In this document: in pieces, positions 1 to 56,449 of the stretch | Layout: every line of letters begins with the position of its first letter | Position numbering within the stretch: position 1 is the stretch's first letter | DNA from: Lachnospiraceae bacterium | GTDB taxonomy: Bacteria > Bacillota > Clostridia > Lachnospirales > Lachnospiraceae | Length of the DNA stretch: 56,449 nucleotides | Reading direction: 5' to 3' | Assembly (NCBI GenBank): GCA_016282915.1 | Contig: JAEELW010000012.1 | Span: 1-56,449 of the forward strand | Notes under the pieces: generated by a model | Told to the model about the DNA's origin: nothing | The model's database searches: none | Seen by the model: the letters and a program-made list of their open reading frames with translations, nothing else | Made by a program: the position numbers and the translations under genes

Positions 1-1
1 G

Positions 2-1927
2 CCGGATCAGGAAAAGGAGATGGATGCCCAGGATGTGGCGGCGCTCACGTCCATGGGGATCGAGAAAGCCTACAGCAGCTTTGCCGAAAAAAACAGTTCG
101 GATCTGCATTTTTACTGTGTAGGTTATTCCGTGATCCGTTTTTATCTGAACGGATACCAGATCGGGAATCTGGAAAATCATAAAGCACGCAGCGCGGGCG
201 TTGATATGATCGCCACCTTCCTGCCGGATGAGGTGGTGGACGGTCTGTATAAAGCCGTGGAGATCGCCGGGCTGCGTGTCGTGAACATGACGTTGGAGCC
301 CATCGCGGCGATCACGGTCGCGATCCCGGGGACCTACCGTATGCTGAACATCGGCCTTGTGGATGTGGGAGCCGGCACTTCGGATATCTGCATCACCAGG
401 GACGGCTGTATCGTAGCCTACGGCATGATCCCCCGTGCCGGTGACTGCCTCACCGAAGCGATCGCCAGGGAATGTCTTGTGGATTTCAACACGGCCGAGC
501 TCATCAAAAGAGGCATCGAAAACTCGGACGTGGTCGAATATAACGATATCATGGGGCTGCCCCAGAAGATCGAAAAGAGCAGGGTGCTCGAGATCCTGGA
601 GCCGCAGCTGGAAGAGATGACGGCACAGGTGGCCGAAAAGTTTAAGGAACTGAACGGCGGTAAGCCGGTCAGCGCCGTATTTGTGGTGGGCGGAGGCGGC
701 CGCATCGAAGGCTATACCAGAAAGCTTTCCGAACACCTCGGGATCCTTTCGGAACGTGTGGCCGTACGTGGCGAAGAGGTCATGGGAAAAGTCCGTTTCA
801 CGGACGTGGATATGAAAAAGGATTCCCTCATGGTCACGCCCATCGGTATCTGTCTGAATTATTACGAGCAGAGCAGCAATTTTATCCATGTGAGCTTTAA
901 CGGCGAATACATCAAGATCTATGACAGCGGCAGTCTCGCTGTGGTGGATGCGGCCATGCATGCCGATTTCCCCAACGAAGGCTTATTCCCCAGACGGGGG
1001 AAGGAGATCAATTACACGGTCAACGGAAAGAAAGCCTTTAAACGGGGCAGCCTCGGTGAGGCGGCGCAGATCAGCGTGAACGGAGAGCCGGCGGATATGC
1101 ATACGCCGATCCATGCCGGAGATACCATTAATGTTACGCCGTCGACGACAGGGGAGGCGGCGAAGCTGAAGCTCTCAGAGGTTCCGGAGTTCCGCTCGAT
1201 GATCGCGGTCCGTGCCAATGACAGTCGTATCCTCCTGCCCCGTGTGGCGGAAGTGAACGGTGAGATCAAAACGGAGTTTTACGAGATCAAAGACGGTGAT
1301 GATGTGGTGATCCGCGACTATGTCACCGTGCGTGAGGTGCGGGATTTTATGGACGTGCTCCTGGATGAGGACACGGAGATCCTGGTCAACAATGAAGTCG
1401 CGGATGACAATACGAAGGTTTATGATAACTTTTCGATCAAATGGGGGCTGAAGGCAGAGGAAGCAAAGAAGGAGATCAGCTTCCGCAGCACGAAAAAGAA
1501 AGACAGGACAGAGACGGAAGTCCCGGAAAACATAGAGGACTTCGGTTTCTTTGATGAAGAGCCCGCAGAGGAGAAAAAGGAAAGCGTTTCCGGAGGGCTG
1601 GCAGCCAGCTTTGACGAGCTGCCGGAGGATGACGGAAGCTACACTCCCTCGGCGAGCCGGACGGAAGAGACGGAAGAAGGCGGAAAAGAAGACGCTGACA
1701 AAGACGATAATGCGCCGGTACGCAGCATACTGATCAATGTGAACGGGAAAGAGCTGCGTCTGGAAGGAAAAGGCGAGTATGTTTTTGTCGATGTCTTTGA
1801 TCATATCGACTTTGACCTGCAGAACGTGAAGGGTCGCAGGCTCATCACCACAAGAAACGGACATAAGGCGGAATATATGGAAACTCTGGATTCCGGAGAT
1901 GTGATCTCCATCCGCTGGGAGGATTGA
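2..1927 (+). CDS. FtsA-like cell-division ATPase (5' end missing)
   Basis: The reading frame is open from the first bases of the window, so the N-terminus lies upstream; about 641 residues are visible. It shows actin/Hsp70-fold ATPase signatures: a phosphate-2 loop VDVGAGTSDI (bases 361-390) and an adenosine motif VVGGGGRIEGY. Upstream of these is the SHS2-like part seen in FtsA/PilM proteins. The C-terminal half is not classical FtsA: beta-rich segments with repeated 'NG' turns, an acidic/Ser-rich linker (about bases 1500-1720) and a final small domain. Clostridial FtsA-domain proteins of about 700 residues have this layout. Likely role: membrane-associated filament protein in division or envelope assembly, acting in the cytoplasm. 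The next gene starts 6 bases after the stop, so the two are probably cotranscribed. The family is fairly sure; the exact role is not. Confidence 0.8.
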   Translation, partial: PDQEKEMDAQDVAALTSMGIEKAYSSFAEKNSSDLHFYCVGYSVIRFYLNGYQIGNLENHKARSAGVDMIATFLPDEVVDGLYKAVEIAGLRVVNMTLEPIAAITVAIPGTYRMLNIGLVDVGAGTSDICITRDGCIVAYGMIPRAGDCLTEAIARECLVDFNTAELIKRGIENSDVVEYNDIMGLPQKIEKSRVLEILEPQLEEMTAQVAEKFKELNGGKPVSAVFVVGGGGRIEGYTRKLSEHLGILSERVAVRGEEVMGKVRFTDVDMKKDSLMVTPIGICLNYYEQSSNFIHVSFNGEYIKIYDSGSLAVVDAAMHADFPNEGLFPRRGKEINYTVNGKKAFKRGSLGEAAQISVNGEPADMHTPIHAGDTINVTPSTTGEAAKLKLSEVPEFRSMIAVRANDSRILLPRVAEVNGEIKTEFYEIKDGDDVVIRDYVTVREVRDFMDVLLDEDTEILVNNEVADDNTKVYDNFSIKWGLKAEEAKKEISFRSTKKKDRTETEVPENIEDFGFFDEEPAEEKKESVSGGLAASFDELPEDDGSYTPSASRTEETEEGGKEDADKDDNAPVRSILINVNGKELRLEGKGEYVFVDVFDHIDFDLQNVKGRRLITTRNGHKAEYMETLDSGDVISIRWED

Positions 1928-1933
1928 GCGGCC

Positions 1934-2731
1934 ATGCGTATGATGAGCATTGCCAGCGGGAGCAGCGGAAACGCGATCTACGTGGGGACCGATACCACAC
2001 ATCTGCTCGTGGATGCGGGGATCAGCGGAAAGAGGATCGAAGAAGGGCTGAGGCTTCTTGATCTGAGCGGGGAAGACCTGGACGGCATACTGGTGACCCA
2101 TGAACATGCGGACCATATCGCCGGACTGGGCGTATTGCAGCGGAAATACCATATGCCGGTCTACGCCACGGCGCTGACGATCGAGGCCCTGAAGAAAGAC
2201 CGCAGCCTCGGCCGTATGGACTGGGATCTGTGCATTCCCGTAAACTGCGATGAGGCGTTTTCCGTAAAAGATCTGCGCATCGACCCCATGCATATCTCCC
2301 ATGATGCGGCGGATCCCGTAGCATACCGCTTTAAGTACGGCAGCATAAAGACGGCGGTGGTCACGGATCTGGGCGTATATGACGATTATACCATCGGCGG
2401 ACTGATGGGACTTTCGGCCATCTTTCTGGAAGCCAATCATGATATACGTATGCTGCAGACGGGGCGTTATCCATATCCGCTGAAGCAGCGCATCCTCGGA
2501 AAGCGCGGCCATCTGTCCAACGAGGCTTCGGGGCGTCTTCTGTCCGTGCTTCTGAACGAGCGCATGCAGCATATCTTTCTGAGTCATTTAAGCCATGAGA
2601 ACAATCTTCCGGAGCTGGCCTACGAAGCCGTGCGTATGGAAGTTGAGATGAGCGATACCGTATGGCGCGGCGATGATTTTCCCATAGATATCGCAAAGCG
2701 GGATATGCCGTCGGAATGCATCACTCTGTAG
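1934..2731 (+). CDS. MBL-fold metallo-hydrolase, WalJ/YycJ type
   Basis: 265 residues. The metallo-beta-lactamase signature THEHADH spans residues 55-61 (metal ligands H56, H58, D60, H61), preceded by the family-typical N-terminal SGSSGN and LVDAG segments. Later metal and structural motifs are present (SHDAADP, VTDLG, EANHD, LSHLSHENN). Length and motif order fit the YycJ/WalJ exonuclease-like branch, which in Firmicutes is linked to cell-wall and DNA metabolism; the substrate cannot be read from sequence. It starts 6 bases after the FtsA-like stop with no separate promoter. Two ATGs (1934, 1943) are possible starts; the first keeps the MRMMSIASGSSGN N-terminus usual for the family. Confidence 0.88.
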   Translation: MRMMSIASGSSGNAIYVGTDTTHLLVDAGISGKRIEEGLRLLDLSGEDLDGILVTHEHADHIAGLGVLQRKYHMPVYATALTIEALKKDRSLGRMDWDLCIPVNCDEAFSVKDLRIDPMHISHDAADPVAYRFKYGSIKTAVVTDLGVYDDYTIGGLMGLSAIFLEANHDIRMLQTGRYPYPLKQRILGKRGHLSNEASGRLLSVLLNERMQHIFLSHLSHENNLPELAYEAVRMEVEMSDTVWRGDDFPIDIAKRDMPSECITL

Positions 2732-2765
2732 TTTCCCGAATAAATAACCCATACAGGAGGAGATA

Positions 2766-3038
2766 ATGAAAAGAACGATCATAACAGTTGTAGGAAAGGA
2801 TACCGTTGGTATCATCGCGCGGGTATGCACCTATCTCGCCAATAACCGTGTGAACATTCTGGATATTTCCCAGACCATCGTGCAGGAATTCTTTAACATG
2901 ATGATGATCGTGGATATCTCGGCCTCGGAGAAGGCTTTTGATACCATCGCGGACGAACTGGCGCAGATCGGCGAGGAGATCGGCGTGATCGTGAAATGCC
3001 AGCGCGAAGAGATCTTTGATTCCATGCACAGGATCTGA
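2766..3038 (+). CDS. ACT domain protein (UPF0237 type)
   Basis: 90 residues that are almost exactly one ACT domain (beta-alpha-beta-beta-alpha-beta), beginning KRTIITVVGKDTVGI, the usual start of UPF0237 proteins. A strong ribosome site (AGGAGGAG) lies 5-6 bases before the ATG. In Firmicutes this small ACT protein is almost always next to the PFL/UPF0210 gene, as here, which suggests the pair acts together and that the ACT domain senses a small ligand such as an amino acid. The partner starts 21 bases downstream, so they form one operon. Confidence 0.92.
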   Translation: MKRTIITVVGKDTVGIIARVCTYLANNRVNILDISQTIVQEFFNMMMIVDISASEKAFDTIADELAQIGEEIGVIVKCQREEIFDSMHRI

Positions 3039-3059
3039 GGAGAATAACGGGAGAGAAAG

Positions 3060-4424
3060 ATGATCAATATACATGAGGTCGTAGAGACCAATCAGATGAT
3101 CGAAAAGGAAAATCTGGACGTGCGCACCATCACCATGGGCATCAGCCTTCTGGACTGTGTCGATGCGGATCTGTCGCGCTGCCGTGAAAAGATCTATGAG
3201 AGGATCACAACGCGGGCGAAGGATCTGGTCCATACGGGAAAGGAGATCGAAAAGAAATATGCGATCCCCATCGTGAACAAGCGCATCTCCGTGACGCCCA
3301 TCGCACTGGTGGGCGCAGCCTGCTGCCATACACCGGAGGAATTTGCATCGATCGCAAAGACGCTGGATGAGGCGGCCAAAGCCGTGGGCGTGAACTTCCT
3401 CGGCGGTTATTCCGCGCTGGTGAGCAAAGGCATGACGACGGCGGATGAGCTGCTGATCCGTTCCATACCGCAGGCACTTGCGGAAAGCGACCGCGTGTGC
3501 TCCTCGGTGAACCTTGCCAGCACCCGCACCGGGATCAATATGGACGCGGTGCGGCTCATGGGGCAGATGATACGCGAGACGGCGGAACGCACGGCGGATC
3601 ATGATTCCCTGGGCTGCGCAAAGCTTGTGGTATTCTGCAACGCGCCGGATGACAATCCCTTTATGGCAGGCGCCTTCCATGGAGTGACCGAGGCTGATGC
3701 CGTGATCAACGTGGGCGTCAGCGGTCCGGGCGTGGTCAAGACCGCGCTTGAGAGCATCCGGGGCGGAAGCTTTGAAGAACTGTGTGAAACGATCAAAAAG
3801 ACGGCGTTTAAGGTGAGCCGTGTGGGCCAGCTGGTGGCAAAAGAAGCATCGAGGATGCTTGATGTACCTTTCGGCATCATCGACCTGAGCCTGGCACCGA
3901 CACCGGCCATCGGCGATTCCGTTGCGGATATCTTAAAGGAGATCGGGCTGGAGCAGCCGGGGGCGCCGGGAACAACGGCGGCATTGGCGCTTTTGAACGA
4001 TCAGGTGAAAAAGGGCGGCGTGATGGCCAGCTCCTATGTGGGCGGCCTGAGCGGAGCCTTCATTCCCGTCAGCGAGGATCAGGGCATGATCGAAGCGGTG
4101 CGGGCCGGAGCCCTGAATCTTGAAAAACTGGAAGCCATGACCTGCGTTTGTTCTGTGGGTCTGGATATGATCGCGATCCCGGGCGATACTTCTGCGGCTA
4201 CGATCAGCGGTATCATCGCGGACGAGATGGCGCTCGGCATGGTAAATCAGAAGACAACGGCGGTAAGACTGATCCCCGCCATCGGAAAGAAACTCGGAGA
4301 TGTGCTGGAATTCGGCGGCCTGCTGGGATCCGCTCCGGTGATGCCGGTGAACGGCTTCTCCTGCGAGGCCTTTGTGGCACGTGAGGGACGTATCCCCGCA
4401 CCGATCCACAGCTTTAAGAATTAA
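3060..4424 (+). CDS. PFL family protein (UPF0210/DUF711)
   Basis: 454 residues, full length for the UPF0210 family. Structural genomics placed this family near the pyruvate-formate-lyase (PFL) fold, but it has no known glycyl radical chemistry or assigned reaction. Conserved blocks include EVVETNQMI near the N-terminus, [42 protein letters not shown] and the C-terminal GLLGSAPVM. It is paired with the ACT protein upstream. Its last 11 bases overlap the end of the convergent tmcAL gene on the other strand, so the two transcripts must be tail-to-tail antisense over at least that stretch; no intrinsic terminator is visible between them. Confidence 0.93.
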
Positions 4425-5538
4425 GGATCACGGGCGAACGTTTCCAGGCGGAGACCCGTCCGGATCCGTATGCAAGATAGGCGTACAGATCGGCGGCGCG
4501 CATTTCCGTATTGAAGCATTCCAGTGCGTCTGCCGCAAGTAGCATACGCGCATCCGCCGCCTTGGAGATGAGCGGACGGTCGGCATTCCCTTTGATCGCA
4601 TGCAGCAGCGGGGTAGCCGGAGCGCGGAAACCGAGCAGGGAAAGATACGGACAGTAGTCATATTCGCTGCAGAGCGTACGTATATTTTCCGAACGGAGCC
4701 CGAGCAGGATATGCAGAAGGGCGCGGCGGATACGGCTCAGACTGATATCGCGGCTTTTCAGGGCCATGGCAAAGCCTTCCGGATCGGAATAAAGGGAGAG
4801 CTTTGCGGCGATCTTGTCGGAAAGCGCGGGGGAAAGATCATAATAATCCCGGTATCCCGCCTCTTTCCGCATCAGCAGCGCATGATAGAGCATATCCGAG
4901 AGATCCGCGGTCTTTACAAAGCGGGCGCTCTTACGGTATCCGTTCAGTATGCCGGTCACATAGTCCGGCAGAAGATCCGCGCAGTCGTCACCCGCCAGAA
5001 GGCGTTTGCGGAAAGCCGAGGCTGAAGAAAGCGCACCGCTGTCGGTGTCACTGTCATGTGCTTCGCCGATGCGCGTTATGGTATGGGGAGTGAATCCCGC
5101 ATCCAGAGTTTCGGCCGCTTCCAGATAGGCAGCCCCCAGAAGATCGTTCGGACGGGGGCGTTTTTCATAGGGGAGCGTATTCTTTAGCAGAGGGATCAGC
5201 TCCTTCAGCGCCTCGAGGCTGCCGCTCTCGCTGGCAAAAAACAGATCCGTACAGACTGCGCTGTGTTTCAGCTGTGATACGGCCCCGCGGGCAAAATAAA
5301 CGGCGCTGCTTGCGGCAAAAGGCAGGGGGAGCAGGAGCACCGCATCCGCGCCGGCTTCAAGAGCCATCCTGCAGCGCGCATAGCGGTCGCACAGAGCGGG
5401 TTCGCCGCGCTGTACATAGTCCCCGCTCATCACGATGAGCAGATAGTCGGCCCCGCTGCGCGTACGGGCCTCTTTTAAAAGATATTCATGTCCTTTATGC
5501 AGCGGATTAAATTCCGCTATGATCCCACAGACTCTCAT
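4414..5538 (-). CDS. tmcAL: tRNA(Met) cytidine acetate ligase
   Basis: 374 residues on the minus strand, normally sized for TmcAL (YlbM), which makes N4-acetylcytidine at the wobble base of elongator tRNA-Met using acetate and ATP. The N-terminus is the canonical one: [15 protein letters not shown], with the HIGH-like nucleotidyltransferase motif H14-K-G-H17, followed by [13 protein letters not shown]. The start is fixed by family homology at the ATG whose first base is 5538. No Shine-Dalgarno sequence precedes it, and a TATAAT hexamer ends only 6 bases before the ATG (see the promoter entry), so the mRNA is predicted to be leaderless. Divergent from the protease-like gene at 5622 and convergent with the PFL gene. 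Confidence 0.92.
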
Positions 5539-5544
5539 GCGCGG

Positions 5545-5553
5545 ATTATACCA
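5545..5553 (-). promoter_or_regulatory. Extended -10 promoter of tmcAL, giving a leaderless transcript
   Basis: On the minus strand the sequence reads TGG-TATAAT-CCGCGC-ATG. A perfect -10 hexamer (5550 down to 5545) carries the extended TGn element. No good -35 is present at 17 bases (A/T-only stretch), as is usual for extended -10 promoters. Initiation normally falls 7 bases after the hexamer, which is the A of the tmcAL start codon. Confidence 0.65.
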
Positions 5554-5621
5554 TAATCAAAGAACGAAAAAAAGCCGATATATATTAGGGTCTGTATACG
5601 AAACGGGGAGGGAAGAGCTCT

Positions 5622-8600
5622 ATGGGTTTTGTGATAAAGATAAAACGTAAGCTTGCAGGGGTGATGATGGTTTCACTGCTGCTGGGAGATATGCCGCTCT
5701 TTGCGGCTGCGGAAGACGTGGGCGGTGATGCATTTCCGGAAGAAAGCATATCCGGAAATGCGGAGACTGTGCCGGAGGAAGAAGCCGCAGAAGACGGAAC
5801 GGAAGATCTGCTTCCGGAGGAAGAACCGTATGGAAATACGGATGAGCTTCCGGCGGAAGAAGCTGCGGAAGAGGAAACAGCGGAGCAGACGGAGGATCTT
5901 TCCTCTCTTCTGGATGGCCTGTCCTGCGGGGAAGATTATGCGGCCGGCGAGCTGGTGGCGCTTGTAAAGGATGCGCAGGAGGCCGGATACCTGGCCGCTT
6001 ATTTCGATGCGGAGATAAAGAAGCTGGAATACGGCGTGCTCGTGCTGGACTTAAAGGACGGCGATGCAGAGGAAGCGCTGAAGCGTGTCCCGGAGGGGTT
6101 CTGCGTCGGCCCGAACATGCGTTATGAGATCGGAAATGAAGACCGTGTTACGGCATCAGTCTCCGAAAAAGAGGCTTTGGAAGAGCTATTGCCCCGGGAA
6201 ACGGACTGGAGCAGCTGGTACGGCAGCGGAAGCGATGGGGACAGCCTGCTGCAGCCCTGGTCGGAGGATTACCAGTGGATGCACGATCCCGTCAATACCT
6301 ACGCGGCCTGGAGCGTGACAACGGGAAGCAGCGATCTGAATGTGGCGGTGCTTGGCAGCGGCGTGGATGCGTCGCAGCGGGATTTCGCCGATAAAAAAGG
6401 GAAAAATGTCAGGATCACGGCGGAAAGCGTACTCGAGTATCCGGAAGGGGATGCTGACGGGAGCGGAACGCATGCGGCGGGTATCATCGGTGCGGGTCTT
6501 CGGAATTCCCGGGCGGCGGCCGGGATCGCGCCGGAGGTCAGTATCCTGGGCATCAGGATACTGGATGAGGAAGGAGTCCTCACTTCGGCTTCCTTCTGTG
6601 CGGGGCTTTTATCGCTTTTGAACGAAGACGGCAGCCGCCGGGCGGATATCGCCGATCTTGCGGTATTCTGCGGTGACCGTTATGTACCGGAAGAAGCGGA
6701 GGCGGTTTCGCGTCTTCGGGCCGCAGGCGTAACGATGCTGGCCGGAGCCGGAGATGACGGCAGCAATGCCCTGAAATATCCTGCGGCTTACACGGGAGTG
6801 ATCTCGGTGGGAGCCCTGGACCGCGACCTGGAAAGAGCGGCTTTTTCCGATTACGGCAGCGGTGTTCTGATCTATGCGCCCGGCGTGGATATCAGCTCCA
6901 CCGAACCGAAGAACCGATATGCGAAACGTTCGTCGACCCATGCCGCTGCGGCAGTGGCTGCCGGTGTGGCGGCACTTTATATGAGTGCGGAAGGTTATTA
7001 TCCCCCGCTGGAGATGGAGCAGATCCTGGCCGGCTGCGCTTCGGATGGCTGCATGGATGCCGCGGAGATCTTTAAGAGCGACCGTACCGCGCCGGAACTC
7101 ACGATACGTGACGGCCTGGGACGCTATATCGCGAGTGTCTCCGCAGGCTCGGTACTGAAACCGGAGTTTACCTTCAGCGGTGACTGCACTGTCACGGCGG
7201 AAGCAAAGAACTATCGCGGGCACAGCGAAAACTGTACGCTGATCTACAGCGATAACGGAAAATATCCGGCGGTAAAGGAAGGGCTGATCGTAAACGGACA
7301 GCTCTATACGGAGCCGCTCCTTCTGTCTTCGCTCTGTGACGGAGAAAAGATACAGAAAGTACGTCTTTCGGTTGCAGCCGTAACGCCCATCGGTGTTCTG
7401 GGTGAAAGCAGCGGCATAGTCCTGAGCGTGGATCCGGGCCGGGTCAGCGAAGAAGCTTTCATACGGATCACGAACGCTCCCACACAGATACCGCTGGGAA
7501 GCAGCATAAGGCTCATGGCGGAAGCGGAAGGGACCATCGCTTCCGCACTCCGCTGGCGTGTAACCGATGAAGGCGGTCTTCTCACGGAACTGAATGCGGA
7601 GACCGGCGAGCTGTGTGTCCTGGGAGACCGGGACGGGATCGTGAGTGTTCAGTGCTATGCGGAATATCCGATCCCCGTGGAGTCGGAGATCGTCTCGATC
7701 GAAGTAAAACAGGGCAGGGTATGGGTTGACAGCATAGCGCTCAACAGCAGTGCGGGGACGATCGGCTATTCCGCGTCCGCAGAGACGCCGGACAGCTATG
7801 AACTGCGTGTTGTAGAACTGAAGGATCAGAGAGGGGCGAATGTACTGACGGATGAAAACGTTGCCCTGGTCTGGAGCAGCAGTAACGTGAATGTGGCTGT
7901 CGTGGAAGTGTCGGAGAACGGCAGAAAAGCGACGGTGATCCCGAAGGGCAAAGGCGACGCCGATATCATCTGCAGCGTTATGGACGGCTCGGGGAAGAGT
8001 GCCGTTTTTCGCTGTACGGTGGAACAGCTGGTTGAGGAGATACGCATTGCCGGACCGATCTGTCTTTTAGCAGGGAAAAGCTATAAGTACCGTGCGGATG
8101 CATTGCTTCCGGGCGATGTGAAGAATAAAAAGCTCCGCTGGGAGCTGAAGGATGCGCCGTCCTGGGCATCCATTGATGCAAAAAGCGGAAAGCTCCGCCT
8201 TTCGAAGGATGCTCCTCTGGGCGGACGGCTGCAGCTGCGTGCCACTTCCCTGGATAAAGGAGGGGCATCGGCCGAGCTTCAGCTTCGTGTGATCGGATAC
8301 AAAGCAGAGCGCATGGTCCTGACGACCGGACGAAACGACAGTTTCCTGAAGCTCTCTCTGGATAAAAAGAGCGGCAGTATCAATTCGTTTACACTGTATA
8401 CGAAAAGGGTAAGTATGGTCAAACCGGATACGACTTCCCTGATCGTGATGAGCCGTGTCTTTCTGAATGATGAACAGATCAATATGCCTCTCCGCTTTAA
8501 GAGCAGTAACGAGAAAGTCGTTACGGTCACACCGCTTGCGTCGGGGCAGGGCGTAACCATAAAGGCGGTAGGAAAAGGAAAAGCCTATGTGACCTGTACC

Positions 8601-9986
8601 GTAGCGGATGCGGGCGGCCTGAAACGAAAGATACGGGTCACTGTGGCGGAACCGGTAGAAAGTCTGCAGCTCAGCGGACAGTCTGTCATTCCTCTCGGAG
8701 GAAAGGCCGGGTATAAAGCTTCGGCCATACTGCCGAAGAATGCCTCGAAGCGTTCCGTCCGCTATGCGTTGGCCGGTGAGGATCTGAGCGGCGTGAGCAT
8801 TACGAAGAAGGGGCTGGTAAAGGTGGGTAAAAATGCGGTCGTGGGTGCACAGGTCACGGTAGTTGCCTATGCAAAGGATGAATGCGGCGCGATGGCACGA
8901 TGCAGCTTTATCATCAGCGAAAAAAAGACCGCCGAGATCAAGATCAGCAGCAATACCGTAGGGAATAATTATGATATCAGAAAAGACAAGAAAGGGAGCA
9001 TCTGCTCACTCCGTCTCTTTACGCAGAATGCCGTAAATTCCATCGGGGATGAGAGCACGATACGCCTGCTGAGCAATGCGCCGGGGGCACTTTCCTGGAG
9101 CTCGTCGGATCCGCAGATCGTTGAGGTGAAGCCGGCTGCTGACGGCAGATCCGCAACGCTCAGCGCACGGGGAGAAGGAGAAGCAGTGGTGAAGGTAAAG
9201 AGTATCGACGGGACACGGCACAGCGCGGAGATCGCCGTGAAGGTCGATATCCCGGCCTCCGGCTTAAGCCTTGTGGCAGAGGATGAACAGAGCGGGCCTT
9301 ATCATTATCTGGCTTACGGACAGAGCGTGCAGACGAGTGCCGTGATCGGCGACAGCTATGGCAGGGCAACGGACCGCGGCGTGAAATGGAGCTGTGAGAT
9401 CCTTGATGTGAGCCCGGAAAGAGATAAGGAAGGCGTGATCACGGACTGGAAGCTTTCCGTCAATCCGAAGAGTGAGGAACTGCTCGAGCTGCCGGATCTT
9501 TTCCGCTTTTCCGGCGGAAAGCTGACGATGCCGTCCATGGAAGCCCTTCAGGAACAGAAGGCCTGGTTTTCGGGGAGCGAGGTCAACGAATATATCTGTG
9601 GCATACGTGTCAGTGCCGTAACGCGGGACGGGAGCGGTGAAAAGGCGCAGATCGTTTACATCGCCGTACCGGCGGCGGAAAAGCTGTGGCTTTGCAATAC
9701 AGACGGCAGCCTTGCGGATACCGGAGCACTGACGGTGAAAGCGGGGGGAGAGAGCGTGGAGTATCTTCTGACGGAACAGACCGGCACAAGCCAGGGACGT
9801 ACCGTGCTGCTTGCCGGAGCCCGTGTGGAGAGCAGCGATCCTCATGTGCTGAGCGCATATTATGACAGGGAACGCAGCTGTCTGGTGGTCACGGGACACC
9901 AGCCCGGAAGGGAGCGTATCACTGTCACGGCCTGCGACGGGACCGGGATCAGAATGCAGCTGGAATTCACGGTGAATCCTATTTGA
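5622..9986 (+). CDS. Secreted subtilase-fold (S8) pseudoprotease with bacterial Ig-like domains
   Basis: 1454 residues. Signal peptide (basic start, hydrophobic core to about residue 28), then a long acidic linker rich in PEEE and AEE (to about 95), a pro-like region, a subtilase-like domain (about 215-460) and a beta-rich remainder with four group-2 Ig-like units near residues 750, 960, 1160 and 1404. The fold is recognisable from VAVLGSGVD, GSGTHAAGI, YPAAYTGVISVGALD and STHAAAAVAAGVAAL. Gapless comparison with the subtilisin signatures puts Gly245 at the catalytic Asp (DTG becomes GSG), Ser281 at the catalytic His (HGTH becomes SGTH), Asp378 at the oxyanion Asn (GN becomes GD) and His440 at the catalytic Ser (GTSMA becomes STHAA). 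It should therefore not be a protease; a binding or scaffold role is inferred. No LPXTG or SLH anchor is seen at the C-terminus. A GGGAGGG ribosome site precedes the ATG; no convincing promoter was found. Confidence 0.85.
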   Translation: MGFVIKIKRKLAGVMMVSLLLGDMPLFAAAEDVGGDAFPEESISGNAETVPEEEAAEDGTEDLLPEEEPYGNTDELPAEEAAEEETAEQTEDLSSLLDGLSCGEDYAAGELVALVKDAQEAGYLAAYFDAEIKKLEYGVLVLDLKDGDAEEALKRVPEGFCVGPNMRYEIGNEDRVTASVSEKEALEELLPRETDWSSWYGSGSDGDSLLQPWSEDYQWMHDPVNTYAAWSVTTGSSDLNVAVLGSGVDASQRDFADKKGKNVRITAESVLEYPEGDADGSGTHAAGIIGAGLRNSRAAAGIAPEVSILGIRILDEEGVLTSASFCAGLLSLLNEDGSRRADIADLAVFCGDRYVPEEAEAVSRLRAAGVTMLAGAGDDGSNALKYPAAYTGVISVGALDRDLERAAFSDYGSGVLIYAPGVDISSTEPKNRYAKRSSTHAAAAVAAGVAALYMSAEGYYPPLEMEQILAGCASDGCMDAAEIFKSDRTAPELTIRDGLGRYIASVSAGSVLKPEFTFSGDCTVTAEAKNYRGHSENCTLIYSDNGKYPAVKEGLIVNGQLYTEPLLLSSLCDGEKIQKVRLSVAAVTPIGVLGESSGIVLSVDPGRVSEEAFIRITNAPTQIPLGSSIRLMAEAEGTIASALRWRVTDEGGLLTELNAETGELCVLGDRDGIVSVQCYAEYPIPVESEIVSIEVKQGRVWVDSIALNSSAGTIGYSASAETPDSYELRVVELKDQRGANVLTDENVALVWSSSNVNVAVVEVSENGRKATVIPKGKGDADIICSVMDGSGKSAVFRCTVEQLVEEIRIAGPICLLAGKSYKYRADALLPGDVKNKKLRWELKDAPSWASIDAKSGKLRLSKDAPLGGRLQLRATSLDKGGASAELQLRVIGYKAERMVLTTGRNDSFLKLSLDKKSGSINSFTLYTKRVSMVKPDTTSLIVMSRVFLNDEQINMPLRFKSSNEKVVTVTPLASGQGVTIKAVGKGKAYVTCTVADAGGLKRKIRVTVAEPVESLQLSGQSVIPLGGKAGYKASAILPKNASKRSVRYALAGEDLSGVSITKKGLVKVGKNAVVGAQVTVVAYAKDECGAMARCSFIISEKKTAEIKISSNTVGNNYDIRKDKKGSICSLRLFTQNAVNSIGDESTIRLLSNAPGALSWSSSDPQIVEVKPAADGRSATLSARGEGEAVVKVKSIDGTRHSAEIAVKVDIPASGLSLVAEDEQSGPYHYLAYGQSVQTSAVIGDSYGRATDRGVKWSCEILDVSPERDKEGVITDWKLSVNPKSEELLELPDLFRFSGGKLTMPSMEALQEQKAWFSGSEVNEYICGIRVSAVTRDGSGEKAQIVYIAVPAAEKLWLCNTDGSLADTGALTVKAGGESVEYLLTEQTGTSQGRTVLLAGARVESSDPHVLSAYYDRERSCLVVTGHQPGRERITVTACDGTGIRMQLEFTVNPI

Positions 9987-10011
9987 CCCCTTCGGCCGGA
10001 TATGATAAAAT
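9983..10011 (+). promoter_or_regulatory. Promoter for the papain-like gene (TTGACC, 17 bp, TAAAAT)
   Basis: -35 TTGACC at 9983-9988 overlaps the stop codon of the preceding gene; -10 TAAAAT lies at 10006-10011 with an ideal 17-base spacer. The predicted start near 10018 leaves a leader of about 47 bases. The second protease-like gene can thus be transcribed independently of the first. Confidence 0.7.
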
Positions 10012-10064
10012 ATCTTTTGTTTTCTTATGTAAAACAACCTGCGTTTTGAGGAGAACGAAGGGAC

Positions 10065-13000
10065 ATGATGACCAAGAACAGGACGTTGCTCGTCCGTTTA
10101 CTTATAACTGCGCTTCTTGCAGGGGAAGTGCTGCCTGTTTCGGCACAGGATGTGCCGTATCCTGCGGAGGATACTCCCGTTTCTGCGGGGGATCTTTCCA
10201 TGTCCGGAAACGGCTCGGCTTCTTCCGATGATACCGTTTCGGATAATGATGATACTCCCTCGGAAAACAGTCTGTCCGGTCCTCTTTTTGTGCCGGATTA
10301 TATCCCGGATCTGCAGGAAACGGCGGTGCTCGGGAACGGTCTTTCTTTTATCGGGACCGTAAATGCCGTGCTGGATGACAATCCTTCGCCGGAAAGCGGA
10401 CTGAGCCTGATCAGTCCGGAAGGCGCGGTGGCGGAAGATCCGGCTTATCCCTGCGATCACGAAAATGACTGGCTGGCATATTTTAATGAAAAACTTCCGC
10501 CAACACGGGATCAGAAGGACTATGCTGCCGGCTGGGCATATTCGGCAGTTGCGCTGGCGGAATTTTACGCGGCCGGCCATGGCCTCGGAAACAAAGATAC
10601 GGATCTGAGTGAAGCTCATCTGGCCGGCTGGAGCTATACGGACGGCACGGCATCCTTTGCCGCCGGAGACAGCGGTGACCGTATCGAGGAAACGGAGCGG
10701 GAACGCATTCCCGATAACGGCGGTAATTATCTCTTTGCTTCACAGACCCTGTGGCAGCGCGGCACGGTATCGGAGAGTGTGCTGCCTTCATCGTCTTTTC
10801 CCTCTTTATCGCAGGACGGTATCCTGAATGCGGAGAATGAGTATTCGGATGGGCTGTATCTGAAGAATGCCTATCATATTTCACTGAAGGATAATCCCAT
10901 GCTGGTACGCGGTGCCATCATCGCGAACGGTGCCGTCGGCGCTGCCATGGCCGATGAACAGAGCTGTATGAATGTCAGCTGCAATGCCTTTTTCTGCGGA
11001 AACAGTGAACGGCCCGCAGATCATGCTGTGGTACTTGTGGGCTGGGATGATGATTATCCGAAGGAGAATTTTTCGCCCGACGGGGAGTTCGTGCCCGCAG
11101 AGAACGGTGCCTGGCTGGTCCGCAGCAGCGGGAGTGAAAACAGCTGTGAAGCATATTCTTCCTATTTCTGGCTTTCCTATGAGGACCGTTCCCTTTGCGG
11201 GGCGTGGACCTTTGACCTGAGCGGGGAATATAACGGATATAACAGATATTATTACGATTCCCAGATCCATGATGCGGGCTATTACGGAGACTGGACCGGA
11301 GTCTGCGGCTATGCCAATGTATTCACGGTGGGCGGCAGCGGAAATGCTGCCAGGGAACGTCTGGAAGCGGTCAGCTTTGAAGTCTCTCTCCTGAAGAACG
11401 GGGGAGCGCCTTATACCGTGAAGATCTATAAGGATCTGGAGGGGACCTCGCCCTTATCCGGTACCCTTGTGGAGGAAGCTACGACCCGGGGGCGGATCTC
11501 CTACACCGGCAGCTATACGGTGAAGCTGAAAAAAGCGGTGAACTTAAACCGGGGAAGCCGCTACAGTGTTGTGATCTTCTTTGACGAGGCCGGTTCCTCC
11601 GTTGCCCTGGAGCACCGTTTCATGCGCGGGGAAGAGCGCAGCGTCAATGTCGGTGTCATGCAGGGGCAGAGCTTTGTTTCGTCCGACCGGAACAATTTCA
11701 GCGATGTGAAGGGCGATGATGACGAATTCGGCAATCTGGTGATCCGGGCGATGACCAGGGATATGCCGGATATTCCCTATCCGGTCGGCATGACCGTGGA
11801 GCCTGCGAGCCTGGTGCTTACGGGAGAGGATCAGACGCTGACCGCCACATTCTGGGATGAGGACGGCGAGACCATACCGGAACTGAAGCCTTTGTGGCGC
11901 AGCAGTAATACGAGAGTCGTTACGGTAGATGCCAACGGAAAACTGAAGGCGGTCAAAAACGGAAAGGCTGTGGTGACGGCGTCTTATGAAGGCTTTGGGG
12001 CCAGCTGCGTGGTGACGGTAAAGATCCCCCGCAGCGGACAGACTGCCATGCCTACCTGTGATGTGGAAGACGGGAGCGTCATCGACTACAGCAGAAAGAT
12101 CGGTCTGAGCTGTATCACCGAAGATGCAAAGATCTACTATACCACCGACGGGACGACGCCCACCGTGGAAAGTACCTTATATGATGACGCGAAAAAGATC
12201 AGCGTGGATCCGGATCTTGTGGGCAGTGTCCTGGTCCTGAAGGCGGTGGCCCAGACCGAAGAAATGAGTCTGAGCGAGGTGCTGACCCTCAGATTTACCA
12301 TAACTACCATAGGCCGGATACGTATCAGTACCAGCGGCAACGAAGCAAAGATCAGCAGCACGCGCGAGGGCGATCTGACACTGTATGCACAGCTGTATAT
12401 CGGTGAGGATGAGCAGATGCCCATGGACGGGTATCACTGGAGTGTTGACGATGAGAAAGTGATCACACTGGGAGAAACGGCGGGCGAAAACGCTTCCGCG
12501 ATCCGCCTGAAGGGCCTGGCAAACGGCACGGCAAAGGTATGTGTCAGCGCAGACGATGCTCTGGGCGAACGGGTGAGCGCTTTTATCACCATCAGCGTGG
12601 AGATCCCGCAGACAGCAGCTCCGACCTGCGCGCCTCCCGGCGGGCTTACCGTGAAAGCGGAGCAGAAAATAAGCTTAAAGAGCCTTTCTTCCGGTGCAAA
12701 GATCTGGTACACCCTGGACGGGAGCCGTCCGGTACCCGGAGAAAGCTTTGAATATACGGCGCCGTTTACGATCGGGGAAGCATATGCGGGAAAGCAGCTC
12801 CTGATCCGCTGCATCGCCTGTAAGGAAGGGATACTTCCGAGCAGGATCGTGACTTTCTGCTTTTCCGTACTGCGCGGGGAGACCGGGGGGGTATCGCCCA
12901 TGGATCCGCTGCCGCAGGCACCGGAGCTGGAAGACAGTACCCTGTATCTCATCAAAGGACAGAAGCTTTCCGTTGATAATTCTTATTGCAGCTCGGATAA

Positions 13001-14111
13001 AAAGCTGGTCTCCGTGAAAAAGGGCGTGGCCAGCGTAAAAAACACCGGTATGGTCTGGCTGGGACCGGAGGAAAACTATGATGCGGATCCGGCTAAACGG
13101 GGGACCGGCTTTACCGTAGTCATCTGTAAGGCAAAACTCCTGGACCGGAGCCTTAAGCTTGTTGCGGGTGAAAGCGGCAGCATGCGGCTGGACCTGGAAG
13201 GTTATGAGGAACATTTTGACAATATCCTGTGGCTGAGCAGCAATGAAGAAGTGGCTGTCGTGGAGGATGGGCAGGTAAGGGCGCTTTCTGCAGGAAGCGC
13301 CGTCATCACCGCCTGGGTGAACGGCAGGGCGCTGAAAGGGAAAGTGGTCGTGAAAGATACGGAAAAGCTTTCACTTCCGGTCTATGGACTGAGCGCTGAA
13401 CTTGTGCTGAACCCGATGCAGAGCCTGCAGCTGAAATCGCGTGCCTTTGATTTCAAAAAGGCGCTCTGGCCGGAACTTCAGGAAGTATATAATAATGCCG
13501 GCCGGCTCATCGCCTATACGGACGATGTGGTCTATATCACCACCGGAGGAAAGCTCACGGCCATCGGTTCCGGGACTTCTTCGCTTAAAGCTGTGGATGC
13601 AAAGGATCCTTCCCGTGAATATACGCTTGATATCTGCGTTAAAGAGCCTGTGGAACGTACGATCCGGCTTCATCCCGGAGAGAGCAGGAAGCTGAGATTC
13701 TATAAAGTGAAGAGCGAAGAGCTGGTCTGGGATGTGCCTGAGAATGTGACGGTTGAAAGATCGAAGCTTAGCGTACAGGAGAGCGGCGAGTATGAGCTGC
13801 ATGCTCATTACCGGCCTTTTGGCCGCGGCGGTTTCGATTACAGCCTGCGTCTGCAGGTGAGCGAGCCGCAGCTGCAGACAGATGAAAAGCTCGTATTGTC
13901 CGGAAATAAATATGTTCTGAACCTGGGAAAGGGCGAGAACTATGAACTGCGCTGGAACGCTTTTGTTTATCAGAAGCCGCTCTGGAGCTCATCCTCACGG
14001 AAAGTCTTTGTCGATGAATACGGAAGGATAAGGGCGGAGCAGAACGGGAAAGCCGTATTGAAAACAAAGGTGCACGGGCGTACGGTGAAGATCACCGTAC
14101 GTGTAGAATAA
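10065..14111 (+). CDS. Secreted papain-like (C1) pseudopeptidase with lectin-like, Ig-like and chitobiase-type domains
   Basis: 1348 residues. Signal peptide (to about residue 28), an Asp/Ser-rich linker with SGN/SEN motifs, then a C1A-type domain (about 145-370). Its first signature reads PPTRDQKDYAAGWAYSA: the oxyanion Gln is kept, but Gly156 sits exactly where the nucleophile Cys belongs (Q+6, before Trp). The His motif DHAVVLVGWDDD is kept (His320). The Asn motif, normally KNSWG, reads RSSGS (Ser354). Catalysis by the papain mechanism is therefore ruled out unless another residue substitutes. A lectin-like domain common in clostridial C1 proteins follows (about 390-560), then Ig-like group-2 units and two chitobiase-C-terminal-type modules (YYTTDGTTPT, WYTLDGSRPV). 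It has its own promoter, lacks a recognisable wall anchor, and ends 48 bases before the M3 gene. Confidence 0.83.
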   Translation: MMTKNRTLLVRLLITALLAGEVLPVSAQDVPYPAEDTPVSAGDLSMSGNGSASSDDTVSDNDDTPSENSLSGPLFVPDYIPDLQETAVLGNGLSFIGTVNAVLDDNPSPESGLSLISPEGAVAEDPAYPCDHENDWLAYFNEKLPPTRDQKDYAAGWAYSAVALAEFYAAGHGLGNKDTDLSEAHLAGWSYTDGTASFAAGDSGDRIEETERERIPDNGGNYLFASQTLWQRGTVSESVLPSSSFPSLSQDGILNAENEYSDGLYLKNAYHISLKDNPMLVRGAIIANGAVGAAMADEQSCMNVSCNAFFCGNSERPADHAVVLVGWDDDYPKENFSPDGEFVPAENGAWLVRSSGSENSCEAYSSYFWLSYEDRSLCGAWTFDLSGEYNGYNRYYYDSQIHDAGYYGDWTGVCGYANVFTVGGSGNAARERLEAVSFEVSLLKNGGAPYTVKIYKDLEGTSPLSGTLVEEATTRGRISYTGSYTVKLKKAVNLNRGSRYSVVIFFDEAGSSVALEHRFMRGEERSVNVGVMQGQSFVSSDRNNFSDVKGDDDEFGNLVIRAMTRDMPDIPYPVGMTVEPASLVLTGEDQTLTATFWDEDGETIPELKPLWRSSNTRVVTVDANGKLKAVKNGKAVVTASYEGFGASCVVTVKIPRSGQTAMPTCDVEDGSVIDYSRKIGLSCITEDAKIYYTTDGTTPTVESTLYDDAKKISVDPDLVGSVLVLKAVAQTEEMSLSEVLTLRFTITTIGRIRISTSGNEAKISSTREGDLTLYAQLYIGEDEQMPMDGYHWSVDDEKVITLGETAGENASAIRLKGLANGTAKVCVSADDALGERVSAFITISVEIPQTAAPTCAPPGGLTVKAEQKISLKSLSSGAKIWYTLDGSRPVPGESFEYTAPFTIGEAYAGKQLLIRCIACKEGILPSRIVTFCFSVLRGETGGVSPMDPLPQAPELEDSTLYLIKGQKLSVDNSYCSSDKKLVSVKKGVASVKNTGMVWLGPEENYDADPAKRGTGFTVVICKAKLLDRSLKLVAGESGSMRLDLEGYEEHFDNILWLSSNEEVAVVEDGQVRALSAGSAVITAWVNGRALKGKVVVKDTEKLSLPVYGLSAELVLNPMQSLQLKSRAFDFKKALWPELQEVYNNAGRLIAYTDDVVYITTGGKLTAIGSGTSSLKAVDAKDPSREYTLDICVKEPVERTIRLHPGESRKLRFYKVKSEELVWDVPENVTVERSKLSVQESGEYELHAHYRPFGRGGFDYSLRLQVSEPQLQTDEKLVLSGNKYVLNLGKGENYELRWNAFVYQKPLWSSSSRKVFVDEYGRIRAEQNGKAVLKTKVHGRTVKITVRVE

Positions 14112-14159
14112 AGAAGCGGAATGTGTTTGGGATCATTCTGCGGAAAAAGGAAAAAAACG

Positions 14160-17100
14160 ATGAAAAGAAAAAAACATGTATTCAAAAAGGCGATCGCAAT
14201 GGGATTGCTGGTCTTTCTGCTGCCGGGACGCTATGTTTCGGCGGGGGATCATGACGGCGTACTCGTGGATCATGTGGATCATTCGGATAAGGATTTTTCC
14301 GAGTACCAGTATGAGCATATGGACGGCAAGGATTTTGATGCGATCATCGCCCCGCTGGACGGGATCGTGGATGATACGTCCAACGCCGACCAGGTGCTGG
14401 AGATCATCATCGCCATGGAGGATTACTGCAACAAGCTGAATGCCAACAGTACCATCGCGCATATCCATGGCGACCTTGTGGCCGATGATGCCTACTGGGA
14501 TGATGAACTGAAATACAGCTCCGAACTGTATACCGATGTGGCCGATAAGGTAATGCAGTGTTACCGGACCATAGCCACATCTGCCAACAGCGATGTGCTG
14601 CATGATCGTATCGATGATGATGACGACTGGCAGGATATCCTGGATTATCAGGATATGACGCAGGAGCAGAAGGATCTGAGGGCGAAGGAAACGGATCTGG
14701 AGCTGCAGTACGACATCATCTATAATAAGGAATTCAAGGCTTCCGTAGGCGGCAAGGATTATACGGAAGACGAGCTTTCGGATGCCTACGGTCAGGGTAC
14801 CATCACCAGAGATGAATATATGCAGGGATTGTCCGTGATCCTTCAGGACAGAAATATAGAGCTCGGCAATCTTTTTCTTGATATGGTGGATGTCCGCAGC
14901 AAACTTGCATTGAGCTACGGCTATTCCAATTATGCGGACTGGATGTATGAAGAGGGGTATGAGAGGGATTATAAATTCAAGGATATGGCAGACTACCGTC
15001 AGGGGGTCAAGGATCATCTCGTCCCGCTGCAGGATACGCTCATCATGCAGATGTTCGGATATAATTATTCGGATGTCCAGGCCATGAGTTCGGTCCCGAT
15101 GACACCGAGTGAGGGTAAGCGGCTTCTGCGTAAACACCTGCCGGAGATCTCGAACGATATGCTGGTCTCGCTGGATTATATGGAAGCGCACAGCCTCATT
15201 GATATGGAGCAGAGCAAAGACAAGGCTCCCGGGGCCTATACGACCTCCATCAGCGGCGAGTATAATGCACCTTTTCTGTATATCTGTGCGGACGGTACGA
15301 TCATGGATCTGCATACACTGGTACACGAATTCGGGCATTATAACCAGATGTATTACATGAGCGAGGACGCCTGGTATTACGGTTCCGGTAATCTGGATCT
15401 GGCGGAGATCCATTCCCAGGGGCTGGAGATGCTTTTCATGGATTATTCGCAGGATCTTTACGGCCAGTACGCGGATACCATGAATCTCTATTCTCTGTAT
15501 AATATGTGCTATTCAGCCATTGAGGGTGTAAAAGAGGATGATTTCCAGTACAGGGTCTACAGCAACGCCAGCGGTCTGACGCTGGATGATCTCAATCAGA
15601 TGTATTATGACTGTTGTGTGGAATATGGCGGGCAGTACGCAACGCTGCTCAGTAACAGCATGACGCTTTCGGGTGAAGGCTATCTGCCGCAGGGCGTCTG
15701 CCTGGACTGGGTGCAGATCCCCCATACCTTCCAGTCGCCGCTCTATTATATCAGTTATTCCACTTCGGTCGCTGCGGTATTTGAACTCTTTGACTGTATA
15801 TTAAACGACCGGGATGAAGGGATCGATATCTATCTGAAGCTTGTGAGTGAGGGAACGGAAGGAGAGTTCCAGGAAACTCTGGTAAATGCGGGGATGAACA
15901 ATCCCATCGCAAATCCCCGCTTTGAAGTGTATGCTTCCGATATCCTCTATTATGCGGGACTGGCGGATACACGTATCGTCGATGATTCCTGGAGAAACGA
16001 CGGTTCGGATCCCCAGGGCTCCGTGGATCCGGATACCGATCCGGATAAGGAAGTAAAGCCCGAGCCGCCGGAAGATCCGGATTACAGTTGGACGGATGAT
16101 GATATAGAGCTGGCTTCAGACGTGGATATGCCGGGCTGGACAAAGATCTGTCTGATCATCGTTGGCGTACTTGTGGCTTTGGGACTGGTCCTGCTTATTA
16201 TCATGATCGTAAAGCGCTCCTCGGCAAAGAAAAAGGGCTCGGCACCGCATACGGTGACCCGGAAGGGAAAGGGATCCGGCGGGATCAGTCTCTCAAATGC
16301 GATCCGTCCCGGTCCGCCCAGACCCGGAGTGCCGCTGAATATGCAGCCGGGGATGTACCGGCAGGGTATGCCTATGCCGCCGCAGTATATGCAGGGAGCT
16401 TATGCGGCAAATGCCACGCCGAATCCGTTCATGCCCGGAGGAACCGGTATGCAGGTGAATCCGTATATGCATAATGCTGCTGTTCTGCAGCAGCAGGCGG
16501 CATATATGCAGAACATGCAGATGAACGCCGGCCAGGCGATACCGAACATGCAGATGAACGCCGGCCAGGCGATGCCGAACATGCAGATGAATGCCGGCCA
16601 GGCAGTGCCGAATATGCAGATGAACGCCGCCCAGGCAACGCCGAACATGCAGATGAACGCCGCCCAGGCAGCCCCGAACATGCAGCTAAATGCCGGCCAG
16701 GCCGCGCCGAATATGCAGATGAACGCAGGCCAGGCAGCCCCGGATATGCAGGTAAATGCCGCACAGGCTGCGGCGGAGCTGCAGGAAAACGCAGCGCAGG
16801 CTGCAGCGGAGGTAAAGGAGAACGCCGCGCAGCAGTCCGTGGAAGTGCAGGCGAACGCCGCACAGCCGGCTGCGGATGTGCAGATGAACGCAGGTCAGGC
16901 CGCGCCGAACATGCAGATGAACGCCGCACAGGCAGCGCCGAATATGCAGGGCAGTCCGTATATGCAGGGAAATCTGAACATGCAGGGAAATCCGAACATG
17001 CAGGGCAGTCCGTATATGCAGAGAAATCCGAACATGCAGGGCAACCCGTATATGCAGGGAAATCCGTATATGCAGGGCAACCCGTATATGCAGGGAAATC

Positions 17101-17519
17101 CGTATATGCAGGGCAATCCGTACATGCAGGGCAATCCGTATATGCAGGGCAATCCGTATATGCAGGGCAACCCGGCTGCACAGTCCGGGCAGGAAGGACC
17201 GACAGGGCCGCTTTCAGCGGAAGCACCGCAGCCTCTCGGGCCGTCGCCTTCCATTTCGGAGGGAAGTGCTGACAGCGCTTCCGTGACGACACACACGGGA
17301 CCCTCCGATGCCGGAAGCCTCGGACCTGTCACGTATGATAAAGCTGCGGATCTTTCTCGGGAGGAACCGGGGGATCTGGGGCCTTCGATCCTTGAGCGTG
17401 AAGCACCGAAGGCGCTCGGACCCAGTGAGGCTGTACGGCCCCATACTGCTCCGAATCCCTTCCTTCAGAAGCTGGAAGAGATGAAAGAACAGGGAGATGA
17501 CGAAAGTGATGGCGTATAA
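14160..17519 (+). CDS. Membrane-anchored M3-family zinc metallopeptidase with a repetitive cytoplasmic tail
   Basis: 1119 residues from the ATG at 14160, chosen over the ATG at 14121 because it begins the KRKKHVFKKA signal peptide and follows a GGAAAAAGG stretch. The catalytic domain is oligoendopeptidase-like: zinc motif H389-EFG-H393, third ligand Glu416 in LAEIHSQGLE, and a late IPHTFQSPLYYISY segment matching the His/Tyr substrate-stabilising region of PepF-type enzymes, so activity is expected. A Pro/Asp-rich linker leads to one membrane helix (about 661-687) with a basic stop-transfer (VKRSSAKKK). The catalytic domain should thus face outside and about 430 residues lie inside. The tail is Met/Gln/Asn/Ala-rich: 13 eleven-residue units (785-930), 13 six-residue units (931-1008), then an acidic end with several LGP motifs. 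A tail of this kind is unusual for the family. Confidence 0.85.
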   Translation: MKRKKHVFKKAIAMGLLVFLLPGRYVSAGDHDGVLVDHVDHSDKDFSEYQYEHMDGKDFDAIIAPLDGIVDDTSNADQVLEIIIAMEDYCNKLNANSTIAHIHGDLVADDAYWDDELKYSSELYTDVADKVMQCYRTIATSANSDVLHDRIDDDDDWQDILDYQDMTQEQKDLRAKETDLELQYDIIYNKEFKASVGGKDYTEDELSDAYGQGTITRDEYMQGLSVILQDRNIELGNLFLDMVDVRSKLALSYGYSNYADWMYEEGYERDYKFKDMADYRQGVKDHLVPLQDTLIMQMFGYNYSDVQAMSSVPMTPSEGKRLLRKHLPEISNDMLVSLDYMEAHSLIDMEQSKDKAPGAYTTSISGEYNAPFLYICADGTIMDLHTLVHEFGHYNQMYYMSEDAWYYGSGNLDLAEIHSQGLEMLFMDYSQDLYGQYADTMNLYSLYNMCYSAIEGVKEDDFQYRVYSNASGLTLDDLNQMYYDCCVEYGGQYATLLSNSMTLSGEGYLPQGVCLDWVQIPHTFQSPLYYISYSTSVAAVFELFDCILNDRDEGIDIYLKLVSEGTEGEFQETLVNAGMNNPIANPRFEVYASDILYYAGLADTRIVDDSWRNDGSDPQGSVDPDTDPDKEVKPEPPEDPDYSWTDDDIELASDVDMPGWTKICLIIVGVLVALGLVLLIIMIVKRSSAKKKGSAPHTVTRKGKGSGGISLSNAIRPGPPRPGVPLNMQPGMYRQGMPMPPQYMQGAYAANATPNPFMPGGTGMQVNPYMHNAAVLQQQAAYMQNMQMNAGQAIPNMQMNAGQAMPNMQMNAGQAVPNMQMNAAQATPNMQMNAAQAAPNMQLNAGQAAPNMQMNAGQAAPDMQVNAAQAAAELQENAAQAAAEVKENAAQQSVEVQANAAQPAADVQMNAGQAAPNMQMNAAQAAPNMQGSPYMQGNLNMQGNPNMQGSPYMQRNPNMQGNPYMQGNPYMQGNPYMQGNPYMQGNPYMQGNPYMQGNPYMQGNPAAQSGQEGPTGPLSAEAPQPLGPSPSISEGSADSASVTTHTGPSDAGSLGPVTYDKAADLSREEPGDLGPSILEREAPKALGPSEAVRPHTAPNPFLQKLEEMKEQGDDESDGV
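16512..16949 (+). repeat. 33-bp in-frame tandem repeats (about 13 copies)
   Basis: Thirteen successive 33-base units plus 9 bases encode variants of N-M-Q-M-N-A-G-Q-A-x-P in the cytoplasmic tail of the M3 protein. Early and late copies are nearly identical in DNA, while middle copies (16750-16880) have drifted to AAELQENAAQ-type units. Unit length is a multiple of three, so slippage would change tail length without breaking the frame. Confidence 0.95.
16950..17183 (+). repeat. 18-bp in-frame tandem repeats (13 copies)
   Basis: Thirteen units of 18 bases encode GNPYMQ and variants (GSPYMQ, GNPNMQ, RNPNMQ, GNPAAQ), directly following the 33-bp array. Seven consecutive GNPYMQ copies are almost identical at DNA level, which points to recent expansion. 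Confidence 0.95.
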
Positions 17520-17621
17520 AGACTGCCCCGGAAGCAGTGAAGACACCGAAACTGCGAAATGACAGTCAGAGCCGGAGGATATGGTTTAAGCAGAAAAGAA
17601 AAAAACACAAGTGAGGAGAAT

Positions 17622-19553
17622 ATGGCAGAGGAAACAGTACAGGGACAACATTATGGCGCGGAAAACATCGTAGTGCTCGAGGGACTGGAGGCTGTGCGCG
17701 TTCGTCCCGGGATGTATATCGGCAGCGTATCAACCAAGGGCCTGAACCATCTGGTCTATGAGATCGTCGATAATTCGGTGGATGAACATCTGGCAGGACA
17801 ATGCGACCGTATCCGCGTGACTTTGGAGAAAGACGGCAGCGCTACGGTAGAGGATAACGGCCGCGGCATGCCGGTGGAGATGCATGCAAAAGGCGTGAGT
17901 GCCGAGCGTCTGGTATTTACCACGCTGCATGCCGGCGGTAAGTTTGACGACAGCGCCTACAAGACCAGCGGCGGTCTTCACGGTGTGGGCAGCTCGGTAG
18001 TAAATGCGCTTTCCAGCCACCTGAAGGTGACGATCAAGCGTAACGGGCATATTTACGAGGATGAATATGAACGCGGCGAGCCGGTCATAAAGCTGAAGGA
18101 CGGCCTTCTGCCCGAAAAAGGAAATACCAGAGAGACCGGGACCAAGGTGAATTTCACGCCGGATGATACGATCTTTGAAAAGACCCGGTTCAAGGCCGAG
18201 GATATCAAGTCGCGCCTGCATGAGACGGCGTATCTGAATCCGGCGCTCACGATCATCTTCAGGGATCTGCGCGGTGAGGAGCCGGAAGAAGAGACCTTCC
18301 ACGAGCCGGAAGGCATACGCGGCTTTGTGGCGGCGCTCAATAAGGGAAAAGAGCCGATCCATGATGTGGTCTACTTCAAGGGAGAGGCCGAGGATGTGGA
18401 AGTGGAAGCGGCTTTCCAGTATGTGAACGAGTTTCACGAGATCGTGCTGGGCTTCTGCAACAACATCTACAATGCCGAGGGCGGAACCCATATCACGGGC
18501 TTTAAGACGCAGTTTACGACCGTGATCAACAGCTATGCGAGACAGCTGGGCGTTCTGAAGGAGAAAGATACGAATTTTACCGGGCCCGATGTGCGTAACG
18601 GCATGACGGCGGTGATCTCGATCAAGCACAGGGATCCCCGTTTTGAAGGGCAGACCAAGACCAAGCTGGACAACCAGGATGCGGCCAGGGCCGTGGGCAA
18701 GGTCTGCGGAGACGAATGCGTCCATTATTTCGACCGTAACCTTGAGGTGCTGAAAGCCGTGATCGGCTGCGCCGAAAAGGCGGCGAAGATCCGGAAGACC
18801 GAGGAAAAAGCCAAGACCAACCTTCTGAGCAAGCAGAAGTATTCCTTTGATTCCAACGGAAAGCTAGCAAACTGCGGATCGCGCGATGCTTCCAAATGCG
18901 AGATCTTCATCGTTGAGGGTGATTCCGCCGGCGGCAGCGCCAAGACCGCGCGTAACCGAGAGTTCCAGGCGATCCTTCCGATCCGCGGCAAGACGCTGAA
19001 CGTGGAAAAGGCTTCGATCGACAAGATCCTGGCCAATGCCGAGATCAAGACCATGATCAACGCCTTCGGCTGCGGTTTTTCCGAGGGCTACGGCAACGAT
19101 TTCGATATCACGAAGCTCCGTTACGACAAGATCATCATCATGGCCGATGCGGATGTGGACGGCGCACATATCTGTACGCTGCTTTTAACGCTCTTTTACC
19201 GTTTCATGCCCGAACTGATCCAGGAAGGGCATGTCTATATCGCGATGCCTCCGCTGTACAAGGCGGTGCCTTCCCGCGGGAAAGAAGAGTATCTTTACGA
19301 CGATGCGGCACTGGCGAAATACCGCAAGACGCATAAGGGCTTTACGCTCCAGCGCTACAAGGGTCTGGGCGAGATGGATCCGGAGCAGCTCTGGGAGACC
19401 ACGCTGGATCCCGAGCGCAGGATGCTGAAGCGCGTGGATATCGAGGATCCCATCCTGGCCAGCGATACCACGGAACTGCTGATGGGAAGCGATGTGGCAC
19501 CCCGCCGGAGCTTTATCCATGAAAATGCAACGGAAGCCATGCTGGACTTCTGA
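17622..19553 (+). CDS. gyrB: Type IIA DNA topoisomerase subunit B (gyrase-like)
   Basis: 643 residues from the ATG at 17622, which has GAGGAG just upstream; an in-frame ATG at 17559 would add 21 atypical residues. The GHKL ATPase motifs are present (EIVDNSVDE, DNGRGMP, GGLHGVGSSVVNALS), then the QTKTKLDNQ loop, the TOPRIM motif IVEGDSAGGSAK, the metal-binding DADVDGAH and the C-terminal YKGLGEMD. QTKTKL is the GyrB form (ParE usually has QTKGKL), so GyrB is preferred; however, no A subunit is adjacent and KLDNQDA is divergent, so a second GyrB/ParE-type paralogue remains possible. Supercoils or decatenates DNA with its A partner. A long hairpin follows the gene. Confidence 0.9.
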   Translation: MAEETVQGQHYGAENIVVLEGLEAVRVRPGMYIGSVSTKGLNHLVYEIVDNSVDEHLAGQCDRIRVTLEKDGSATVEDNGRGMPVEMHAKGVSAERLVFTTLHAGGKFDDSAYKTSGGLHGVGSSVVNALSSHLKVTIKRNGHIYEDEYERGEPVIKLKDGLLPEKGNTRETGTKVNFTPDDTIFEKTRFKAEDIKSRLHETAYLNPALTIIFRDLRGEEPEEETFHEPEGIRGFVAALNKGKEPIHDVVYFKGEAEDVEVEAAFQYVNEFHEIVLGFCNNIYNAEGGTHITGFKTQFTTVINSYARQLGVLKEKDTNFTGPDVRNGMTAVISIKHRDPRFEGQTKTKLDNQDAARAVGKVCGDECVHYFDRNLEVLKAVIGCAEKAAKIRKTEEKAKTNLLSKQKYSFDSNGKLANCGSRDASKCEIFIVEGDSAGGSAKTARNREFQAILPIRGKTLNVEKASIDKILANAEIKTMINAFGCGFSEGYGNDFDITKLRYDKIIIMADADVDGAHICTLLLTLFYRFMPELIQEGHVYIAMPPLYKAVPSRGKEEYLYDDAALAKYRKTHKGFTLQRYKGLGEMDPEQLWETTLDPERRMLKRVDIEDPILASDTTELLMGSDVAPRRSFIHENATEAMLDF

Positions 19554-19560
19554 TACAACA

Positions 19561-19619
19561 GGGTTTGTAACTCATGAGCCGAACATGCCTGCATGATTCG
19601 GCTCATGAGCTGCAAACCC
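19561..19619 (+). other. Long perfect hairpin downstream of the topoisomerase gene
   Basis: A 7-bp outer stem (19561-19567 with 19613-19619), a 3/3 internal loop and a perfect 13-bp inner stem (19571-19583 with 19597-19609) around a 13-base loop. No T-run follows, so it is not a standard intrinsic terminator on this strand; it may protect the 3' end of the mRNA or be a dispersed palindrome. Confidence 0.7.
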
Positions 19620-19678
19620 GCAAGATCATGAACAAGTAGCGGAATTCCTGTTTTATGGCATTCCAGCGGATTGTGAAT

Positions 19679-19716
19679 GATCTTAAGATCGCGGGAGTGC
19701 GCAGCACGGAGCGATC
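19679..19716 (+). other. Palindromes upstream of the methionine-gamma-lyase gene
   Basis: GATCTTAAGATC (19679-19690) is a perfect 12-base palindrome. GATCGC (19688-19693) and GCGATC (19711-19716) form a further short stem. They lie 34-71 bases before the next start codon and could be operator or leader structure; no function can be assigned. Apart from this and the hairpin upstream, the 196-base gap 19554-19749 shows nothing recognisable. Confidence 0.4.
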
Positions 19717-19749
19717 TGTATCAGAAAAAATTTTTAAAGGAAATATACC

Positions 19750-21033
19750 ATGACCGAACGTATAGAAGCATATAAGAATATGGGCCTGGATCCCGAAGTG
19801 ATCGAGCTTGGGGAAAGGGTACGGAAGGATATCGCTGAACGCTTTGCGGCGATCGATGAGATCGCGGAGCTGAACCAGCTGAAGGTCCTTCGGGCGATGC
19901 AGGAGCACAAGGTGAGCGAAGCCTGCCTTCTGGGCACCAGCGGATACGGCTACAACGATCTGGGCAGGGATACCCTGGAAGCGGTCTATGCGGAGATCTT
20001 TAAGACCGAAGATGCGCTGGTACGTCCCCAGATCACCTGCGGTACGCATGCGCTGGCGATCGCACTCATGGGAAATCTCCGGCCGGGGGATGAGCTGTTA
20101 AGTCCCGTGGGAAAGCCTTATGATACGCTCGAGGAAGTGATCGGCATAAGGGATGAAGGCGACGGGCATCAGAGCGGTTCCCTGAAGGAATACGGGGTGA
20201 GCTACCGCCAGGTAGAGCTCTTGAAGGACGGGAGCTTTGACTATCCCGCGATAAAGGAAGCCGTGAACGAACGTACCCGTGTGGTGACGATACAGCGTTC
20301 AAAGGGCTATCAGACGAGGCCGTCCTTTTCGGTGGAACAGATCGGGCAGCTGATCCGTTTCCTGCGCGGGATCAAAGAAGACCTGTGCATCATGGTCGAT
20401 AACTGCTACGGGGAATTCGTGCAGACCAGAGAGCCGTCGGAAGTGGGGGCGGATATGGTGGTGGGATCCTTGATCAAAAACCCCGGCGGTGGGCTCTGCC
20501 CCTGCGGCGGCTATATCGCCGGTACAAAGAGATGCGTTGAAAACGCTGCAAAGCGTCTTACTTCTCCGGGACTCGGAAAGGAAGTGGGAGCTTCGCTGGC
20601 CGTGCTGCCTTCCTTTTACCAGGGACTCTTTCTGGCACCGGTAGTCACGGCGTCGGCCTTAAAGACCGCGATATTTGCGGCGAATATCTATGAGCGTCTG
20701 GGTTATCCGGTATTGCCGGACGGAAAAGAGGAGCGTTACGACATCATTCAGTCTGTTACCCTCGGAGCGCCCGAAAAGCTGATCGCCTTCTGTGAGGGGA
20801 TACAGTCGGCGGCACCGGTGGATTCGCACCTCATGCCGGAACCCTGGCCCATGCCCGGCTATGACGCCGATGTGATCATGGCGGCCGGAGCTTTTGTTTC
20901 CGGTTCTTCCATCGAGCTGTCCGCGGACGGACCGCTGAAAGAGCCCTATGCAGTCTATTTTCAGGGCGGTTTAAGCTTTTATCACGGCGCTTACGGCATA
21001 CTTAAGAGCGTACAGGCATTGAAAGATCTGTAG
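19750..21033 (+). CDS. PLP-dependent methionine gamma-lyase family protein
   Basis: 427 residues, the usual length of the Met_gamma_lyase (formerly 'aluminium resistance') family of fold-type-I PLP enzymes in Firmicutes. Recognised from GTSGYGYNDLGRDTLE, the conserved Thr-His segment TCGTHAL, MVDNCYGEFVQ (PLP Asp), and SLIKNPGGGLCPCGGY with the probable Schiff-base Lys243. It probably cleaves C-S bonds of sulfur amino acids in the cytoplasm; the substrate is not determined by sequence. Ribosome site AAAGGAAA. Its last codons contain the -35 element of the mreB promoter. Confidence 0.88.
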   Translation: MTERIEAYKNMGLDPEVIELGERVRKDIAERFAAIDEIAELNQLKVLRAMQEHKVSEACLLGTSGYGYNDLGRDTLEAVYAEIFKTEDALVRPQITCGTHALAIALMGNLRPGDELLSPVGKPYDTLEEVIGIRDEGDGHQSGSLKEYGVSYRQVELLKDGSFDYPAIKEAVNERTRVVTIQRSKGYQTRPSFSVEQIGQLIRFLRGIKEDLCIMVDNCYGEFVQTREPSEVGADMVVGSLIKNPGGGLCPCGGYIAGTKRCVENAAKRLTSPGLGKEVGASLAVLPSFYQGLFLAPVVTASALKTAIFAANIYERLGYPVLPDGKEERYDIIQSVTLGAPEKLIAFCEGIQSAAPVDSHLMPEPWPMPGYDADVIMAAGAFVSGSSIELSADGPLKEPYAVYFQGGLSFYHGAYGILKSVQALKDL

Positions 21034-21047
21034 ATCTGTGCTATAAT
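21019..21047 (+). promoter_or_regulatory. Strong mreB operon promoter (TTGAAA, 17 bp, TGc-TATAAT)
   Basis: -35 TTGAAA (21019-21024), 17-base spacer, perfect -10 TATAAT (21042-21047) with an extended TG at 21039-21040. The -35 lies inside the end of the upstream gene. Initiation is predicted near 21054, about 27 bases before the TTG start. Confidence 0.82.
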
Positions 21048-21080
21048 CTTTGCGGAAAATTTGCCTGGGAGGAATAACCC

Positions 21081-22088
21081 TTGAATGTAAATGCTTTCGG
21101 GATCGATCTGGGATCCAGTAATATAAAGATCTATAACGGCAACGATGATGTCTATTTCATGGAAAAGAACATGATCGCCATCGAGGGGAGAGATACGCTC
21201 TTTGCCTATGGCGATTCTGCCTTTGATATGTATGAAAAAGCACCGGACAATATTCAGGTCTCCTATCCGGTGGTCAACGGCGTGATCGCGGATATCCGCA
21301 ATATGAACACGCTCATCCGTTATTTCATCAGCGACCTTTCCAGAGGGAACATCCGCCCCTCCGATTTTTACATCGCGGTCCCGACGGATGTGACCGAGGT
21401 GGAACGGCGCGCTTTTTATGACCTGGTCAAAGACAGTAACGTAAAGGCGAGACGTATCCTTATCGTGGAAAAGGCGGTTGCCGACGGGCTCGGTATGGAT
21501 ATCGACGTAAAGACTTCCCAGGGCGTGCTTGTTGTGGATGTGGGTTATGATACCACGGAAGTATCCCTGCTCTCGCTGGGAGGCATCGTTTTAAGCCGGC
21601 TCATCAAAGTGGGCGGCATGAAATTTGACGAAGCCATAAAGGCCGCGGTGCGCAGGGAGTACAGCCTGGTGATCGGTTCCAAGACCGCGGAGAAGCTCAA
21701 GATCGCCATGCCTGATGTGGAAGAGATGAACAGGAACGCGGTGGTTTACGGCCGCGATATCGTGATGGGACTGCCCGTGGAGAAGGAGATCTCGACAGAG
21801 CTGGTCTATGAGTCCCTGCAGGAACATTTCGGCACGATCATCGACAATATCCGTCAGATCCTCGAGCGTACGCCGCCCGAGTTGAGTGCGGATATCTACA
21901 GGAACGGAATTTATCTGACCGGCGGCGGCAGCCTGGTCGGTCATCTGGCAGAGAATATATGCGCAGCCACAGGGCTGAACGTCAATATGGATGAGGAACC
22001 CATCGCGACCGTTGTGAAGGGGCTTTATACCATCATGCGCGAGCCGCACTTTGCTTCTCTTGCAAGCCAGATCGAAAATGCAAAATAA
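21081..22088 (+). CDS. mreB: Rod shape-determining protein MreB/Mbl
   Basis: 335 residues of bacterial actin: phosphate-1 loop FGIDLGSSNIKI at the N-terminus, YPVVNGVI, VVDVGYDTTEVS (phosphate 2) and LTGGGSLV (adenosine). The start is a TTG at 21081: GGGAGG lies 8 bases upstream at the ideal distance and no in-frame ATG is nearby. It polymerises under the membrane and directs lateral wall synthesis with the products of the next four genes. First gene of a tight operon with its own strong promoter. Confidence 0.93.
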   Translation: MNVNAFGIDLGSSNIKIYNGNDDVYFMEKNMIAIEGRDTLFAYGDSAFDMYEKAPDNIQVSYPVVNGVIADIRNMNTLIRYFISDLSRGNIRPSDFYIAVPTDVTEVERRAFYDLVKDSNVKARRILIVEKAVADGLGMDIDVKTSQGVLVVDVGYDTTEVSLLSLGGIVLSRLIKVGGMKFDEAIKAAVRREYSLVIGSKTAEKLKIAMPDVEEMNRNAVVYGRDIVMGLPVEKEISTELVYESLQEHFGTIIDNIRQILERTPPELSADIYRNGIYLTGGGSLVGHLAENICAATGLNVNMDEEPIATVVKGLYTIMREPHFASLASQIENAK

Positions 22089-22094
22089 AGAAAA

Positions 22095-22964
22095 ATGAGT
22101 CCCGTAGTAAGAAAAAAAGCAGAACGGAAGAAGCTTCCGGCGAAATATCTGCTTCTGATCCTTACGGTAGTCTGTGTCGGGATGATGATCCTTACGTTTA
22201 CCGGCGGAAGCGATAATATGGCAGCCCAGGACGGCGCCGGCTTTGTTGTGGTCCCTTTTCAGAAGGGCATCAGCAAAGTGGGTGCTGCTTTTGTTGCGCT
22301 GTCGGAAGAACGTAAGTCGATGGAGGAACTCCGTGAGGAGAACAGGGAGCTGCAGGAGCAGATCGATGAACTCGAACGCGAAAACGCCCAGCTGATGCAG
22401 GATCATTACGAGCTGAGCAGCCTCAGGGAACTGTACGAGCTGGATACGGATTATTCCGAATACGAAAAGACCGGGGCGCACATCATCGCAGCCGGAAACG
22501 GCGACCGTTTCAACAGCCTGATCCTGGATAAGGGTCGGGACGACGGTCTGGAGACCGGGATGAACGTCATCGCAGGCGCGGGTCTCGTGGGCATCATCGT
22601 TGAATGCGGGAAGAACTGGTCGCGGGTCAATACCATTATTTCCGATGCTTCCAAGGTAAGCGCGTCCGTTCTGCATTCCCAGGATCATATGATCGTTTCC
22701 GGCGATATGGAGATGATACGCCAGGGGCTGATCACATTTTCGCAGCTTTCCGATAAGGATCATCAGGTGCAGATCGGTGACAAGGTCGTCACTTCGCAGA
22801 TCAGCGACCGTTATCTGCCGGGGATCCTGATCGGCAATATCGCAAGTATCGATACCGATTCCAATCAGCTGACCATGTCCGGACAGATCCGCCCGGTGGT
22901 GGATTTTGAGCATCTGTCCGATGTGCTGGTGATCAAGAAGAAAAAGGTGGCGTTGGAAGACTGA
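22095..22964 (+). CDS. mreC: Rod shape-determining protein MreC
   Basis: 289 residues: basic cytoplasmic start, one membrane helix (about 18-37), a coiled coil rich in Glu/Leu (about 70-110), then the extracytoplasmic beta-barrel domain with LDKGRDDGLETGMNV and VSRVN-type strands. It links MreB inside to the PBP outside. It starts 6 bases after mreB with only a weak ribosome site and overlaps mreD by one base (TGATG), suggesting translational coupling. Confidence 0.93.
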   Translation: MSPVVRKKAERKKLPAKYLLLILTVVCVGMMILTFTGGSDNMAAQDGAGFVVVPFQKGISKVGAAFVALSEERKSMEELREENRELQEQIDELERENAQLMQDHYELSSLRELYELDTDYSEYEKTGAHIIAAGNGDRFNSLILDKGRDDGLETGMNVIAGAGLVGIIVECGKNWSRVNTIISDASKVSASVLHSQDHMIVSGDMEMIRQGLITFSQLSDKDHQVQIGDKVVTSQISDRYLPGILIGNIASIDTDSNQLTMSGQIRPVVDFEHLSDVLVIKKKKVALED

Positions 22965-23530
22965 TGAGAAAGCTCATAACCGGCATTCCTGCCGTTTTCT
23001 TTTTATTTCTGATACAGAGCAGCGTATTACGGGGACTGGCCTTAAGCGGTGCCGTTCCCAATCTGCTGCTGATCCTCTGCTGTTCCTATGCCTACATGCG
23101 CGGTCAGCGCAGCGGGATCTGGATCGGCTTCTTCAGCGGACTGCTCCTGGATATCTTTCTGATGGACGGGCTGGGGACCTATGCGATGCTGTATCTCTAT
23201 ATCGGTTTTCTGGCGGGACTTACCCATCCCCTGTATGAGGCGAGGGGCTTTAAACTTCCTCTGCTCTGCGTATTTGTCGGGGATATCGCGCTTTCTCTTG
23301 TGCAGTATCTGATCTTTTATGTATTAAGAGGCGATTTTCGTTTTGGTGTATATCTTACCGGGCGGCTGCTGCCGGAACTTCTGGCAACGATGCTCGCTTC
23401 GGTCGCTGTCTATCCCCTGCTTTTGTGGATCGAGGAACGCTTTGTCAATATCGAAGCGGACGAGAAAAAGAAGCAGGCTGAGTACGATATGGCGGCGCTG
23501 GCCGAATCCGGCGAGCGCAGGGAGGATTAA
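22964..23530 (+). CDS. mreD: Rod shape-determining protein MreD
   Basis: 188 residues, nearly all hydrophobic, with five to six membrane helices and the MreD-typical GIWIGFFSGLLLDIF block. Integral membrane member of the elongasome. Coupled to mreC by a one-base overlap and followed without a gap by mrdA. Confidence 0.9.
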   Translation: MRKLITGIPAVFFLFLIQSSVLRGLALSGAVPNLLLILCCSYAYMRGQRSGIWIGFFSGLLLDIFLMDGLGTYAMLYLYIGFLAGLTHPLYEARGFKLPLLCVFVGDIALSLVQYLIFYVLRGDFRFGVYLTGRLLPELLATMLASVAVYPLLLWIEERFVNIEADEKKKQAEYDMAALAESGERRED

Positions 23531-26404
23531 ATGCTTCTGGAAGAACTGCGTGAAAAAGCAAGGGCGTTTCTCCGTTCCCGTTATCTTCTGCCGTTTCTGA
23601 GCCTGATCATTGTCGCGGTGATACTGATCGGGAGTGTTTTTCGCCTGCAGATCGTCCATGGCAGCGAATATATGGACAATTTCACGCTCAAAGCCCAGAA
23701 GGAGCTGCGCCTGAGCGGGGCAAGAGGTAATATCTATGACCGGAACGGCGTGCTGCTGGCCTATAATGAGCTGGCTTATTCCGTGACCATCACCGATACG
23801 ATCGAATCGGGCAACGGAAAGAACGAACAGCTCAATTCCATCATCATCAACATGATACGGATGATCGAAAAGAACGGGGATGAAGTGCTCTCCGATTTCG
23901 GGATCTATCTCGATGAGGGGGATAATTACTGTTTCAGTCTGTCCGGCAGCCAGCATCTGCGTTTCCTTGCGGATATCTACGGACGTGCCAAAACCGATGA
24001 CCTTCTGTATGCGGAGCGCAGCGCGAATCCGGATGAGGTGATGGAATACCTCTGCAGCAGTAAAAAGTTCGGGATCGGAAGCTATGCCCACGACGAGAAT
24101 GACCGGACCGGTACTTTCTTTCCGATGATGGGTTACAGCAAGGCGGAGCTTTTAAAGATCGCTATCGTAAGATATCAGCTGAGTCTCAATTCTTTCCAGA
24201 AATATATCGCGACCACCGTGGCAGCCGACGTGTCCGATCAGACGGTAGCGGTGATCATGGAGAACAGCGACAGCCTTCAGGGCGTGAACATCGTGGAGGA
24301 TACCGTGCGGCGCTATAACGATCCCGTGTATTTTTCCCAGGTGCTCGGCTATACGGGAAGGATCTCGCCGGAGGAATTTGAAAGCTATTCGGCGCTGAGC
24401 GATAATTATGACAATACGGATTATGTGGGAAAGACCGGGATCGAGCAGTCGATGGAGCAGGAGCTGCAGGGAAAGAAGGGCAGCGAGACCGTCTATGTGG
24501 ACAATCTGGGGCGTATCATCGAAAGCGTCAATGTCACGCTCCCGATGGCCGGGAACGATATCTACCTGACCCTGGATGCCGATATGCAGATCGCGATGTA
24601 CAAGATCCTCGAGCAGAAGATCGCAGGTATCCTGCTCAAGCATATCGTAAATGAAAAGGAAATAGAACAGGAAGGCCGTAATCCCAAGATACCGATCTAC
24701 GATGTCTATAACGCGATGTACAGCAATAATGTCATCGATATCGCACGCATGGGGGGACCATATGCCGGAGAAACGGAGAGGGCCGTATATGCAGCGTTTG
24801 AGGCCAAGCTGAACGAAGCGCTTGCACGGATCCGCGAGGAGATGCTGAGCGGAAATACGCCCTATGAGCGCCTGCCAAGAGAGATGCAGGATTATGAGAG
24901 CTTTATCGTCAATATGCTCTTAAGTGAAAACTATGGTGTCCTCGTTTCAGGCGCCATCGATACGACGGACAAGACCTATATGGATTTCCGCGTGGAAGAG
25001 ACGATCAGCATCAGGGAATTCCTGCTTTACTGCATCTCGCAGCAGTGGGTGGATCCGGACAAGCTGAACCTCGATTCGCAGTATGCGGATTCCGACGAGA
25101 TTTACCGCGCGCTGGTGGAATATGTGGTCTCCCGGCTTCAGAGCAACACGGAATTCAACAAAAAAATGTTTAAATATATGCTCCTGCAGGACAGGATCAA
25201 CGGAAGACAGACCTGTCTGGTGCTCTGGGAGCAGGACGCGGTACAGATGGATGCGGACCGGGTGAAGGCACTGAAAGCGGGAAGCATATCGGCTTACGAT
25301 TTTACAGTGGACCTGATCAAAAAGCTTTATCTGACGCCGGCACAGCTGGGGCTGGAGCCCTGTTCCGGTTCGGTGGTGGTGACGGATCCGAACACGGCCG
25401 AAGTGCTCGCACTGGTATCGTATCCGGGCTACGACAATAACCGCCTGGCAAACCGCGCCGACTCCGCCTATCTGGCGAGGCTGACCGCCGATCATTCCAA
25501 ACCTCTGTGGAACAACGCCACGCAGCAGCGTACGGCGCCCGGTTCCACCTTCAAGATGGCGATGAGCATAGCCGGGATCGAAGAGGGCGTGATCAATCTG
25601 AATTCGACCATACAGTGTACCGGCTACTTTAACAAGCTGAAGGATATCGTTCACCAGTGCTGGATCGCGAGCCAGGGCGGCGCTCACGGCAATCTGAACG
25701 TGGAAGGGGCGATCGCCAATTCCTGCAACTGCTTTTTCTATGAAGTGGGCTACCGGCTGGCCAATGACGGTACGAGCTACAATGATCCCGTGGGTATAGA
25801 CAAGATCAGGACCTATGCGGATCTGTTCGGGCTGGGAAGCAGGACCGGCGTGGAGATCGCCGAATCGGAGCCGCAGATCTCGGACCGTTACCCCGTGCCT
25901 TCCGCCATCGGTCAGGGTACCCACAACTTTACGACCGTCGGGCTGGCGCGTTATGTTTCCGCCATTGCCAACCGCGGGACCGTGTACGAACTGAGCCTGA
26001 TCCGTGAGATCCGCAACAGTGCGGACGCGAGCGAATACTACTATACCCCGAAAAAGCGCAATTATGTGGCGCTGGACGACAGCGTCTGGAATACGATACA
26101 CAAGGGCATGCGCCGCGTGGTCGAGGACAAGCGTTATTTCAATATCGAGGGCCTGAACGCGGCCGGCAAGACCGGAACAGCCCAGGAAGCAAAAAATAAA
26201 CCGAGCCATGCGCTCTTTGTGGGCTTTGCGCCCTTGGATGCTCCGAAGGTCGCCATCGCGGTCCGTATCGCAAACGGTTATTCTTCGGATTTTGCGGCGC
26301 AGGTCGCCTGTGAGTGCCTGCATTATTACTTTATCCCCGAGGATGCGGATACTCTGCTCACGGGAGAGGCGTCGGATGCGACAGCGGTATCGGGAGGAGA
26401 CTGA
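23531..26404 (+). CDS. mrdA: Penicillin-binding protein 2 (elongasome transpeptidase)
   Basis: 957 residues: an N-terminal membrane helix (about 20-40), a PBP dimerisation/pedestal domain starting with RGNIYDRNG, and a C-terminal transpeptidase domain. Catalytic motifs are intact: S672-TFK, S731-C-N733 and K880-TG. It is longer than the usual 600-700 residues because of a large, mostly polar insertion of about 250 residues between the dimerisation and transpeptidase parts (roughly residues 370-600); long PBP2 forms of this kind occur in Clostridia. Cross-links peptidoglycan during elongation, partnered with RodA, whose start codon overlaps its stop. Confidence 0.92.
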   Translation: MLLEELREKARAFLRSRYLLPFLSLIIVAVILIGSVFRLQIVHGSEYMDNFTLKAQKELRLSGARGNIYDRNGVLLAYNELAYSVTITDTIESGNGKNEQLNSIIINMIRMIEKNGDEVLSDFGIYLDEGDNYCFSLSGSQHLRFLADIYGRAKTDDLLYAERSANPDEVMEYLCSSKKFGIGSYAHDENDRTGTFFPMMGYSKAELLKIAIVRYQLSLNSFQKYIATTVAADVSDQTVAVIMENSDSLQGVNIVEDTVRRYNDPVYFSQVLGYTGRISPEEFESYSALSDNYDNTDYVGKTGIEQSMEQELQGKKGSETVYVDNLGRIIESVNVTLPMAGNDIYLTLDADMQIAMYKILEQKIAGILLKHIVNEKEIEQEGRNPKIPIYDVYNAMYSNNVIDIARMGGPYAGETERAVYAAFEAKLNEALARIREEMLSGNTPYERLPREMQDYESFIVNMLLSENYGVLVSGAIDTTDKTYMDFRVEETISIREFLLYCISQQWVDPDKLNLDSQYADSDEIYRALVEYVVSRLQSNTEFNKKMFKYMLLQDRINGRQTCLVLWEQDAVQMDADRVKALKAGSISAYDFTVDLIKKLYLTPAQLGLEPCSGSVVVTDPNTAEVLALVSYPGYDNNRLANRADSAYLARLTADHSKPLWNNATQQRTAPGSTFKMAMSIAGIEEGVINLNSTIQCTGYFNKLKDIVHQCWIASQGGAHGNLNVEGAIANSCNCFFYEVGYRLANDGTSYNDPVGIDKIRTYADLFGLGSRTGVEIAESEPQISDRYPVPSAIGQGTHNFTTVGLARYVSAIANRGTVYELSLIREIRNSADASEYYYTPKKRNYVALDDSVWNTIHKGMRRVVEDKRYFNIEGLNAAGKTGTAQEAKNKPSHALFVGFAPLDAPKVAIAVRIANGYSSDFAAQVACECLHYYFIPEDADTLLTGEASDATAVSGGD

Positions 26405-27570
26405 TGAAGCAGAAACTGCGTGTACGTGATTTTGATTTCCGCCTGGTGATACTTCTGTTTGCGGTATCGATGATCGGCATATTTGCCATCGGCAGCGCAA
26501 AGGAAGGCTATCAGATGCGGCAGGTGGCCGGGCTGGTCATGGGCTTTTTTGTCATGCTGCTGGTGGCCTTTCTGGACTACGGCTTTCTGCTGAAGTTTTA
26601 CTGGCTCTTTTATCTGGGAAACCTGGCGCTGCTCGTGGTAGTGAAGTTTTTCGGGCAATCCTCCCATAATGCGCAGCGCTGGCTGGAGATCGCCGGCATA
26701 CGTTTCCAGCCTTCGGAGCTGGCCAAAATCCTGTTGATACTTTTTTATGCGCAGTATATAATGAAGCGCAGGGAAAACATGAACACGGTCACCAATATCA
26801 TCATGATGATCGCGCTTTTTATACCTGTTTTTCTGCTGATCCTGAAGCAGCCGGATATGTCCACGAGTATCATGGTCGTGATCATCTTCTGTATCGTACT
26901 CTATATGGGAGGCCTGAGCAGAAAGCTGATCCTGGGGACGCTGGCCGTGATGGTGCCGGCCGCCATCGTGATGCTGTTCCTGATCCTTCAGCCGGAACAG
27001 AAGATCGTGGAGGATTACCAGCAGGAACGTATCCTTGCCTGGCTGCAGCCGGACAAATACGCGCTGAGCACCGCCTATCAGCAGCAGAATTCCATAACGG
27101 CCATCGGCTCCGGCCAGCTCTGGGGGAAGGGTCTCAACAATAATGAGGTGGGCTCGGTCAAGAACGGCAATTACATTTCCGAGCCGCAGACGGACTTCAT
27201 CTTTGCCATTATCGGGGAAGAGATGGGCTTTGTGGGCACGACGGTCACTATCGTGCTGCTGATGCTGATCAGCTGGGAATGTTACTATATCGGAACGAAA
27301 GCCAGGGACCTGGCGGGACGCATCATCTGTTTCGGCGTAGGGGGCCTGGTCTGTTTTCAGAGTTTTGTCAATATCGGCGTGGCCACGGGACTGTTCCCGA
27401 ATACCGGTCTGCCGCTGCCCTTCGTCAGTTACGGTCTGACCAGTCTTGTCAGCCTGTACGGCGGCATGGGCTTTGTGCTGAGTGTCGGACTCCGCCGGCC
27501 GCAGCCGCGCCCTTCCGGGACCATTTCCTTTACGGAACTGATCCAGGAGGATATGAATGTGGAGGTATAA
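26404..27570 (+). CDS. rodA: RodA, SEDS-family peptidoglycan glycosyltransferase
   Basis: 388 residues from the ATG at 26404, which overlaps the mrdA stop (TGATG); a longer frame reaching back to 26314 would lie inside mrdA and adds no family sequence. Ten or so membrane helices and SEDS signatures: AQRWLEIAGIRFQPSELAK, DFIFAIIGEEMGF and the C-terminal GLPLPFVSYGLTSLV. Polymerises glycan strands with PBP2. The minC/minD genes that sit between PBP2 and rodA in some Clostridia are absent here. Confidence 0.93.
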   Translation: MKQKLRVRDFDFRLVILLFAVSMIGIFAIGSAKEGYQMRQVAGLVMGFFVMLLVAFLDYGFLLKFYWLFYLGNLALLVVVKFFGQSSHNAQRWLEIAGIRFQPSELAKILLILFYAQYIMKRRENMNTVTNIIMMIALFIPVFLLILKQPDMSTSIMVVIIFCIVLYMGGLSRKLILGTLAVMVPAAIVMLFLILQPEQKIVEDYQQERILAWLQPDKYALSTAYQQQNSITAIGSGQLWGKGLNNNEVGSVKNGNYISEPQTDFIFAIIGEEMGFVGTTVTIVLLMLISWECYYIGTKARDLAGRIICFGVGGLVCFQSFVNIGVATGLFPNTGLPLPFVSYGLTSLVSLYGGMGFVLSVGLRRPQPRPSGTISFTELIQEDMNVEV

Positions 27571-27579
27571 GGAGAGCAC

Positions 27580-27975
27580 ATGAAAATCGCCCTGATCGCA
27601 CACGATGCAAAAAAGAAGCTGATGCAGAATTTCTGTATCGCTTATCGCGGCATACTCTGCCAGCATGAAGTATATGCGACCGGGACCACCGGCCGTCTGA
27701 TCGAAGAGGTGACTAATCTGACCGTGCACAAATTCCTGGCCGGCAATCTGGGCGGGGAACAGCAGATCGGCATACAGATCGAACACAACCAGATCGACCT
27801 GGTGATCTTTCTGAGGGATCCCTTAAATCCCATGATGCACGAGGTGGATACGAACAATCTGCTGCGGCTCTGCGATATGCACAATATCCCGCTGGCAACC
27901 AATCTGGCCAGTGCGGAGCTTCTGATCAAAGCCCTGGACCGCGGAGAGCTGGAGTGGCGTGAGATCTATAAATAA
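27580..27975 (+). CDS. mgsA: Methylglyoxal synthase
   Basis: 131 residues, full length. Motifs: IALIAHDAKK, YATGTTGRLI (phosphate site), LRDPLN, HEVDTN and IPLATN. Converts dihydroxyacetone phosphate to methylglyoxal and phosphate in the cytosol. Odd point: the residue matching the catalytic base Asp71 of the E. coli enzyme (GGDQQ) is Glu60 here (GGEQQ), while the Asps matching Asp91 and Asp101 are kept. Ribosome site AAGGAG; 9 bases after rodA, a gene order also found in other Clostridia as I recall. Confidence 0.9.
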   Translation: MKIALIAHDAKKKLMQNFCIAYRGILCQHEVYATGTTGRLIEEVTNLTVHKFLAGNLGGEQQIGIQIEHNQIDLVIFLRDPLNPMMHEVDTNNLLRLCDMHNIPLATNLASAELLIKALDRGELEWREIYK

Positions 27976-28936
27976 ATCCCGGAAAATCATTTTATGCATT
28001 CTTGCTGCGGCGCTTCTGAGCGCCTGCGGCGAGAAGGAAGTGGAGCTGCCTTACGGCAGCCTTGCTTCAAATGCGGCTTTTTCCATGGATGCGGCGCTGA
28101 GCAGGGGAAAGATGGATCTTTTTGCCGAAAAACTCTGCGCGGCAGTCTCGGATATCACGGAAAAGAGCAGCATCTCCACCGGAAGTGTGAAAGCGGCCTG
28201 TGTCTATGATATCGACGGCCTGTCCGTACTTTACAGCTACAACGCGGAGACGGAACTGGCTCCGGCATCCCTGACCAAAGTCATGACAGCCCTGCTGGTG
28301 CTGGAAAACTGCCCGGATCTGAACGAAAAGGTCACGGTGGGCGATGTGACGATACGTGAACAGGGGGCTCAGCTCTTTCACCTGAAGGAAGGGGATCATA
28401 TCACGATACGTGACCTGCTTTATGCGACGCTGATCTATTCCGCCAATGATGCAGCCCTGGCGCTGGCGATCCATGTGGGCGGGAGCGAGCAGGATTTCTG
28501 CAGGATGATGAATGAACGGGCAAAGCTCCTTGGAGCGACACATACGAATTTTGTGAATTCCAACGGACTGAGCAGCGATGAGCATTATACCTGCGCCTAC
28601 GACCTGTACCTGATGTTTCAGGCGGCGGTGCAGTATGAAGAATTCCGGCAGATCATACAGACACCGTCGGTCAGCATCACCTATACCACCGCGGAGGGCG
28701 CGGTCAATACCCGTGAGATCTCCACGACGAACCAGTATCTGAAAGGTACGGCGCAGCCGGCGGCCCTCAGCATCGTGGGCGGGAAGACCGGAAGCACCTC
28801 TGCTGCCGGAAAGTGCATCATACTCTACGCCATGTCTCCCCAGGGACATCCCTATATCGTCGTGGTCATGGGTGCCGAGGATACCGACAGCCTTTACCGT
28901 ATCACAACACAGCTGTGTAACGATGTGGTGCGTTGA
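27959..28936 (+). CDS. Lipoprotein D-alanyl-D-alanine carboxypeptidase (S11 family)
   Basis: 325 residues. Starts with GTG at 27959 inside the end of mgsA (17-base overlap), with GGAGAG upstream. The N-terminus has a lipobox (LLSAC), so it is a membrane-tethered lipoprotein rather than the usual C-terminally anchored DacA. S11 active-site motifs are intact: S104-LTK, SAN (in IYSANDAA) and KTG (in VGGKTGSTS). Trims the terminal D-Ala from peptidoglycan stem peptides outside the membrane, fitting its place at the end of the elongasome operon. Confidence 0.9.
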   Translation: MRSINKSRKIILCILAAALLSACGEKEVELPYGSLASNAAFSMDAALSRGKMDLFAEKLCAAVSDITEKSSISTGSVKAACVYDIDGLSVLYSYNAETELAPASLTKVMTALLVLENCPDLNEKVTVGDVTIREQGAQLFHLKEGDHITIRDLLYATLIYSANDAALALAIHVGGSEQDFCRMMNERAKLLGATHTNFVNSNGLSSDEHYTCAYDLYLMFQAAVQYEEFRQIIQTPSVSITYTTAEGAVNTREISTTNQYLKGTAQPAALSIVGGKTGSTSAAGKCIILYAMSPQGHPYIVVVMGAEDTDSLYRITTQLCNDVVR

Positions 28937-28941
28937 GTGCT

Positions 28942-28976
28942 CTCCATGACCTGCGGTGCGGCAGTCGGCGGAGCGT
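28942..28976 (+). repeat. Intergenic repeat, copy 1 of 3
   Basis: 35 bases beginning CTCCATGACCTG and ending GGCGGAGCGT; 29 of 35 bases match copy 2 at 29024-29058. Sits 6 bases after the carboxypeptidase stop. Confidence 0.75.
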
Positions 28977-29023
28977 GTAAAACGCTTAACCTGCAATAAT
29001 CCATCCCGGCGACTTGCAGAACG

Positions 29024-29058
29024 CTCCATAACCTGTGATGCGACAGGCGGCGTAGCGT
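29024..29058 (+). repeat. Intergenic repeat, copy 2 of 3
   Basis: Direct copy of 28942-28976 (29/35 identical). It also forms most of the left arm of the large fold-back at 29036-29294. Confidence 0.75.
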
Positions 29059-29263
29059 TCGGAATGAGCCGTCTTTTTCATATCCGGATGAAAAGTCCAG
29101 GGAAGATCCGCCATGGATGGCGGATCAAGTGAGCGAGTGCACGGAGGCACGCCGCGAGCGACCCGGGAGAGGGAGTTATCCAGCCCCGGATATGAAAAAA
29201 AGCCAGGCGAATGCAGAAGCGGAGACCGCTGCCGCATCGCAGGCAAAGGAGAGGACGCAGGAG

Positions 29264-29297
29264 CATTCCGAACGCTTCGCCGTCTGTCACGTCGCAG
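29264..29297 (-). repeat. Intergenic repeat, copy 3 of 3 (inverted)
   Basis: The reverse complement of this stretch resembles copies 1 and 2 (core GACGGCGAAGCGT against GGCGGCGTAGCGT). It is the right arm of the fold-back. Confidence 0.65.
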
Positions 29298-29388
29298 ACC
29301 GTGAAAGTGGCTGTCAGACGCTAAGGCGGCAGGGATTCAACCTTTTTCCGCCGCCTTCTGCGGACACACTTTATTCGGAATTTCAGGC

Positions 29389-29417
29389 TTGAAATAAAGT
29401 GCATAATACGTTATAAT
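29389..29417 (+). promoter_or_regulatory. Promoter (TTGAAA, 17 bp, TATAAT)
   Basis: -35 TTGAAA at 29389-29394 and perfect -10 TATAAT at 29412-29417 with a 17-base spacer. The predicted start near 29424 gives a leader of about 29 bases carrying GGAGGG before the ATG at 29453. Confidence 0.82.
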
Positions 29418-29452
29418 TTCAATTACATCAATAAAGATCGGAGGGTGGTCCA

Positions 29453-29872
29453 ATGATACAACTGATCGTAGGCAACCAAGGTAAAGGCAAGACAACAGAA
29501 ATGCTCAACAAGGTCAACAAAGAGATCAAAGAGGCCAGCGGTAATATCGTATACCTTGATAAGAACACGAAACACATGTATGAACTGAACAATAAGATCC
29601 GCCTTGTGGATGTTTCAGAGTATTCTTTCTCCACCACGGACGAATTCTACGGTTTCATCTGCGGGATCATCTCGCAGGATCACGATCTGGAGCAGCTTTA
29701 TTTTGACAATTTCAAGAAGATTGGCTGTGTTGCTCCGGGGCAGCTGGAAGATGTACTTAAGAAGTTTGAAAAACTGAGCGATGACAGGGGAGTGCGTTTC
29801 TGCATCAGTATCGCAGAAGATGAGAGCGGTATTCCCGAAGCATTCCGTAAGGATATCATCGTCTCGTTATGA
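29453..29872 (+). CDS. Small P-loop ATPase-like protein
   Basis: 139 residues. Walker A motif G7-NQGKGKT-14 directly at the N-terminus, then an alternating alpha/beta pattern with a plausible Walker-B-like strand (VRFCISIAEDE). This is too short for a full AAA or PilT ATPase, although such proteins are sometimes labelled PilT-like. From memory it is a conserved small protein of Lachnospiraceae found next to the HlyD-like and YggS genes, as here; a division or envelope role is only inferred from that company. Led by its own strong promoter and a GGAGGG ribosome site. Confidence 0.75.
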   Translation: MIQLIVGNQGKGKTTEMLNKVNKEIKEASGNIVYLDKNTKHMYELNNKIRLVDVSEYSFSTTDEFYGFICGIISQDHDLEQLYFDNFKKIGCVAPGQLEDVLKKFEKLSDDRGVRFCISIAEDESGIPEAFRKDIIVSL

Positions 29873-29882
29873 TCGTTATACC

Positions 29883-31274
29883 ATGAGCGGCAGCGACAAA
29901 CAGCGAGGCTTGACTATTGAAGCAAAATGGAGCAGGATGTTTATTATTCTTCTGCTCCTTTTTCTTGTTTATATCGTGATGCTCTTCGTGCAGATGCTGA
30001 ACCGCGGCGAAGTGGCTTCGTATCAGGTGCGGAGCGGCTCTCTGGCCATACAGAACAAGTTCCGGGGGATGGTTCTGCGGCAGGAGGAGACCGTATCCTG
30101 CAAGGATACCGGTTATATCGTCTATTTTGCGCGTGAAGGGGAGCATCTGGGCGTCGGGGATCTGGTCTATGCCATAGACGAGACCGGGAGCCTGAATGAA
30201 ATGAGCAGTTCTGCGGGCGGTGAGAGCAGCTTGAGCGATGAGGAATTGTCGGAGCTGCGTTCCGACATCATCCGTTTTTCGGCGTCTTTCAGCCCCGACA
30301 GCTTTTACAAGACCTACGATTTCCTTTATTCTCTGGACGGTAGCCTTCTGCGGCTTGCAAACAGCAATATGATGAAGTCGCTCACGGAGATCGGCGGCAG
30401 CTATGCGACGGAGCTGGTACGCCTGTCGCATACGGATAAGGCCGGTTATATCGTCTATCATACCGACGGATACGAGAGTCTTTCCGCGAACGGCGTACGG
30501 CCGGAGCAGTTTGAAGATGAAAACTATGAGAAAAAGCAGCTGAGCAATCATGCCCTGCTGGGTGCGGGGGATACGGCTTACAAGCTGCTGACGAGCGAGA
30601 ACTGGAAACTGGTGATCCCGATGGATCCGGAACGTGCCGCCCGGATGAAGGATGAGGGTTATGTACGGGTACGCTTCCTGAAGAACCAGGAAGAATTATG
30701 GGGAGCGGTGAATCTGGTCCCTTATGATAAGGATGTGAGTTTTTGTGTACTGGAATTCAATAATTCGGTTGTGAATTTCTGCACGGACCGTTTTCTCGAG
30801 ATCGAGCTGGCCGGGAGTAATGAGGTGGGGCTGAAGATCCCCGTTTCTTCCATTGTGCACAAACAGTTTTTCCTTGTTCCGAAAAGCTATGTGGTGGAGG
30901 AGATGGAAGACCACCGCTGTATTTTCCTGCGCAAGACCTTCCTGGAGGACGGAAGTGCGTCGTCGGAGCGGCTCGAGATCGAGGTCTACGCGGCGGATGA
31001 TGAGAATTACTATGTCGATGATACCCAGCTGCGCATCGGGGATTATCTTTTAAAGATCGGGGATATGGCGGAATATCCCGTGAGCGCCAAGGGCGAGCTG
31101 GTGGGTGTATATAATATCAATAAGGGCTACGCGGATTTCCGGCAGATCAGCATCCTTTACCAGAATGAGGAATATGCGATCATCAAGCCGAATACCGCTT
31201 ACGGTCTGAGCGAATATGATTATATCGCGCTGGATGCGTCGGAACTGACGGATGATTCCTTCGTTTTTGAGTAA
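29883..31274 (+). CDS. HlyD-like membrane adaptor protein
   Basis: 463 residues from the ATG at 29883, 10 bases after the ATPase stop; a longer frame would overlap that gene. A short basic cytoplasmic start, one membrane helix (about 20-42), then an extracytoplasmic region beginning SYQVRSGSLAIQNKFRGMVLRQEETV with biotinyl-lipoyl-like beta elements (DTGYIVYFAREGEHLGVGDLVYAI), as in HlyD-family periplasmic adaptors. No ABC transporter or outer-membrane partner is nearby and the organism is probably monoderm, so it may work as a wall-facing scaffold rather than in an efflux pump. The ribosome site is weak, suggesting coupling to the upstream gene. Confidence 0.75.
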   Translation: MSGSDKQRGLTIEAKWSRMFIILLLLFLVYIVMLFVQMLNRGEVASYQVRSGSLAIQNKFRGMVLRQEETVSCKDTGYIVYFAREGEHLGVGDLVYAIDETGSLNEMSSSAGGESSLSDEELSELRSDIIRFSASFSPDSFYKTYDFLYSLDGSLLRLANSNMMKSLTEIGGSYATELVRLSHTDKAGYIVYHTDGYESLSANGVRPEQFEDENYEKKQLSNHALLGAGDTAYKLLTSENWKLVIPMDPERAARMKDEGYVRVRFLKNQEELWGAVNLVPYDKDVSFCVLEFNNSVVNFCTDRFLEIELAGSNEVGLKIPVSSIVHKQFFLVPKSYVVEEMEDHRCIFLRKTFLEDGSASSERLEIEVYAADDENYYVDDTQLRIGDYLLKIGDMAEYPVSAKGELVGVYNINKGYADFRQISILYQNEEYAIIKPNTAYGLSEYDYIALDASELTDDSFVFE

Positions 31275-31303
31275 GTGTATTGGGGAATACAGGAGAGTGA
31301 CTT

Positions 31304-31987
31304 ATGTCGGTTGCAGAGAATTATTATCAGGTACAGAATGCGGTGAATGCCGCCTGCATGCGAGCGGGGCGTGATCCTTCCGAGGTGACGCTCATAGCGG
31401 TGAGCAAGACTAAACCGGTGGAGATGCTGAAGGAAGCCTATGATGCGGGTGCGAGGCATTTCGGTGAAAACAGGGTGCAGGAGCTCACGGCAAAGATGCC
31501 GGAACTGCCCGAAGACATACGCTGGCATATGATCGGCCATCTGCAGAGCAACAAGGTGAAATACATCATCGGCGCCGTAAAGCTGATCCACAGCGTGGAC
31601 AGTCTGCATCTGGCGGAGGAGATCGACCGTCAGGCTCAGAAGGCAGGGATCGTCCAGGACATCCTGCTGGAAGTGAACGTGGCCGGGGAAGAGAGTAAAT
31701 TCGGTACCGGCGACATCGAAGAGAATGAAGCGCTGATCCGGGCTTTTTCCGGGCTGACGCATATAAAGCTCTGCGGCCTCATGACCGTGGCGCCTTACGT
31801 AGAGGATCCGGAGCTGAACCGCCCGGTATTTAAGAAGCTGAAAGAACTGGCCTACGGCGGGATGCGCCGTTATTTCCCGGAGGACCGTGTGATCCTCTCC
31901 ATGGGGATGAGCGGGGATTACACCGTAGCCGTAGAGGAAGGCGCAACCCATGTGCGTGTGGGCAGCGCGATCTTCGGAGAAAGATAA
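31304..31987 (+). CDS. yggS: YggS/YlmE-type PLP homeostasis protein
   Basis: 227 residues, full length. PLP-binding Lys35 in LIAVSKTKP, then GENRVQEL, WHMIGHLQSNKVK and the C-terminal SMGMSGDYTVAVEEGATHVRVGSAIFG phosphate site. A single-domain alanine-racemase-fold protein that binds PLP and buffers its level; not a racemase. Ribosome site AGGAGAG. In Firmicutes this gene commonly precedes sepF in division clusters; no sepF follows here. Confidence 0.92.
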   Translation: MSVAENYYQVQNAVNAACMRAGRDPSEVTLIAVSKTKPVEMLKEAYDAGARHFGENRVQELTAKMPELPEDIRWHMIGHLQSNKVKYIIGAVKLIHSVDSLHLAEEIDRQAQKAGIVQDILLEVNVAGEESKFGTGDIEENEALIRAFSGLTHIKLCGLMTVAPYVEDPELNRPVFKKLKELAYGGMRRYFPEDRVILSMGMSGDYTVAVEEGATHVRVGSAIFGER

Positions 31988-32140
31988 AGAAAATAATGAG
32001 GGGGTTACGTTCTGAATGGGCGCGGCTTTTGCGCACTCTGAAAAGAACAGTAACACACAGGCTGTCCCGGCCGGCCGTTTAAAGAATGCAAAATGAGGCT
32101 TTGACCGGGAGATATCAGAAAGTCAGGAGTAAGGAAAGAA

Positions 32141-35100
32141 ATGCGGGACGGTATATATCGGCTGGGGATCGATATCGGATCCACCACGGTTAAGATCGCC
32201 ATCATCAATGACAAAAATGAAGTGCTCTTTGCCGATTATGAAAGGCACTTCGCCAATATCAGGGAATGTCTGAAGGGACTGATCGGCAAGGCCCTCGGAG
32301 AGCTGGGGGATATGAAGATACGCCCGGTCATCACCGGAAGCGGCGGTCTGACCCTGGCAAAACATCTGAACGTGATCTTTGTGCAGGAAGTGCTTGCGGT
32401 GAGTACGGCGCTTCAGTGCTATGCCCCCAAAACGGATGTGGCGATCGAGCTGGGCGGCGAGGATGCCAAGATCATCTATTTCGAAGACGGAAACGTGGAG
32501 CAGCGCATGAACGGCATCTGCGCCGGCGGCACCGGCTCCTTTATCGACCAGATGGCGTCCCTCGTACAGACGGATGCCGCGGGGCTCAACGAATATGCGA
32601 AGAGCTATAAATCTCTCTATACCATAGCCGCGCGCTGCGGCGTTTTCGCCAAGACAGACATACAGCCGCTGATCAATGACGGCGCGACCAGGGAGGATCT
32701 GGCGGCGTCCATCTTCCAGGCGGTGGTGAACCAGACGATCTCCGGCCTGGCCTGCGGCAAGCCCATACGCGGGCACGTGGCCTTTCTCGGAGGACCGCTG
32801 CATTTCCTTTCGGAACTGAAAGCGGCTTTTATCCGCACGCTAAAGCTGGATGACGAGCATGTGGTGGATACGGAGCGTTCCCATCTGTTTGCGGCCATCG
32901 GAAGCGCTCTGAACGCGACGGAAGAGGGGGAATGCACGCTCGAGGATATGAACGGGCGCCTCAATTCCGACATCCATATGGAATTTGAAGTGGAACGCAT
33001 GGAGCCGCTTTTTGCGGATAAGGCGGAATACGAACGTTTCAGCGCAAGGCATAAGAGCCATTGCGTGGAAACCGCGCGGATCGAAGACTATAAAGGTCAT
33101 TGCTTCCTGGGGATCGACGCCGGCTCCACCACCACCAAGATCGCGCTGGTGGATGAAGAGGGCAAATTATTATATTCGTTCTACAGCAACAATAACGGCT
33201 CGCCCATGGAGACGGCGATACGCGCGTTCCGCGAGATGCGAGAGAAACTGCCCGAGGGCGCCGTGATCAGCCGGGCCTGCTCCACCGGTTACGGGGAACA
33301 GCTGATGAAGGCGGCCTTCCTTCTGGATGACGGGCAGGTGGAGACGGTGGCGCATTATTACGCCGCGGCCTTCTTTAATCCCGAAGTGGACTGCATCCTG
33401 GATATCGGCGGCCAGGATATGAAATGTATCAAGATCAAAAAGCAGAGCGTGGATTCGGTCATGCTCAACGAAGCCTGCTCTTCGGGCTGCGGCTCCTTTA
33501 TCGAGACCTTTGCGAAGTCGCTAAACTATTCGGTGGAGGATTTTGCGAAGGAAGCGCTCTTTGCGCCGCATCCCATCGACCTGGGGACACGCTGCACCGT
33601 TTTCATGAATTCCAAGGTGAAGCAGGCCCAGAAGGAAGGGGCGAGCGTAGCGGATATCTCGGCCGGTCTGGCCTATTCCGTGATCAAGAACGCGCTCTTT
33701 AAAGTGATCAAGGTCTCGGACGCCTCGGAGCTCGGAAAGCATATCGTGGTGCAGGGCGGGACCTTTTATAACGACGCGGTGCTGCGCAGCTTTGAAAAGA
33801 TCGCAGGCTGCGAGGCCATACGTCCCGATATCGCCGGCATCATGGGCGCTTTCGGTGCTGCGCTGATCGCAAGAGAGCGTTATAAGGAGGCTTCGAGCTC
33901 CCTGCCTTATCAGAGCACCATGCTCTCCTTTGACGAGATCGAGCGCATGGAGTTCTCCACCAGCATGGCCAAATGCCGCGGCTGCACCAACAACTGCCGC
34001 CTGACCATCAACCATTTCTCGGGCGGAAGAAAATATATCTCCGGCAACCGCTGCGAACGCGGTCTCGGAAAGACAAAGAACGAGAACAATATCCCGAACC
34101 TCTTTGAATACAAGATGAAGCGCTTCTTTGACTATGAGCCGCTGCCCGCGGATCAGGCCTTCAGAGGCACGGTCGGTATCCCGAGGGTTCTGAACATCTA
34201 TGAGAATTTCCCCTTCTGGGCGATGTTTTTTAAGGAGCTGAAATACCGGGTGATCCTTTCGCCGGCTTCGACCCGCGCGATCTACGAGCTGGGCATCGAA
34301 TCCATCCCCAGCGAATCCGAGTGCTACCCGGCAAAGCTGGCTCACGGGCATATCCAGTGGCTGATCAGACAGAAGCCCGATTTTATCTTTTATCCCTGCC
34401 TCTTTTATGAGCGCAACGAGACGAAGGAAGCCGGGAACCATTACAACTGCCCGATCGTTACCTCCTATCCGGAAAATATCAAGAATAACATGGAGGAGAT
34501 CACCCACGGCGAGGTGGTGTTCCGCCATCCCTTCATGAATTTTGTGAGCGTGGATACGATCTGCGCGGCGCTGGTGCAGGAGTTTACCGAGCTGGACCGC
34601 CGCGAGGTGACGGCTGCTGTGCAGAAGGCCTGGGACGAGCTGGCCGCTGCACATGAAGACATGCACCGTAAGGGCGAGGAAGTCCTGAAATATATGGAGG
34701 AGAACCACCGCCGCGGCATCGTGCTGGCCGGGCGGCCTTACCATATCGATCCCGAGATCAACCACGGCATACCGGAACTCATCAATTCCTATGACATCGC
34801 GGTATTGACCGAGGATTCCGTTGCCCATCTCGGTCAGCTGGACCGGCCGCTGATCGTCTCCGATCAGTGGATGTATCATTCGCGTCTGTATTCGGCCGCG
34901 GCTTATGTACGTACCCGGGAGGATCTGGATCTGGTACAGCTCAATTCTTTCGGCTGCGGTCTGGACGCCGTGACCACCGACCAGGTGAATGATATCCTTT
35001 CCGGCAGCGACAAGATCTATACCTGCTTAAAGATCGACGAGGTGAACAATCTGGGTGCGGCGCGCATCCGTATCCGTTCGCTGATCGCGGCATTGGAAGT

Positions 35101-36391
35101 GAAGCAGAAAAAGGCCGGGACCAGGACCGTCAATCCGACCTGTTACGAGCGTACGCTCTTTACGGAGGAGATGCAGAAGGAGGGTTATACGATCCTCGCG
35201 CCGCAGATGTCGCCGCTGCATTTTGACATGTTCTCCGCAGCTTTTGCCTCCTGCGGTTACCGTTTGAAGATCCTTACCAACGACAACCGGCATTCGGTGG
35301 ACGTTGGGCTGAAATATGTAAACAACGACGCCTGCTATCCCTCCCTCTGCGTGGTGGGACAGCTGATGGAAGCGGTGCTTTCGGGTGAGTACGACACGGA
35401 TCATCTGGCTCTGATGATGACCCAGACCGGCGGCGGCTGCCGTGCGACCAATTACGTGGGCTTTATCCGCCGCGCGCTGGAAAAGGCCGGTTACGGGCAT
35501 ATTCCGGTCATTTCCCTGAACCTGAGCGGTTTCGAGGCCAATCCGGGCTTTAAGCTGAGCCTGAAGCTGGGTGTGCGTCTGCTCTATGCGGCGCTCTTTG
35601 GCGATATCTTCATGCGCTGCATCTACCGCATGCGCCCTTATGAGAAAAAGCCGGGCAGCGTGGAGGCCGTGCACCAGAAATGGCTGGAACGCTGCAACGC
35701 CTTTATCACTTCGGCGCACCCGCATTTCGGGACTTATAAGAAGATGTGCCGGAAGATGATCGAGGAATTTGACAATATCCCCATCATCGAGAAGCGGAAG
35801 CCCCGCGTGGGCATCGTGGGCGAGATCCTGGTGAAATTCGCACCCACGGCCAATAACCATCTGGTGGATCTGCTGGAGCACGAAGGAGCGGAAGCGGTGG
35901 TCCCCGACCTGATCGATTTCATGTACTATTGTTTCTATAACCAGATCTACAAGGCGGAGCATCTGGGCATGAGCAAAAAGACTGCCCGCAATTCCCGTTG
36001 GGGGATCCGGGGCATGGATATGGTTCGCTCGGTATCCGTGGATGCCTTCAAAAAGAGCCGTCATTTCGATCCGCCCACCTCGATCTTCAAGTTGGTGGAA
36101 TATGCGAAGGACATCGTGTCCATCGGTAACCAGACCGGTGAAGGCTGGTTTCTGACCGGCGAGATGCTGGAGCTGATCCATTCCGGCACGCCAAACATCG
36201 TATGTACACAGCCTTTCGGCTGCCTGCCGAACCATGTGGTGGGTAAGGGCGTCATCAAGGCCCTGCGCCGCCATTATCCGAAATCCAACATCGTGGCCAT
36301 CGACTACGATCCCGGCGCCAGTGAGGTGAACCAGCTGAACCGCATCAAGCTGATGCTTTCCACGGCGAAAAAGAATCTGGAGAGCGAGTAG
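32141..36391 (+). CDS. 2-hydroxyacyl-CoA dehydratase activase-related fusion protein
   Basis: 1416 residues, typical of the large clostridial family. It has two tandem ASKHA ATPase (BadF/HgdC-like) domains: [14 protein letters not shown] with GGEDAKI at the start, and [14 protein letters not shown] with [11 protein letters not shown] from about residue 325. The second keeps cysteine motifs CSSGCGSF and RCTVF like those holding the 4Fe-4S cluster of HgdC. A Cys-rich segment ([16 protein letters not shown]) leads into a DUF2229 region and a C-terminal HgdB-like part ([23 protein letters not shown]). Such proteins couple ATP hydrolysis to low-potential electron transfer; the substrate of this stand-alone form is unknown. 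The 153-base gap before it shows no clear promoter or terminator. Confidence 0.88.
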
Positions 36392-36400
36392 GGGGATTTA

Positions 36401-36799
36401 ATGGAAACGGAGACAAAGAAGAAACAATCCGTACTTCCCGTGATCATAGCAGCATCAGCAATGGTGCTGCTTGTTTCTATTGTTGCGGTGGTGCTCCTTT
36501 TTTCGGGGGATAAAAGAAAACTGCAAAAGCAGTTGGATGAGGGACGCCGTTACTTGAGTGAGTTGGATTACGAAAAAGCCACCGTGGCTTTCCGGGACGC
36601 GGTGCGCATCGACCCGGATAACGAAGAGGTGTTGGATCTCTTTCACGACAGCTACTTAAGGTGGATGGAGTCTGATCCGGAACGAGCGGAGGAAATACGC
36701 GGAAAAGAATTTCACACATTGTATGCTCTCCTGGCGGAGGGGCCGTCAGAGCCGGTTGAGCGGCTGTGGCGGGAGCTTGCGGATAACTTGGAACAATAA
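36401..36799 (+). CDS. Short membrane TPR protein (paralogue A)
   Basis: 132 residues: cytoplasmic basic start, one membrane helix (about 15-36), then a TPR-like pair of helices (GRRYLSELDYEKATVAFRDA, RIDPDNEEVLD) and a Glu/Arg-rich helix (WMESDPERAEEIR). The sequence closely follows the N-terminal half of the proteins at 38991 and 46051 but stops before their Pro/Thr linker and C-terminal domain, so it may be a shortened copy. It starts 9 bases after the activase fusion with GGGGG as a weak ribosome site. Function unknown. Confidence 0.78.
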   Translation: METETKKKQSVLPVIIAASAMVLLVSIVAVVLLFSGDKRKLQKQLDEGRRYLSELDYEKATVAFRDAVRIDPDNEEVLDLFHDSYLRWMESDPERAEEIRGKEFHTLYALLAEGPSEPVERLWRELADNLEQ

Positions 36800-36816
36800 C
36801 AGTACAGGATAGCTGC

Positions 36817-36845
36817 TTCACAACATAGACATATAATGATATAAT
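36817..36845 (+). promoter_or_regulatory. Toxin-antitoxin promoter (TTCACA, 17 bp, TATAAT)
   Basis: -35 TTCACA (36817-36822), 17-base spacer, perfect -10 TATAAT (36840-36845); a second TATAAT at 36832-36837 lies just upstream. The AT-rich direct and inverted repeats around 36830-36857 are a plausible autoregulatory operator for the antitoxin. Confidence 0.7.
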
Positions 36846-36875
36846 ATTGATATACAAATCGGAAGGAGGAAAACC

Positions 36876-37160
36876 ATGTTGACGATTCAGGAAACAATAC
36901 GGCCATCGGCGGATCTGAGAAATCATTACAATGAGATCTCAAAACAATGCCGGGAGGCAAATACAGCCGTGATCATCACTGTCAACGGAAGAGGTGATAC
37001 GGTATCGTTATCATATGAAGAGTATAAACGTATGAAATCACGCCTGGAACTTCTGGAGATCCTTGCAGAAGCGGAAGAAGATGTGCGAAACGGAAGGACC
37101 GCTCCGATCAGCGATACCTTTGATGATCTCAGGGCAATGCTTAAGGAGGGGAGATCTTGA
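36876..37160 (+). CDS. Phd/YefM-type antitoxin
   Basis: 94 residues. N-terminal Phd/YefM fold (PSADLRNHYNEISKQCREAN, then a VIITVNGRGDTVSLSYEEYKRM strand-helix), and a charged C-terminal tail that would wrap the toxin. Strong ribosome site AAGGAGGA. It overlaps the toxin start, as in many type II toxin-antitoxin operons. Expected to bind DNA and neutralise the downstream protein. Confidence 0.88.
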   Translation: MLTIQETIRPSADLRNHYNEISKQCREANTAVIITVNGRGDTVSLSYEEYKRMKSRLELLEILAEAEEDVRNGRTAPISDTFDDLRAMLKEGRS

Positions 37161-37474
37161 GTTATAAAGTGCTGCGTACGGATACAGCCGATGCTCTTAT
37201 ACATAGGATCGTTCTGTTTGTTGCCGAAAAATTCGGTAATGATATAGCGATAAAGCATCTTGACGAACTGGAGCGATCCATATCAGAACTGGCCGAAAAT
37301 CCTTTTCTGGGAGATGAACCCCGATATCCCGTTCTCAAACGGCAGGGATATCGTGTGTTGACTCTCGAAAAGGATCTTGTATTTTATAAGGTCAATGAGG
37401 ATGAAAAGCTTGTGATCATATATGCCGTAGTTGATCAGAGGCAGGATTATCTGAGCATACTCCGGGGATTGTAA
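37157..37474 (+). CDS. RelE/ParE-family toxin
   Basis: 105 residues. Start is TTG at 37157, overlapping the antitoxin stop (TTGA), with AAGGAGGGG upstream. The RelE/ParE fold is recognisable: helical N-half (DALIHRIVLFVAEKFG, LDELERSISELAENPFLGDE), then strands VLKRQGYRVLTLEKDLVFYKV and LVIIYAVVDQRQDYLSILRG. Ribosome-dependent RNase (RelE) and gyrase poison (ParE) cannot be told apart by eye. The non-ATG start may keep toxin output below antitoxin output. Confidence 0.87.
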   Translation: MSYKVLRTDTADALIHRIVLFVAEKFGNDIAIKHLDELERSISELAENPFLGDEPRYPVLKRQGYRVLTLEKDLVFYKVNEDEKLVIIYAVVDQRQDYLSILRGL

Positions 37475-37574
37475 AACAGTTGTATAAAAATATGCATTTC
37501 GTCATAAAGAGAAGGACGTTTGTCAGAAAATGATCCTGCTGAAGATTCCTGTGTTAAGATTTAAAGGAATTAAA

Positions 37575-37598
37575 GCCACGGGGACGGTTCTCATGGCA
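37575..37598 (+). repeat. 24-bp direct repeat, left copy
   Basis: Begins GCCACGGGG and ends TGGCA; 22 of 24 bases match 38922-38945. The core GGGGACGGTTC resembles REP-type palindromes common in Clostridia. It lies between the toxin-antitoxin pair and the small gene at 37630. Confidence 0.75.
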
Positions 37599-37629
37599 AC
37601 TATACAAAACAAAGGAGGAACGAACAGCA

Positions 37630-37818
37630 ATGGCCAACATGTCACAATCCGAATACAACAACTATCGAGAAGAGGTGGAGCGTATTGCCAGGAAAGGAAC
37701 CCGGGAGGAGCTGCAGCGACTCTATGACGAGATCTACAGAAAGTATGATGACGGCGCATGGTGTTGTAAGATGCTGGATGATTATCAGACAAACTGGACG
37801 ATGAATACGCATCAGTAA
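37630..37818 (+). CDS. Small hypothetical protein
   Basis: 62 residues, ATG preceded by a strong AAAGGAGG 10 bases upstream, which makes translation likely. Charged and helical (SEYNNYREEVERIARK, REELQRLYDEIYRKY), no membrane helix, with CC near the end. It sits 26 bases before the zinc-ribbon gene and inside the direct-repeat interval. No family recognised. Confidence 0.6.
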   Translation: MANMSQSEYNNYREEVERIARKGTREELQRLYDEIYRKYDDGAWCCKMLDDYQTNWTMNTHQ

Positions 37819-37844
37819 ATTCACTTGAAGAGGAGGACAAAATT

Positions 37845-38915
37845 ATGCCTTTGATACCGGCTCAGTGCCCGAATTGCGGGGGAGTATTAAGCGTTGACCA
37901 GAACGGTAAAGCAGATATCTGCTCATATTGCGGAACGCCTTTTATCGTTCAGGATGCGATACAGAATTTTAATACTACCTATAATATCACAAACAATGTT
38001 TATGCGGATAAAGTTATTATGGAACAAGTGGATCCGGGATATCAGGATGCACTTCAGAGGATCCGTGCGGAGGTAAATAACATAATTACGCATGGAAATA
38101 AAGCGCCTGATTTTACAAGGGAATCGGTTGTTTTTGGTCAGGACGCAAAGAAATACTTTGATAAGCCAGAGTTTCAATACAACTATGCATTGTTGCTGTT
38201 CTATAACAGAATTCATAATGCTGCGTCCGACAGGTCGGTGTGGCAGGAACCTTTGAAAAAAGCAATCGAACTAACGGCAGATCCGAGTAGAAAAGAATAT
38301 CTGCTTACGGAGTATAACCGTTTGAAGGAAGAACTGAATCATGAAAACCAAAAGAAGAATACATATATGGAAGAATTTTTGGATAAACTGAACAATCATC
38401 CGGAATTACTGGATGGTATTCCCGTCAATGCTTCAGAGGGTGATTATTCACGTAAAGGTGTTTTTACGTCTTATGAAGGGAAAGCGTATCTTATTCCTAT
38501 AAATAACATGAATGTACGGCCACTTATACCAGTTACCTGCGTAGAGGAAATATTAAGAAGTATTCTTGAAGAGCCTTGGAAGATCGATAAAGAAGCAAAG
38601 GCAGATTTTCAGGATTCATCTATCATAAAATTTGGAAATTACAGTATGAGGATAGGAGAAGATATATTTAAGTCAGATAGTGAGTTTCATATACGTATGA
38701 TTGTAAGGGATGCTGTTTCGATGCCCCCCAGACTATTCAGTTCGTTTGATAGATATAGATCATATGATAAGAAATTTTTTACCACAATAATCAGGTTTGC
38801 ATTATGGGTCTGTCCCGTTTGCGGAGGGCCAATGAAACAGAAAGGTCTTTTTGGAAGGAATGTATGTGAATCATGTGGTCATAAAGTAAGTGATACCTTC
38901 AGGTATCCATTTTAA
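37845..38915 (+). CDS. Double zinc-ribbon protein, AT-rich
   Basis: 356 residues. N-terminal zinc ribbon CPNCGG...CSYCG (residues 8-30), then the IQNFNTTYNITNNVYAD stretch typical of proteins annotated as TFIIB-type zinc-ribbon proteins in Firmicutes, a helical middle, a beta-rich region and a second, C-terminal ribbon CPVCGG...CESCG. No catalytic motif seen. Base composition is clearly more AT-rich than the flanking genes (for example 37960-38220), pointing to recent acquisition. Ribosome site AAGAGGAGG. Function unknown. Confidence 0.75.
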   Translation: MPLIPAQCPNCGGVLSVDQNGKADICSYCGTPFIVQDAIQNFNTTYNITNNVYADKVIMEQVDPGYQDALQRIRAEVNNIITHGNKAPDFTRESVVFGQDAKKYFDKPEFQYNYALLLFYNRIHNAASDRSVWQEPLKKAIELTADPSRKEYLLTEYNRLKEELNHENQKKNTYMEEFLDKLNNHPELLDGIPVNASEGDYSRKGVFTSYEGKAYLIPINNMNVRPLIPVTCVEEILRSILEEPWKIDKEAKADFQDSSIIKFGNYSMRIGEDIFKSDSEFHIRMIVRDAVSMPPRLFSSFDRYRSYDKKFFTTIIRFALWVCPVCGGPMKQKGLFGRNVCESCGHKVSDTFRYPF

Positions 38916-38921
38916 CGGCGA

Positions 38922-38945
38922 GCCACGGGGGCGGTTCTCCTGGCA
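38922..38945 (+). repeat. 24-bp direct repeat, right copy
   Basis: Matches 37575-37598 at 22 of 24 bases in the same orientation, 7 bases after the zinc-ribbon gene. Together the copies bracket the small ORF and the AT-rich gene (a 1.37-kb unit). Confidence 0.75.
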
Positions 38946-38990
38946 TATTCATCAAGGTATATGGCCGGATAGTTTCGGAGGAAAGAGTGA

Positions 38991-39833
38991 GTGAAGACAA
39001 ATGTAAAGAAAAAGAAGAATATTGTTCTCATAGCAGTTCTTATAGCGGTTGTGGTTTTATGCATCGTTGCCGTGATCGTTCTCTTGCTATCTTCCGGCGG
39101 TAAGGAGAAGAAGCTTAAGGAACAGCTTGCCCTGGGAGATCGTTATTTAAGCGAAATGGATTACGAGAAGGCGATCCGGGCATATAAGGAGGCCCTAAAT
39201 CGATCCGGAAAGCGAAGAAGCCCTGGAAGGATTCAGAAACGCCTATGAACAATGGATACAGGCAGAACCGGCTCGGGCTGAGGAACTATATGAGGAGGAG
39301 ATCCGGAACCTGAATGAGCTGCTGGCGGAGGAACGGTCGGAACAGCTTGAAGGATTGCTGAAAAGAACGGAAGAAAAGACGGCTGTAGCTACTTTGGTTA
39401 CCCCGTCTCCGACGCCTGCGCCGACTGTGACACCTGCGCCTACACTTAGTCCGACACCGGTACCGGATGAGGAAGAGGAGCCGGAAGAGGGAAGTGATGA
39501 TGAGTCTGACTGGCATAGGTGGACTTTTCTGCTCCCCTGGTATGGGAAAATGCGCAGTATGTTCTGGACCGTCTGGTGGAAGAGGACGGGTGGACGTATG
39601 GGGATCATAAATACGAGATCTATAAGGAATTCTATGATGCGGCCGGAAATTATGTGGGGCTGGCGGAGGTCCAGGTGATAACGGATCAGGAATATGATAT
39701 GAGTCTGATGTATCAGATCCCGAAGGATCTCGGAAGGGGTGGACTCGGTGACGCATATATGAATAACGAGCTTACTATGGAAGAAGCATATAACGAGATC
39801 ATTCGGGGCTATTCATCAACGTGGGACGATTAA
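38991..39833 (+). pseudogene. Membrane TPR protein (paralogue B), disrupted by two frameshifts
   Basis: GTG start at 38991 behind CGGAGGAAAG. The first frame gives a membrane helix and the TPR start (ALGDRYLSEMDYEKAIRAYK). Near 39199 homology to the intact copy at 46051 jumps to the +1 frame (IDPESEEALEGFRNAYEQW, a Glu-rich helix, then a Thr/Pro linker). Near 39519 it jumps back to the original frame (VDFSAPLVWENAQYVLDRL, DGWTYG, MYQIPKDLG). The two shifts compensate overall. No single frame gives a full protein, so it is called a pseudogene unless the shifts are assembly errors; neither lies in a long homopolymer. Confidence 0.8.
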
Positions 39834-39838
39834 ATAGC

Positions 39839-40183
39839 ATGCAGGAAAGGGAAATATCGGATAAGGATTTGGAAAATCAAAAAAACACGGGTTTCAGGGT
39901 TGGCCGCCTTTTGATCTTCCTGGCGGCAGGCTTTTTTGTGATGTTTTTTGGGGCGTCCTGTGCTTCGGGGAGGGGAAAGAAGCCTTCCGCTACCGGACTG
40001 GTCGTGGATAAACCCACGAGGATCGCAGAGAAAATAGAGTATAACTATGATGATATCCCGACACAAACGGCTGCTGCGTCAGCCGGCGGCGATCAGGACG
40101 GCCTCAGGGAATATGATGAAACAATCTATCGCAATATCACGGATAAATATGTGTATTTGCTCGATCCATCCACGGATCAGTGA
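39839..40183 (+). CDS. Small membrane or lipoprotein-like protein
   Basis: 114 residues from ATG 39839 (a GTG at 39821, overlapping the end of the pseudogene, is also possible). A charged start, one hydrophobic helix (VGRLLIFLAAGFFVMFFGASC) ending in Cys, then a polar tail with Tyr/Asp (YNYDDIPTQT, DETIYRNITDKYVYLLD). The Cys could be lipidated, but the preceding residues are not a good lipobox. No family recognised; it probably shares a transcript with its neighbours. Confidence 0.55.
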   Translation: MQEREISDKDLENQKNTGFRVGRLLIFLAAGFFVMFFGASCASGRGKKPSATGLVVDKPTRIAEKIEYNYDDIPTQTAAASAGGDQDGLREYDETIYRNITDKYVYLLDPSTDQ

Positions 40184-40193
40184 GGGGGAATAT

Positions 40194-41321
40194 ATGAAGA
40201 AGACAGAAAAAAATGAACCGCAAATGCTTATGCAACAAAAGGAGCAGAACCGGAAGGATGGATTAAAATATCTGGCCTGGTTTGGGAAAATATATTATGT
40301 TGTTATGTTCGCAGGATTGTCTTACGGATTTATCGGCAGCGGTGAAGTATTGAAAGGCTGCCTGATCGGAGGGATCGCCCTGGCGATCGCCATCCTGTAT
40401 CTGGTGCTGAAATACCGGAAGAAAAAGCAGAAAGAGGATAATGCCACCACCGCTGCTTTTACGGCAACGAGCTATATTGCCGGCAATAGTACGGCGGTAA
40501 CGGAAATACAGACCCGTTCCGCGGAAAGGAAAGAAACAAAAGCGCTGCGCCCGGAGGAAGAAGCTTTGAGAACACTTTTGGAGAAAGAGCATAAGAGTTT
40601 TGCGGACAGGGAGCATGGCCTGGATGATATCTTTACCGAAAGCAGGATGAATCATCTGGATACTTTTGATATGCCGTTTTTTGTCCTGAGCAGACCTGCT
40701 ACGGAAGGTGATATGTCTCCGGATAAGTATGTGTTTGACGGGAGTATCTATATCTCCTTAAAGGATGGTGTGATCGATCAACAGTTCATAAAAGATGCGG
40801 AGAACTGTTTCGGCCAGTCCGGACTTCTGTATTATCAGATCCCGATGCACGTGTTCCTGGAGGATATGCTTGCCGGAAAGGCAGAGCGGATCATCCTGTA
40901 CGGCGCGCTGAACGTTCCGATCCGGATCAGCAGGGCAGAGGCGGAAAAGATACGTGACGAGATCGAGATCTTTGAGATCATGTACAGCTCTGTCCGCGGG
41001 AACCGTTATACGAATGAAGAAGCATATGAAAAGCTGAAAGCGTATGAATTCTTCTTTATCGGAACGCTTCCGGATACGGTGAGCGGTGACGGAGGGGATG
41101 TCCGTATACCGAAAGGGGAAAGCTTTTCGCTTTCGGAGATCGACCGGGAGGAAAACGGGCAGAGCTATAAAGCGCTGCGCTTATTTGTCAGCACCCAAAG
41201 TGCCGATAAGTTCGGTGGGAAAGGGTATAATCTGGTAAAATGGCCCTTGGAGAAGATAAAGAACTTTTATGGCGGAAAAGTGATCATCGAACCCCACAGG
41301 AGCTGGTGGATGGAATTCTGA
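40194..41321 (+). CDS. Membrane protein with an SseB-like region
   Basis: 375 residues from ATG 40194 (GAGGGGG upstream). Two adjacent hydrophobic helices (about 34-75) near the N-terminus, a basic stretch, then a soluble alpha/beta part. Its end (YKALRLFVSTQSADKF, WPLEKIKNFYGGKVIIEP) resembles the SseB ('enhanced serine sensitivity') domain pattern of a 'pressure' strand followed by a VxINP-like loop, but the match is weak. The next gene is a clearer SseB relative. Function unknown. Confidence 0.6.
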   Translation: MKKTEKNEPQMLMQQKEQNRKDGLKYLAWFGKIYYVVMFAGLSYGFIGSGEVLKGCLIGGIALAIAILYLVLKYRKKKQKEDNATTAAFTATSYIAGNSTAVTEIQTRSAERKETKALRPEEEALRTLLEKEHKSFADREHGLDDIFTESRMNHLDTFDMPFFVLSRPATEGDMSPDKYVFDGSIYISLKDGVIDQQFIKDAENCFGQSGLLYYQIPMHVFLEDMLAGKAERIILYGALNVPIRISRAEAEKIRDEIEIFEIMYSSVRGNRYTNEEAYEKLKAYEFFFIGTLPDTVSGDGGDVRIPKGESFSLSEIDREENGQSYKALRLFVSTQSADKFGGKGYNLVKWPLEKIKNFYGGKVIIEPHRSWWMEF

Positions 41322-41377
41322 TCAATGGGGAGGGGTAATACCCCGGGGAAACAGATACAGAAAAGGAGATCGGGAAA

Positions 41378-42579
41378 ATGGATATCATTGAAAACTGGAA
41401 TCTGCTGAATGAAAGGATCAAAGAGGACCCGGAGAAAAAACAGCTGATTGCGGAGCTGATGCCCATTCATATGGGGGCCTTTGATGATCTGCGGAACAGC
41501 GGTCATATGATCAGTATCGGAGGTAAAGAGGTCTCCGAGATGATCGTGGGAAAAGATGCTTTTGCCCGGCTTGACCTGGCGGGAAATGTGGGGAGAAGTC
41601 TGGTGGATCTGGACGGAAGCCTGTTTGAAAAGAATTTCCGGATCAAAATGGCAGACCAGTTCCCGAACTGTATCTTTATCGCTATCGCAGCGGTCATTGA
41701 AAATCTGGACGGTGCGTTGAATGCAGTGTATCCGGACAAAAAGATGAAGGTCAATCTGTCTTACGAAAGTGCTCCGGAAAGCAGCGATCCTTTCGGGAAA
41801 CTGATCCCGTTATTTGAGAAATGTTACTCCTGGATCAGCGTATCCACGGAAAAAAAGACGGCGCAGGAAAACGCTCCGGAAAAAGCCGTAAGCGGCAACG
41901 CAGAAGCTCCTTCCACAGCGCAAAGTGCAGCCGGAAATATAAATGACGGGGTAGTGGACATCAGCAATATGCTCTTTCTGATCCCCGTGCAGTTTGAAGG
42001 GGAAGAGGGAGGCCCGGCAGAACAGGATGATGTATTGCATTTCTGCGCGGCCGAAGTGCAGAAGCTCAGGAGCGGTTCCAAGATACAGTGTCCCGATCTG
42101 CCGGACCGTTTCAAGGATAGCCTAGTCAAAGTGCTGCTTCTGGGAGGGACTCCGGCAGATGAAGCCCATACCCTGCATTACCAGATCATCGAGTCTCCAA
42201 CGGGACAGAAGTATATACCGCTATTTGATTCCTACAGCGATATGGTCCGGATCTGTGGCGACAAAAGCAGAGTAGCCTGATCTGTGCCGAGACCGCTGCG
42301 CGGATCGTGAAAGAAGAAAAGCTCGCGGGTATCGTTCTTTCACCGCCGAAAAAGAACATCATCTTTCCGGCAGAGAAGATAGAGGGTATCGGGAAAACGG
42401 CGGTGCGGGCAGGGGCCGGCGCTGCGCCTTCGGTCACACCCACACCTCCGGCTGCCCCGTCTTTTGAGCATAAGGCGGCAAAGCCGAAAATAAAGCTCAG
42501 CAGAGGTGTGAAGATCCTGATCGTTGTCGCCATCGTAGTGGTGGCTTATGTGCTGCTTTGTACAATAAGCACTTCTTAG
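41378..42579 (+). pseudogene. SseB-family protein with C-terminal membrane helix, frameshifted
   Basis: The first frame (41378-42280, 300 residues) ends ...LFDSYSDMVRICGDKSRVA and a stop. Shifting to the +1 frame at about 42270 continues the SseB pattern without a break: LICAETAARIVKEEKLAGIV, then SPPKKNIIFP, a Pro/Thr linker and a membrane helix (KILIVVAIVVVAYVLL) ending at 42579. A single missing C at GTAGCC-TGATC would restore one frame of about 400 residues. SseB domains are of uncertain function, often in multi-gene accessory clusters. It could also be read as two separate proteins, but the second lacks a ribosome site at its only ATG (42307). Confidence 0.7.
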
Positions 42580-42589
42580 AAGAAAACTT

Positions 42590-43303
42590 ATGCAATACAC
42601 TTCTTCGGAAACTATCCCGGAAGATAAAGAGCCGGAGGAGTGTTATTTCTCCCAGAATGTGGCGCTGGCTGCCCCGGCATTTATCGACATTGTTGCGATC
42701 GTACCGTATGAGACTTCCTGGAATATGTTCAGCGGGAAGACTAATCTGATCTGCGAATGCCTGACAAGCATGCAGGAGACTTATTATGTCTTTATGTCGG
42801 AAGAGGATTATAAAGAGAATATCGATCCGGATATCGAAATTCCCAAGGGCTTTGTTCCTTCCGGGAAAGAGGTGGAAGCTACCTATTATTCAAAAGCAAA
42901 ACGCATTCACGGCTGGTCGATGCCTGTGGAAGCCCTGATCGCGGAAACGAAGGGATCCTATGAGAAAAACATCCTGTACTTCGGGAGCATTGGCGATCCT
43001 GAGGTGAAAAAAACCGATAGAGGCGATAAAAGATATGATAAGGATGCCATCGTTTTCGGGGAAAGCTCGGTTATTCTGGAAAACGGAGCTTATGTGACCA
43101 CGAGATGGAAAGGCTATGTTTATTCCGAACCCTCAGCCAACAGTTCGCCCATCGGTACAGCCGAGGAGGGCGTCAGCTTTGGTGTTATAGAAAAAGTGTC
43201 CGCCAATAATAAAACATGGTATCGGATCAAGGAGAATGCCGGTGGTGAGTGGACGGATGCTTATGTGGAATCAAAAGCGGTCGATGCCTACAATGTGAGA
43301 TGA
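42590..43303 (+). CDS. Hypothetical protein with SH3-like C-terminus
   Basis: 237 residues. No signal peptide or membrane helix of its own. The C-terminal 60 residues (GYVYSEPSANSSPIGTAEEG, KTWYRIKENAGGEWTDAYV) have the spacing of a bacterial SH3 (SH3b) domain, usually extracellular and wall-facing. It begins 10 bases after the membrane helix of the preceding broken gene with a poor ribosome site. The two may therefore be pieces of one SseB - membrane helix - SH3b protein; this is inference. Confidence 0.6.
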   Translation: MQYTSSETIPEDKEPEECYFSQNVALAAPAFIDIVAIVPYETSWNMFSGKTNLICECLTSMQETYYVFMSEEDYKENIDPDIEIPKGFVPSGKEVEATYYSKAKRIHGWSMPVEALIAETKGSYEKNILYFGSIGDPEVKKTDRGDKRYDKDAIVFGESSVILENGAYVTTRWKGYVYSEPSANSSPIGTAEEGVSFGVIEKVSANNKTWYRIKENAGGEWTDAYVESKAVDAYNVR

Positions 43304-43333
43304 GATATCTACCGGCATTCGACAGCGGCGGTA

Positions 43334-43361
43334 TTGATAATCCTGTGCAGAATAGTAGAAT
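43334..43361 (+). promoter_or_regulatory. Promoter of the HTH/kinase/CYTH gene (TTGATA, 16 bp, TAGAAT)
   Basis: -35 TTGATA (43334-43339), 16-base spacer, -10 TAGAAT (43356-43361). It lies in the gap after 43303; predicted initiation near 43368 leaves about 19 bases with GGGAGG before ATG 43387. Confidence 0.65.
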
Positions 43362-43386
43362 GATAAGTGAAGGGAGGAACCTGGAA

Positions 43387-44694
43387 ATGAATGATTACAC
43401 TTTCGGAAATTACATCCTGGAGCTCAGGACCCGGAGCGGCATGTCCCAGTCGGAACTGGCGGAACAGCTCGGAGTGACGAATAAAGCGGTTTCCAAATGG
43501 GAACTCGGGAAGGCGAAGCCCGGAGTGGATAAGATCCGGAAGCTGGCGGCGCTCTTTCAAGTGAGCGTTGAAGAACTGCTGAAAAATCTTGAAGGTCAGA
43601 CCTCGCCCGAGATCACAAAGATCGTCATCACCGGCGGACCCTGTGCGGGAAAAACGACGGCGCAGAGCCGGATCCAGAATGCATTTACGAAGATGGGCTA
43701 CCGGGTGCTTTTCGTTCCGGAGACGGCAACGGAGCTGATCAGCGGAGGTGTAGCCCCCTGGAACTGCAAAAACAACAGTGAGTACCAGAAGTGCCAGATG
43801 CGGCTCCAGCTTGAAAAGGAAAAGCTTTTCGAACAGGCTGCCGAAGGAATGAATGTCCCGAAGGTGCTCATCGTCTGCGACCGCGGCGCCCTGGACAACA
43901 AAGCCTATATGAACGGGCTGGAATTTGCACAGGTTCTTGAGTATATCGGGAGCAATGAAACCGTTTTACGGGACAGCTATGACGCCGTATTTCATCTGGT
44001 GACGGCAGCAAAGGGTGCCGAAGAGTACTATACGAAGGCAAATAACGCAGCCAGGACGGAAGGAGTGAAACAGGCGGTAGAGCTGGATGATAAACTCATC
44101 TCGGCCTGGACGGGACACCCTCATTTCCGCGTGATCGATAATTCTTCCGATTTTGATGACAAAATGAAACGGCTGATCGCCGAGATCTCGTCGTTCCTCG
44201 GAGAACCCGAGCCTTTCGAGATCGAGCGGAAATACCTGATCGAATACCCGGATATCAAATGGCTGGAATCCCTGCCGAACTGCCAGCGTGTGGAGATCGT
44301 CCAGACCTATCTGAAGTCGGACAACGGTGACGAGGTGCGGGTGCGCCAGCGCGGTTATGACGGAAATTACATTTATTTCCAGACGATCAAGCGGCGTGTG
44401 AGTGATATTAAACGCATCGAGATCGAGCGGCGTCTCTCCGAAAGAGAGTATCTGAAGCTTCTTATGAACACGGATACCACAAAGAGACAGATCCGGAAAG
44501 ACCGTTACTGCCTCACCTATGACAATCAGTACTTTGAGATCGATATATACCCGTTCTGGAAGGATAAAGCCATTGCGGAGATCGAGCTGAGTGACGAGAA
44601 TGCCGAGGTTCGTTTTCCTAAAGAGATCAAAAAGATTGACGAGGTAACCAATAACGAAGCATATAAAAATGCTTCATTAGCAACTATCCAATAG
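43387..44694 (+). CDS. Three-domain fusion: XRE-type HTH, P-loop kinase-like ATPase, CYTH triphosphate-tunnel domain
   Basis: 435 residues from ATG 43387 (GGGAGG 9 bases upstream). Domain 1 (about 5-65): XRE/Cro helix-turn-helix, ELRTRSGMSQSELAEQLGV then NKAVSKWELGKAKPG. Domain 2 (about 75-265): an AAA_28/uridine-kinase-like P-loop domain with Walker A G83-GPCAGKTT and a VLIVCDRGALDN Walker-B region. Domain 3 (about 275-430): CYTH domain with the diagnostic E278-I-E280-R-K282, then EVRVRQR, QTIKRR, RIEIERRL and AEIEL tunnel residues, all intact. CYTH enzymes act on triphosphates (tripolyphosphate, thiamine triphosphate, or adenylate cyclase). P-loop plus CYTH fusions exist elsewhere; the added HTH suggests a nucleotide-responsive regulator. 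It has its own promoter. Confidence 0.85.
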   Translation: MNDYTFGNYILELRTRSGMSQSELAEQLGVTNKAVSKWELGKAKPGVDKIRKLAALFQVSVEELLKNLEGQTSPEITKIVITGGPCAGKTTAQSRIQNAFTKMGYRVLFVPETATELISGGVAPWNCKNNSEYQKCQMRLQLEKEKLFEQAAEGMNVPKVLIVCDRGALDNKAYMNGLEFAQVLEYIGSNETVLRDSYDAVFHLVTAAKGAEEYYTKANNAARTEGVKQAVELDDKLISAWTGHPHFRVIDNSSDFDDKMKRLIAEISSFLGEPEPFEIERKYLIEYPDIKWLESLPNCQRVEIVQTYLKSDNGDEVRVRQRGYDGNYIYFQTIKRRVSDIKRIEIERRLSEREYLKLLMNTDTTKRQIRKDRYCLTYDNQYFEIDIYPFWKDKAIAEIELSDENAEVRFPKEIKKIDEVTNNEAYKNASLATIQ

Positions 44695-44707
44695 GGAGGG
44701 AGCGCTT

Positions 44708-45286
44708 ATGGCAGAGAAGAGTATCGTAAGAAAGGAAAGCATCAGGAAGGAAAGCTTCATGAAGGACAGCATGATCAGACTGATCTGTACAACGGGGATC
44801 AGTACCGCGCTGTTTGTGGTGCTGACCATGTGCCTGCAGGTACCTGTATTCGAGAACTACTATCTCTGCCTGGGTTATGTGATCATGGCGGTATGCCTGT
44901 ATTCCTTCGGCATATTCTGCGGAAGCTTTGTGGGCGTCGCCGGCGTGATTCTGTACTGCCTTCTGACGAACGGCCTGCGCGGCATGCCGGGCTGGGCAGC
45001 CGGAAACCTGATCATAGGGATCATACTCGGCATCACCTTCCGCTTCACCAAGAAGCTGGATAAAACCTGGCTGAAGGCTGTTCTGAATTTCCTGGCGATA
45101 CTGATCTCGGTGGCGGTCGGGATATTATTTATCAAATCCCTTACGGAAAGCCTGCTTTATGCGCAGCCGCTCATCGTAAGAATGGGAAAGAACATCTATG
45201 CCTTTGTGGCGGATGTGGTCATACTGGAGCTCAGCCTGCCGGTCTGCATGACGATGGACAGGCTGCTGAAAAAGATAGCGGCTTAA
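44708..45286 (+). CDS. ECF transporter S component
   Basis: 192 residues. A repetitive charged start (SIVRKESIRKESF) then five to six membrane helices with the S-component look: ICTTGISTALFVVLTMCL, a small-residue helix GSFVGVAGVILYC and GWAAGNLIIGIILG. It should bind a vitamin or similar micronutrient and work with a shared EcfT/EcfA module, which is not in this window. The ligand is not readable. Strong ribosome site GGGAGGGAG; 13 bases after the CYTH gene, so possibly cotranscribed. Confidence 0.82.
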   Translation: MAEKSIVRKESIRKESFMKDSMIRLICTTGISTALFVVLTMCLQVPVFENYYLCLGYVIMAVCLYSFGIFCGSFVGVAGVILYCLLTNGLRGMPGWAAGNLIIGIILGITFRFTKKLDKTWLKAVLNFLAILISVAVGILFIKSLTESLLYAQPLIVRMGKNIYAFVADVVILELSLPVCMTMDRLLKKIAA

Positions 45287-45293
45287 AAAAACT

Positions 45294-45349
45294 GCTGTTG
45301 CCGGATAACCACGCATTGCGGAAATGTTCGGCGATGCGTGGCCGGCAGC
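45294..45349 (+). other. Long hairpin after the ECF gene
   Basis: Stem 45309-45319 with 45331-45341 (11 bp, one G-U), extended by CCGG/CCGG and GCTG/CAGC with small bulges. On the + strand no T-run follows; on the - strand it would be followed by a run of seven Ts (the A-run 45285-45291), so it could stop antisense transcription. No minus-strand gene is near. Confidence 0.55.
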
Positions 45350-45375
45350 TCCAAGGCTGAGGAACAGAAGTCGAT

Positions 45376-46026
45376 ATGAAAAAACAGATTGCAGCTATTC
45401 TCATCACTGCGTTGGTCCTGACGGGCTGCGGCGGGAAAGAGACAGAAAAAACAGGATCAAATGGAGCTCCTTCCATAACGGAGGCGGCCGCAGATGCCGG
45501 GACGGATCCGGCGGAAGCTGCTCCCGATCTGCAGGGATCCCCGGATACGGAAGCAGCGGAAAATGCGAAAGAAGAGGCGGATGGCGGCAGTAATGCTTAC
45601 CTGACAGAGCCCGGAGATGAAGAGGCGGGATATGATCCGGACGAGGCGGATGGCGGCGGCGTTCAGGGCGCTGCTATAGGAGATACGCTTGAAAACGATC
45701 TTTTCCGCGCCACATTAACGGAGTTTGATCTGCCGGAGGGCGAAGACGAAATGGTGACGGTGGTATTTGAATTTACAAATACCACCGTCAGGAGCTATTA
45801 TAAAAATGATGAGGAGATCCCGGCCGGCGGGAGCTGGGAAAAGAGGATCACCTATCCCCGGTCAAAATGGGAGAAGGATGCGGCGAAAGAGCTGGACAGC
45901 TGGATCCATTATGATCTGTACGAAGATGACAAAATGCAGGAGCAGATCTTTAAGGGCGGGCTGAAATTTTCGGTAGCGCAGGATCTGAGCCTTGGCGGTA
46001 TGGAGCTTTTTGAGGAAGAGTTTTAA
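45376..46026 (+). CDS. Lipoprotein with acidic linker
   Basis: 216 residues. Signal peptide with lipobox VLTGC (lipid-modified Cys18), a long Glu/Asp/Ala-rich disordered linker, then a small beta-sandwich-like domain (DTLENDLFRATLTEFDLP, VTVVFEFTNTTVRS) with the look of proteins annotated DUF4352/DUF5067-like (telokin-type Ig fold) in Clostridia; the match is by eye. Surface-exposed, function unknown. GAGGAAC ribosome site. Confidence 0.72.
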   Translation: MKKQIAAILITALVLTGCGGKETEKTGSNGAPSITEAAADAGTDPAEAAPDLQGSPDTEAAENAKEEADGGSNAYLTEPGDEEAGYDPDEADGGGVQGAAIGDTLENDLFRATLTEFDLPEGEDEMVTVVFEFTNTTVRSYYKNDEEIPAGGSWEKRITYPRSKWEKDAAKELDSWIHYDLYEDDKMQEQIFKGGLKFSVAQDLSLGGMELFEEEF

Positions 46027-46050
46027 ACAGCGGGAAGGAGAAAACATCAG

Positions 46051-46914
46051 ATGGATGAGGAAGTTCGTAAGAAAAGAGGCACAGCGATCATCATACTGGC
46101 AGTTCTGGCACTGCTGTGCGTGGCGGCGGTCATCTTTCTGCTTGTGCTCAATCCCGGAAATACGGCAGGAAAGCTGAAAGAACAGCTGAAACTTGGGGAA
46201 CGTTATCTGGACGAACTCGATTATGAAAAGGCGGTCGCTGCTTATAAAGCTGCCCTTGAGATCGATCCCGAGAATGAAGAGGCTCTGGAAGGACTTGAGA
46301 AGGCTTACCGGCAGTGGATGGAGAGCGAGCCGGAGCGGGCAGAGGAGATCCGCGAAGAGGAGATCCGGGATCTGGAGGAACTGCTATCGAAAAAGAGCTC
46401 GGAACAGATCGAACAGCTGCTGGAGCAGGAAAGGTCAGACCGCTTAGTACAGGCCCCAACGGAAACGCCCACGCCGAGCAAGGCTCCGACGAAGGCGCCG
46501 ACACCGACGGAGCAGCCGGTTCCCACGCCGGAAGACGGCGATACGGATGAAGGCGGAAACGGGGATGAGGCGGATGCTGCCTGGAAAAATGTTGATTTTT
46601 CAAGTCTTCTGAACCGGGATAACGCGCAGTATGTTCTGGACCGGCTGGTAGCGGAAGAAGGCTGGACATACGGTGCGTCTCACAGCGAAGTCTATAAAGA
46701 GTCCTTCGACGAAGCCGGAAACTCCGTGGGTATGGGACAGGTTGCGCTCGCTGCGGATGAAGGCCTTGAGATGAATCTGTACTATCAGATCCCGAAGGAA
46801 GCCGATGGAGCCGGATTGGGGAGCGTTTTTTACGATAATGAGATCTCCATGCAGGAAGCCTATGATGAGATCGTCCGGGCGATCACGCTGCCGCTGGACG
46901 AAATGGAATGGTGA
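46051..46914 (+). CDS. Membrane TPR protein (paralogue C, intact)
   Basis: 287 residues: basic start, one membrane helix (about 8-30), a TPR-like unit (GERYLDELDYEKAVAAYKAA, LEIDPENEEALE), Glu-rich coiled coil, a Thr/Pro linker (TPTPSKAPTKAPTPTEQP) and a C-terminal domain (FSSLLNRDNAQYVLDRLVAE, GWTYG, YYQIPKE). This complete copy is the reference by which the copy at 38991 is judged broken and that at 36401 short. The C-terminal domain is expected outside the membrane. No known family recognised. GGAAGGAG ribosome site; 24 bases after the lipoprotein gene, probably one operon. Confidence 0.8.
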   Translation: MDEEVRKKRGTAIIILAVLALLCVAAVIFLLVLNPGNTAGKLKEQLKLGERYLDELDYEKAVAAYKAALEIDPENEEALEGLEKAYRQWMESEPERAEEIREEEIRDLEELLSKKSSEQIEQLLEQERSDRLVQAPTETPTPSKAPTKAPTPTEQPVPTPEDGDTDEGGNGDEADAAWKNVDFSSLLNRDNAQYVLDRLVAEEGWTYGASHSEVYKESFDEAGNSVGMGQVALAADEGLEMNLYYQIPKEADGAGLGSVFYDNEISMQEAYDEIVRAITLPLDEMEW

Positions 46915-46963
46915 TCAGCGGCTGCTGAACGATGGGGAAACGGCTCTGCATTACAGATATTAC

Positions 46964-46992
46964 TTGACAAAATATATTGCGTGAAATATAAT
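46964..46992 (+). promoter_or_regulatory. Perfect consensus promoter (TTGACA, 17 bp, TATAAT)
   Basis: -35 TTGACA at 46964-46969 and -10 TATAAT at 46987-46992 with the optimal 17-base spacer. Predicted initiation near 46999 leaves a leader of about 129 bases before ATG 47128, which holds no gene and no structure I recognise beyond short stems. Confidence 0.88.
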
Positions 46993-47127
46993 GTGATAAA
47001 AGAGAAGGCGGTTTTTGAGAAGAGGAAAGCCCTGCTGATCGTAAACAGGCAGAAGGACCGGAAGGGATAAGCTTACGGAAGCAAGATGACACGATAAATA
47101 CACAGAGTTACGAAGAAGGAGTTGACT

Positions 47128-47307
47128 ATGGAAACCTGGTATTACGAAGTGGTGAGCATTGACGGGGATTATGCAAATCTGAAGCGTACGGATATCGAAT
47201 CGGACGACCTGAAGCTGGTGGCCAGAGCACTGCTCCCGCCGGAGATCGTTGAGGGATCGCGGCTGAAGTATGAGCTGATGCAATACAGCCTTGAGCCGGA
47301 AGGATGA
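47128..47307 (+). CDS. Small conserved-looking protein, DUF3006-like
   Basis: 59 residues from ATG 47128 with GAAGAAGGAG upstream (a TTG at 47122 is less likely). Pattern of a small beta-barrel: YYEVVSIDGDYANLKR, then ARALLPPEIVEGSRLKYEL, which recalls DUF3006 proteins (GD-A-L ... LLP-GV-EGD-L). First gene after a consensus promoter and 25 bases before the aldo/keto reductase. Function unknown. Confidence 0.65.
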   Translation: METWYYEVVSIDGDYANLKRTDIESDDLKLVARALLPPEIVEGSRLKYELMQYSLEPEG

Positions 47308-47332
47308 GTTTTTCAGGCCGGGCAGGAGGTGA

Positions 47333-48529
47333 ATGATGCAGTATCGGAAAGATAAAAAGGGAAATGAACTGTCGGTCCTGGGATACGGCTGCATGCGATT
47401 TACGAAAAAAGGAAACCGGATCGATATCGATAAAGCCGAAAAGGAGATCCTGTCGGCTTTTCAGGCGGGCGTGAATTATTATGATACCGCCTATATCTAT
47501 CCGGGGAGCGAGGCGGCGCTGGGCGAGATCCTGGAGCGCAACGGGATACGCGAAAAGGTCAATATCGCAACGAAGCTTCCGCAGTATCTGATCCGTGACG
47601 GGAAGGGCATCGATAAATATTTCAACGAGGAACTGTCCCGCCTGCACACGGACTATATCGATTATTATCTGATGCATCATCTGACGGATGTCGATATGTG
47701 GGAGAAGCTGAAGGCCGTCGGGATCCTCGACTGGATCAGGGCAAAGAAGGAGTCCGGGCAGATCCGGAACATCGGTTTTTCCTATCACGGGAATACGGAC
47801 AATTTCGTCACAATCCTGAACGACTATGACTGGGATTTCTGCCAGGTGCAGTACAATTATCTGGATGAAGTGACCCAGGCCGGGGTGAGCGGCGTAAAAG
47901 CCGCCGCGGAAAAGGGGATCCCCGTTGTGATCATGGAGCCCCTGCGGGGCGGGAAGCTGGTCAACATGCTGCCCGCGAAGGCAAAGAAGCTCTTTGCGGA
48001 AGATGCGCATGGCTGGTCGCCTGCCGAATGGGCCTTCCGCTGGCTCTATAACCAGCCGGAGGTAACGGTCGTGCTCTCGGGTATGAACTCGGTCGAAATG
48101 GTGGAGGAAAATGTAAGAACGGCTTCGGATATGAAGACCGGCGACCTTACGGAGCAGGATTTTGAACTGCTTGAACAGGTGAAGACCGCCATCCGGGAAA
48201 ATGAAAAAGTGGGCTGCACGGGCTGCCGCTATTGTATGCCCTGTCCCAAAGGCGTGGATATCCCGGGAACCTTTGCCTGCTATAATATGATGTATATCGA
48301 GAATAAACGGGAAGGGCGCTTCCAGTTTGCCCAGACCGTCGGACTTACGAAGGAGCCGGCTTTCGCTACGCAGTGCATCGGCTGCGGCAAATGCGAGCAG
48401 CACTGCCCGCAGAGCATCCCAATCCGCGAGAAACTCAAGGAAGCGGATAAGGCCCTGCGCCCCCTGCCCTACAAGGTCGGGATCGGCGTGGCCCGTAAAT
48501 TCATGTTCCGGAAGCGGAAGGAAAAATAA
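47333..48529 (+). CDS. Aldo/keto reductase with C-terminal 4Fe-4S ferredoxin domain
   Basis: 398 residues. AKR barrel with the catalytic tetrad visible: Asp in NYYDTAY, Tyr in YIYPGSE, Lys in ATKLP, His in LMHHL. The C-terminus carries two cluster motifs, CTGCRYCMPCPKGVDIP and CIGCGKCEQHCPQSIPI. This family is widespread in Clostridia and probably moves electrons between NAD(P)H or ferredoxin and carbonyl substrates; the substrate is unknown. AGGAGG ribosome site; followed by an intrinsic terminator. Confidence 0.92.
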   Translation: MMQYRKDKKGNELSVLGYGCMRFTKKGNRIDIDKAEKEILSAFQAGVNYYDTAYIYPGSEAALGEILERNGIREKVNIATKLPQYLIRDGKGIDKYFNEELSRLHTDYIDYYLMHHLTDVDMWEKLKAVGILDWIRAKKESGQIRNIGFSYHGNTDNFVTILNDYDWDFCQVQYNYLDEVTQAGVSGVKAAAEKGIPVVIMEPLRGGKLVNMLPAKAKKLFAEDAHGWSPAEWAFRWLYNQPEVTVVLSGMNSVEMVEENVRTASDMKTGDLTEQDFELLEQVKTAIRENEKVGCTGCRYCMPCPKGVDIPGTFACYNMMYIENKREGRFQFAQTVGLTKEPAFATQCIGCGKCEQHCPQSIPIREKLKEADKALRPLPYKVGIGVARKFMFRKRKEK

Positions 48530-48563
48530 AAAGAACCACGGTTTTCTGTTGCCGTTGCCGATG

Positions 48564-48593
48564 AACCACGAGGTCCGTCCCCCGTGGTTTTTT
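48564..48593 (+). terminator. Intrinsic terminator after the aldo/keto reductase
   Basis: Stem AACCACG (48564-48570) with CGTGGTT (48583-48589) followed by a T-run to 48593. A second AACCACG at 48534-48540 could pair with the same right arm, giving two alternative hairpins. Confidence 0.75.
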
Positions 48594-48610
48594 CTTATCT
48601 GAATTGAATA

Positions 48611-48639
48611 TTCACATAAGCGTGAGTTTGTGATAAAAT
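48611..48639 (+). promoter_or_regulatory. Promoter of adhesin 1 (TTCACA, 17 bp, TGa-TAAAAT)
   Basis: -35 TTCACA (48611-48616), 17-base spacer, -10 TAAAAT (48634-48639) with extended TG. Predicted start near 48646, leader about 64 bases. Both hexamers also recur at other promoters of the window (36817; 9983). Confidence 0.72.
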
Positions 48640-48709
48640 GTATTTTGGATTTTTTTCAAAATCGGGAAGGTCCCGGTTGGAGGAAAAGAATGCCCGGAAA
48701 GGAGAAGAA

Positions 48710-51700
48710 ATGAAAAAGAGAAGAAGTCTGTCTTTGGCGCTCTCATTTCTGCTTACGTTTTTTATGATCGTAAGCGAAGTGGGAACCGTTCCTATGCGTG
48801 CATTTGCGCAGGAACCGGAGGAAGCGCAGGAAGCGGAAACTCCGGAAGAAGCGGATGAACCGGCTGTGGAGGAGCCGGAAGCGCCCGCACAGCAGCTGCC
48901 TGAGGAGGAGGCAACGGAAGAAGACGCAGGAGAGCCGGACGGGGATCCTGTGGAGCATTATGGTGTCTGGATCGGCGGCACCGAGATCACCTCGGAGAAT
49001 TGTGATAACCTTCCCAATCTGGAAGGCGGTACCGGAAATCTTGAAATCATCAAGAAGAATGGATCCTACTGGGGCTATTTCCTCACACTTAACGGTGTGA
49101 CCGGGATCAAGGGCGGATATGACATAAAATCGAAAGGGGAAAAAGCCCTGATCTATGGAACGAATATGATCCAGCTTCTGGGAGATTCCACACTCACCAA
49201 TGATAACGGCCCCATAATCTGGGTAGAGAATGACATTAATTGCACCGTAAGCATCCGGGGAAAACACAGCTTCAAGTGTAAGTCCGAAAATGCTGCGGTA
49301 AAGGCAAAGAACGGAACTGTAGAGATTTATAGCGAGGAGACGGAACTGACGGTCATCAATGATGACGGCACCTGCCTTTCTGCGGACAGAAATCTCTACT
49401 TTAAAAACGGAAAGGTAAATGTCTCGGGAAGAGCCGGGGTTCATGCTACCCAAAAGATCGAATTCAGCGGTGATCATGGTGATTATACGATCAAGTCGAC
49501 CGGCATTGGTCTTCAGCCGGTGCTTTCCTATGGAAGCGATGAATCCGATATCGTATTGAACGGAACGGAGATCCTGAAGCCCGAAAATGGACAGATCGTT
49601 TCTACCGGAAGCGGAATGAACAAAATGGTGACGATCAGGGATCAGGAAGGCGAAAGTGTTTCGGAAGTGCATGTGGTCACGACCACCGAGAAATATGATC
49701 TCTGGGTCGGCGATACCCAGATCACATCGTATAACAAAGATAATATCCCGAACCTTGAAGGTACGGATGCCACGGGAACGTATGATCCGACACTACATAT
49801 TCTTGAACTTCATAATGTAACGGGGATCACCGGAAGTTATAAGAATGCTTTGATCTATGGAACGAATTGGCTGAGAATAGAAGGAGATTCCAAACTGGAT
49901 GCTGGTAATGGCCATGTCATCCTGATGGAGTTCGATCCGGGGAATATGTATGGTCACTATTTAATTATAGCTGGCCAGCATACTTTTACCAATAACAGTG
50001 CGAATGCTGCCATTCGGAGCGTAAAAGGTGATGTGGCTATATTCGGGGTAGGTACTGATATCACGATCAAAAACAGTAACAGTTTTGGGATCAGTGCAGA
50101 TATGACATTTGAGCTCCAGAGTGGGAAGGCGGATATTACCGGCGGCGCCGGTGTCTATGCTGACAGGATCGAATTTAAGTCGGGAGAAGCAAAGATCACC
50201 GCGACTAGCATGGAAGCATTACGTGCGGTAAGCAAGATAGTTCTGGATGAAAAGCTGGAGATCATCGAGCCGGATCAGGCACAGATCAGGCAGAAAACAG
50301 GGAGCGATACATCCTGGACCATTATGGACAAAAATGACAAGGTGGCCAAGACTGTCGTTGTAGGTCCAAAGCCGGAAAAATATGACCTCTGGATCGGCGA
50401 TACGCAGATCACTTCCGCAAATAAAGATGATATCCCGAACCTGAAGGGCGGAAAAGGTACGTATAATCCCAATACCCATACGCTTACTTTAAACGGGGTA
50501 ACGGAGATTACCGGAAGCCACAACAATGCCCTGATCAGTACCGATACTGCTGAGCCTCTTAACATTGAGGGCAGTGCCAATCTGACGAACCAGGAAGGCA
50601 GTGTCATTTATACAAACGGCAATCTCACGCTTAAGGGTGATTTCTATTTATATTCGGGTAAATCCAATACCATCGATGCCAATACGAATTCCATCACGGT
50701 AGACGGAAAACTGACCACATGGTCCGTCGAGAGCGGACGTTATGGGCTGTATACCTACGGAGGCTCGGCTAACGTGACTTTTAAGAGCGGCAGATCTTAC
50801 CTGAACGGAAAAGGCGGCGTTTTTGCCACGACTGTCCGTTTTGAAGGCGGTGAGCTGAGCGCCGATGTGACGGAAAATGCATTCAATATCGGCAATGACG
50901 GAGATATCAAATTTGCCGACGGTTATGGCATTATTGAGCCGTCGGGTGCGTTTTTGGGTGCAGATCCCGATTCGGTCTATTCCAAGACTGTTTTGAATGC
51001 AGACGGAAGCAGAGCCAACAAAGTCCGTTTTGGTCTGCTGAGCGACAGCGGGCTTTTTGTGGGCTTTGATGATACGGATCCCACGATCACGAAGGATGCA
51101 GACGGGAAATATACAGCAGTATATACCGGTGTCGCCGTTAAACCCGAAGTGCTTTTGAAGAATAACGGCAAAGTTCTGATCGAAGGCGTGGATTACAAAG
51201 TCCGTTATTCCAAAAATGTGAATGTCGGTACCGCAACGGTCACCATAAGCGGGAAAGGCAAATATAATAAGAAGAGAGTGCTGAATTTTGAGATCGTCCC
51301 GAAGGATCTGTCGGATCCTTACAATGTGATCATCGGCAACACGAGCTATCAGAAGGGGAAGAAGCCCGCACCGACCGTAGCTTACTATGGCCGGATCCTG
51401 AAGGCGAATAAGGATTATGAGATCGAGGTGAACGACACTAAGCTTACCGTCAAGGGTAAAGGAAACTTTAAGGGCAGCCATACGGTAAACATTTTGGAAC
51501 AGGAAGCGGATGTATATAAAAAATCTGCATTTAAAGTGAAGTTCTCATATGAAAACATGGCGTATAGCGGCTTTGCGCAGAGGCCTTCCTGGGTGGATCT
51601 GGATGTCAGGGACCTTGAAGGGAACTCTCTGTTTAGCTACTACGACTTTGATGTGAGCTTTTCCGAAAATGTCAATGCCGGAACCGTGAAGTTTGTCGTG

Positions 51701-52549
51701 CTTGGCAAGGGCGCATGGAACGGCGTGTATAAGGGCAGCTACAAGATCCTTCCGGATAAATATTCGACTTTCGAAGTTTCCGGACTTAAGGATTCTTACC
51801 CCTACAGTAAATATGGCGTGAAGCCTGTGATCGAAGTAAAGTGCGGCTCGCGTGTACTGAAGGAGGGGCGCGATTACAGCCTCAGCTACAAAAACAATAA
51901 AAAGCTCGGAACCGGCAGCATTGTGCTGAAATTCCTCGGTAATTACAAGGGAGCGACTTACGACGGCGAAAAGAACTTCAAGATCGAGACCGCAGTTCCC
52001 TCGCTGTCGTCCAGTATCCAGGTGATCGCCGGAGATATGATATTTAAGAAACCCGGAAAGTATCAGCCTGCTGTATGGACGATCATCTACGGACGGCTGC
52101 TTGCCAAGAGCGAGCTGAAGGTTGAGCTTATGGAGAAGGATAAGCTGAACGAAGCAAAGAACGGCCTTGTGCTGACTGCAATGGGGACGGGAAATTACAA
52201 TTTCTCGAAGCCGGTTACATACAACGTAGTGGCAGAAGGTAAAGATGTGAACAAGGCAAAGGTGACGCTTGTTCAGGGCGGAAAGACCGTTAAGAAGGTG
52301 CCGTATACCGGAAAAGAGATCACATTCTCTTCTGCAGATGCATCGGCGCCCCAGCTTTCCGTGAAGCTGAAAGATGGTACCGTTTTGACCGGCGCCGAAG
52401 TAGAGGCAAACTTCGACATCTACTACGCGGATAATGTCGAGAAGGGTAAGGCAACGGTGATCCTGAAGGCAAAGAACGGTTCCGGCTTCGTGGGAGCCTG
52501 CGCAGGAGTGTTCACCATCACGGCAATGTCACTGGAAGAAAAGAAATAA
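48710..52549 (+). CDS. Large secreted adhesin-like protein 1 with LWVG-type repeats
   Basis: 1279 residues from ATG 48710 (AAAGGAG upstream; an in-frame ATG at 48638 lies at the promoter and is rejected). Signal peptide ending FAQ, then an acidic Glu/Pro linker. Three repeated modules each open with a Y-x-W/LW-x-G motif (YGVWIGGTEITS, YDLWVGDTQITSYN, YDLWIGDTQITSAN), followed by an N-L-G-G and T-L-x-L-x-G-V-T-x-I pattern and beta-helix-like turns. The last third holds about five Ig-like units of the form (K)PEV-VK-G...LKEGxDYxxxYKNN-GT. No enzymatic motif, LPXTG or SLH is seen at the end (TAMSLEEKK). Probably a surface or released binding protein. Confidence 0.8.
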   Translation: MKKRRSLSLALSFLLTFFMIVSEVGTVPMRAFAQEPEEAQEAETPEEADEPAVEEPEAPAQQLPEEEATEEDAGEPDGDPVEHYGVWIGGTEITSENCDNLPNLEGGTGNLEIIKKNGSYWGYFLTLNGVTGIKGGYDIKSKGEKALIYGTNMIQLLGDSTLTNDNGPIIWVENDINCTVSIRGKHSFKCKSENAAVKAKNGTVEIYSEETELTVINDDGTCLSADRNLYFKNGKVNVSGRAGVHATQKIEFSGDHGDYTIKSTGIGLQPVLSYGSDESDIVLNGTEILKPENGQIVSTGSGMNKMVTIRDQEGESVSEVHVVTTTEKYDLWVGDTQITSYNKDNIPNLEGTDATGTYDPTLHILELHNVTGITGSYKNALIYGTNWLRIEGDSKLDAGNGHVILMEFDPGNMYGHYLIIAGQHTFTNNSANAAIRSVKGDVAIFGVGTDITIKNSNSFGISADMTFELQSGKADITGGAGVYADRIEFKSGEAKITATSMEALRAVSKIVLDEKLEIIEPDQAQIRQKTGSDTSWTIMDKNDKVAKTVVVGPKPEKYDLWIGDTQITSANKDDIPNLKGGKGTYNPNTHTLTLNGVTEITGSHNNALISTDTAEPLNIEGSANLTNQEGSVIYTNGNLTLKGDFYLYSGKSNTIDANTNSITVDGKLTTWSVESGRYGLYTYGGSANVTFKSGRSYLNGKGGVFATTVRFEGGELSADVTENAFNIGNDGDIKFADGYGIIEPSGAFLGADPDSVYSKTVLNADGSRANKVRFGLLSDSGLFVGFDDTDPTITKDADGKYTAVYTGVAVKPEVLLKNNGKVLIEGVDYKVRYSKNVNVGTATVTISGKGKYNKKRVLNFEIVPKDLSDPYNVIIGNTSYQKGKKPAPTVAYYGRILKANKDYEIEVNDTKLTVKGKGNFKGSHTVNILEQEADVYKKSAFKVKFSYENMAYSGFAQRPSWVDLDVRDLEGNSLFSYYDFDVSFSENVNAGTVKFVVLGKGAWNGVYKGSYKILPDKYSTFEVSGLKDSYPYSKYGVKPVIEVKCGSRVLKEGRDYSLSYKNNKKLGTGSIVLKFLGNYKGATYDGEKNFKIETAVPSLSSSIQVIAGDMIFKKPGKYQPAVWTIIYGRLLAKSELKVELMEKDKLNEAKNGLVLTAMGTGNYNFSKPVTYNVVAEGKDVNKAKVTLVQGGKTVKKVPYTGKEITFSSADASAPQLSVKLKDGTVLTGAEVEANFDIYYADNVEKGKATVILKAKNGSGFVGACAGVFTITAMSLEEKK

Positions 52550-52570
52550 AGCAGTTTTCAGCAGGAAGGA

Positions 52571-52597
52571 CCGGCGGCCGGAAGGCCGCCGGTTTTT
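52571..52597 (+). terminator. Intrinsic terminator after adhesin 1
   Basis: Perfect 9-bp GC stem CCGGCGGCC / GGCCGCCGG with a GGAA loop and five Ts. Confidence 0.92.
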
Positions 52598-52616
52598 GAA
52601 GACAGTTTCCTGCAAC

Positions 52617-52652
52617 ATGGGGACGGTTCCTAAGTCCTTTGAATAGCGCGAG
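52617..52652 (+). repeat. REP-like imperfect palindrome
   Basis: ATGGGGACGGTTCC at 52617-52630 shares the GGGGACGGTTC core with the 24-bp repeats at 37575 and 38922 and faces a near-inverted copy, GGAACGTTCCC (52642-52652, 2 mismatches). A T-run follows at 52672-52678, so it may also weakly terminate. Confidence 0.5.
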
Positions 52653-52700
52653 GAACGTTCCCGCGGTCCTTATTTTTTTGAGGATAAAAGGAGTGTGCTC

Positions 52701-52729
52701 TTGTCCTTACAGCACATTTATGATAGAAT
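52701..52729 (+). promoter_or_regulatory. Promoter of the phosphoribosyltransferase gene (TTGTCC, 17 bp, TGa-TAGAAT)
   Basis: -35 TTGTCC (52701-52706), 17-base spacer, -10 TAGAAT (52724-52729) with extended TG. Initiation near 52736 gives a leader of about 23 bases with AAAGGGGG. Confidence 0.7.
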
Positions 52730-52758
52730 AAATGTAATTAAGGAAAGGGGGTTACGTT

Positions 52759-53397
52759 ATGCAGGCTTACAAAAAGATCGATTATGCAAAGAACAAGGAT
52801 GTGGTGCTGCGTTATGTGCCGGGGCATTTCATCACGCCCAATTCCCATGTAAATTATTACATGGACCTGAGCGACATGAAGGCCAGACAGAGAGAGGCGC
52901 GCGCTACCGGCGAAGAGCTGGCGGAGCTGTACCTGGCTTCGGACGTGATCGACACGATTCTCTGCTTAAACGGCATGGAAGTGGTGGGGAGCTATCTGGC
53001 CAACAAGCTCACCAAGGCCGGGATCATTTCCGCAAACAGTCACAAGACCATGTATATCACCAGCCCGGAGTACAATACCAGCGGCCAGATGATGTTCCGT
53101 GAGAATATCGTACACATGATCCGCGGCAAGAAGGTGCTGGTGCTCATCGATGCGGCGACCACCGGCGGCACCTTGAAGAGCGCTCTCGGAACCCTGAAAT
53201 TTTACGAGGGAAGCGTGGTGGGCATCGCAGCCATCTATTCCGTGGCCATGGCCATCGACGGCATCGAGATCCGTTCCCTGTATTCCCTGAAAGATCTTTC
53301 GGATTATGCGAGCTACAGTGCGGAGGATTGCCCCCTGTGCAAAAACGGGGTGACCGTCGACGCGATCTGTAACGGTTTCGGTTATTCCACGATCTGA
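52759..53397 (+). CDS. Orotate-phosphoribosyltransferase-like protein
   Basis: 212 residues. Type I PRTase fold recognised from the PRPP loop VLVLIDAATTGGTLKSA and the upstream NGMEVVGSYLANKLT. The loop normally carries two acidic residues (for example VEDVVTTGG); here the first is Ile (L-I-D), so PRPP handling may differ. A late CPLCKNG could bind metal or be structural. No pyrimidine genes are adjacent and the gene is monocistronic, with its own promoter and terminator, so orotate as substrate is not supported by context. The cytoplasmic role remains open. Confidence 0.75.
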   Translation: MQAYKKIDYAKNKDVVLRYVPGHFITPNSHVNYYMDLSDMKARQREARATGEELAELYLASDVIDTILCLNGMEVVGSYLANKLTKAGIISANSHKTMYITSPEYNTSGQMMFRENIVHMIRGKKVLVLIDAATTGGTLKSALGTLKFYEGSVVGIAAIYSVAMAIDGIEIRSLYSLKDLSDYASYSAEDCPLCKNGVTVDAICNGFGYSTI

Positions 53398-53421
53398 GCG
53401 AAAGCTTCCTCATGATCAGTA

Positions 53422-53453
53422 GCCCCCCCGCACTTTGCGGGGGGCATTTTTTT
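53422..53453 (+). terminator. Intrinsic terminator after the phosphoribosyltransferase
   Basis: GC-only stem from GCCCCCC (53422 onward) with GGGGGGC (ending 53445), extended by GCA/TGC, followed by seven Ts. Confidence 0.93.
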
Positions 53454-53466
53454 GCCTGGAAATGTA

Positions 53467-53495
53467 TTATGATCTAGAACATATATAAATAAAAT
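53467..53495 (+). promoter_or_regulatory. Possible promoter of adhesin 2 (TTATGA, 17 bp, TAAAAT)
   Basis: -10 TAAAAT (53490-53495) in an AT-rich tract, with a poor -35 TTATGA at the correct 17-base distance. The leader would be about 90 bases and include the 53516 inverted repeat. Confidence 0.4.
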
Positions 53496-53515
53496 ACCTA
53501 CTTTTGGCGGTAGAC

Positions 53516-53534
53516 ATCAAAGCGCCGCTTTGAT
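53516..53534 (+). promoter_or_regulatory. Perfect inverted repeat in the adhesin 2 leader
   Basis: ATCAAAGCG / CGCTTTGAT with one central base (19 bases in all), 57 bases before the start codon. It could be an operator or a leader hairpin; no T-run follows. Confidence 0.5.
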
Positions 53535-53591
53535 AGACTGGACAGTGGATTTTCAGGTAATCTGAAAAAAATAGAAAAAGGAGAGAAAACG

Positions 53592-56449
53592 ATGAAGAAA
53601 CAAAGATGGAAACGTTTTCTGGCTACGATCCTTACGGCAGTGATGTGCCTGGGAGAAGTAGGCGGAACGGGGATGACGGTCTTTGCACAGGACGACGTCC
53701 CTGCAACGGAAGAAGCAGTGTCGGAAGACGATGCGGCATCCGAAAATGATGCGGTTTCGGAAGAAGAGGCTGTAACAGAAGACGAAGCGGCGGCGGAAGA
53801 CGAGGCTGTATCGGAAGACGATGCGGCAGCGGAAGATGAGGCTGTTTCGGAAGATGACGCGGCGGAGGAGCCTGCGGAAGAGGAGCAGGAGGAAGTACCT
53901 GCAGAGGAGCCGGATGCGGACGGCGATACCTATGCCCTCTGGGTCGGCGGCGTGCAGGTTACGGATGCGAACAAGGCTGACATCCCGGGCGTGACCGGCG
54001 GTAAGGCCAGCTACGATCCGGAAAGCAAGACGCTGACGCTCAAAGGGGTCAAGGGCTTTAAAGGTGGCTATTATCCGGAGGGGACGCTTACGCCGTATGT
54101 GTATTCCGAGATCGGCTTTGAGGATGGGTTCCGTATAACAGGTGATGCGGAATTTACCACGCCGGACATTTATACAAATGGCTTTTATTTCAATAACGGC
54201 GGAATCGTAAACGGTGATTTTACCATCAGCGGAAAAGCAAGCGGTATATACGGTGATACGAGTGTGCTGACCATAGAAGGCGGTAACATAAAGCTCGAAA
54301 CGGAAGCAAGCGTGGGACTTCGCAGTGAGTACCTCACGATCAGCGGAGGTACCCTTGATGTCACAGGAAAGGTTGATGGCATTCATTGTTTAAAAGAAAT
54401 ATGGATCAATGCCGGAGACGTGAAAGCTTCCGGCACTGAAACCGGTATCATTGCAACTGATCTGTATGTCAATGGCGGTACGGTCGCAGCCACGGCCACA
54501 GGAAAATATGATCCGGAAAAGGCCTACGAAAACACGGTTGACGGAATCACTGTCAGGAGTTATACCCAGCTCGGAGGAACTGTTACGGCCAGGGGTGACG
54601 TGTACGGCCTTGCTGCCTATGACGGTAATATCAAGCTTGAAAATGAGGCGATTTTGGATGCACGCTGCCCGAATACCAATCTTCATATCAGATACAAGGA
54701 TCTGTATATCGGTGTGTATGCGGACAAGGGCAGTATCTATCTGAATGGAGGATGGCTTACCTGCGAAGGCGGCAATGAAAGCTATTCGATCCGTACAACA
54801 GGCGGAGATATCGTCCTGGGAGAGGGCATTTTCGTTTTGGATCCCGAAAACGGCTTTGTCAGTGAGGAATATAGAGATGGCTATATAAAGAGCGGAAAAG
54901 CGATCTTTGGCAGTCGTAACGCTGCTCTTGCTGCCTCAACGGATGGCGTGATCAGTGTCGGGCATAAGGATGTGACGTACTATGGTCTTTGTCTGGGCAA
55001 TGTAGAGGTTACGCCTCTGAACCAGGCGGATATCCCTGTAAAATCCGGTAAGGCATCTTATGATCCGGCAACGAAGACCCTGAAATGTGAGGATGCGGTG
55101 ATCGAAACCTTTAAGGGCATCGACAGATCGGAAGCGATATTGACGTACGATGATCTGACCATCACCGGTAAGCTGACCATCAACAAGGTGGATGACAGCG
55201 GCTATGGCATCCTTGCGGAAGACAGTTCCCTGCAGTTTGTGGACGCGGATGTCACGGCTACCGGGATGAAGTACGGAGCGATCCATGTTACCGATGTTAA
55301 AGTCGGATCTATTAAAGTCATCAACAGCAAACTGGATGTTTCGGCAATGTCGGATGAAAGTGGGGATTGTGCGATCTGGGCCGGGGACAGGATCATACTT
55401 GACAGGGCGTGCATAAAGGCAAGCAGCGGCAACGCCGCGATGGCATGCGGTTTATGGATCGACGGGGAAGAAAAGCACACGATCGTGTCACCGGCGAATG
55501 CATTTTTTGGTGATAATCAGATAACGGATAGAAAAACGATGGGGCCGGCGAAAAGCGTAGAGATCCAGCCTCTTCTTGAGGACGAAGTCTATGTAGGCGA
55601 CACAAAGGTGAATTATTCAAACAAAGATAATGTCCTGGGTGACGGCAAGGTCAGTTATGATCCGGATACAAAGACGCTTCGTTTTAAAGACGCAGATATC
55701 ACATCATTCTCTCCCACATACGGAGCTTGCGTCTATTCCGATTCGGATCTGCGCATTGAGGGCAGCGTAAAGCTGAGCGTGAAAACGCAGTACGGGATCA
55801 GAACGAAAGGCTCCGTAACCCTGAATGCGGATATCGAGGGAACAAAGCCTGAGGTTCTGGTATATGGGGGTACAGAATTATACGTCGAGGGCGGAGAGAT
55901 CAAAGCAACAGTTACCGAAAGTGGCTTGGCCGCAGGGAATGAGCTCAGGATCAGCGGAGGTAAGCTTGACATTACTGCCGGGAACTACGGACTTTGTTCT
56001 TTGAGTAATATTGTGATCAGCGGTGGGGATATAAAGCTAATTGGCTCAAAGAATAATTCGATTTGCGTAAAAATATACAATGCGGATTTTATCATGAACG
56101 GTGGCCGGCTCTATGCGAAAACCGAGAGTGACAGAGTTATATCTGTACGTCAATTACACATTACAGAGAATGACATGCGTATCGCGCTTCCGGAAGGCGG
56201 CTATGAGTATACCGTCGGAATGAATATGGAGGACATCGTAGATCCGGAAACCCGAAGATATGCTAAAGAGGTACTGATCTATAAGAAGGGCACGCAGGAT
56301 TGCAAAGTGAGCTTTGATATGGGCGGCCACGGCACACAGATCGCGCCGCAGACTGTGAAAGACGGGACCGTGATCAGCAGCCCCGATAACCCCAAGGCAA
56401 CGGGCTGGATCTTTGCGGGCTGGTACAGCGATGATCAGTACAGGAATAA
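53592..56449 (+). CDS. Large secreted adhesin-like protein 2 (3' end beyond window)
   Basis: 952 residues are visible; the frame is open to the last base. Strong AAAGGAGAG ribosome site. Signal peptide ending FAQ, then a linker of SEDDAA/SENDAVSEEE-type acidic repeats. Three modules open with ALWVGGVQVTDANKADIPG, YGLCLGNVEVTPLNQADIP and VYVGDTKVNYSNKDN, each followed by a (K)ASYDPxTKTL strand, as in adhesin 1; between them are beta-helix-like turns (ISGG, LTIEGG, VNGG). The end enters an InlB-type (Listeria-Bacteroides, Flg_new) repeat: CKVSFDMGGHG ... WIFAGWYSD. A surface binding protein is likely; the anchor, if any, lies outside the window. Confidence 0.8.
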   Translation, partial: MKKQRWKRFLATILTAVMCLGEVGGTGMTVFAQDDVPATEEAVSEDDAASENDAVSEEEAVTEDEAAAEDEAVSEDDAAAEDEAVSEDDAAEEPAEEEQEEVPAEEPDADGDTYALWVGGVQVTDANKADIPGVTGGKASYDPESKTLTLKGVKGFKGGYYPEGTLTPYVYSEIGFEDGFRITGDAEFTTPDIYTNGFYFNNGGIVNGDFTISGKASGIYGDTSVLTIEGGNIKLETEASVGLRSEYLTISGGTLDVTGKVDGIHCLKEIWINAGDVKASGTETGIIATDLYVNGGTVAATATGKYDPEKAYENTVDGITVRSYTQLGGTVTARGDVYGLAAYDGNIKLENEAILDARCPNTNLHIRYKDLYIGVYADKGSIYLNGGWLTCEGGNESYSIRTTGGDIVLGEGIFVLDPENGFVSEEYRDGYIKSGKAIFGSRNAALAASTDGVISVGHKDVTYYGLCLGNVEVTPLNQADIPVKSGKASYDPATKTLKCEDAVIETFKGIDRSEAILTYDDLTITGKLTINKVDDSGYGILAEDSSLQFVDADVTATGMKYGAIHVTDVKVGSIKVINSKLDVSAMSDESGDCAIWAGDRIILDRACIKASSGNAAMACGLWIDGEEKHTIVSPANAFFGDNQITDRKTMGPAKSVEIQPLLEDEVYVGDTKVNYSNKDNVLGDGKVSYDPDTKTLRFKDADITSFSPTYGACVYSDSDLRIEGSVKLSVKTQYGIRTKGSVTLNADIEGTKPEVLVYGGTELYVEGGEIKATVTESGLAAGNELRISGGKLDITAGNYGLCSLSNIVISGGDIKLIGSKNNSICVKIYNADFIMNGGRLYAKTESDRVISVRQLHITENDMRIALPEGGYEYTVGMNMEDIVDPETRRYAKEVLIYKKGTQDCKVSFDMGGHGTQIAPQTVKDGTVISSPDNPKATGWIFAGWYSDDQYRN

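Follow-up and report, generated by a model that had tools for sequence, protein, structure and literature searches.

A pseudosubtilase gene beside genes for a Cwp84-like protein and a membrane M3 peptidase in a Lachnospiraceae genome

When two neighbouring genes encode unrelated protease folds that have both lost catalysis, and a third encodes an intact membrane peptidase, do the three work as one system or do they only share a neighbourhood? The question is raised by a locus from a Lachnospiraceae bacterium (GenBank assembly GCA_016282915.1, contig JAEELW010000012.1), analysed as part of a stretch of 56,449 nucleotides that is referred to here as the window. The genus of the window is found in sheep and goat stomachs. 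Three open frames on the forward strand encode a subtilase-fold (S8) protein, a papain-fold (C1) protein and an M3 metallopeptidase (Table 1). An initial annotation proposed that the dead domains catch or display peptides or proteins that M3 then cleaves, or that they inhibit partner proteases, and considered loss in both neighbours unlikely to be chance. Its description of the window proteins stands: the S8 and C1 domains are both catalytically dead, the HEFGH site of M3 is intact, and its distance of 48 bases from C1 to M3 is correct if M3 starts at its signal-peptide ATG, at 14160; only 9 bases separate the C1 stop from an earlier ATG.

Table 1. Features of the locus, with their positions in the window
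Feature	Position	Strand	Basis or remark
DUF711 protein, upstream neighbour	3060..4424	+	Pfam DUF711, E 6e-195; beside the locus in several relatives too
HIGH_NTase1 gene	4414..5538	-	Pfam PF05636, E 8.9e-93
Pseudosubtilase surface protein: signal peptide, acidic linker, prodomain, dead S8 domain, Big_2-type stalk	5622..9986	+	
S8 prodomain, predicted folded	5898..6131	+	Model residues 13-90, block pLDDT 80-96
Subtilase-fold domain	6207..7079	+	Codons: Asp32Gly 6354, His64Ser 6462, Asn155Asp 6753, Ser221His 6939
Promoter-like site TTGACC-17-TAAAAT in the S8-C1 gap, candidate C1-M3 promoter	9983..10011	+	Consensus match only
Cwp84-like C1/lectin-like surface protein, catalytic Cys lost, Ig-like stalk	10065..14111	+	
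C1 (papain-fold) domain, approximate	10440..11219	+	Cys to Gly 10530, His kept 11022, Asn175 to Ser 11124
Lectin-like domain	11280..11756	+	Pfam PF18560, E 3.2e-20
Membrane-anchored M3 oligoendopeptidase	14160..17519 (ORF listed from 14121)	+	Profile matches
HEFGH zinc site of M3	15324..15338	+	Third ligand Glu at 15405
M3 transmembrane segment, approximate	16140..16208	+	Hydrophobic stretch scan
M3 C-terminal tail motif APNPFLQKLEEM	17448..17483	+	Type common to the 8 C1-linked M3s

The pseudosubtilase and its clade

The subtilisin fold of the first protein is recognised both by Pfam (Peptidase_S8, E 1.9e-25) and by structure prediction (pLDDT 82.3), the model matching pro-subtilisins; the match of this predicted model to unautoprocessed Tk-subtilisin (2z2z) includes the prodomain, which presumably stays uncleaved. 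Alignment to solved subtilisins and to the family places Gly, Ser and His where the Asp-His-Ser triad should be, and Asp at the oxyanion Asn155. The catalytic His of the HGTH motif is the first one, His64, the second being subtilisin His67.

The protein is a member of a clade of conserved pseudosubtilases, in which the catalytic Asp and His64 are each lost in all seven readable members and Asn155 is Asp in eight of eight, while Ser221 is retained in four of the eight. In the truncated G020 copy Asn155 and Ser221 are the sole readable sites of the four, and it is counted as dead from the clade it belongs to; the fragment G020_C35 was left out of the S8 tree. Among the other S8 rows of the genus, 10 of 13 are intact at all four sites, two are dead and one is partial. 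The dead S8s of the genus include an unlinked paralogue, at C47, and a second pair, found in G013 and G025. Scoring in the genus omitted short matches of about 300 residues in G005, G008, G012, G016 and G019 and one weak match in G030. Outside the genus all 29 scored loci are intact, further S8 matches in those 29 genomes and all those in the other 133 having been left out.

Full-length members of the dead clade are open over 1440-1575 residues, and the window S8 domain is better kept (38-51% identity) than its stalk (32-36%). The three active paralogues compared have an SLGG segment that the eight dead ones lack, and this speaks against the old S8 cleft still capturing peptides.

The C1 protein and the loss of its cysteine

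For the second protein, both the profile and the predicted fold have Cwp84 as their best match in the PDB (4ci7, E 9.9e-51 for the family profile; predicted fold pLDDT 85.9). Pfam reports the lectin-like domain and Ig/Fn3-type domains in it, and neither a Peptidase_C1 domain nor, at E up to 0.001, CWB2 repeats. The papain fold is present, with Gly at the position of the catalytic Cys and the His kept. The change of Asn175 to Ser was considered as a second inactivating change and dropped: Cwp84 also has Ser there (KSSW, profile alignment), so that only the loss of Cys is decisive.

Such loss is rare in the genus, the Cys being kept in 32 of the 34 readable homologues fetched (seven weaker or duplicate matches, two on G018 C105 and one each in G030 C33, G003, G027, G028 and G034, were not fetched). 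At the eight loci where C1 adjoins M3, the catalytic residues are intact at six; the exceptions are the window and its sister G007, the latter with Ser in place of Cys and Gln in place of His. The two dead copies are sisters with support of 100/100, or 100/99 with the catalytic motifs removed, and the tree needs one change, so that by parsimony C1 would have died once, in their common ancestor; their differing residues also allow two independent losses. The fragment G026_C8_2 was left out of the C1 trees and of the column count given below, G022_C105 out of the motif-removed tree and the count, and G026_C8_1452 out of the count; the latter two have Cys and His. The linked C1 of G029 does not group with the other seven linked copies, which form a clade, and it may therefore be a replacement.

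Dead copies could simply be decaying, the window C1 as a pseudogene in progress and the S8 as a leftover. The catalytic residues are indeed gone, and the branch of the window C1 (0.62) exceeds those of five active linked copies (0.13-0.49), but it falls short of that of the sixth, G029 (1.32). Both dead C1s nevertheless keep open frames of about 1350 residues, and their fourfold sites are near random (identity 0.38 against 0.26 expected, sd 0.05, hence not fully saturated) while protein identity is 42-45%. Of 83 conserved non-catalytic columns the window copy keeps 94% and the G007 copy 84%, active C1s (n=30) keeping 82-100% of their leave-one-out columns. The window C1 domain has 39-46% identity against 19-38% for its stalk, and in both the S8 and the C1 protein the dead protease domain is the best- or second-best-kept part. 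Ratios of C1 to lectin-like domain identity gave no clear sign of relaxed constraint (0.78-0.93 in dead and 0.82-0.93 in active copies, G029 left out). Given this conservation, we consider neutral decay very unlikely. That an assembly error created the Gly codon is hardly credible: the genome is in 181 contigs, but the active site carries several changes close together, the frame is open, and the sister copy is dead through other residues. Since both dead domains are conserved and predicted to fold, they are probably non-catalytic binders.

Linkage, transcription units and the M3 peptidase

The comparison of gene order that the initial annotation called for found the neighbourhood to be conserved, with all three genes linked in 7 of 35 genus genomes and C1-M3 in eight, G007 having the pair without S8. 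However, its argument from joint loss does not hold as put, because joint death of S8 and C1 is seen at a single one of the seven trio loci, a catalytically intact C1 standing beside S8 in the other six. Intact neighbours in most strains had been named as evidence against the proposal, and here the two halves part: C1 is intact at six of eight linked loci, whereas all readable linked copies of S8 are dead. The two losses are not one coupled event, and look like successive lineage events.

At all eight loci C1 and M3 abut; the gap is 3-15 bases in seven of them, and in the window 48, or 9 if counted to the earlier ATG. Terminators of about -20 kcal/mol lie in four of the six direct S8-C1 gaps (a strong one being absent there in the window and G029), and G030 has an antisense gene between S8 and C1. 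A single S8-C1-M3 operon was set aside for most species on the basis of these terminators and layouts; S8 often appears to be a separate transcription unit, and a pseudosubtilase gene beside a C1-M3 operon is the probable arrangement. The promoter-like site in the window gap is the only forward-strand match in 4300-17800, and is to be taken as a consensus match only, as three sites were found in all against 8.4 expected in shuffles. The same rule matched the gap before C1 in five of eight loci (window, G001, G026, G029 and G020) and gave no match in G031, G030 and G007, a scan that is weak for want of a shuffle control. The continued position of S8 next to C1-M3 in seven genomes allows a functional tie. 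The reading of the three genes as one system can draw on that linkage, on the abutting of C1 and M3, on an intact M3 beside two dead folds and on the retention of the dead domains under constraint, but it is rather unlikely in view of the uncoupled losses, the S8-C1 terminators, the missing S8 in G007 and the absence of the SLGG segment.

The M3 protein matches PDB 2h1j by profile (E 2e-49) and M3_not_pepF at E 6.3e-52, under the curated cut-off of that model. Both HExxH and the downstream Glu are present, and HE[FY]GH occurs in all 17 long M3s scored. It has a signal-like N-terminus and a hydrophobic segment, and strong whole-domain matches (best hit at least 450 bits) were confined to the window's genus among 98 genomes. 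Neither S8 nor C1 lies beside M3 in 22 of the 30 M3 loci examined, and in 12 of the 22 loci without C1 the HIGH_NTase1 gene, which we take to be TmcAL-like, is directly upstream. An NP[FY]L-type tail motif is found in 8/8 C1-linked M3s and in 0/22 other loci, tails having been read in 30 of 34 M3-positive genomes; the C1 neighbour in G029 was seen in a wider view of the locus, outside the short flank used for the tails. The motif follows the M3 tree, which holds 17 of the 34 long M3s, and may reflect shared descent only. A gyrB-type tree (30 of 35 genus genomes) differs from the M3 tree in placing G013 and G025 within the ten-species clade, so that linked genes may have been lost there.

The tail also invites a reading as a transmembrane sensor-protease, distinctly improbable in our judgement, in which the C1/lectin-like protein, alive or dead, would dock an extracellular ligand on M3, the transmembrane segment would signal to a cytosolic NP[FY]L-type tail, and the pseudosubtilase would be a CspC-like receptor feeding the same switch. 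It is possible, though only tentatively, that the locus instead belongs to an expanded repertoire of Ig-stalked surface proteins, with protease folds put to new use in adhesion to fibre, mucin or other cells and the adjacency of M3 being historical. The window C1 protein has 48 matches in its own genome, most of them to its Ig-like C-terminal region, dead S8s occur as the unlinked paralogue and the second pair, and sheep or goat rumen or omasum stands in the titles of four of nine named records; such a repertoire leaves unexplained the S8-C1-M3 order over seven genomes and a tail motif in exactly the C1-linked loci.

With a little better than even confidence, we read the locus as a pseudosubtilase unit and a C1-M3 operon unit beside a genus-core gene, in which the dead domains coincide through lineage history and not as a designed pair. 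The first unit would be a secreted pseudosubtilase whose predicted prodomain-plus-subtilase module is kept on an Ig-like stalk, and the second a putative operon that pairs the Cwp84-like C1/lectin-like protein with the membrane-bound M3 oligoendopeptidase. To judge from their families, the C1 protein of most species is probably an enzyme that attacks proteins of the surface or captured ones, the peptides so released being trimmed by M3 at the membrane. In the window lineage M3 would be left as the sole active peptidase of the three, and the C1 protein, conserved after losing its nucleophile, is probably a second binding module acting through its lectin-like domain and cleft.

Comparison with known systems

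No description of this pseudosubtilase clade or gene set was found in the open-access literature searched. Some genomes with a member of this clade of secreted pseudosubtilases also encode intact paralogues, a built-in contrast, and the Cwp84-like protein has intact and dead copies at the same locus; both contrasts offer a direct way of asking what role is left to a protease fold on the surface of a bacterium after catalysis is lost. Binding of feed, mucin or host material by the modules, if it occurs, would make them relevant to rumen colonisation.

CspC and CspA of Clostridioides difficile are subtilisin-fold pseudoproteases that signal non-catalytically in spores beside the catalytic CspB, the prodomain of CspC staying uncleaved (PMC6636752, PMC12880746). 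The 2019 paper reports that the subtilase domain of Csps holds a jelly-roll insertion (about 130 residues) and that the triads of those from Lachnospiraceae are intact (PMC6636752). The window S8 protein is likewise a subtilisin-fold pseudoprotease, but differs from the Csps as portrayed there by its signal peptide and long Ig stalk. At 291 model residues (116-406), where plain subtilisins have 269-279, its subtilase part leaves no room for the jelly-roll, and the match of the protein to NCBIfam CspBA reaches 22.6 of 1250 bits, far under the cut-off. Judged by sequence, the clade is not Csp.

Cwp84 carries CWB2 cell-wall repeats, whereas the window C1 protein has none among its Pfam matches, has Ig-like repeats and lacks the catalytic Cys. 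The likeness lies in the domain order, Cwp84 (4ci7, 4d59) being a secreted surface protein with a papain-fold domain and then a lectin-like domain (PMC4089489). M3B oligoendopeptidases (PDB 2h1j, 3ahm) share with the window M3 the HExxH and Glu and a whole-domain profile match; the window type differs in its signal peptide, transmembrane segment and variable tail. Finally, the SMIPP-C proteins of the scabies mite are a multicopy family of catalytically dead C1-type cysteine proteases (PMC5956821), in contrast to the dead C1 described here, which is confined to two of 34 readable homologues in its genus.

Catalytic residues in the window

The window encodes a predicted subtilase-fold protein (S8), a Cwp84-like protein with a predicted papain fold (C1) and a putative membrane oligoendopeptidase (M3), the trio being flanked by a DUF711/HIGH_NTase1 gene pair on one side and a gyrB-type gene on the other. 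Catalytic positions follow subtilisin and papain numbering and were placed by alignment. S8 has lost all four (Asp32 to Gly, His64 to Ser, Asn155 to Asp, Ser221 to His), C1 has Cys25 replaced by Gly and Asn175 by Ser with Gln19 and His159 retained, and M3 keeps its HEFGH motif and Glu; residue scoring thus bears out the initial annotation, which had called S8 and C1 dead and the M3 site intact. Ser also occupies the Asn175 position in Cwp84, so the call on C1 rests on loss of the Cys.

Features of the window and their coordinates
Feature	Position	Strand	Length
S8-fold protein	5622-9986	+	1454 aa
C1-fold protein	10065-14111	+	1348 aa
Membrane M3 peptidase	14121-17519	+	1132 aa
M3 tail motif	17448-17483		
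Large secreted-looking protein near window end	48638-52549		
Large secreted-looking protein near window end, Cthe_2159 carbohydrate-binding domain, frame continuing past window end	53514-56447		

Distribution of the losses among relatives

The domain stretch of each trio protein was searched against 98 related genomes, with matching loci fetched and mapped, and C1 additionally across all 35 genus genomes. The three genes are linked in seven genomes (the window's own, G000, and relatives G001, G020, G026, G029, G030 and G031), while G007 has C1-M3 and lacks S8 at the locus. Of the proposed surface system, in which a matched dead pair served M3, the linkage therefore stands and the matched pair appears not to, S8 and C1 both being dead in one of the seven trio loci.

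The seven linked S8 proteins and an unlinked paralogue (G000, contig C47) form a pseudosubtilase clade in which Asp32 is Gly and His64 is Ser, Glu, Asp or Asn in all seven readable members, Asn155 is Asp in 8/8 and Ser221 is retained in 4/8; the G020 protein, truncated by a contig end, is readable only at the last two sites. Tree neighbours in G013 (C51) and G025 (C66) have lost Asp, His and Asn and retain Ser. The remaining 11 S8 rows of the genus are intact where readable, ten at all four sites, as are 29/29 out-of-genus loci, the best from each of 29 of the 162 matching other family genomes (397 searched). The loss is thus shared across the clade and is probably old, although the trees have midpoint roots only. 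All eight dead proteins lack the SLGG segment that is present in the three active paralogues compared.

A second pair of pseudosubtilases, without Asp, His and Asn but with Ser, is found in G013 (locus L160, 5026-9192) and G025 (L159, 1471-5607), directly upstream of genes that by eye are uvrA-like. Both genomes also carry, away from M3, a cluster of S8 and C1 surface proteins, both with intact residues (L118, 4151-14034, and L119), two smaller secreted-looking proteins lying between; this is an intact counterpart of the S8-C1 neighbourhood.

The Cys is present in 32 of 34 readable fetched genus C1 homologues. Both exceptions lie directly 5' of M3, in the window (Gly, His retained) and in G007 (C46; Ser, with His to Gln and Asn to Asp), and are sisters with support of 100/100, or 100/99 after removing the catalytic motifs; the loss counts as one change on the tree. 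Cys, His and Asn are all present in the other six M3-linked C1s, and a dead S8 thus normally adjoins an intact-residue C1. The other seven linked C1s form a clade that does not include the G029 copy, which may have replaced an earlier one. Elsewhere in G000, intact-residue C1/lectin-like paralogues (L014 on C109, L015 on C3) adjoin large transglutaminase-like Ig-stalk proteins (Transglut_core match in L015, by eye in L014), a repeated surface-enzyme pairing.

Proposed transcription units and the M3 gene

Seven loci have 3-15 bases between the C1 stop and the first ATG of M3; the window has 9 to an earlier ATG and 48, as first reported, to the signal-peptide ATG. In G031, G001, G026 and G020 the S8-C1 gap carries a hairpin of between -20.0 and -21.8 kcal/mol with a T run behind it; that of G030 contains an antisense gene, and in that of G029 no hairpin was found. 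The window gap has a hairpin of only -3.6 kcal/mol and the sole + strand promoter-like site within 4300-17800. These features, with the short C1-M3 gaps, support a reading in which S8 would be its own transcription unit in four species and C1-M3 an operon.

On the two-unit reading, S8 linkage across seven species still needs explaining. An NP[FY]L-type tail motif marks all eight C1-linked M3s and none of 22 other M3 loci, and is missing from G013 and G025, which fall inside the same ten-species clade by gyrB-type tree (90/88); this pattern might point to a tie that the reading underrates. Yet the eight M3s group together on the M3 tree (93/97), and shared descent therefore accounts for the motif as well. 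Past the TM segment M3 tails are highly variable (window and L081-L110), other ends including Q/P-rich ones, weak ribosomal L7/L12 C-terminal-like ones below the Pfam cut-off (G022, G018) and, by eye, a zinc-ribbon-like one (G017).

Of the 35 genus genomes, 34 have a strong match to M3, the exception being G009 (72% complete). C1 is absent beside M3 in 22 of 30 loci examined, 17 of those 22 having a TmcAL-like, DUF711 or plsX gene within a short flank. It would thus seem that M3 was there first and that S8-C1 joined it later. M3 relatives are encoded on nine named genome contigs, all Lachnospiraceae, four of them from the rumen or omasum of sheep or goats, and the genus is taken to be rumen-associated.

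Proposed roles and known systems

In the two-unit arrangement S8 is most likely a surface module without catalysis, and its neighbours a pair of enzymes in which C1 would act as a Cwp84-like surface protease and M3, its partner, as a membrane oligopeptidase trimming peptides; in the window's lineage the first enzyme, C1, would have been converted to a binder. The losses, the synteny and the conservation are shown by the comparisons, whereas the folds are predictions and the operon, the topology, the binding role and the trimming of peptides are inferences. Searches of an open-access literature collection listed no description of the pseudosubtilase clade or the S8-C1-M3 gene set. Membership tests rejected the window S8 as a Csp and the window C1 as an enzymatic Cwp84 member. 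CspC and CspA are subtilisin-like pseudoproteases that act in signalling (PMC6636752; PMC12880746). Among solved structures, the closest relative of the window C1 is Cwp84 (PMC4089489).
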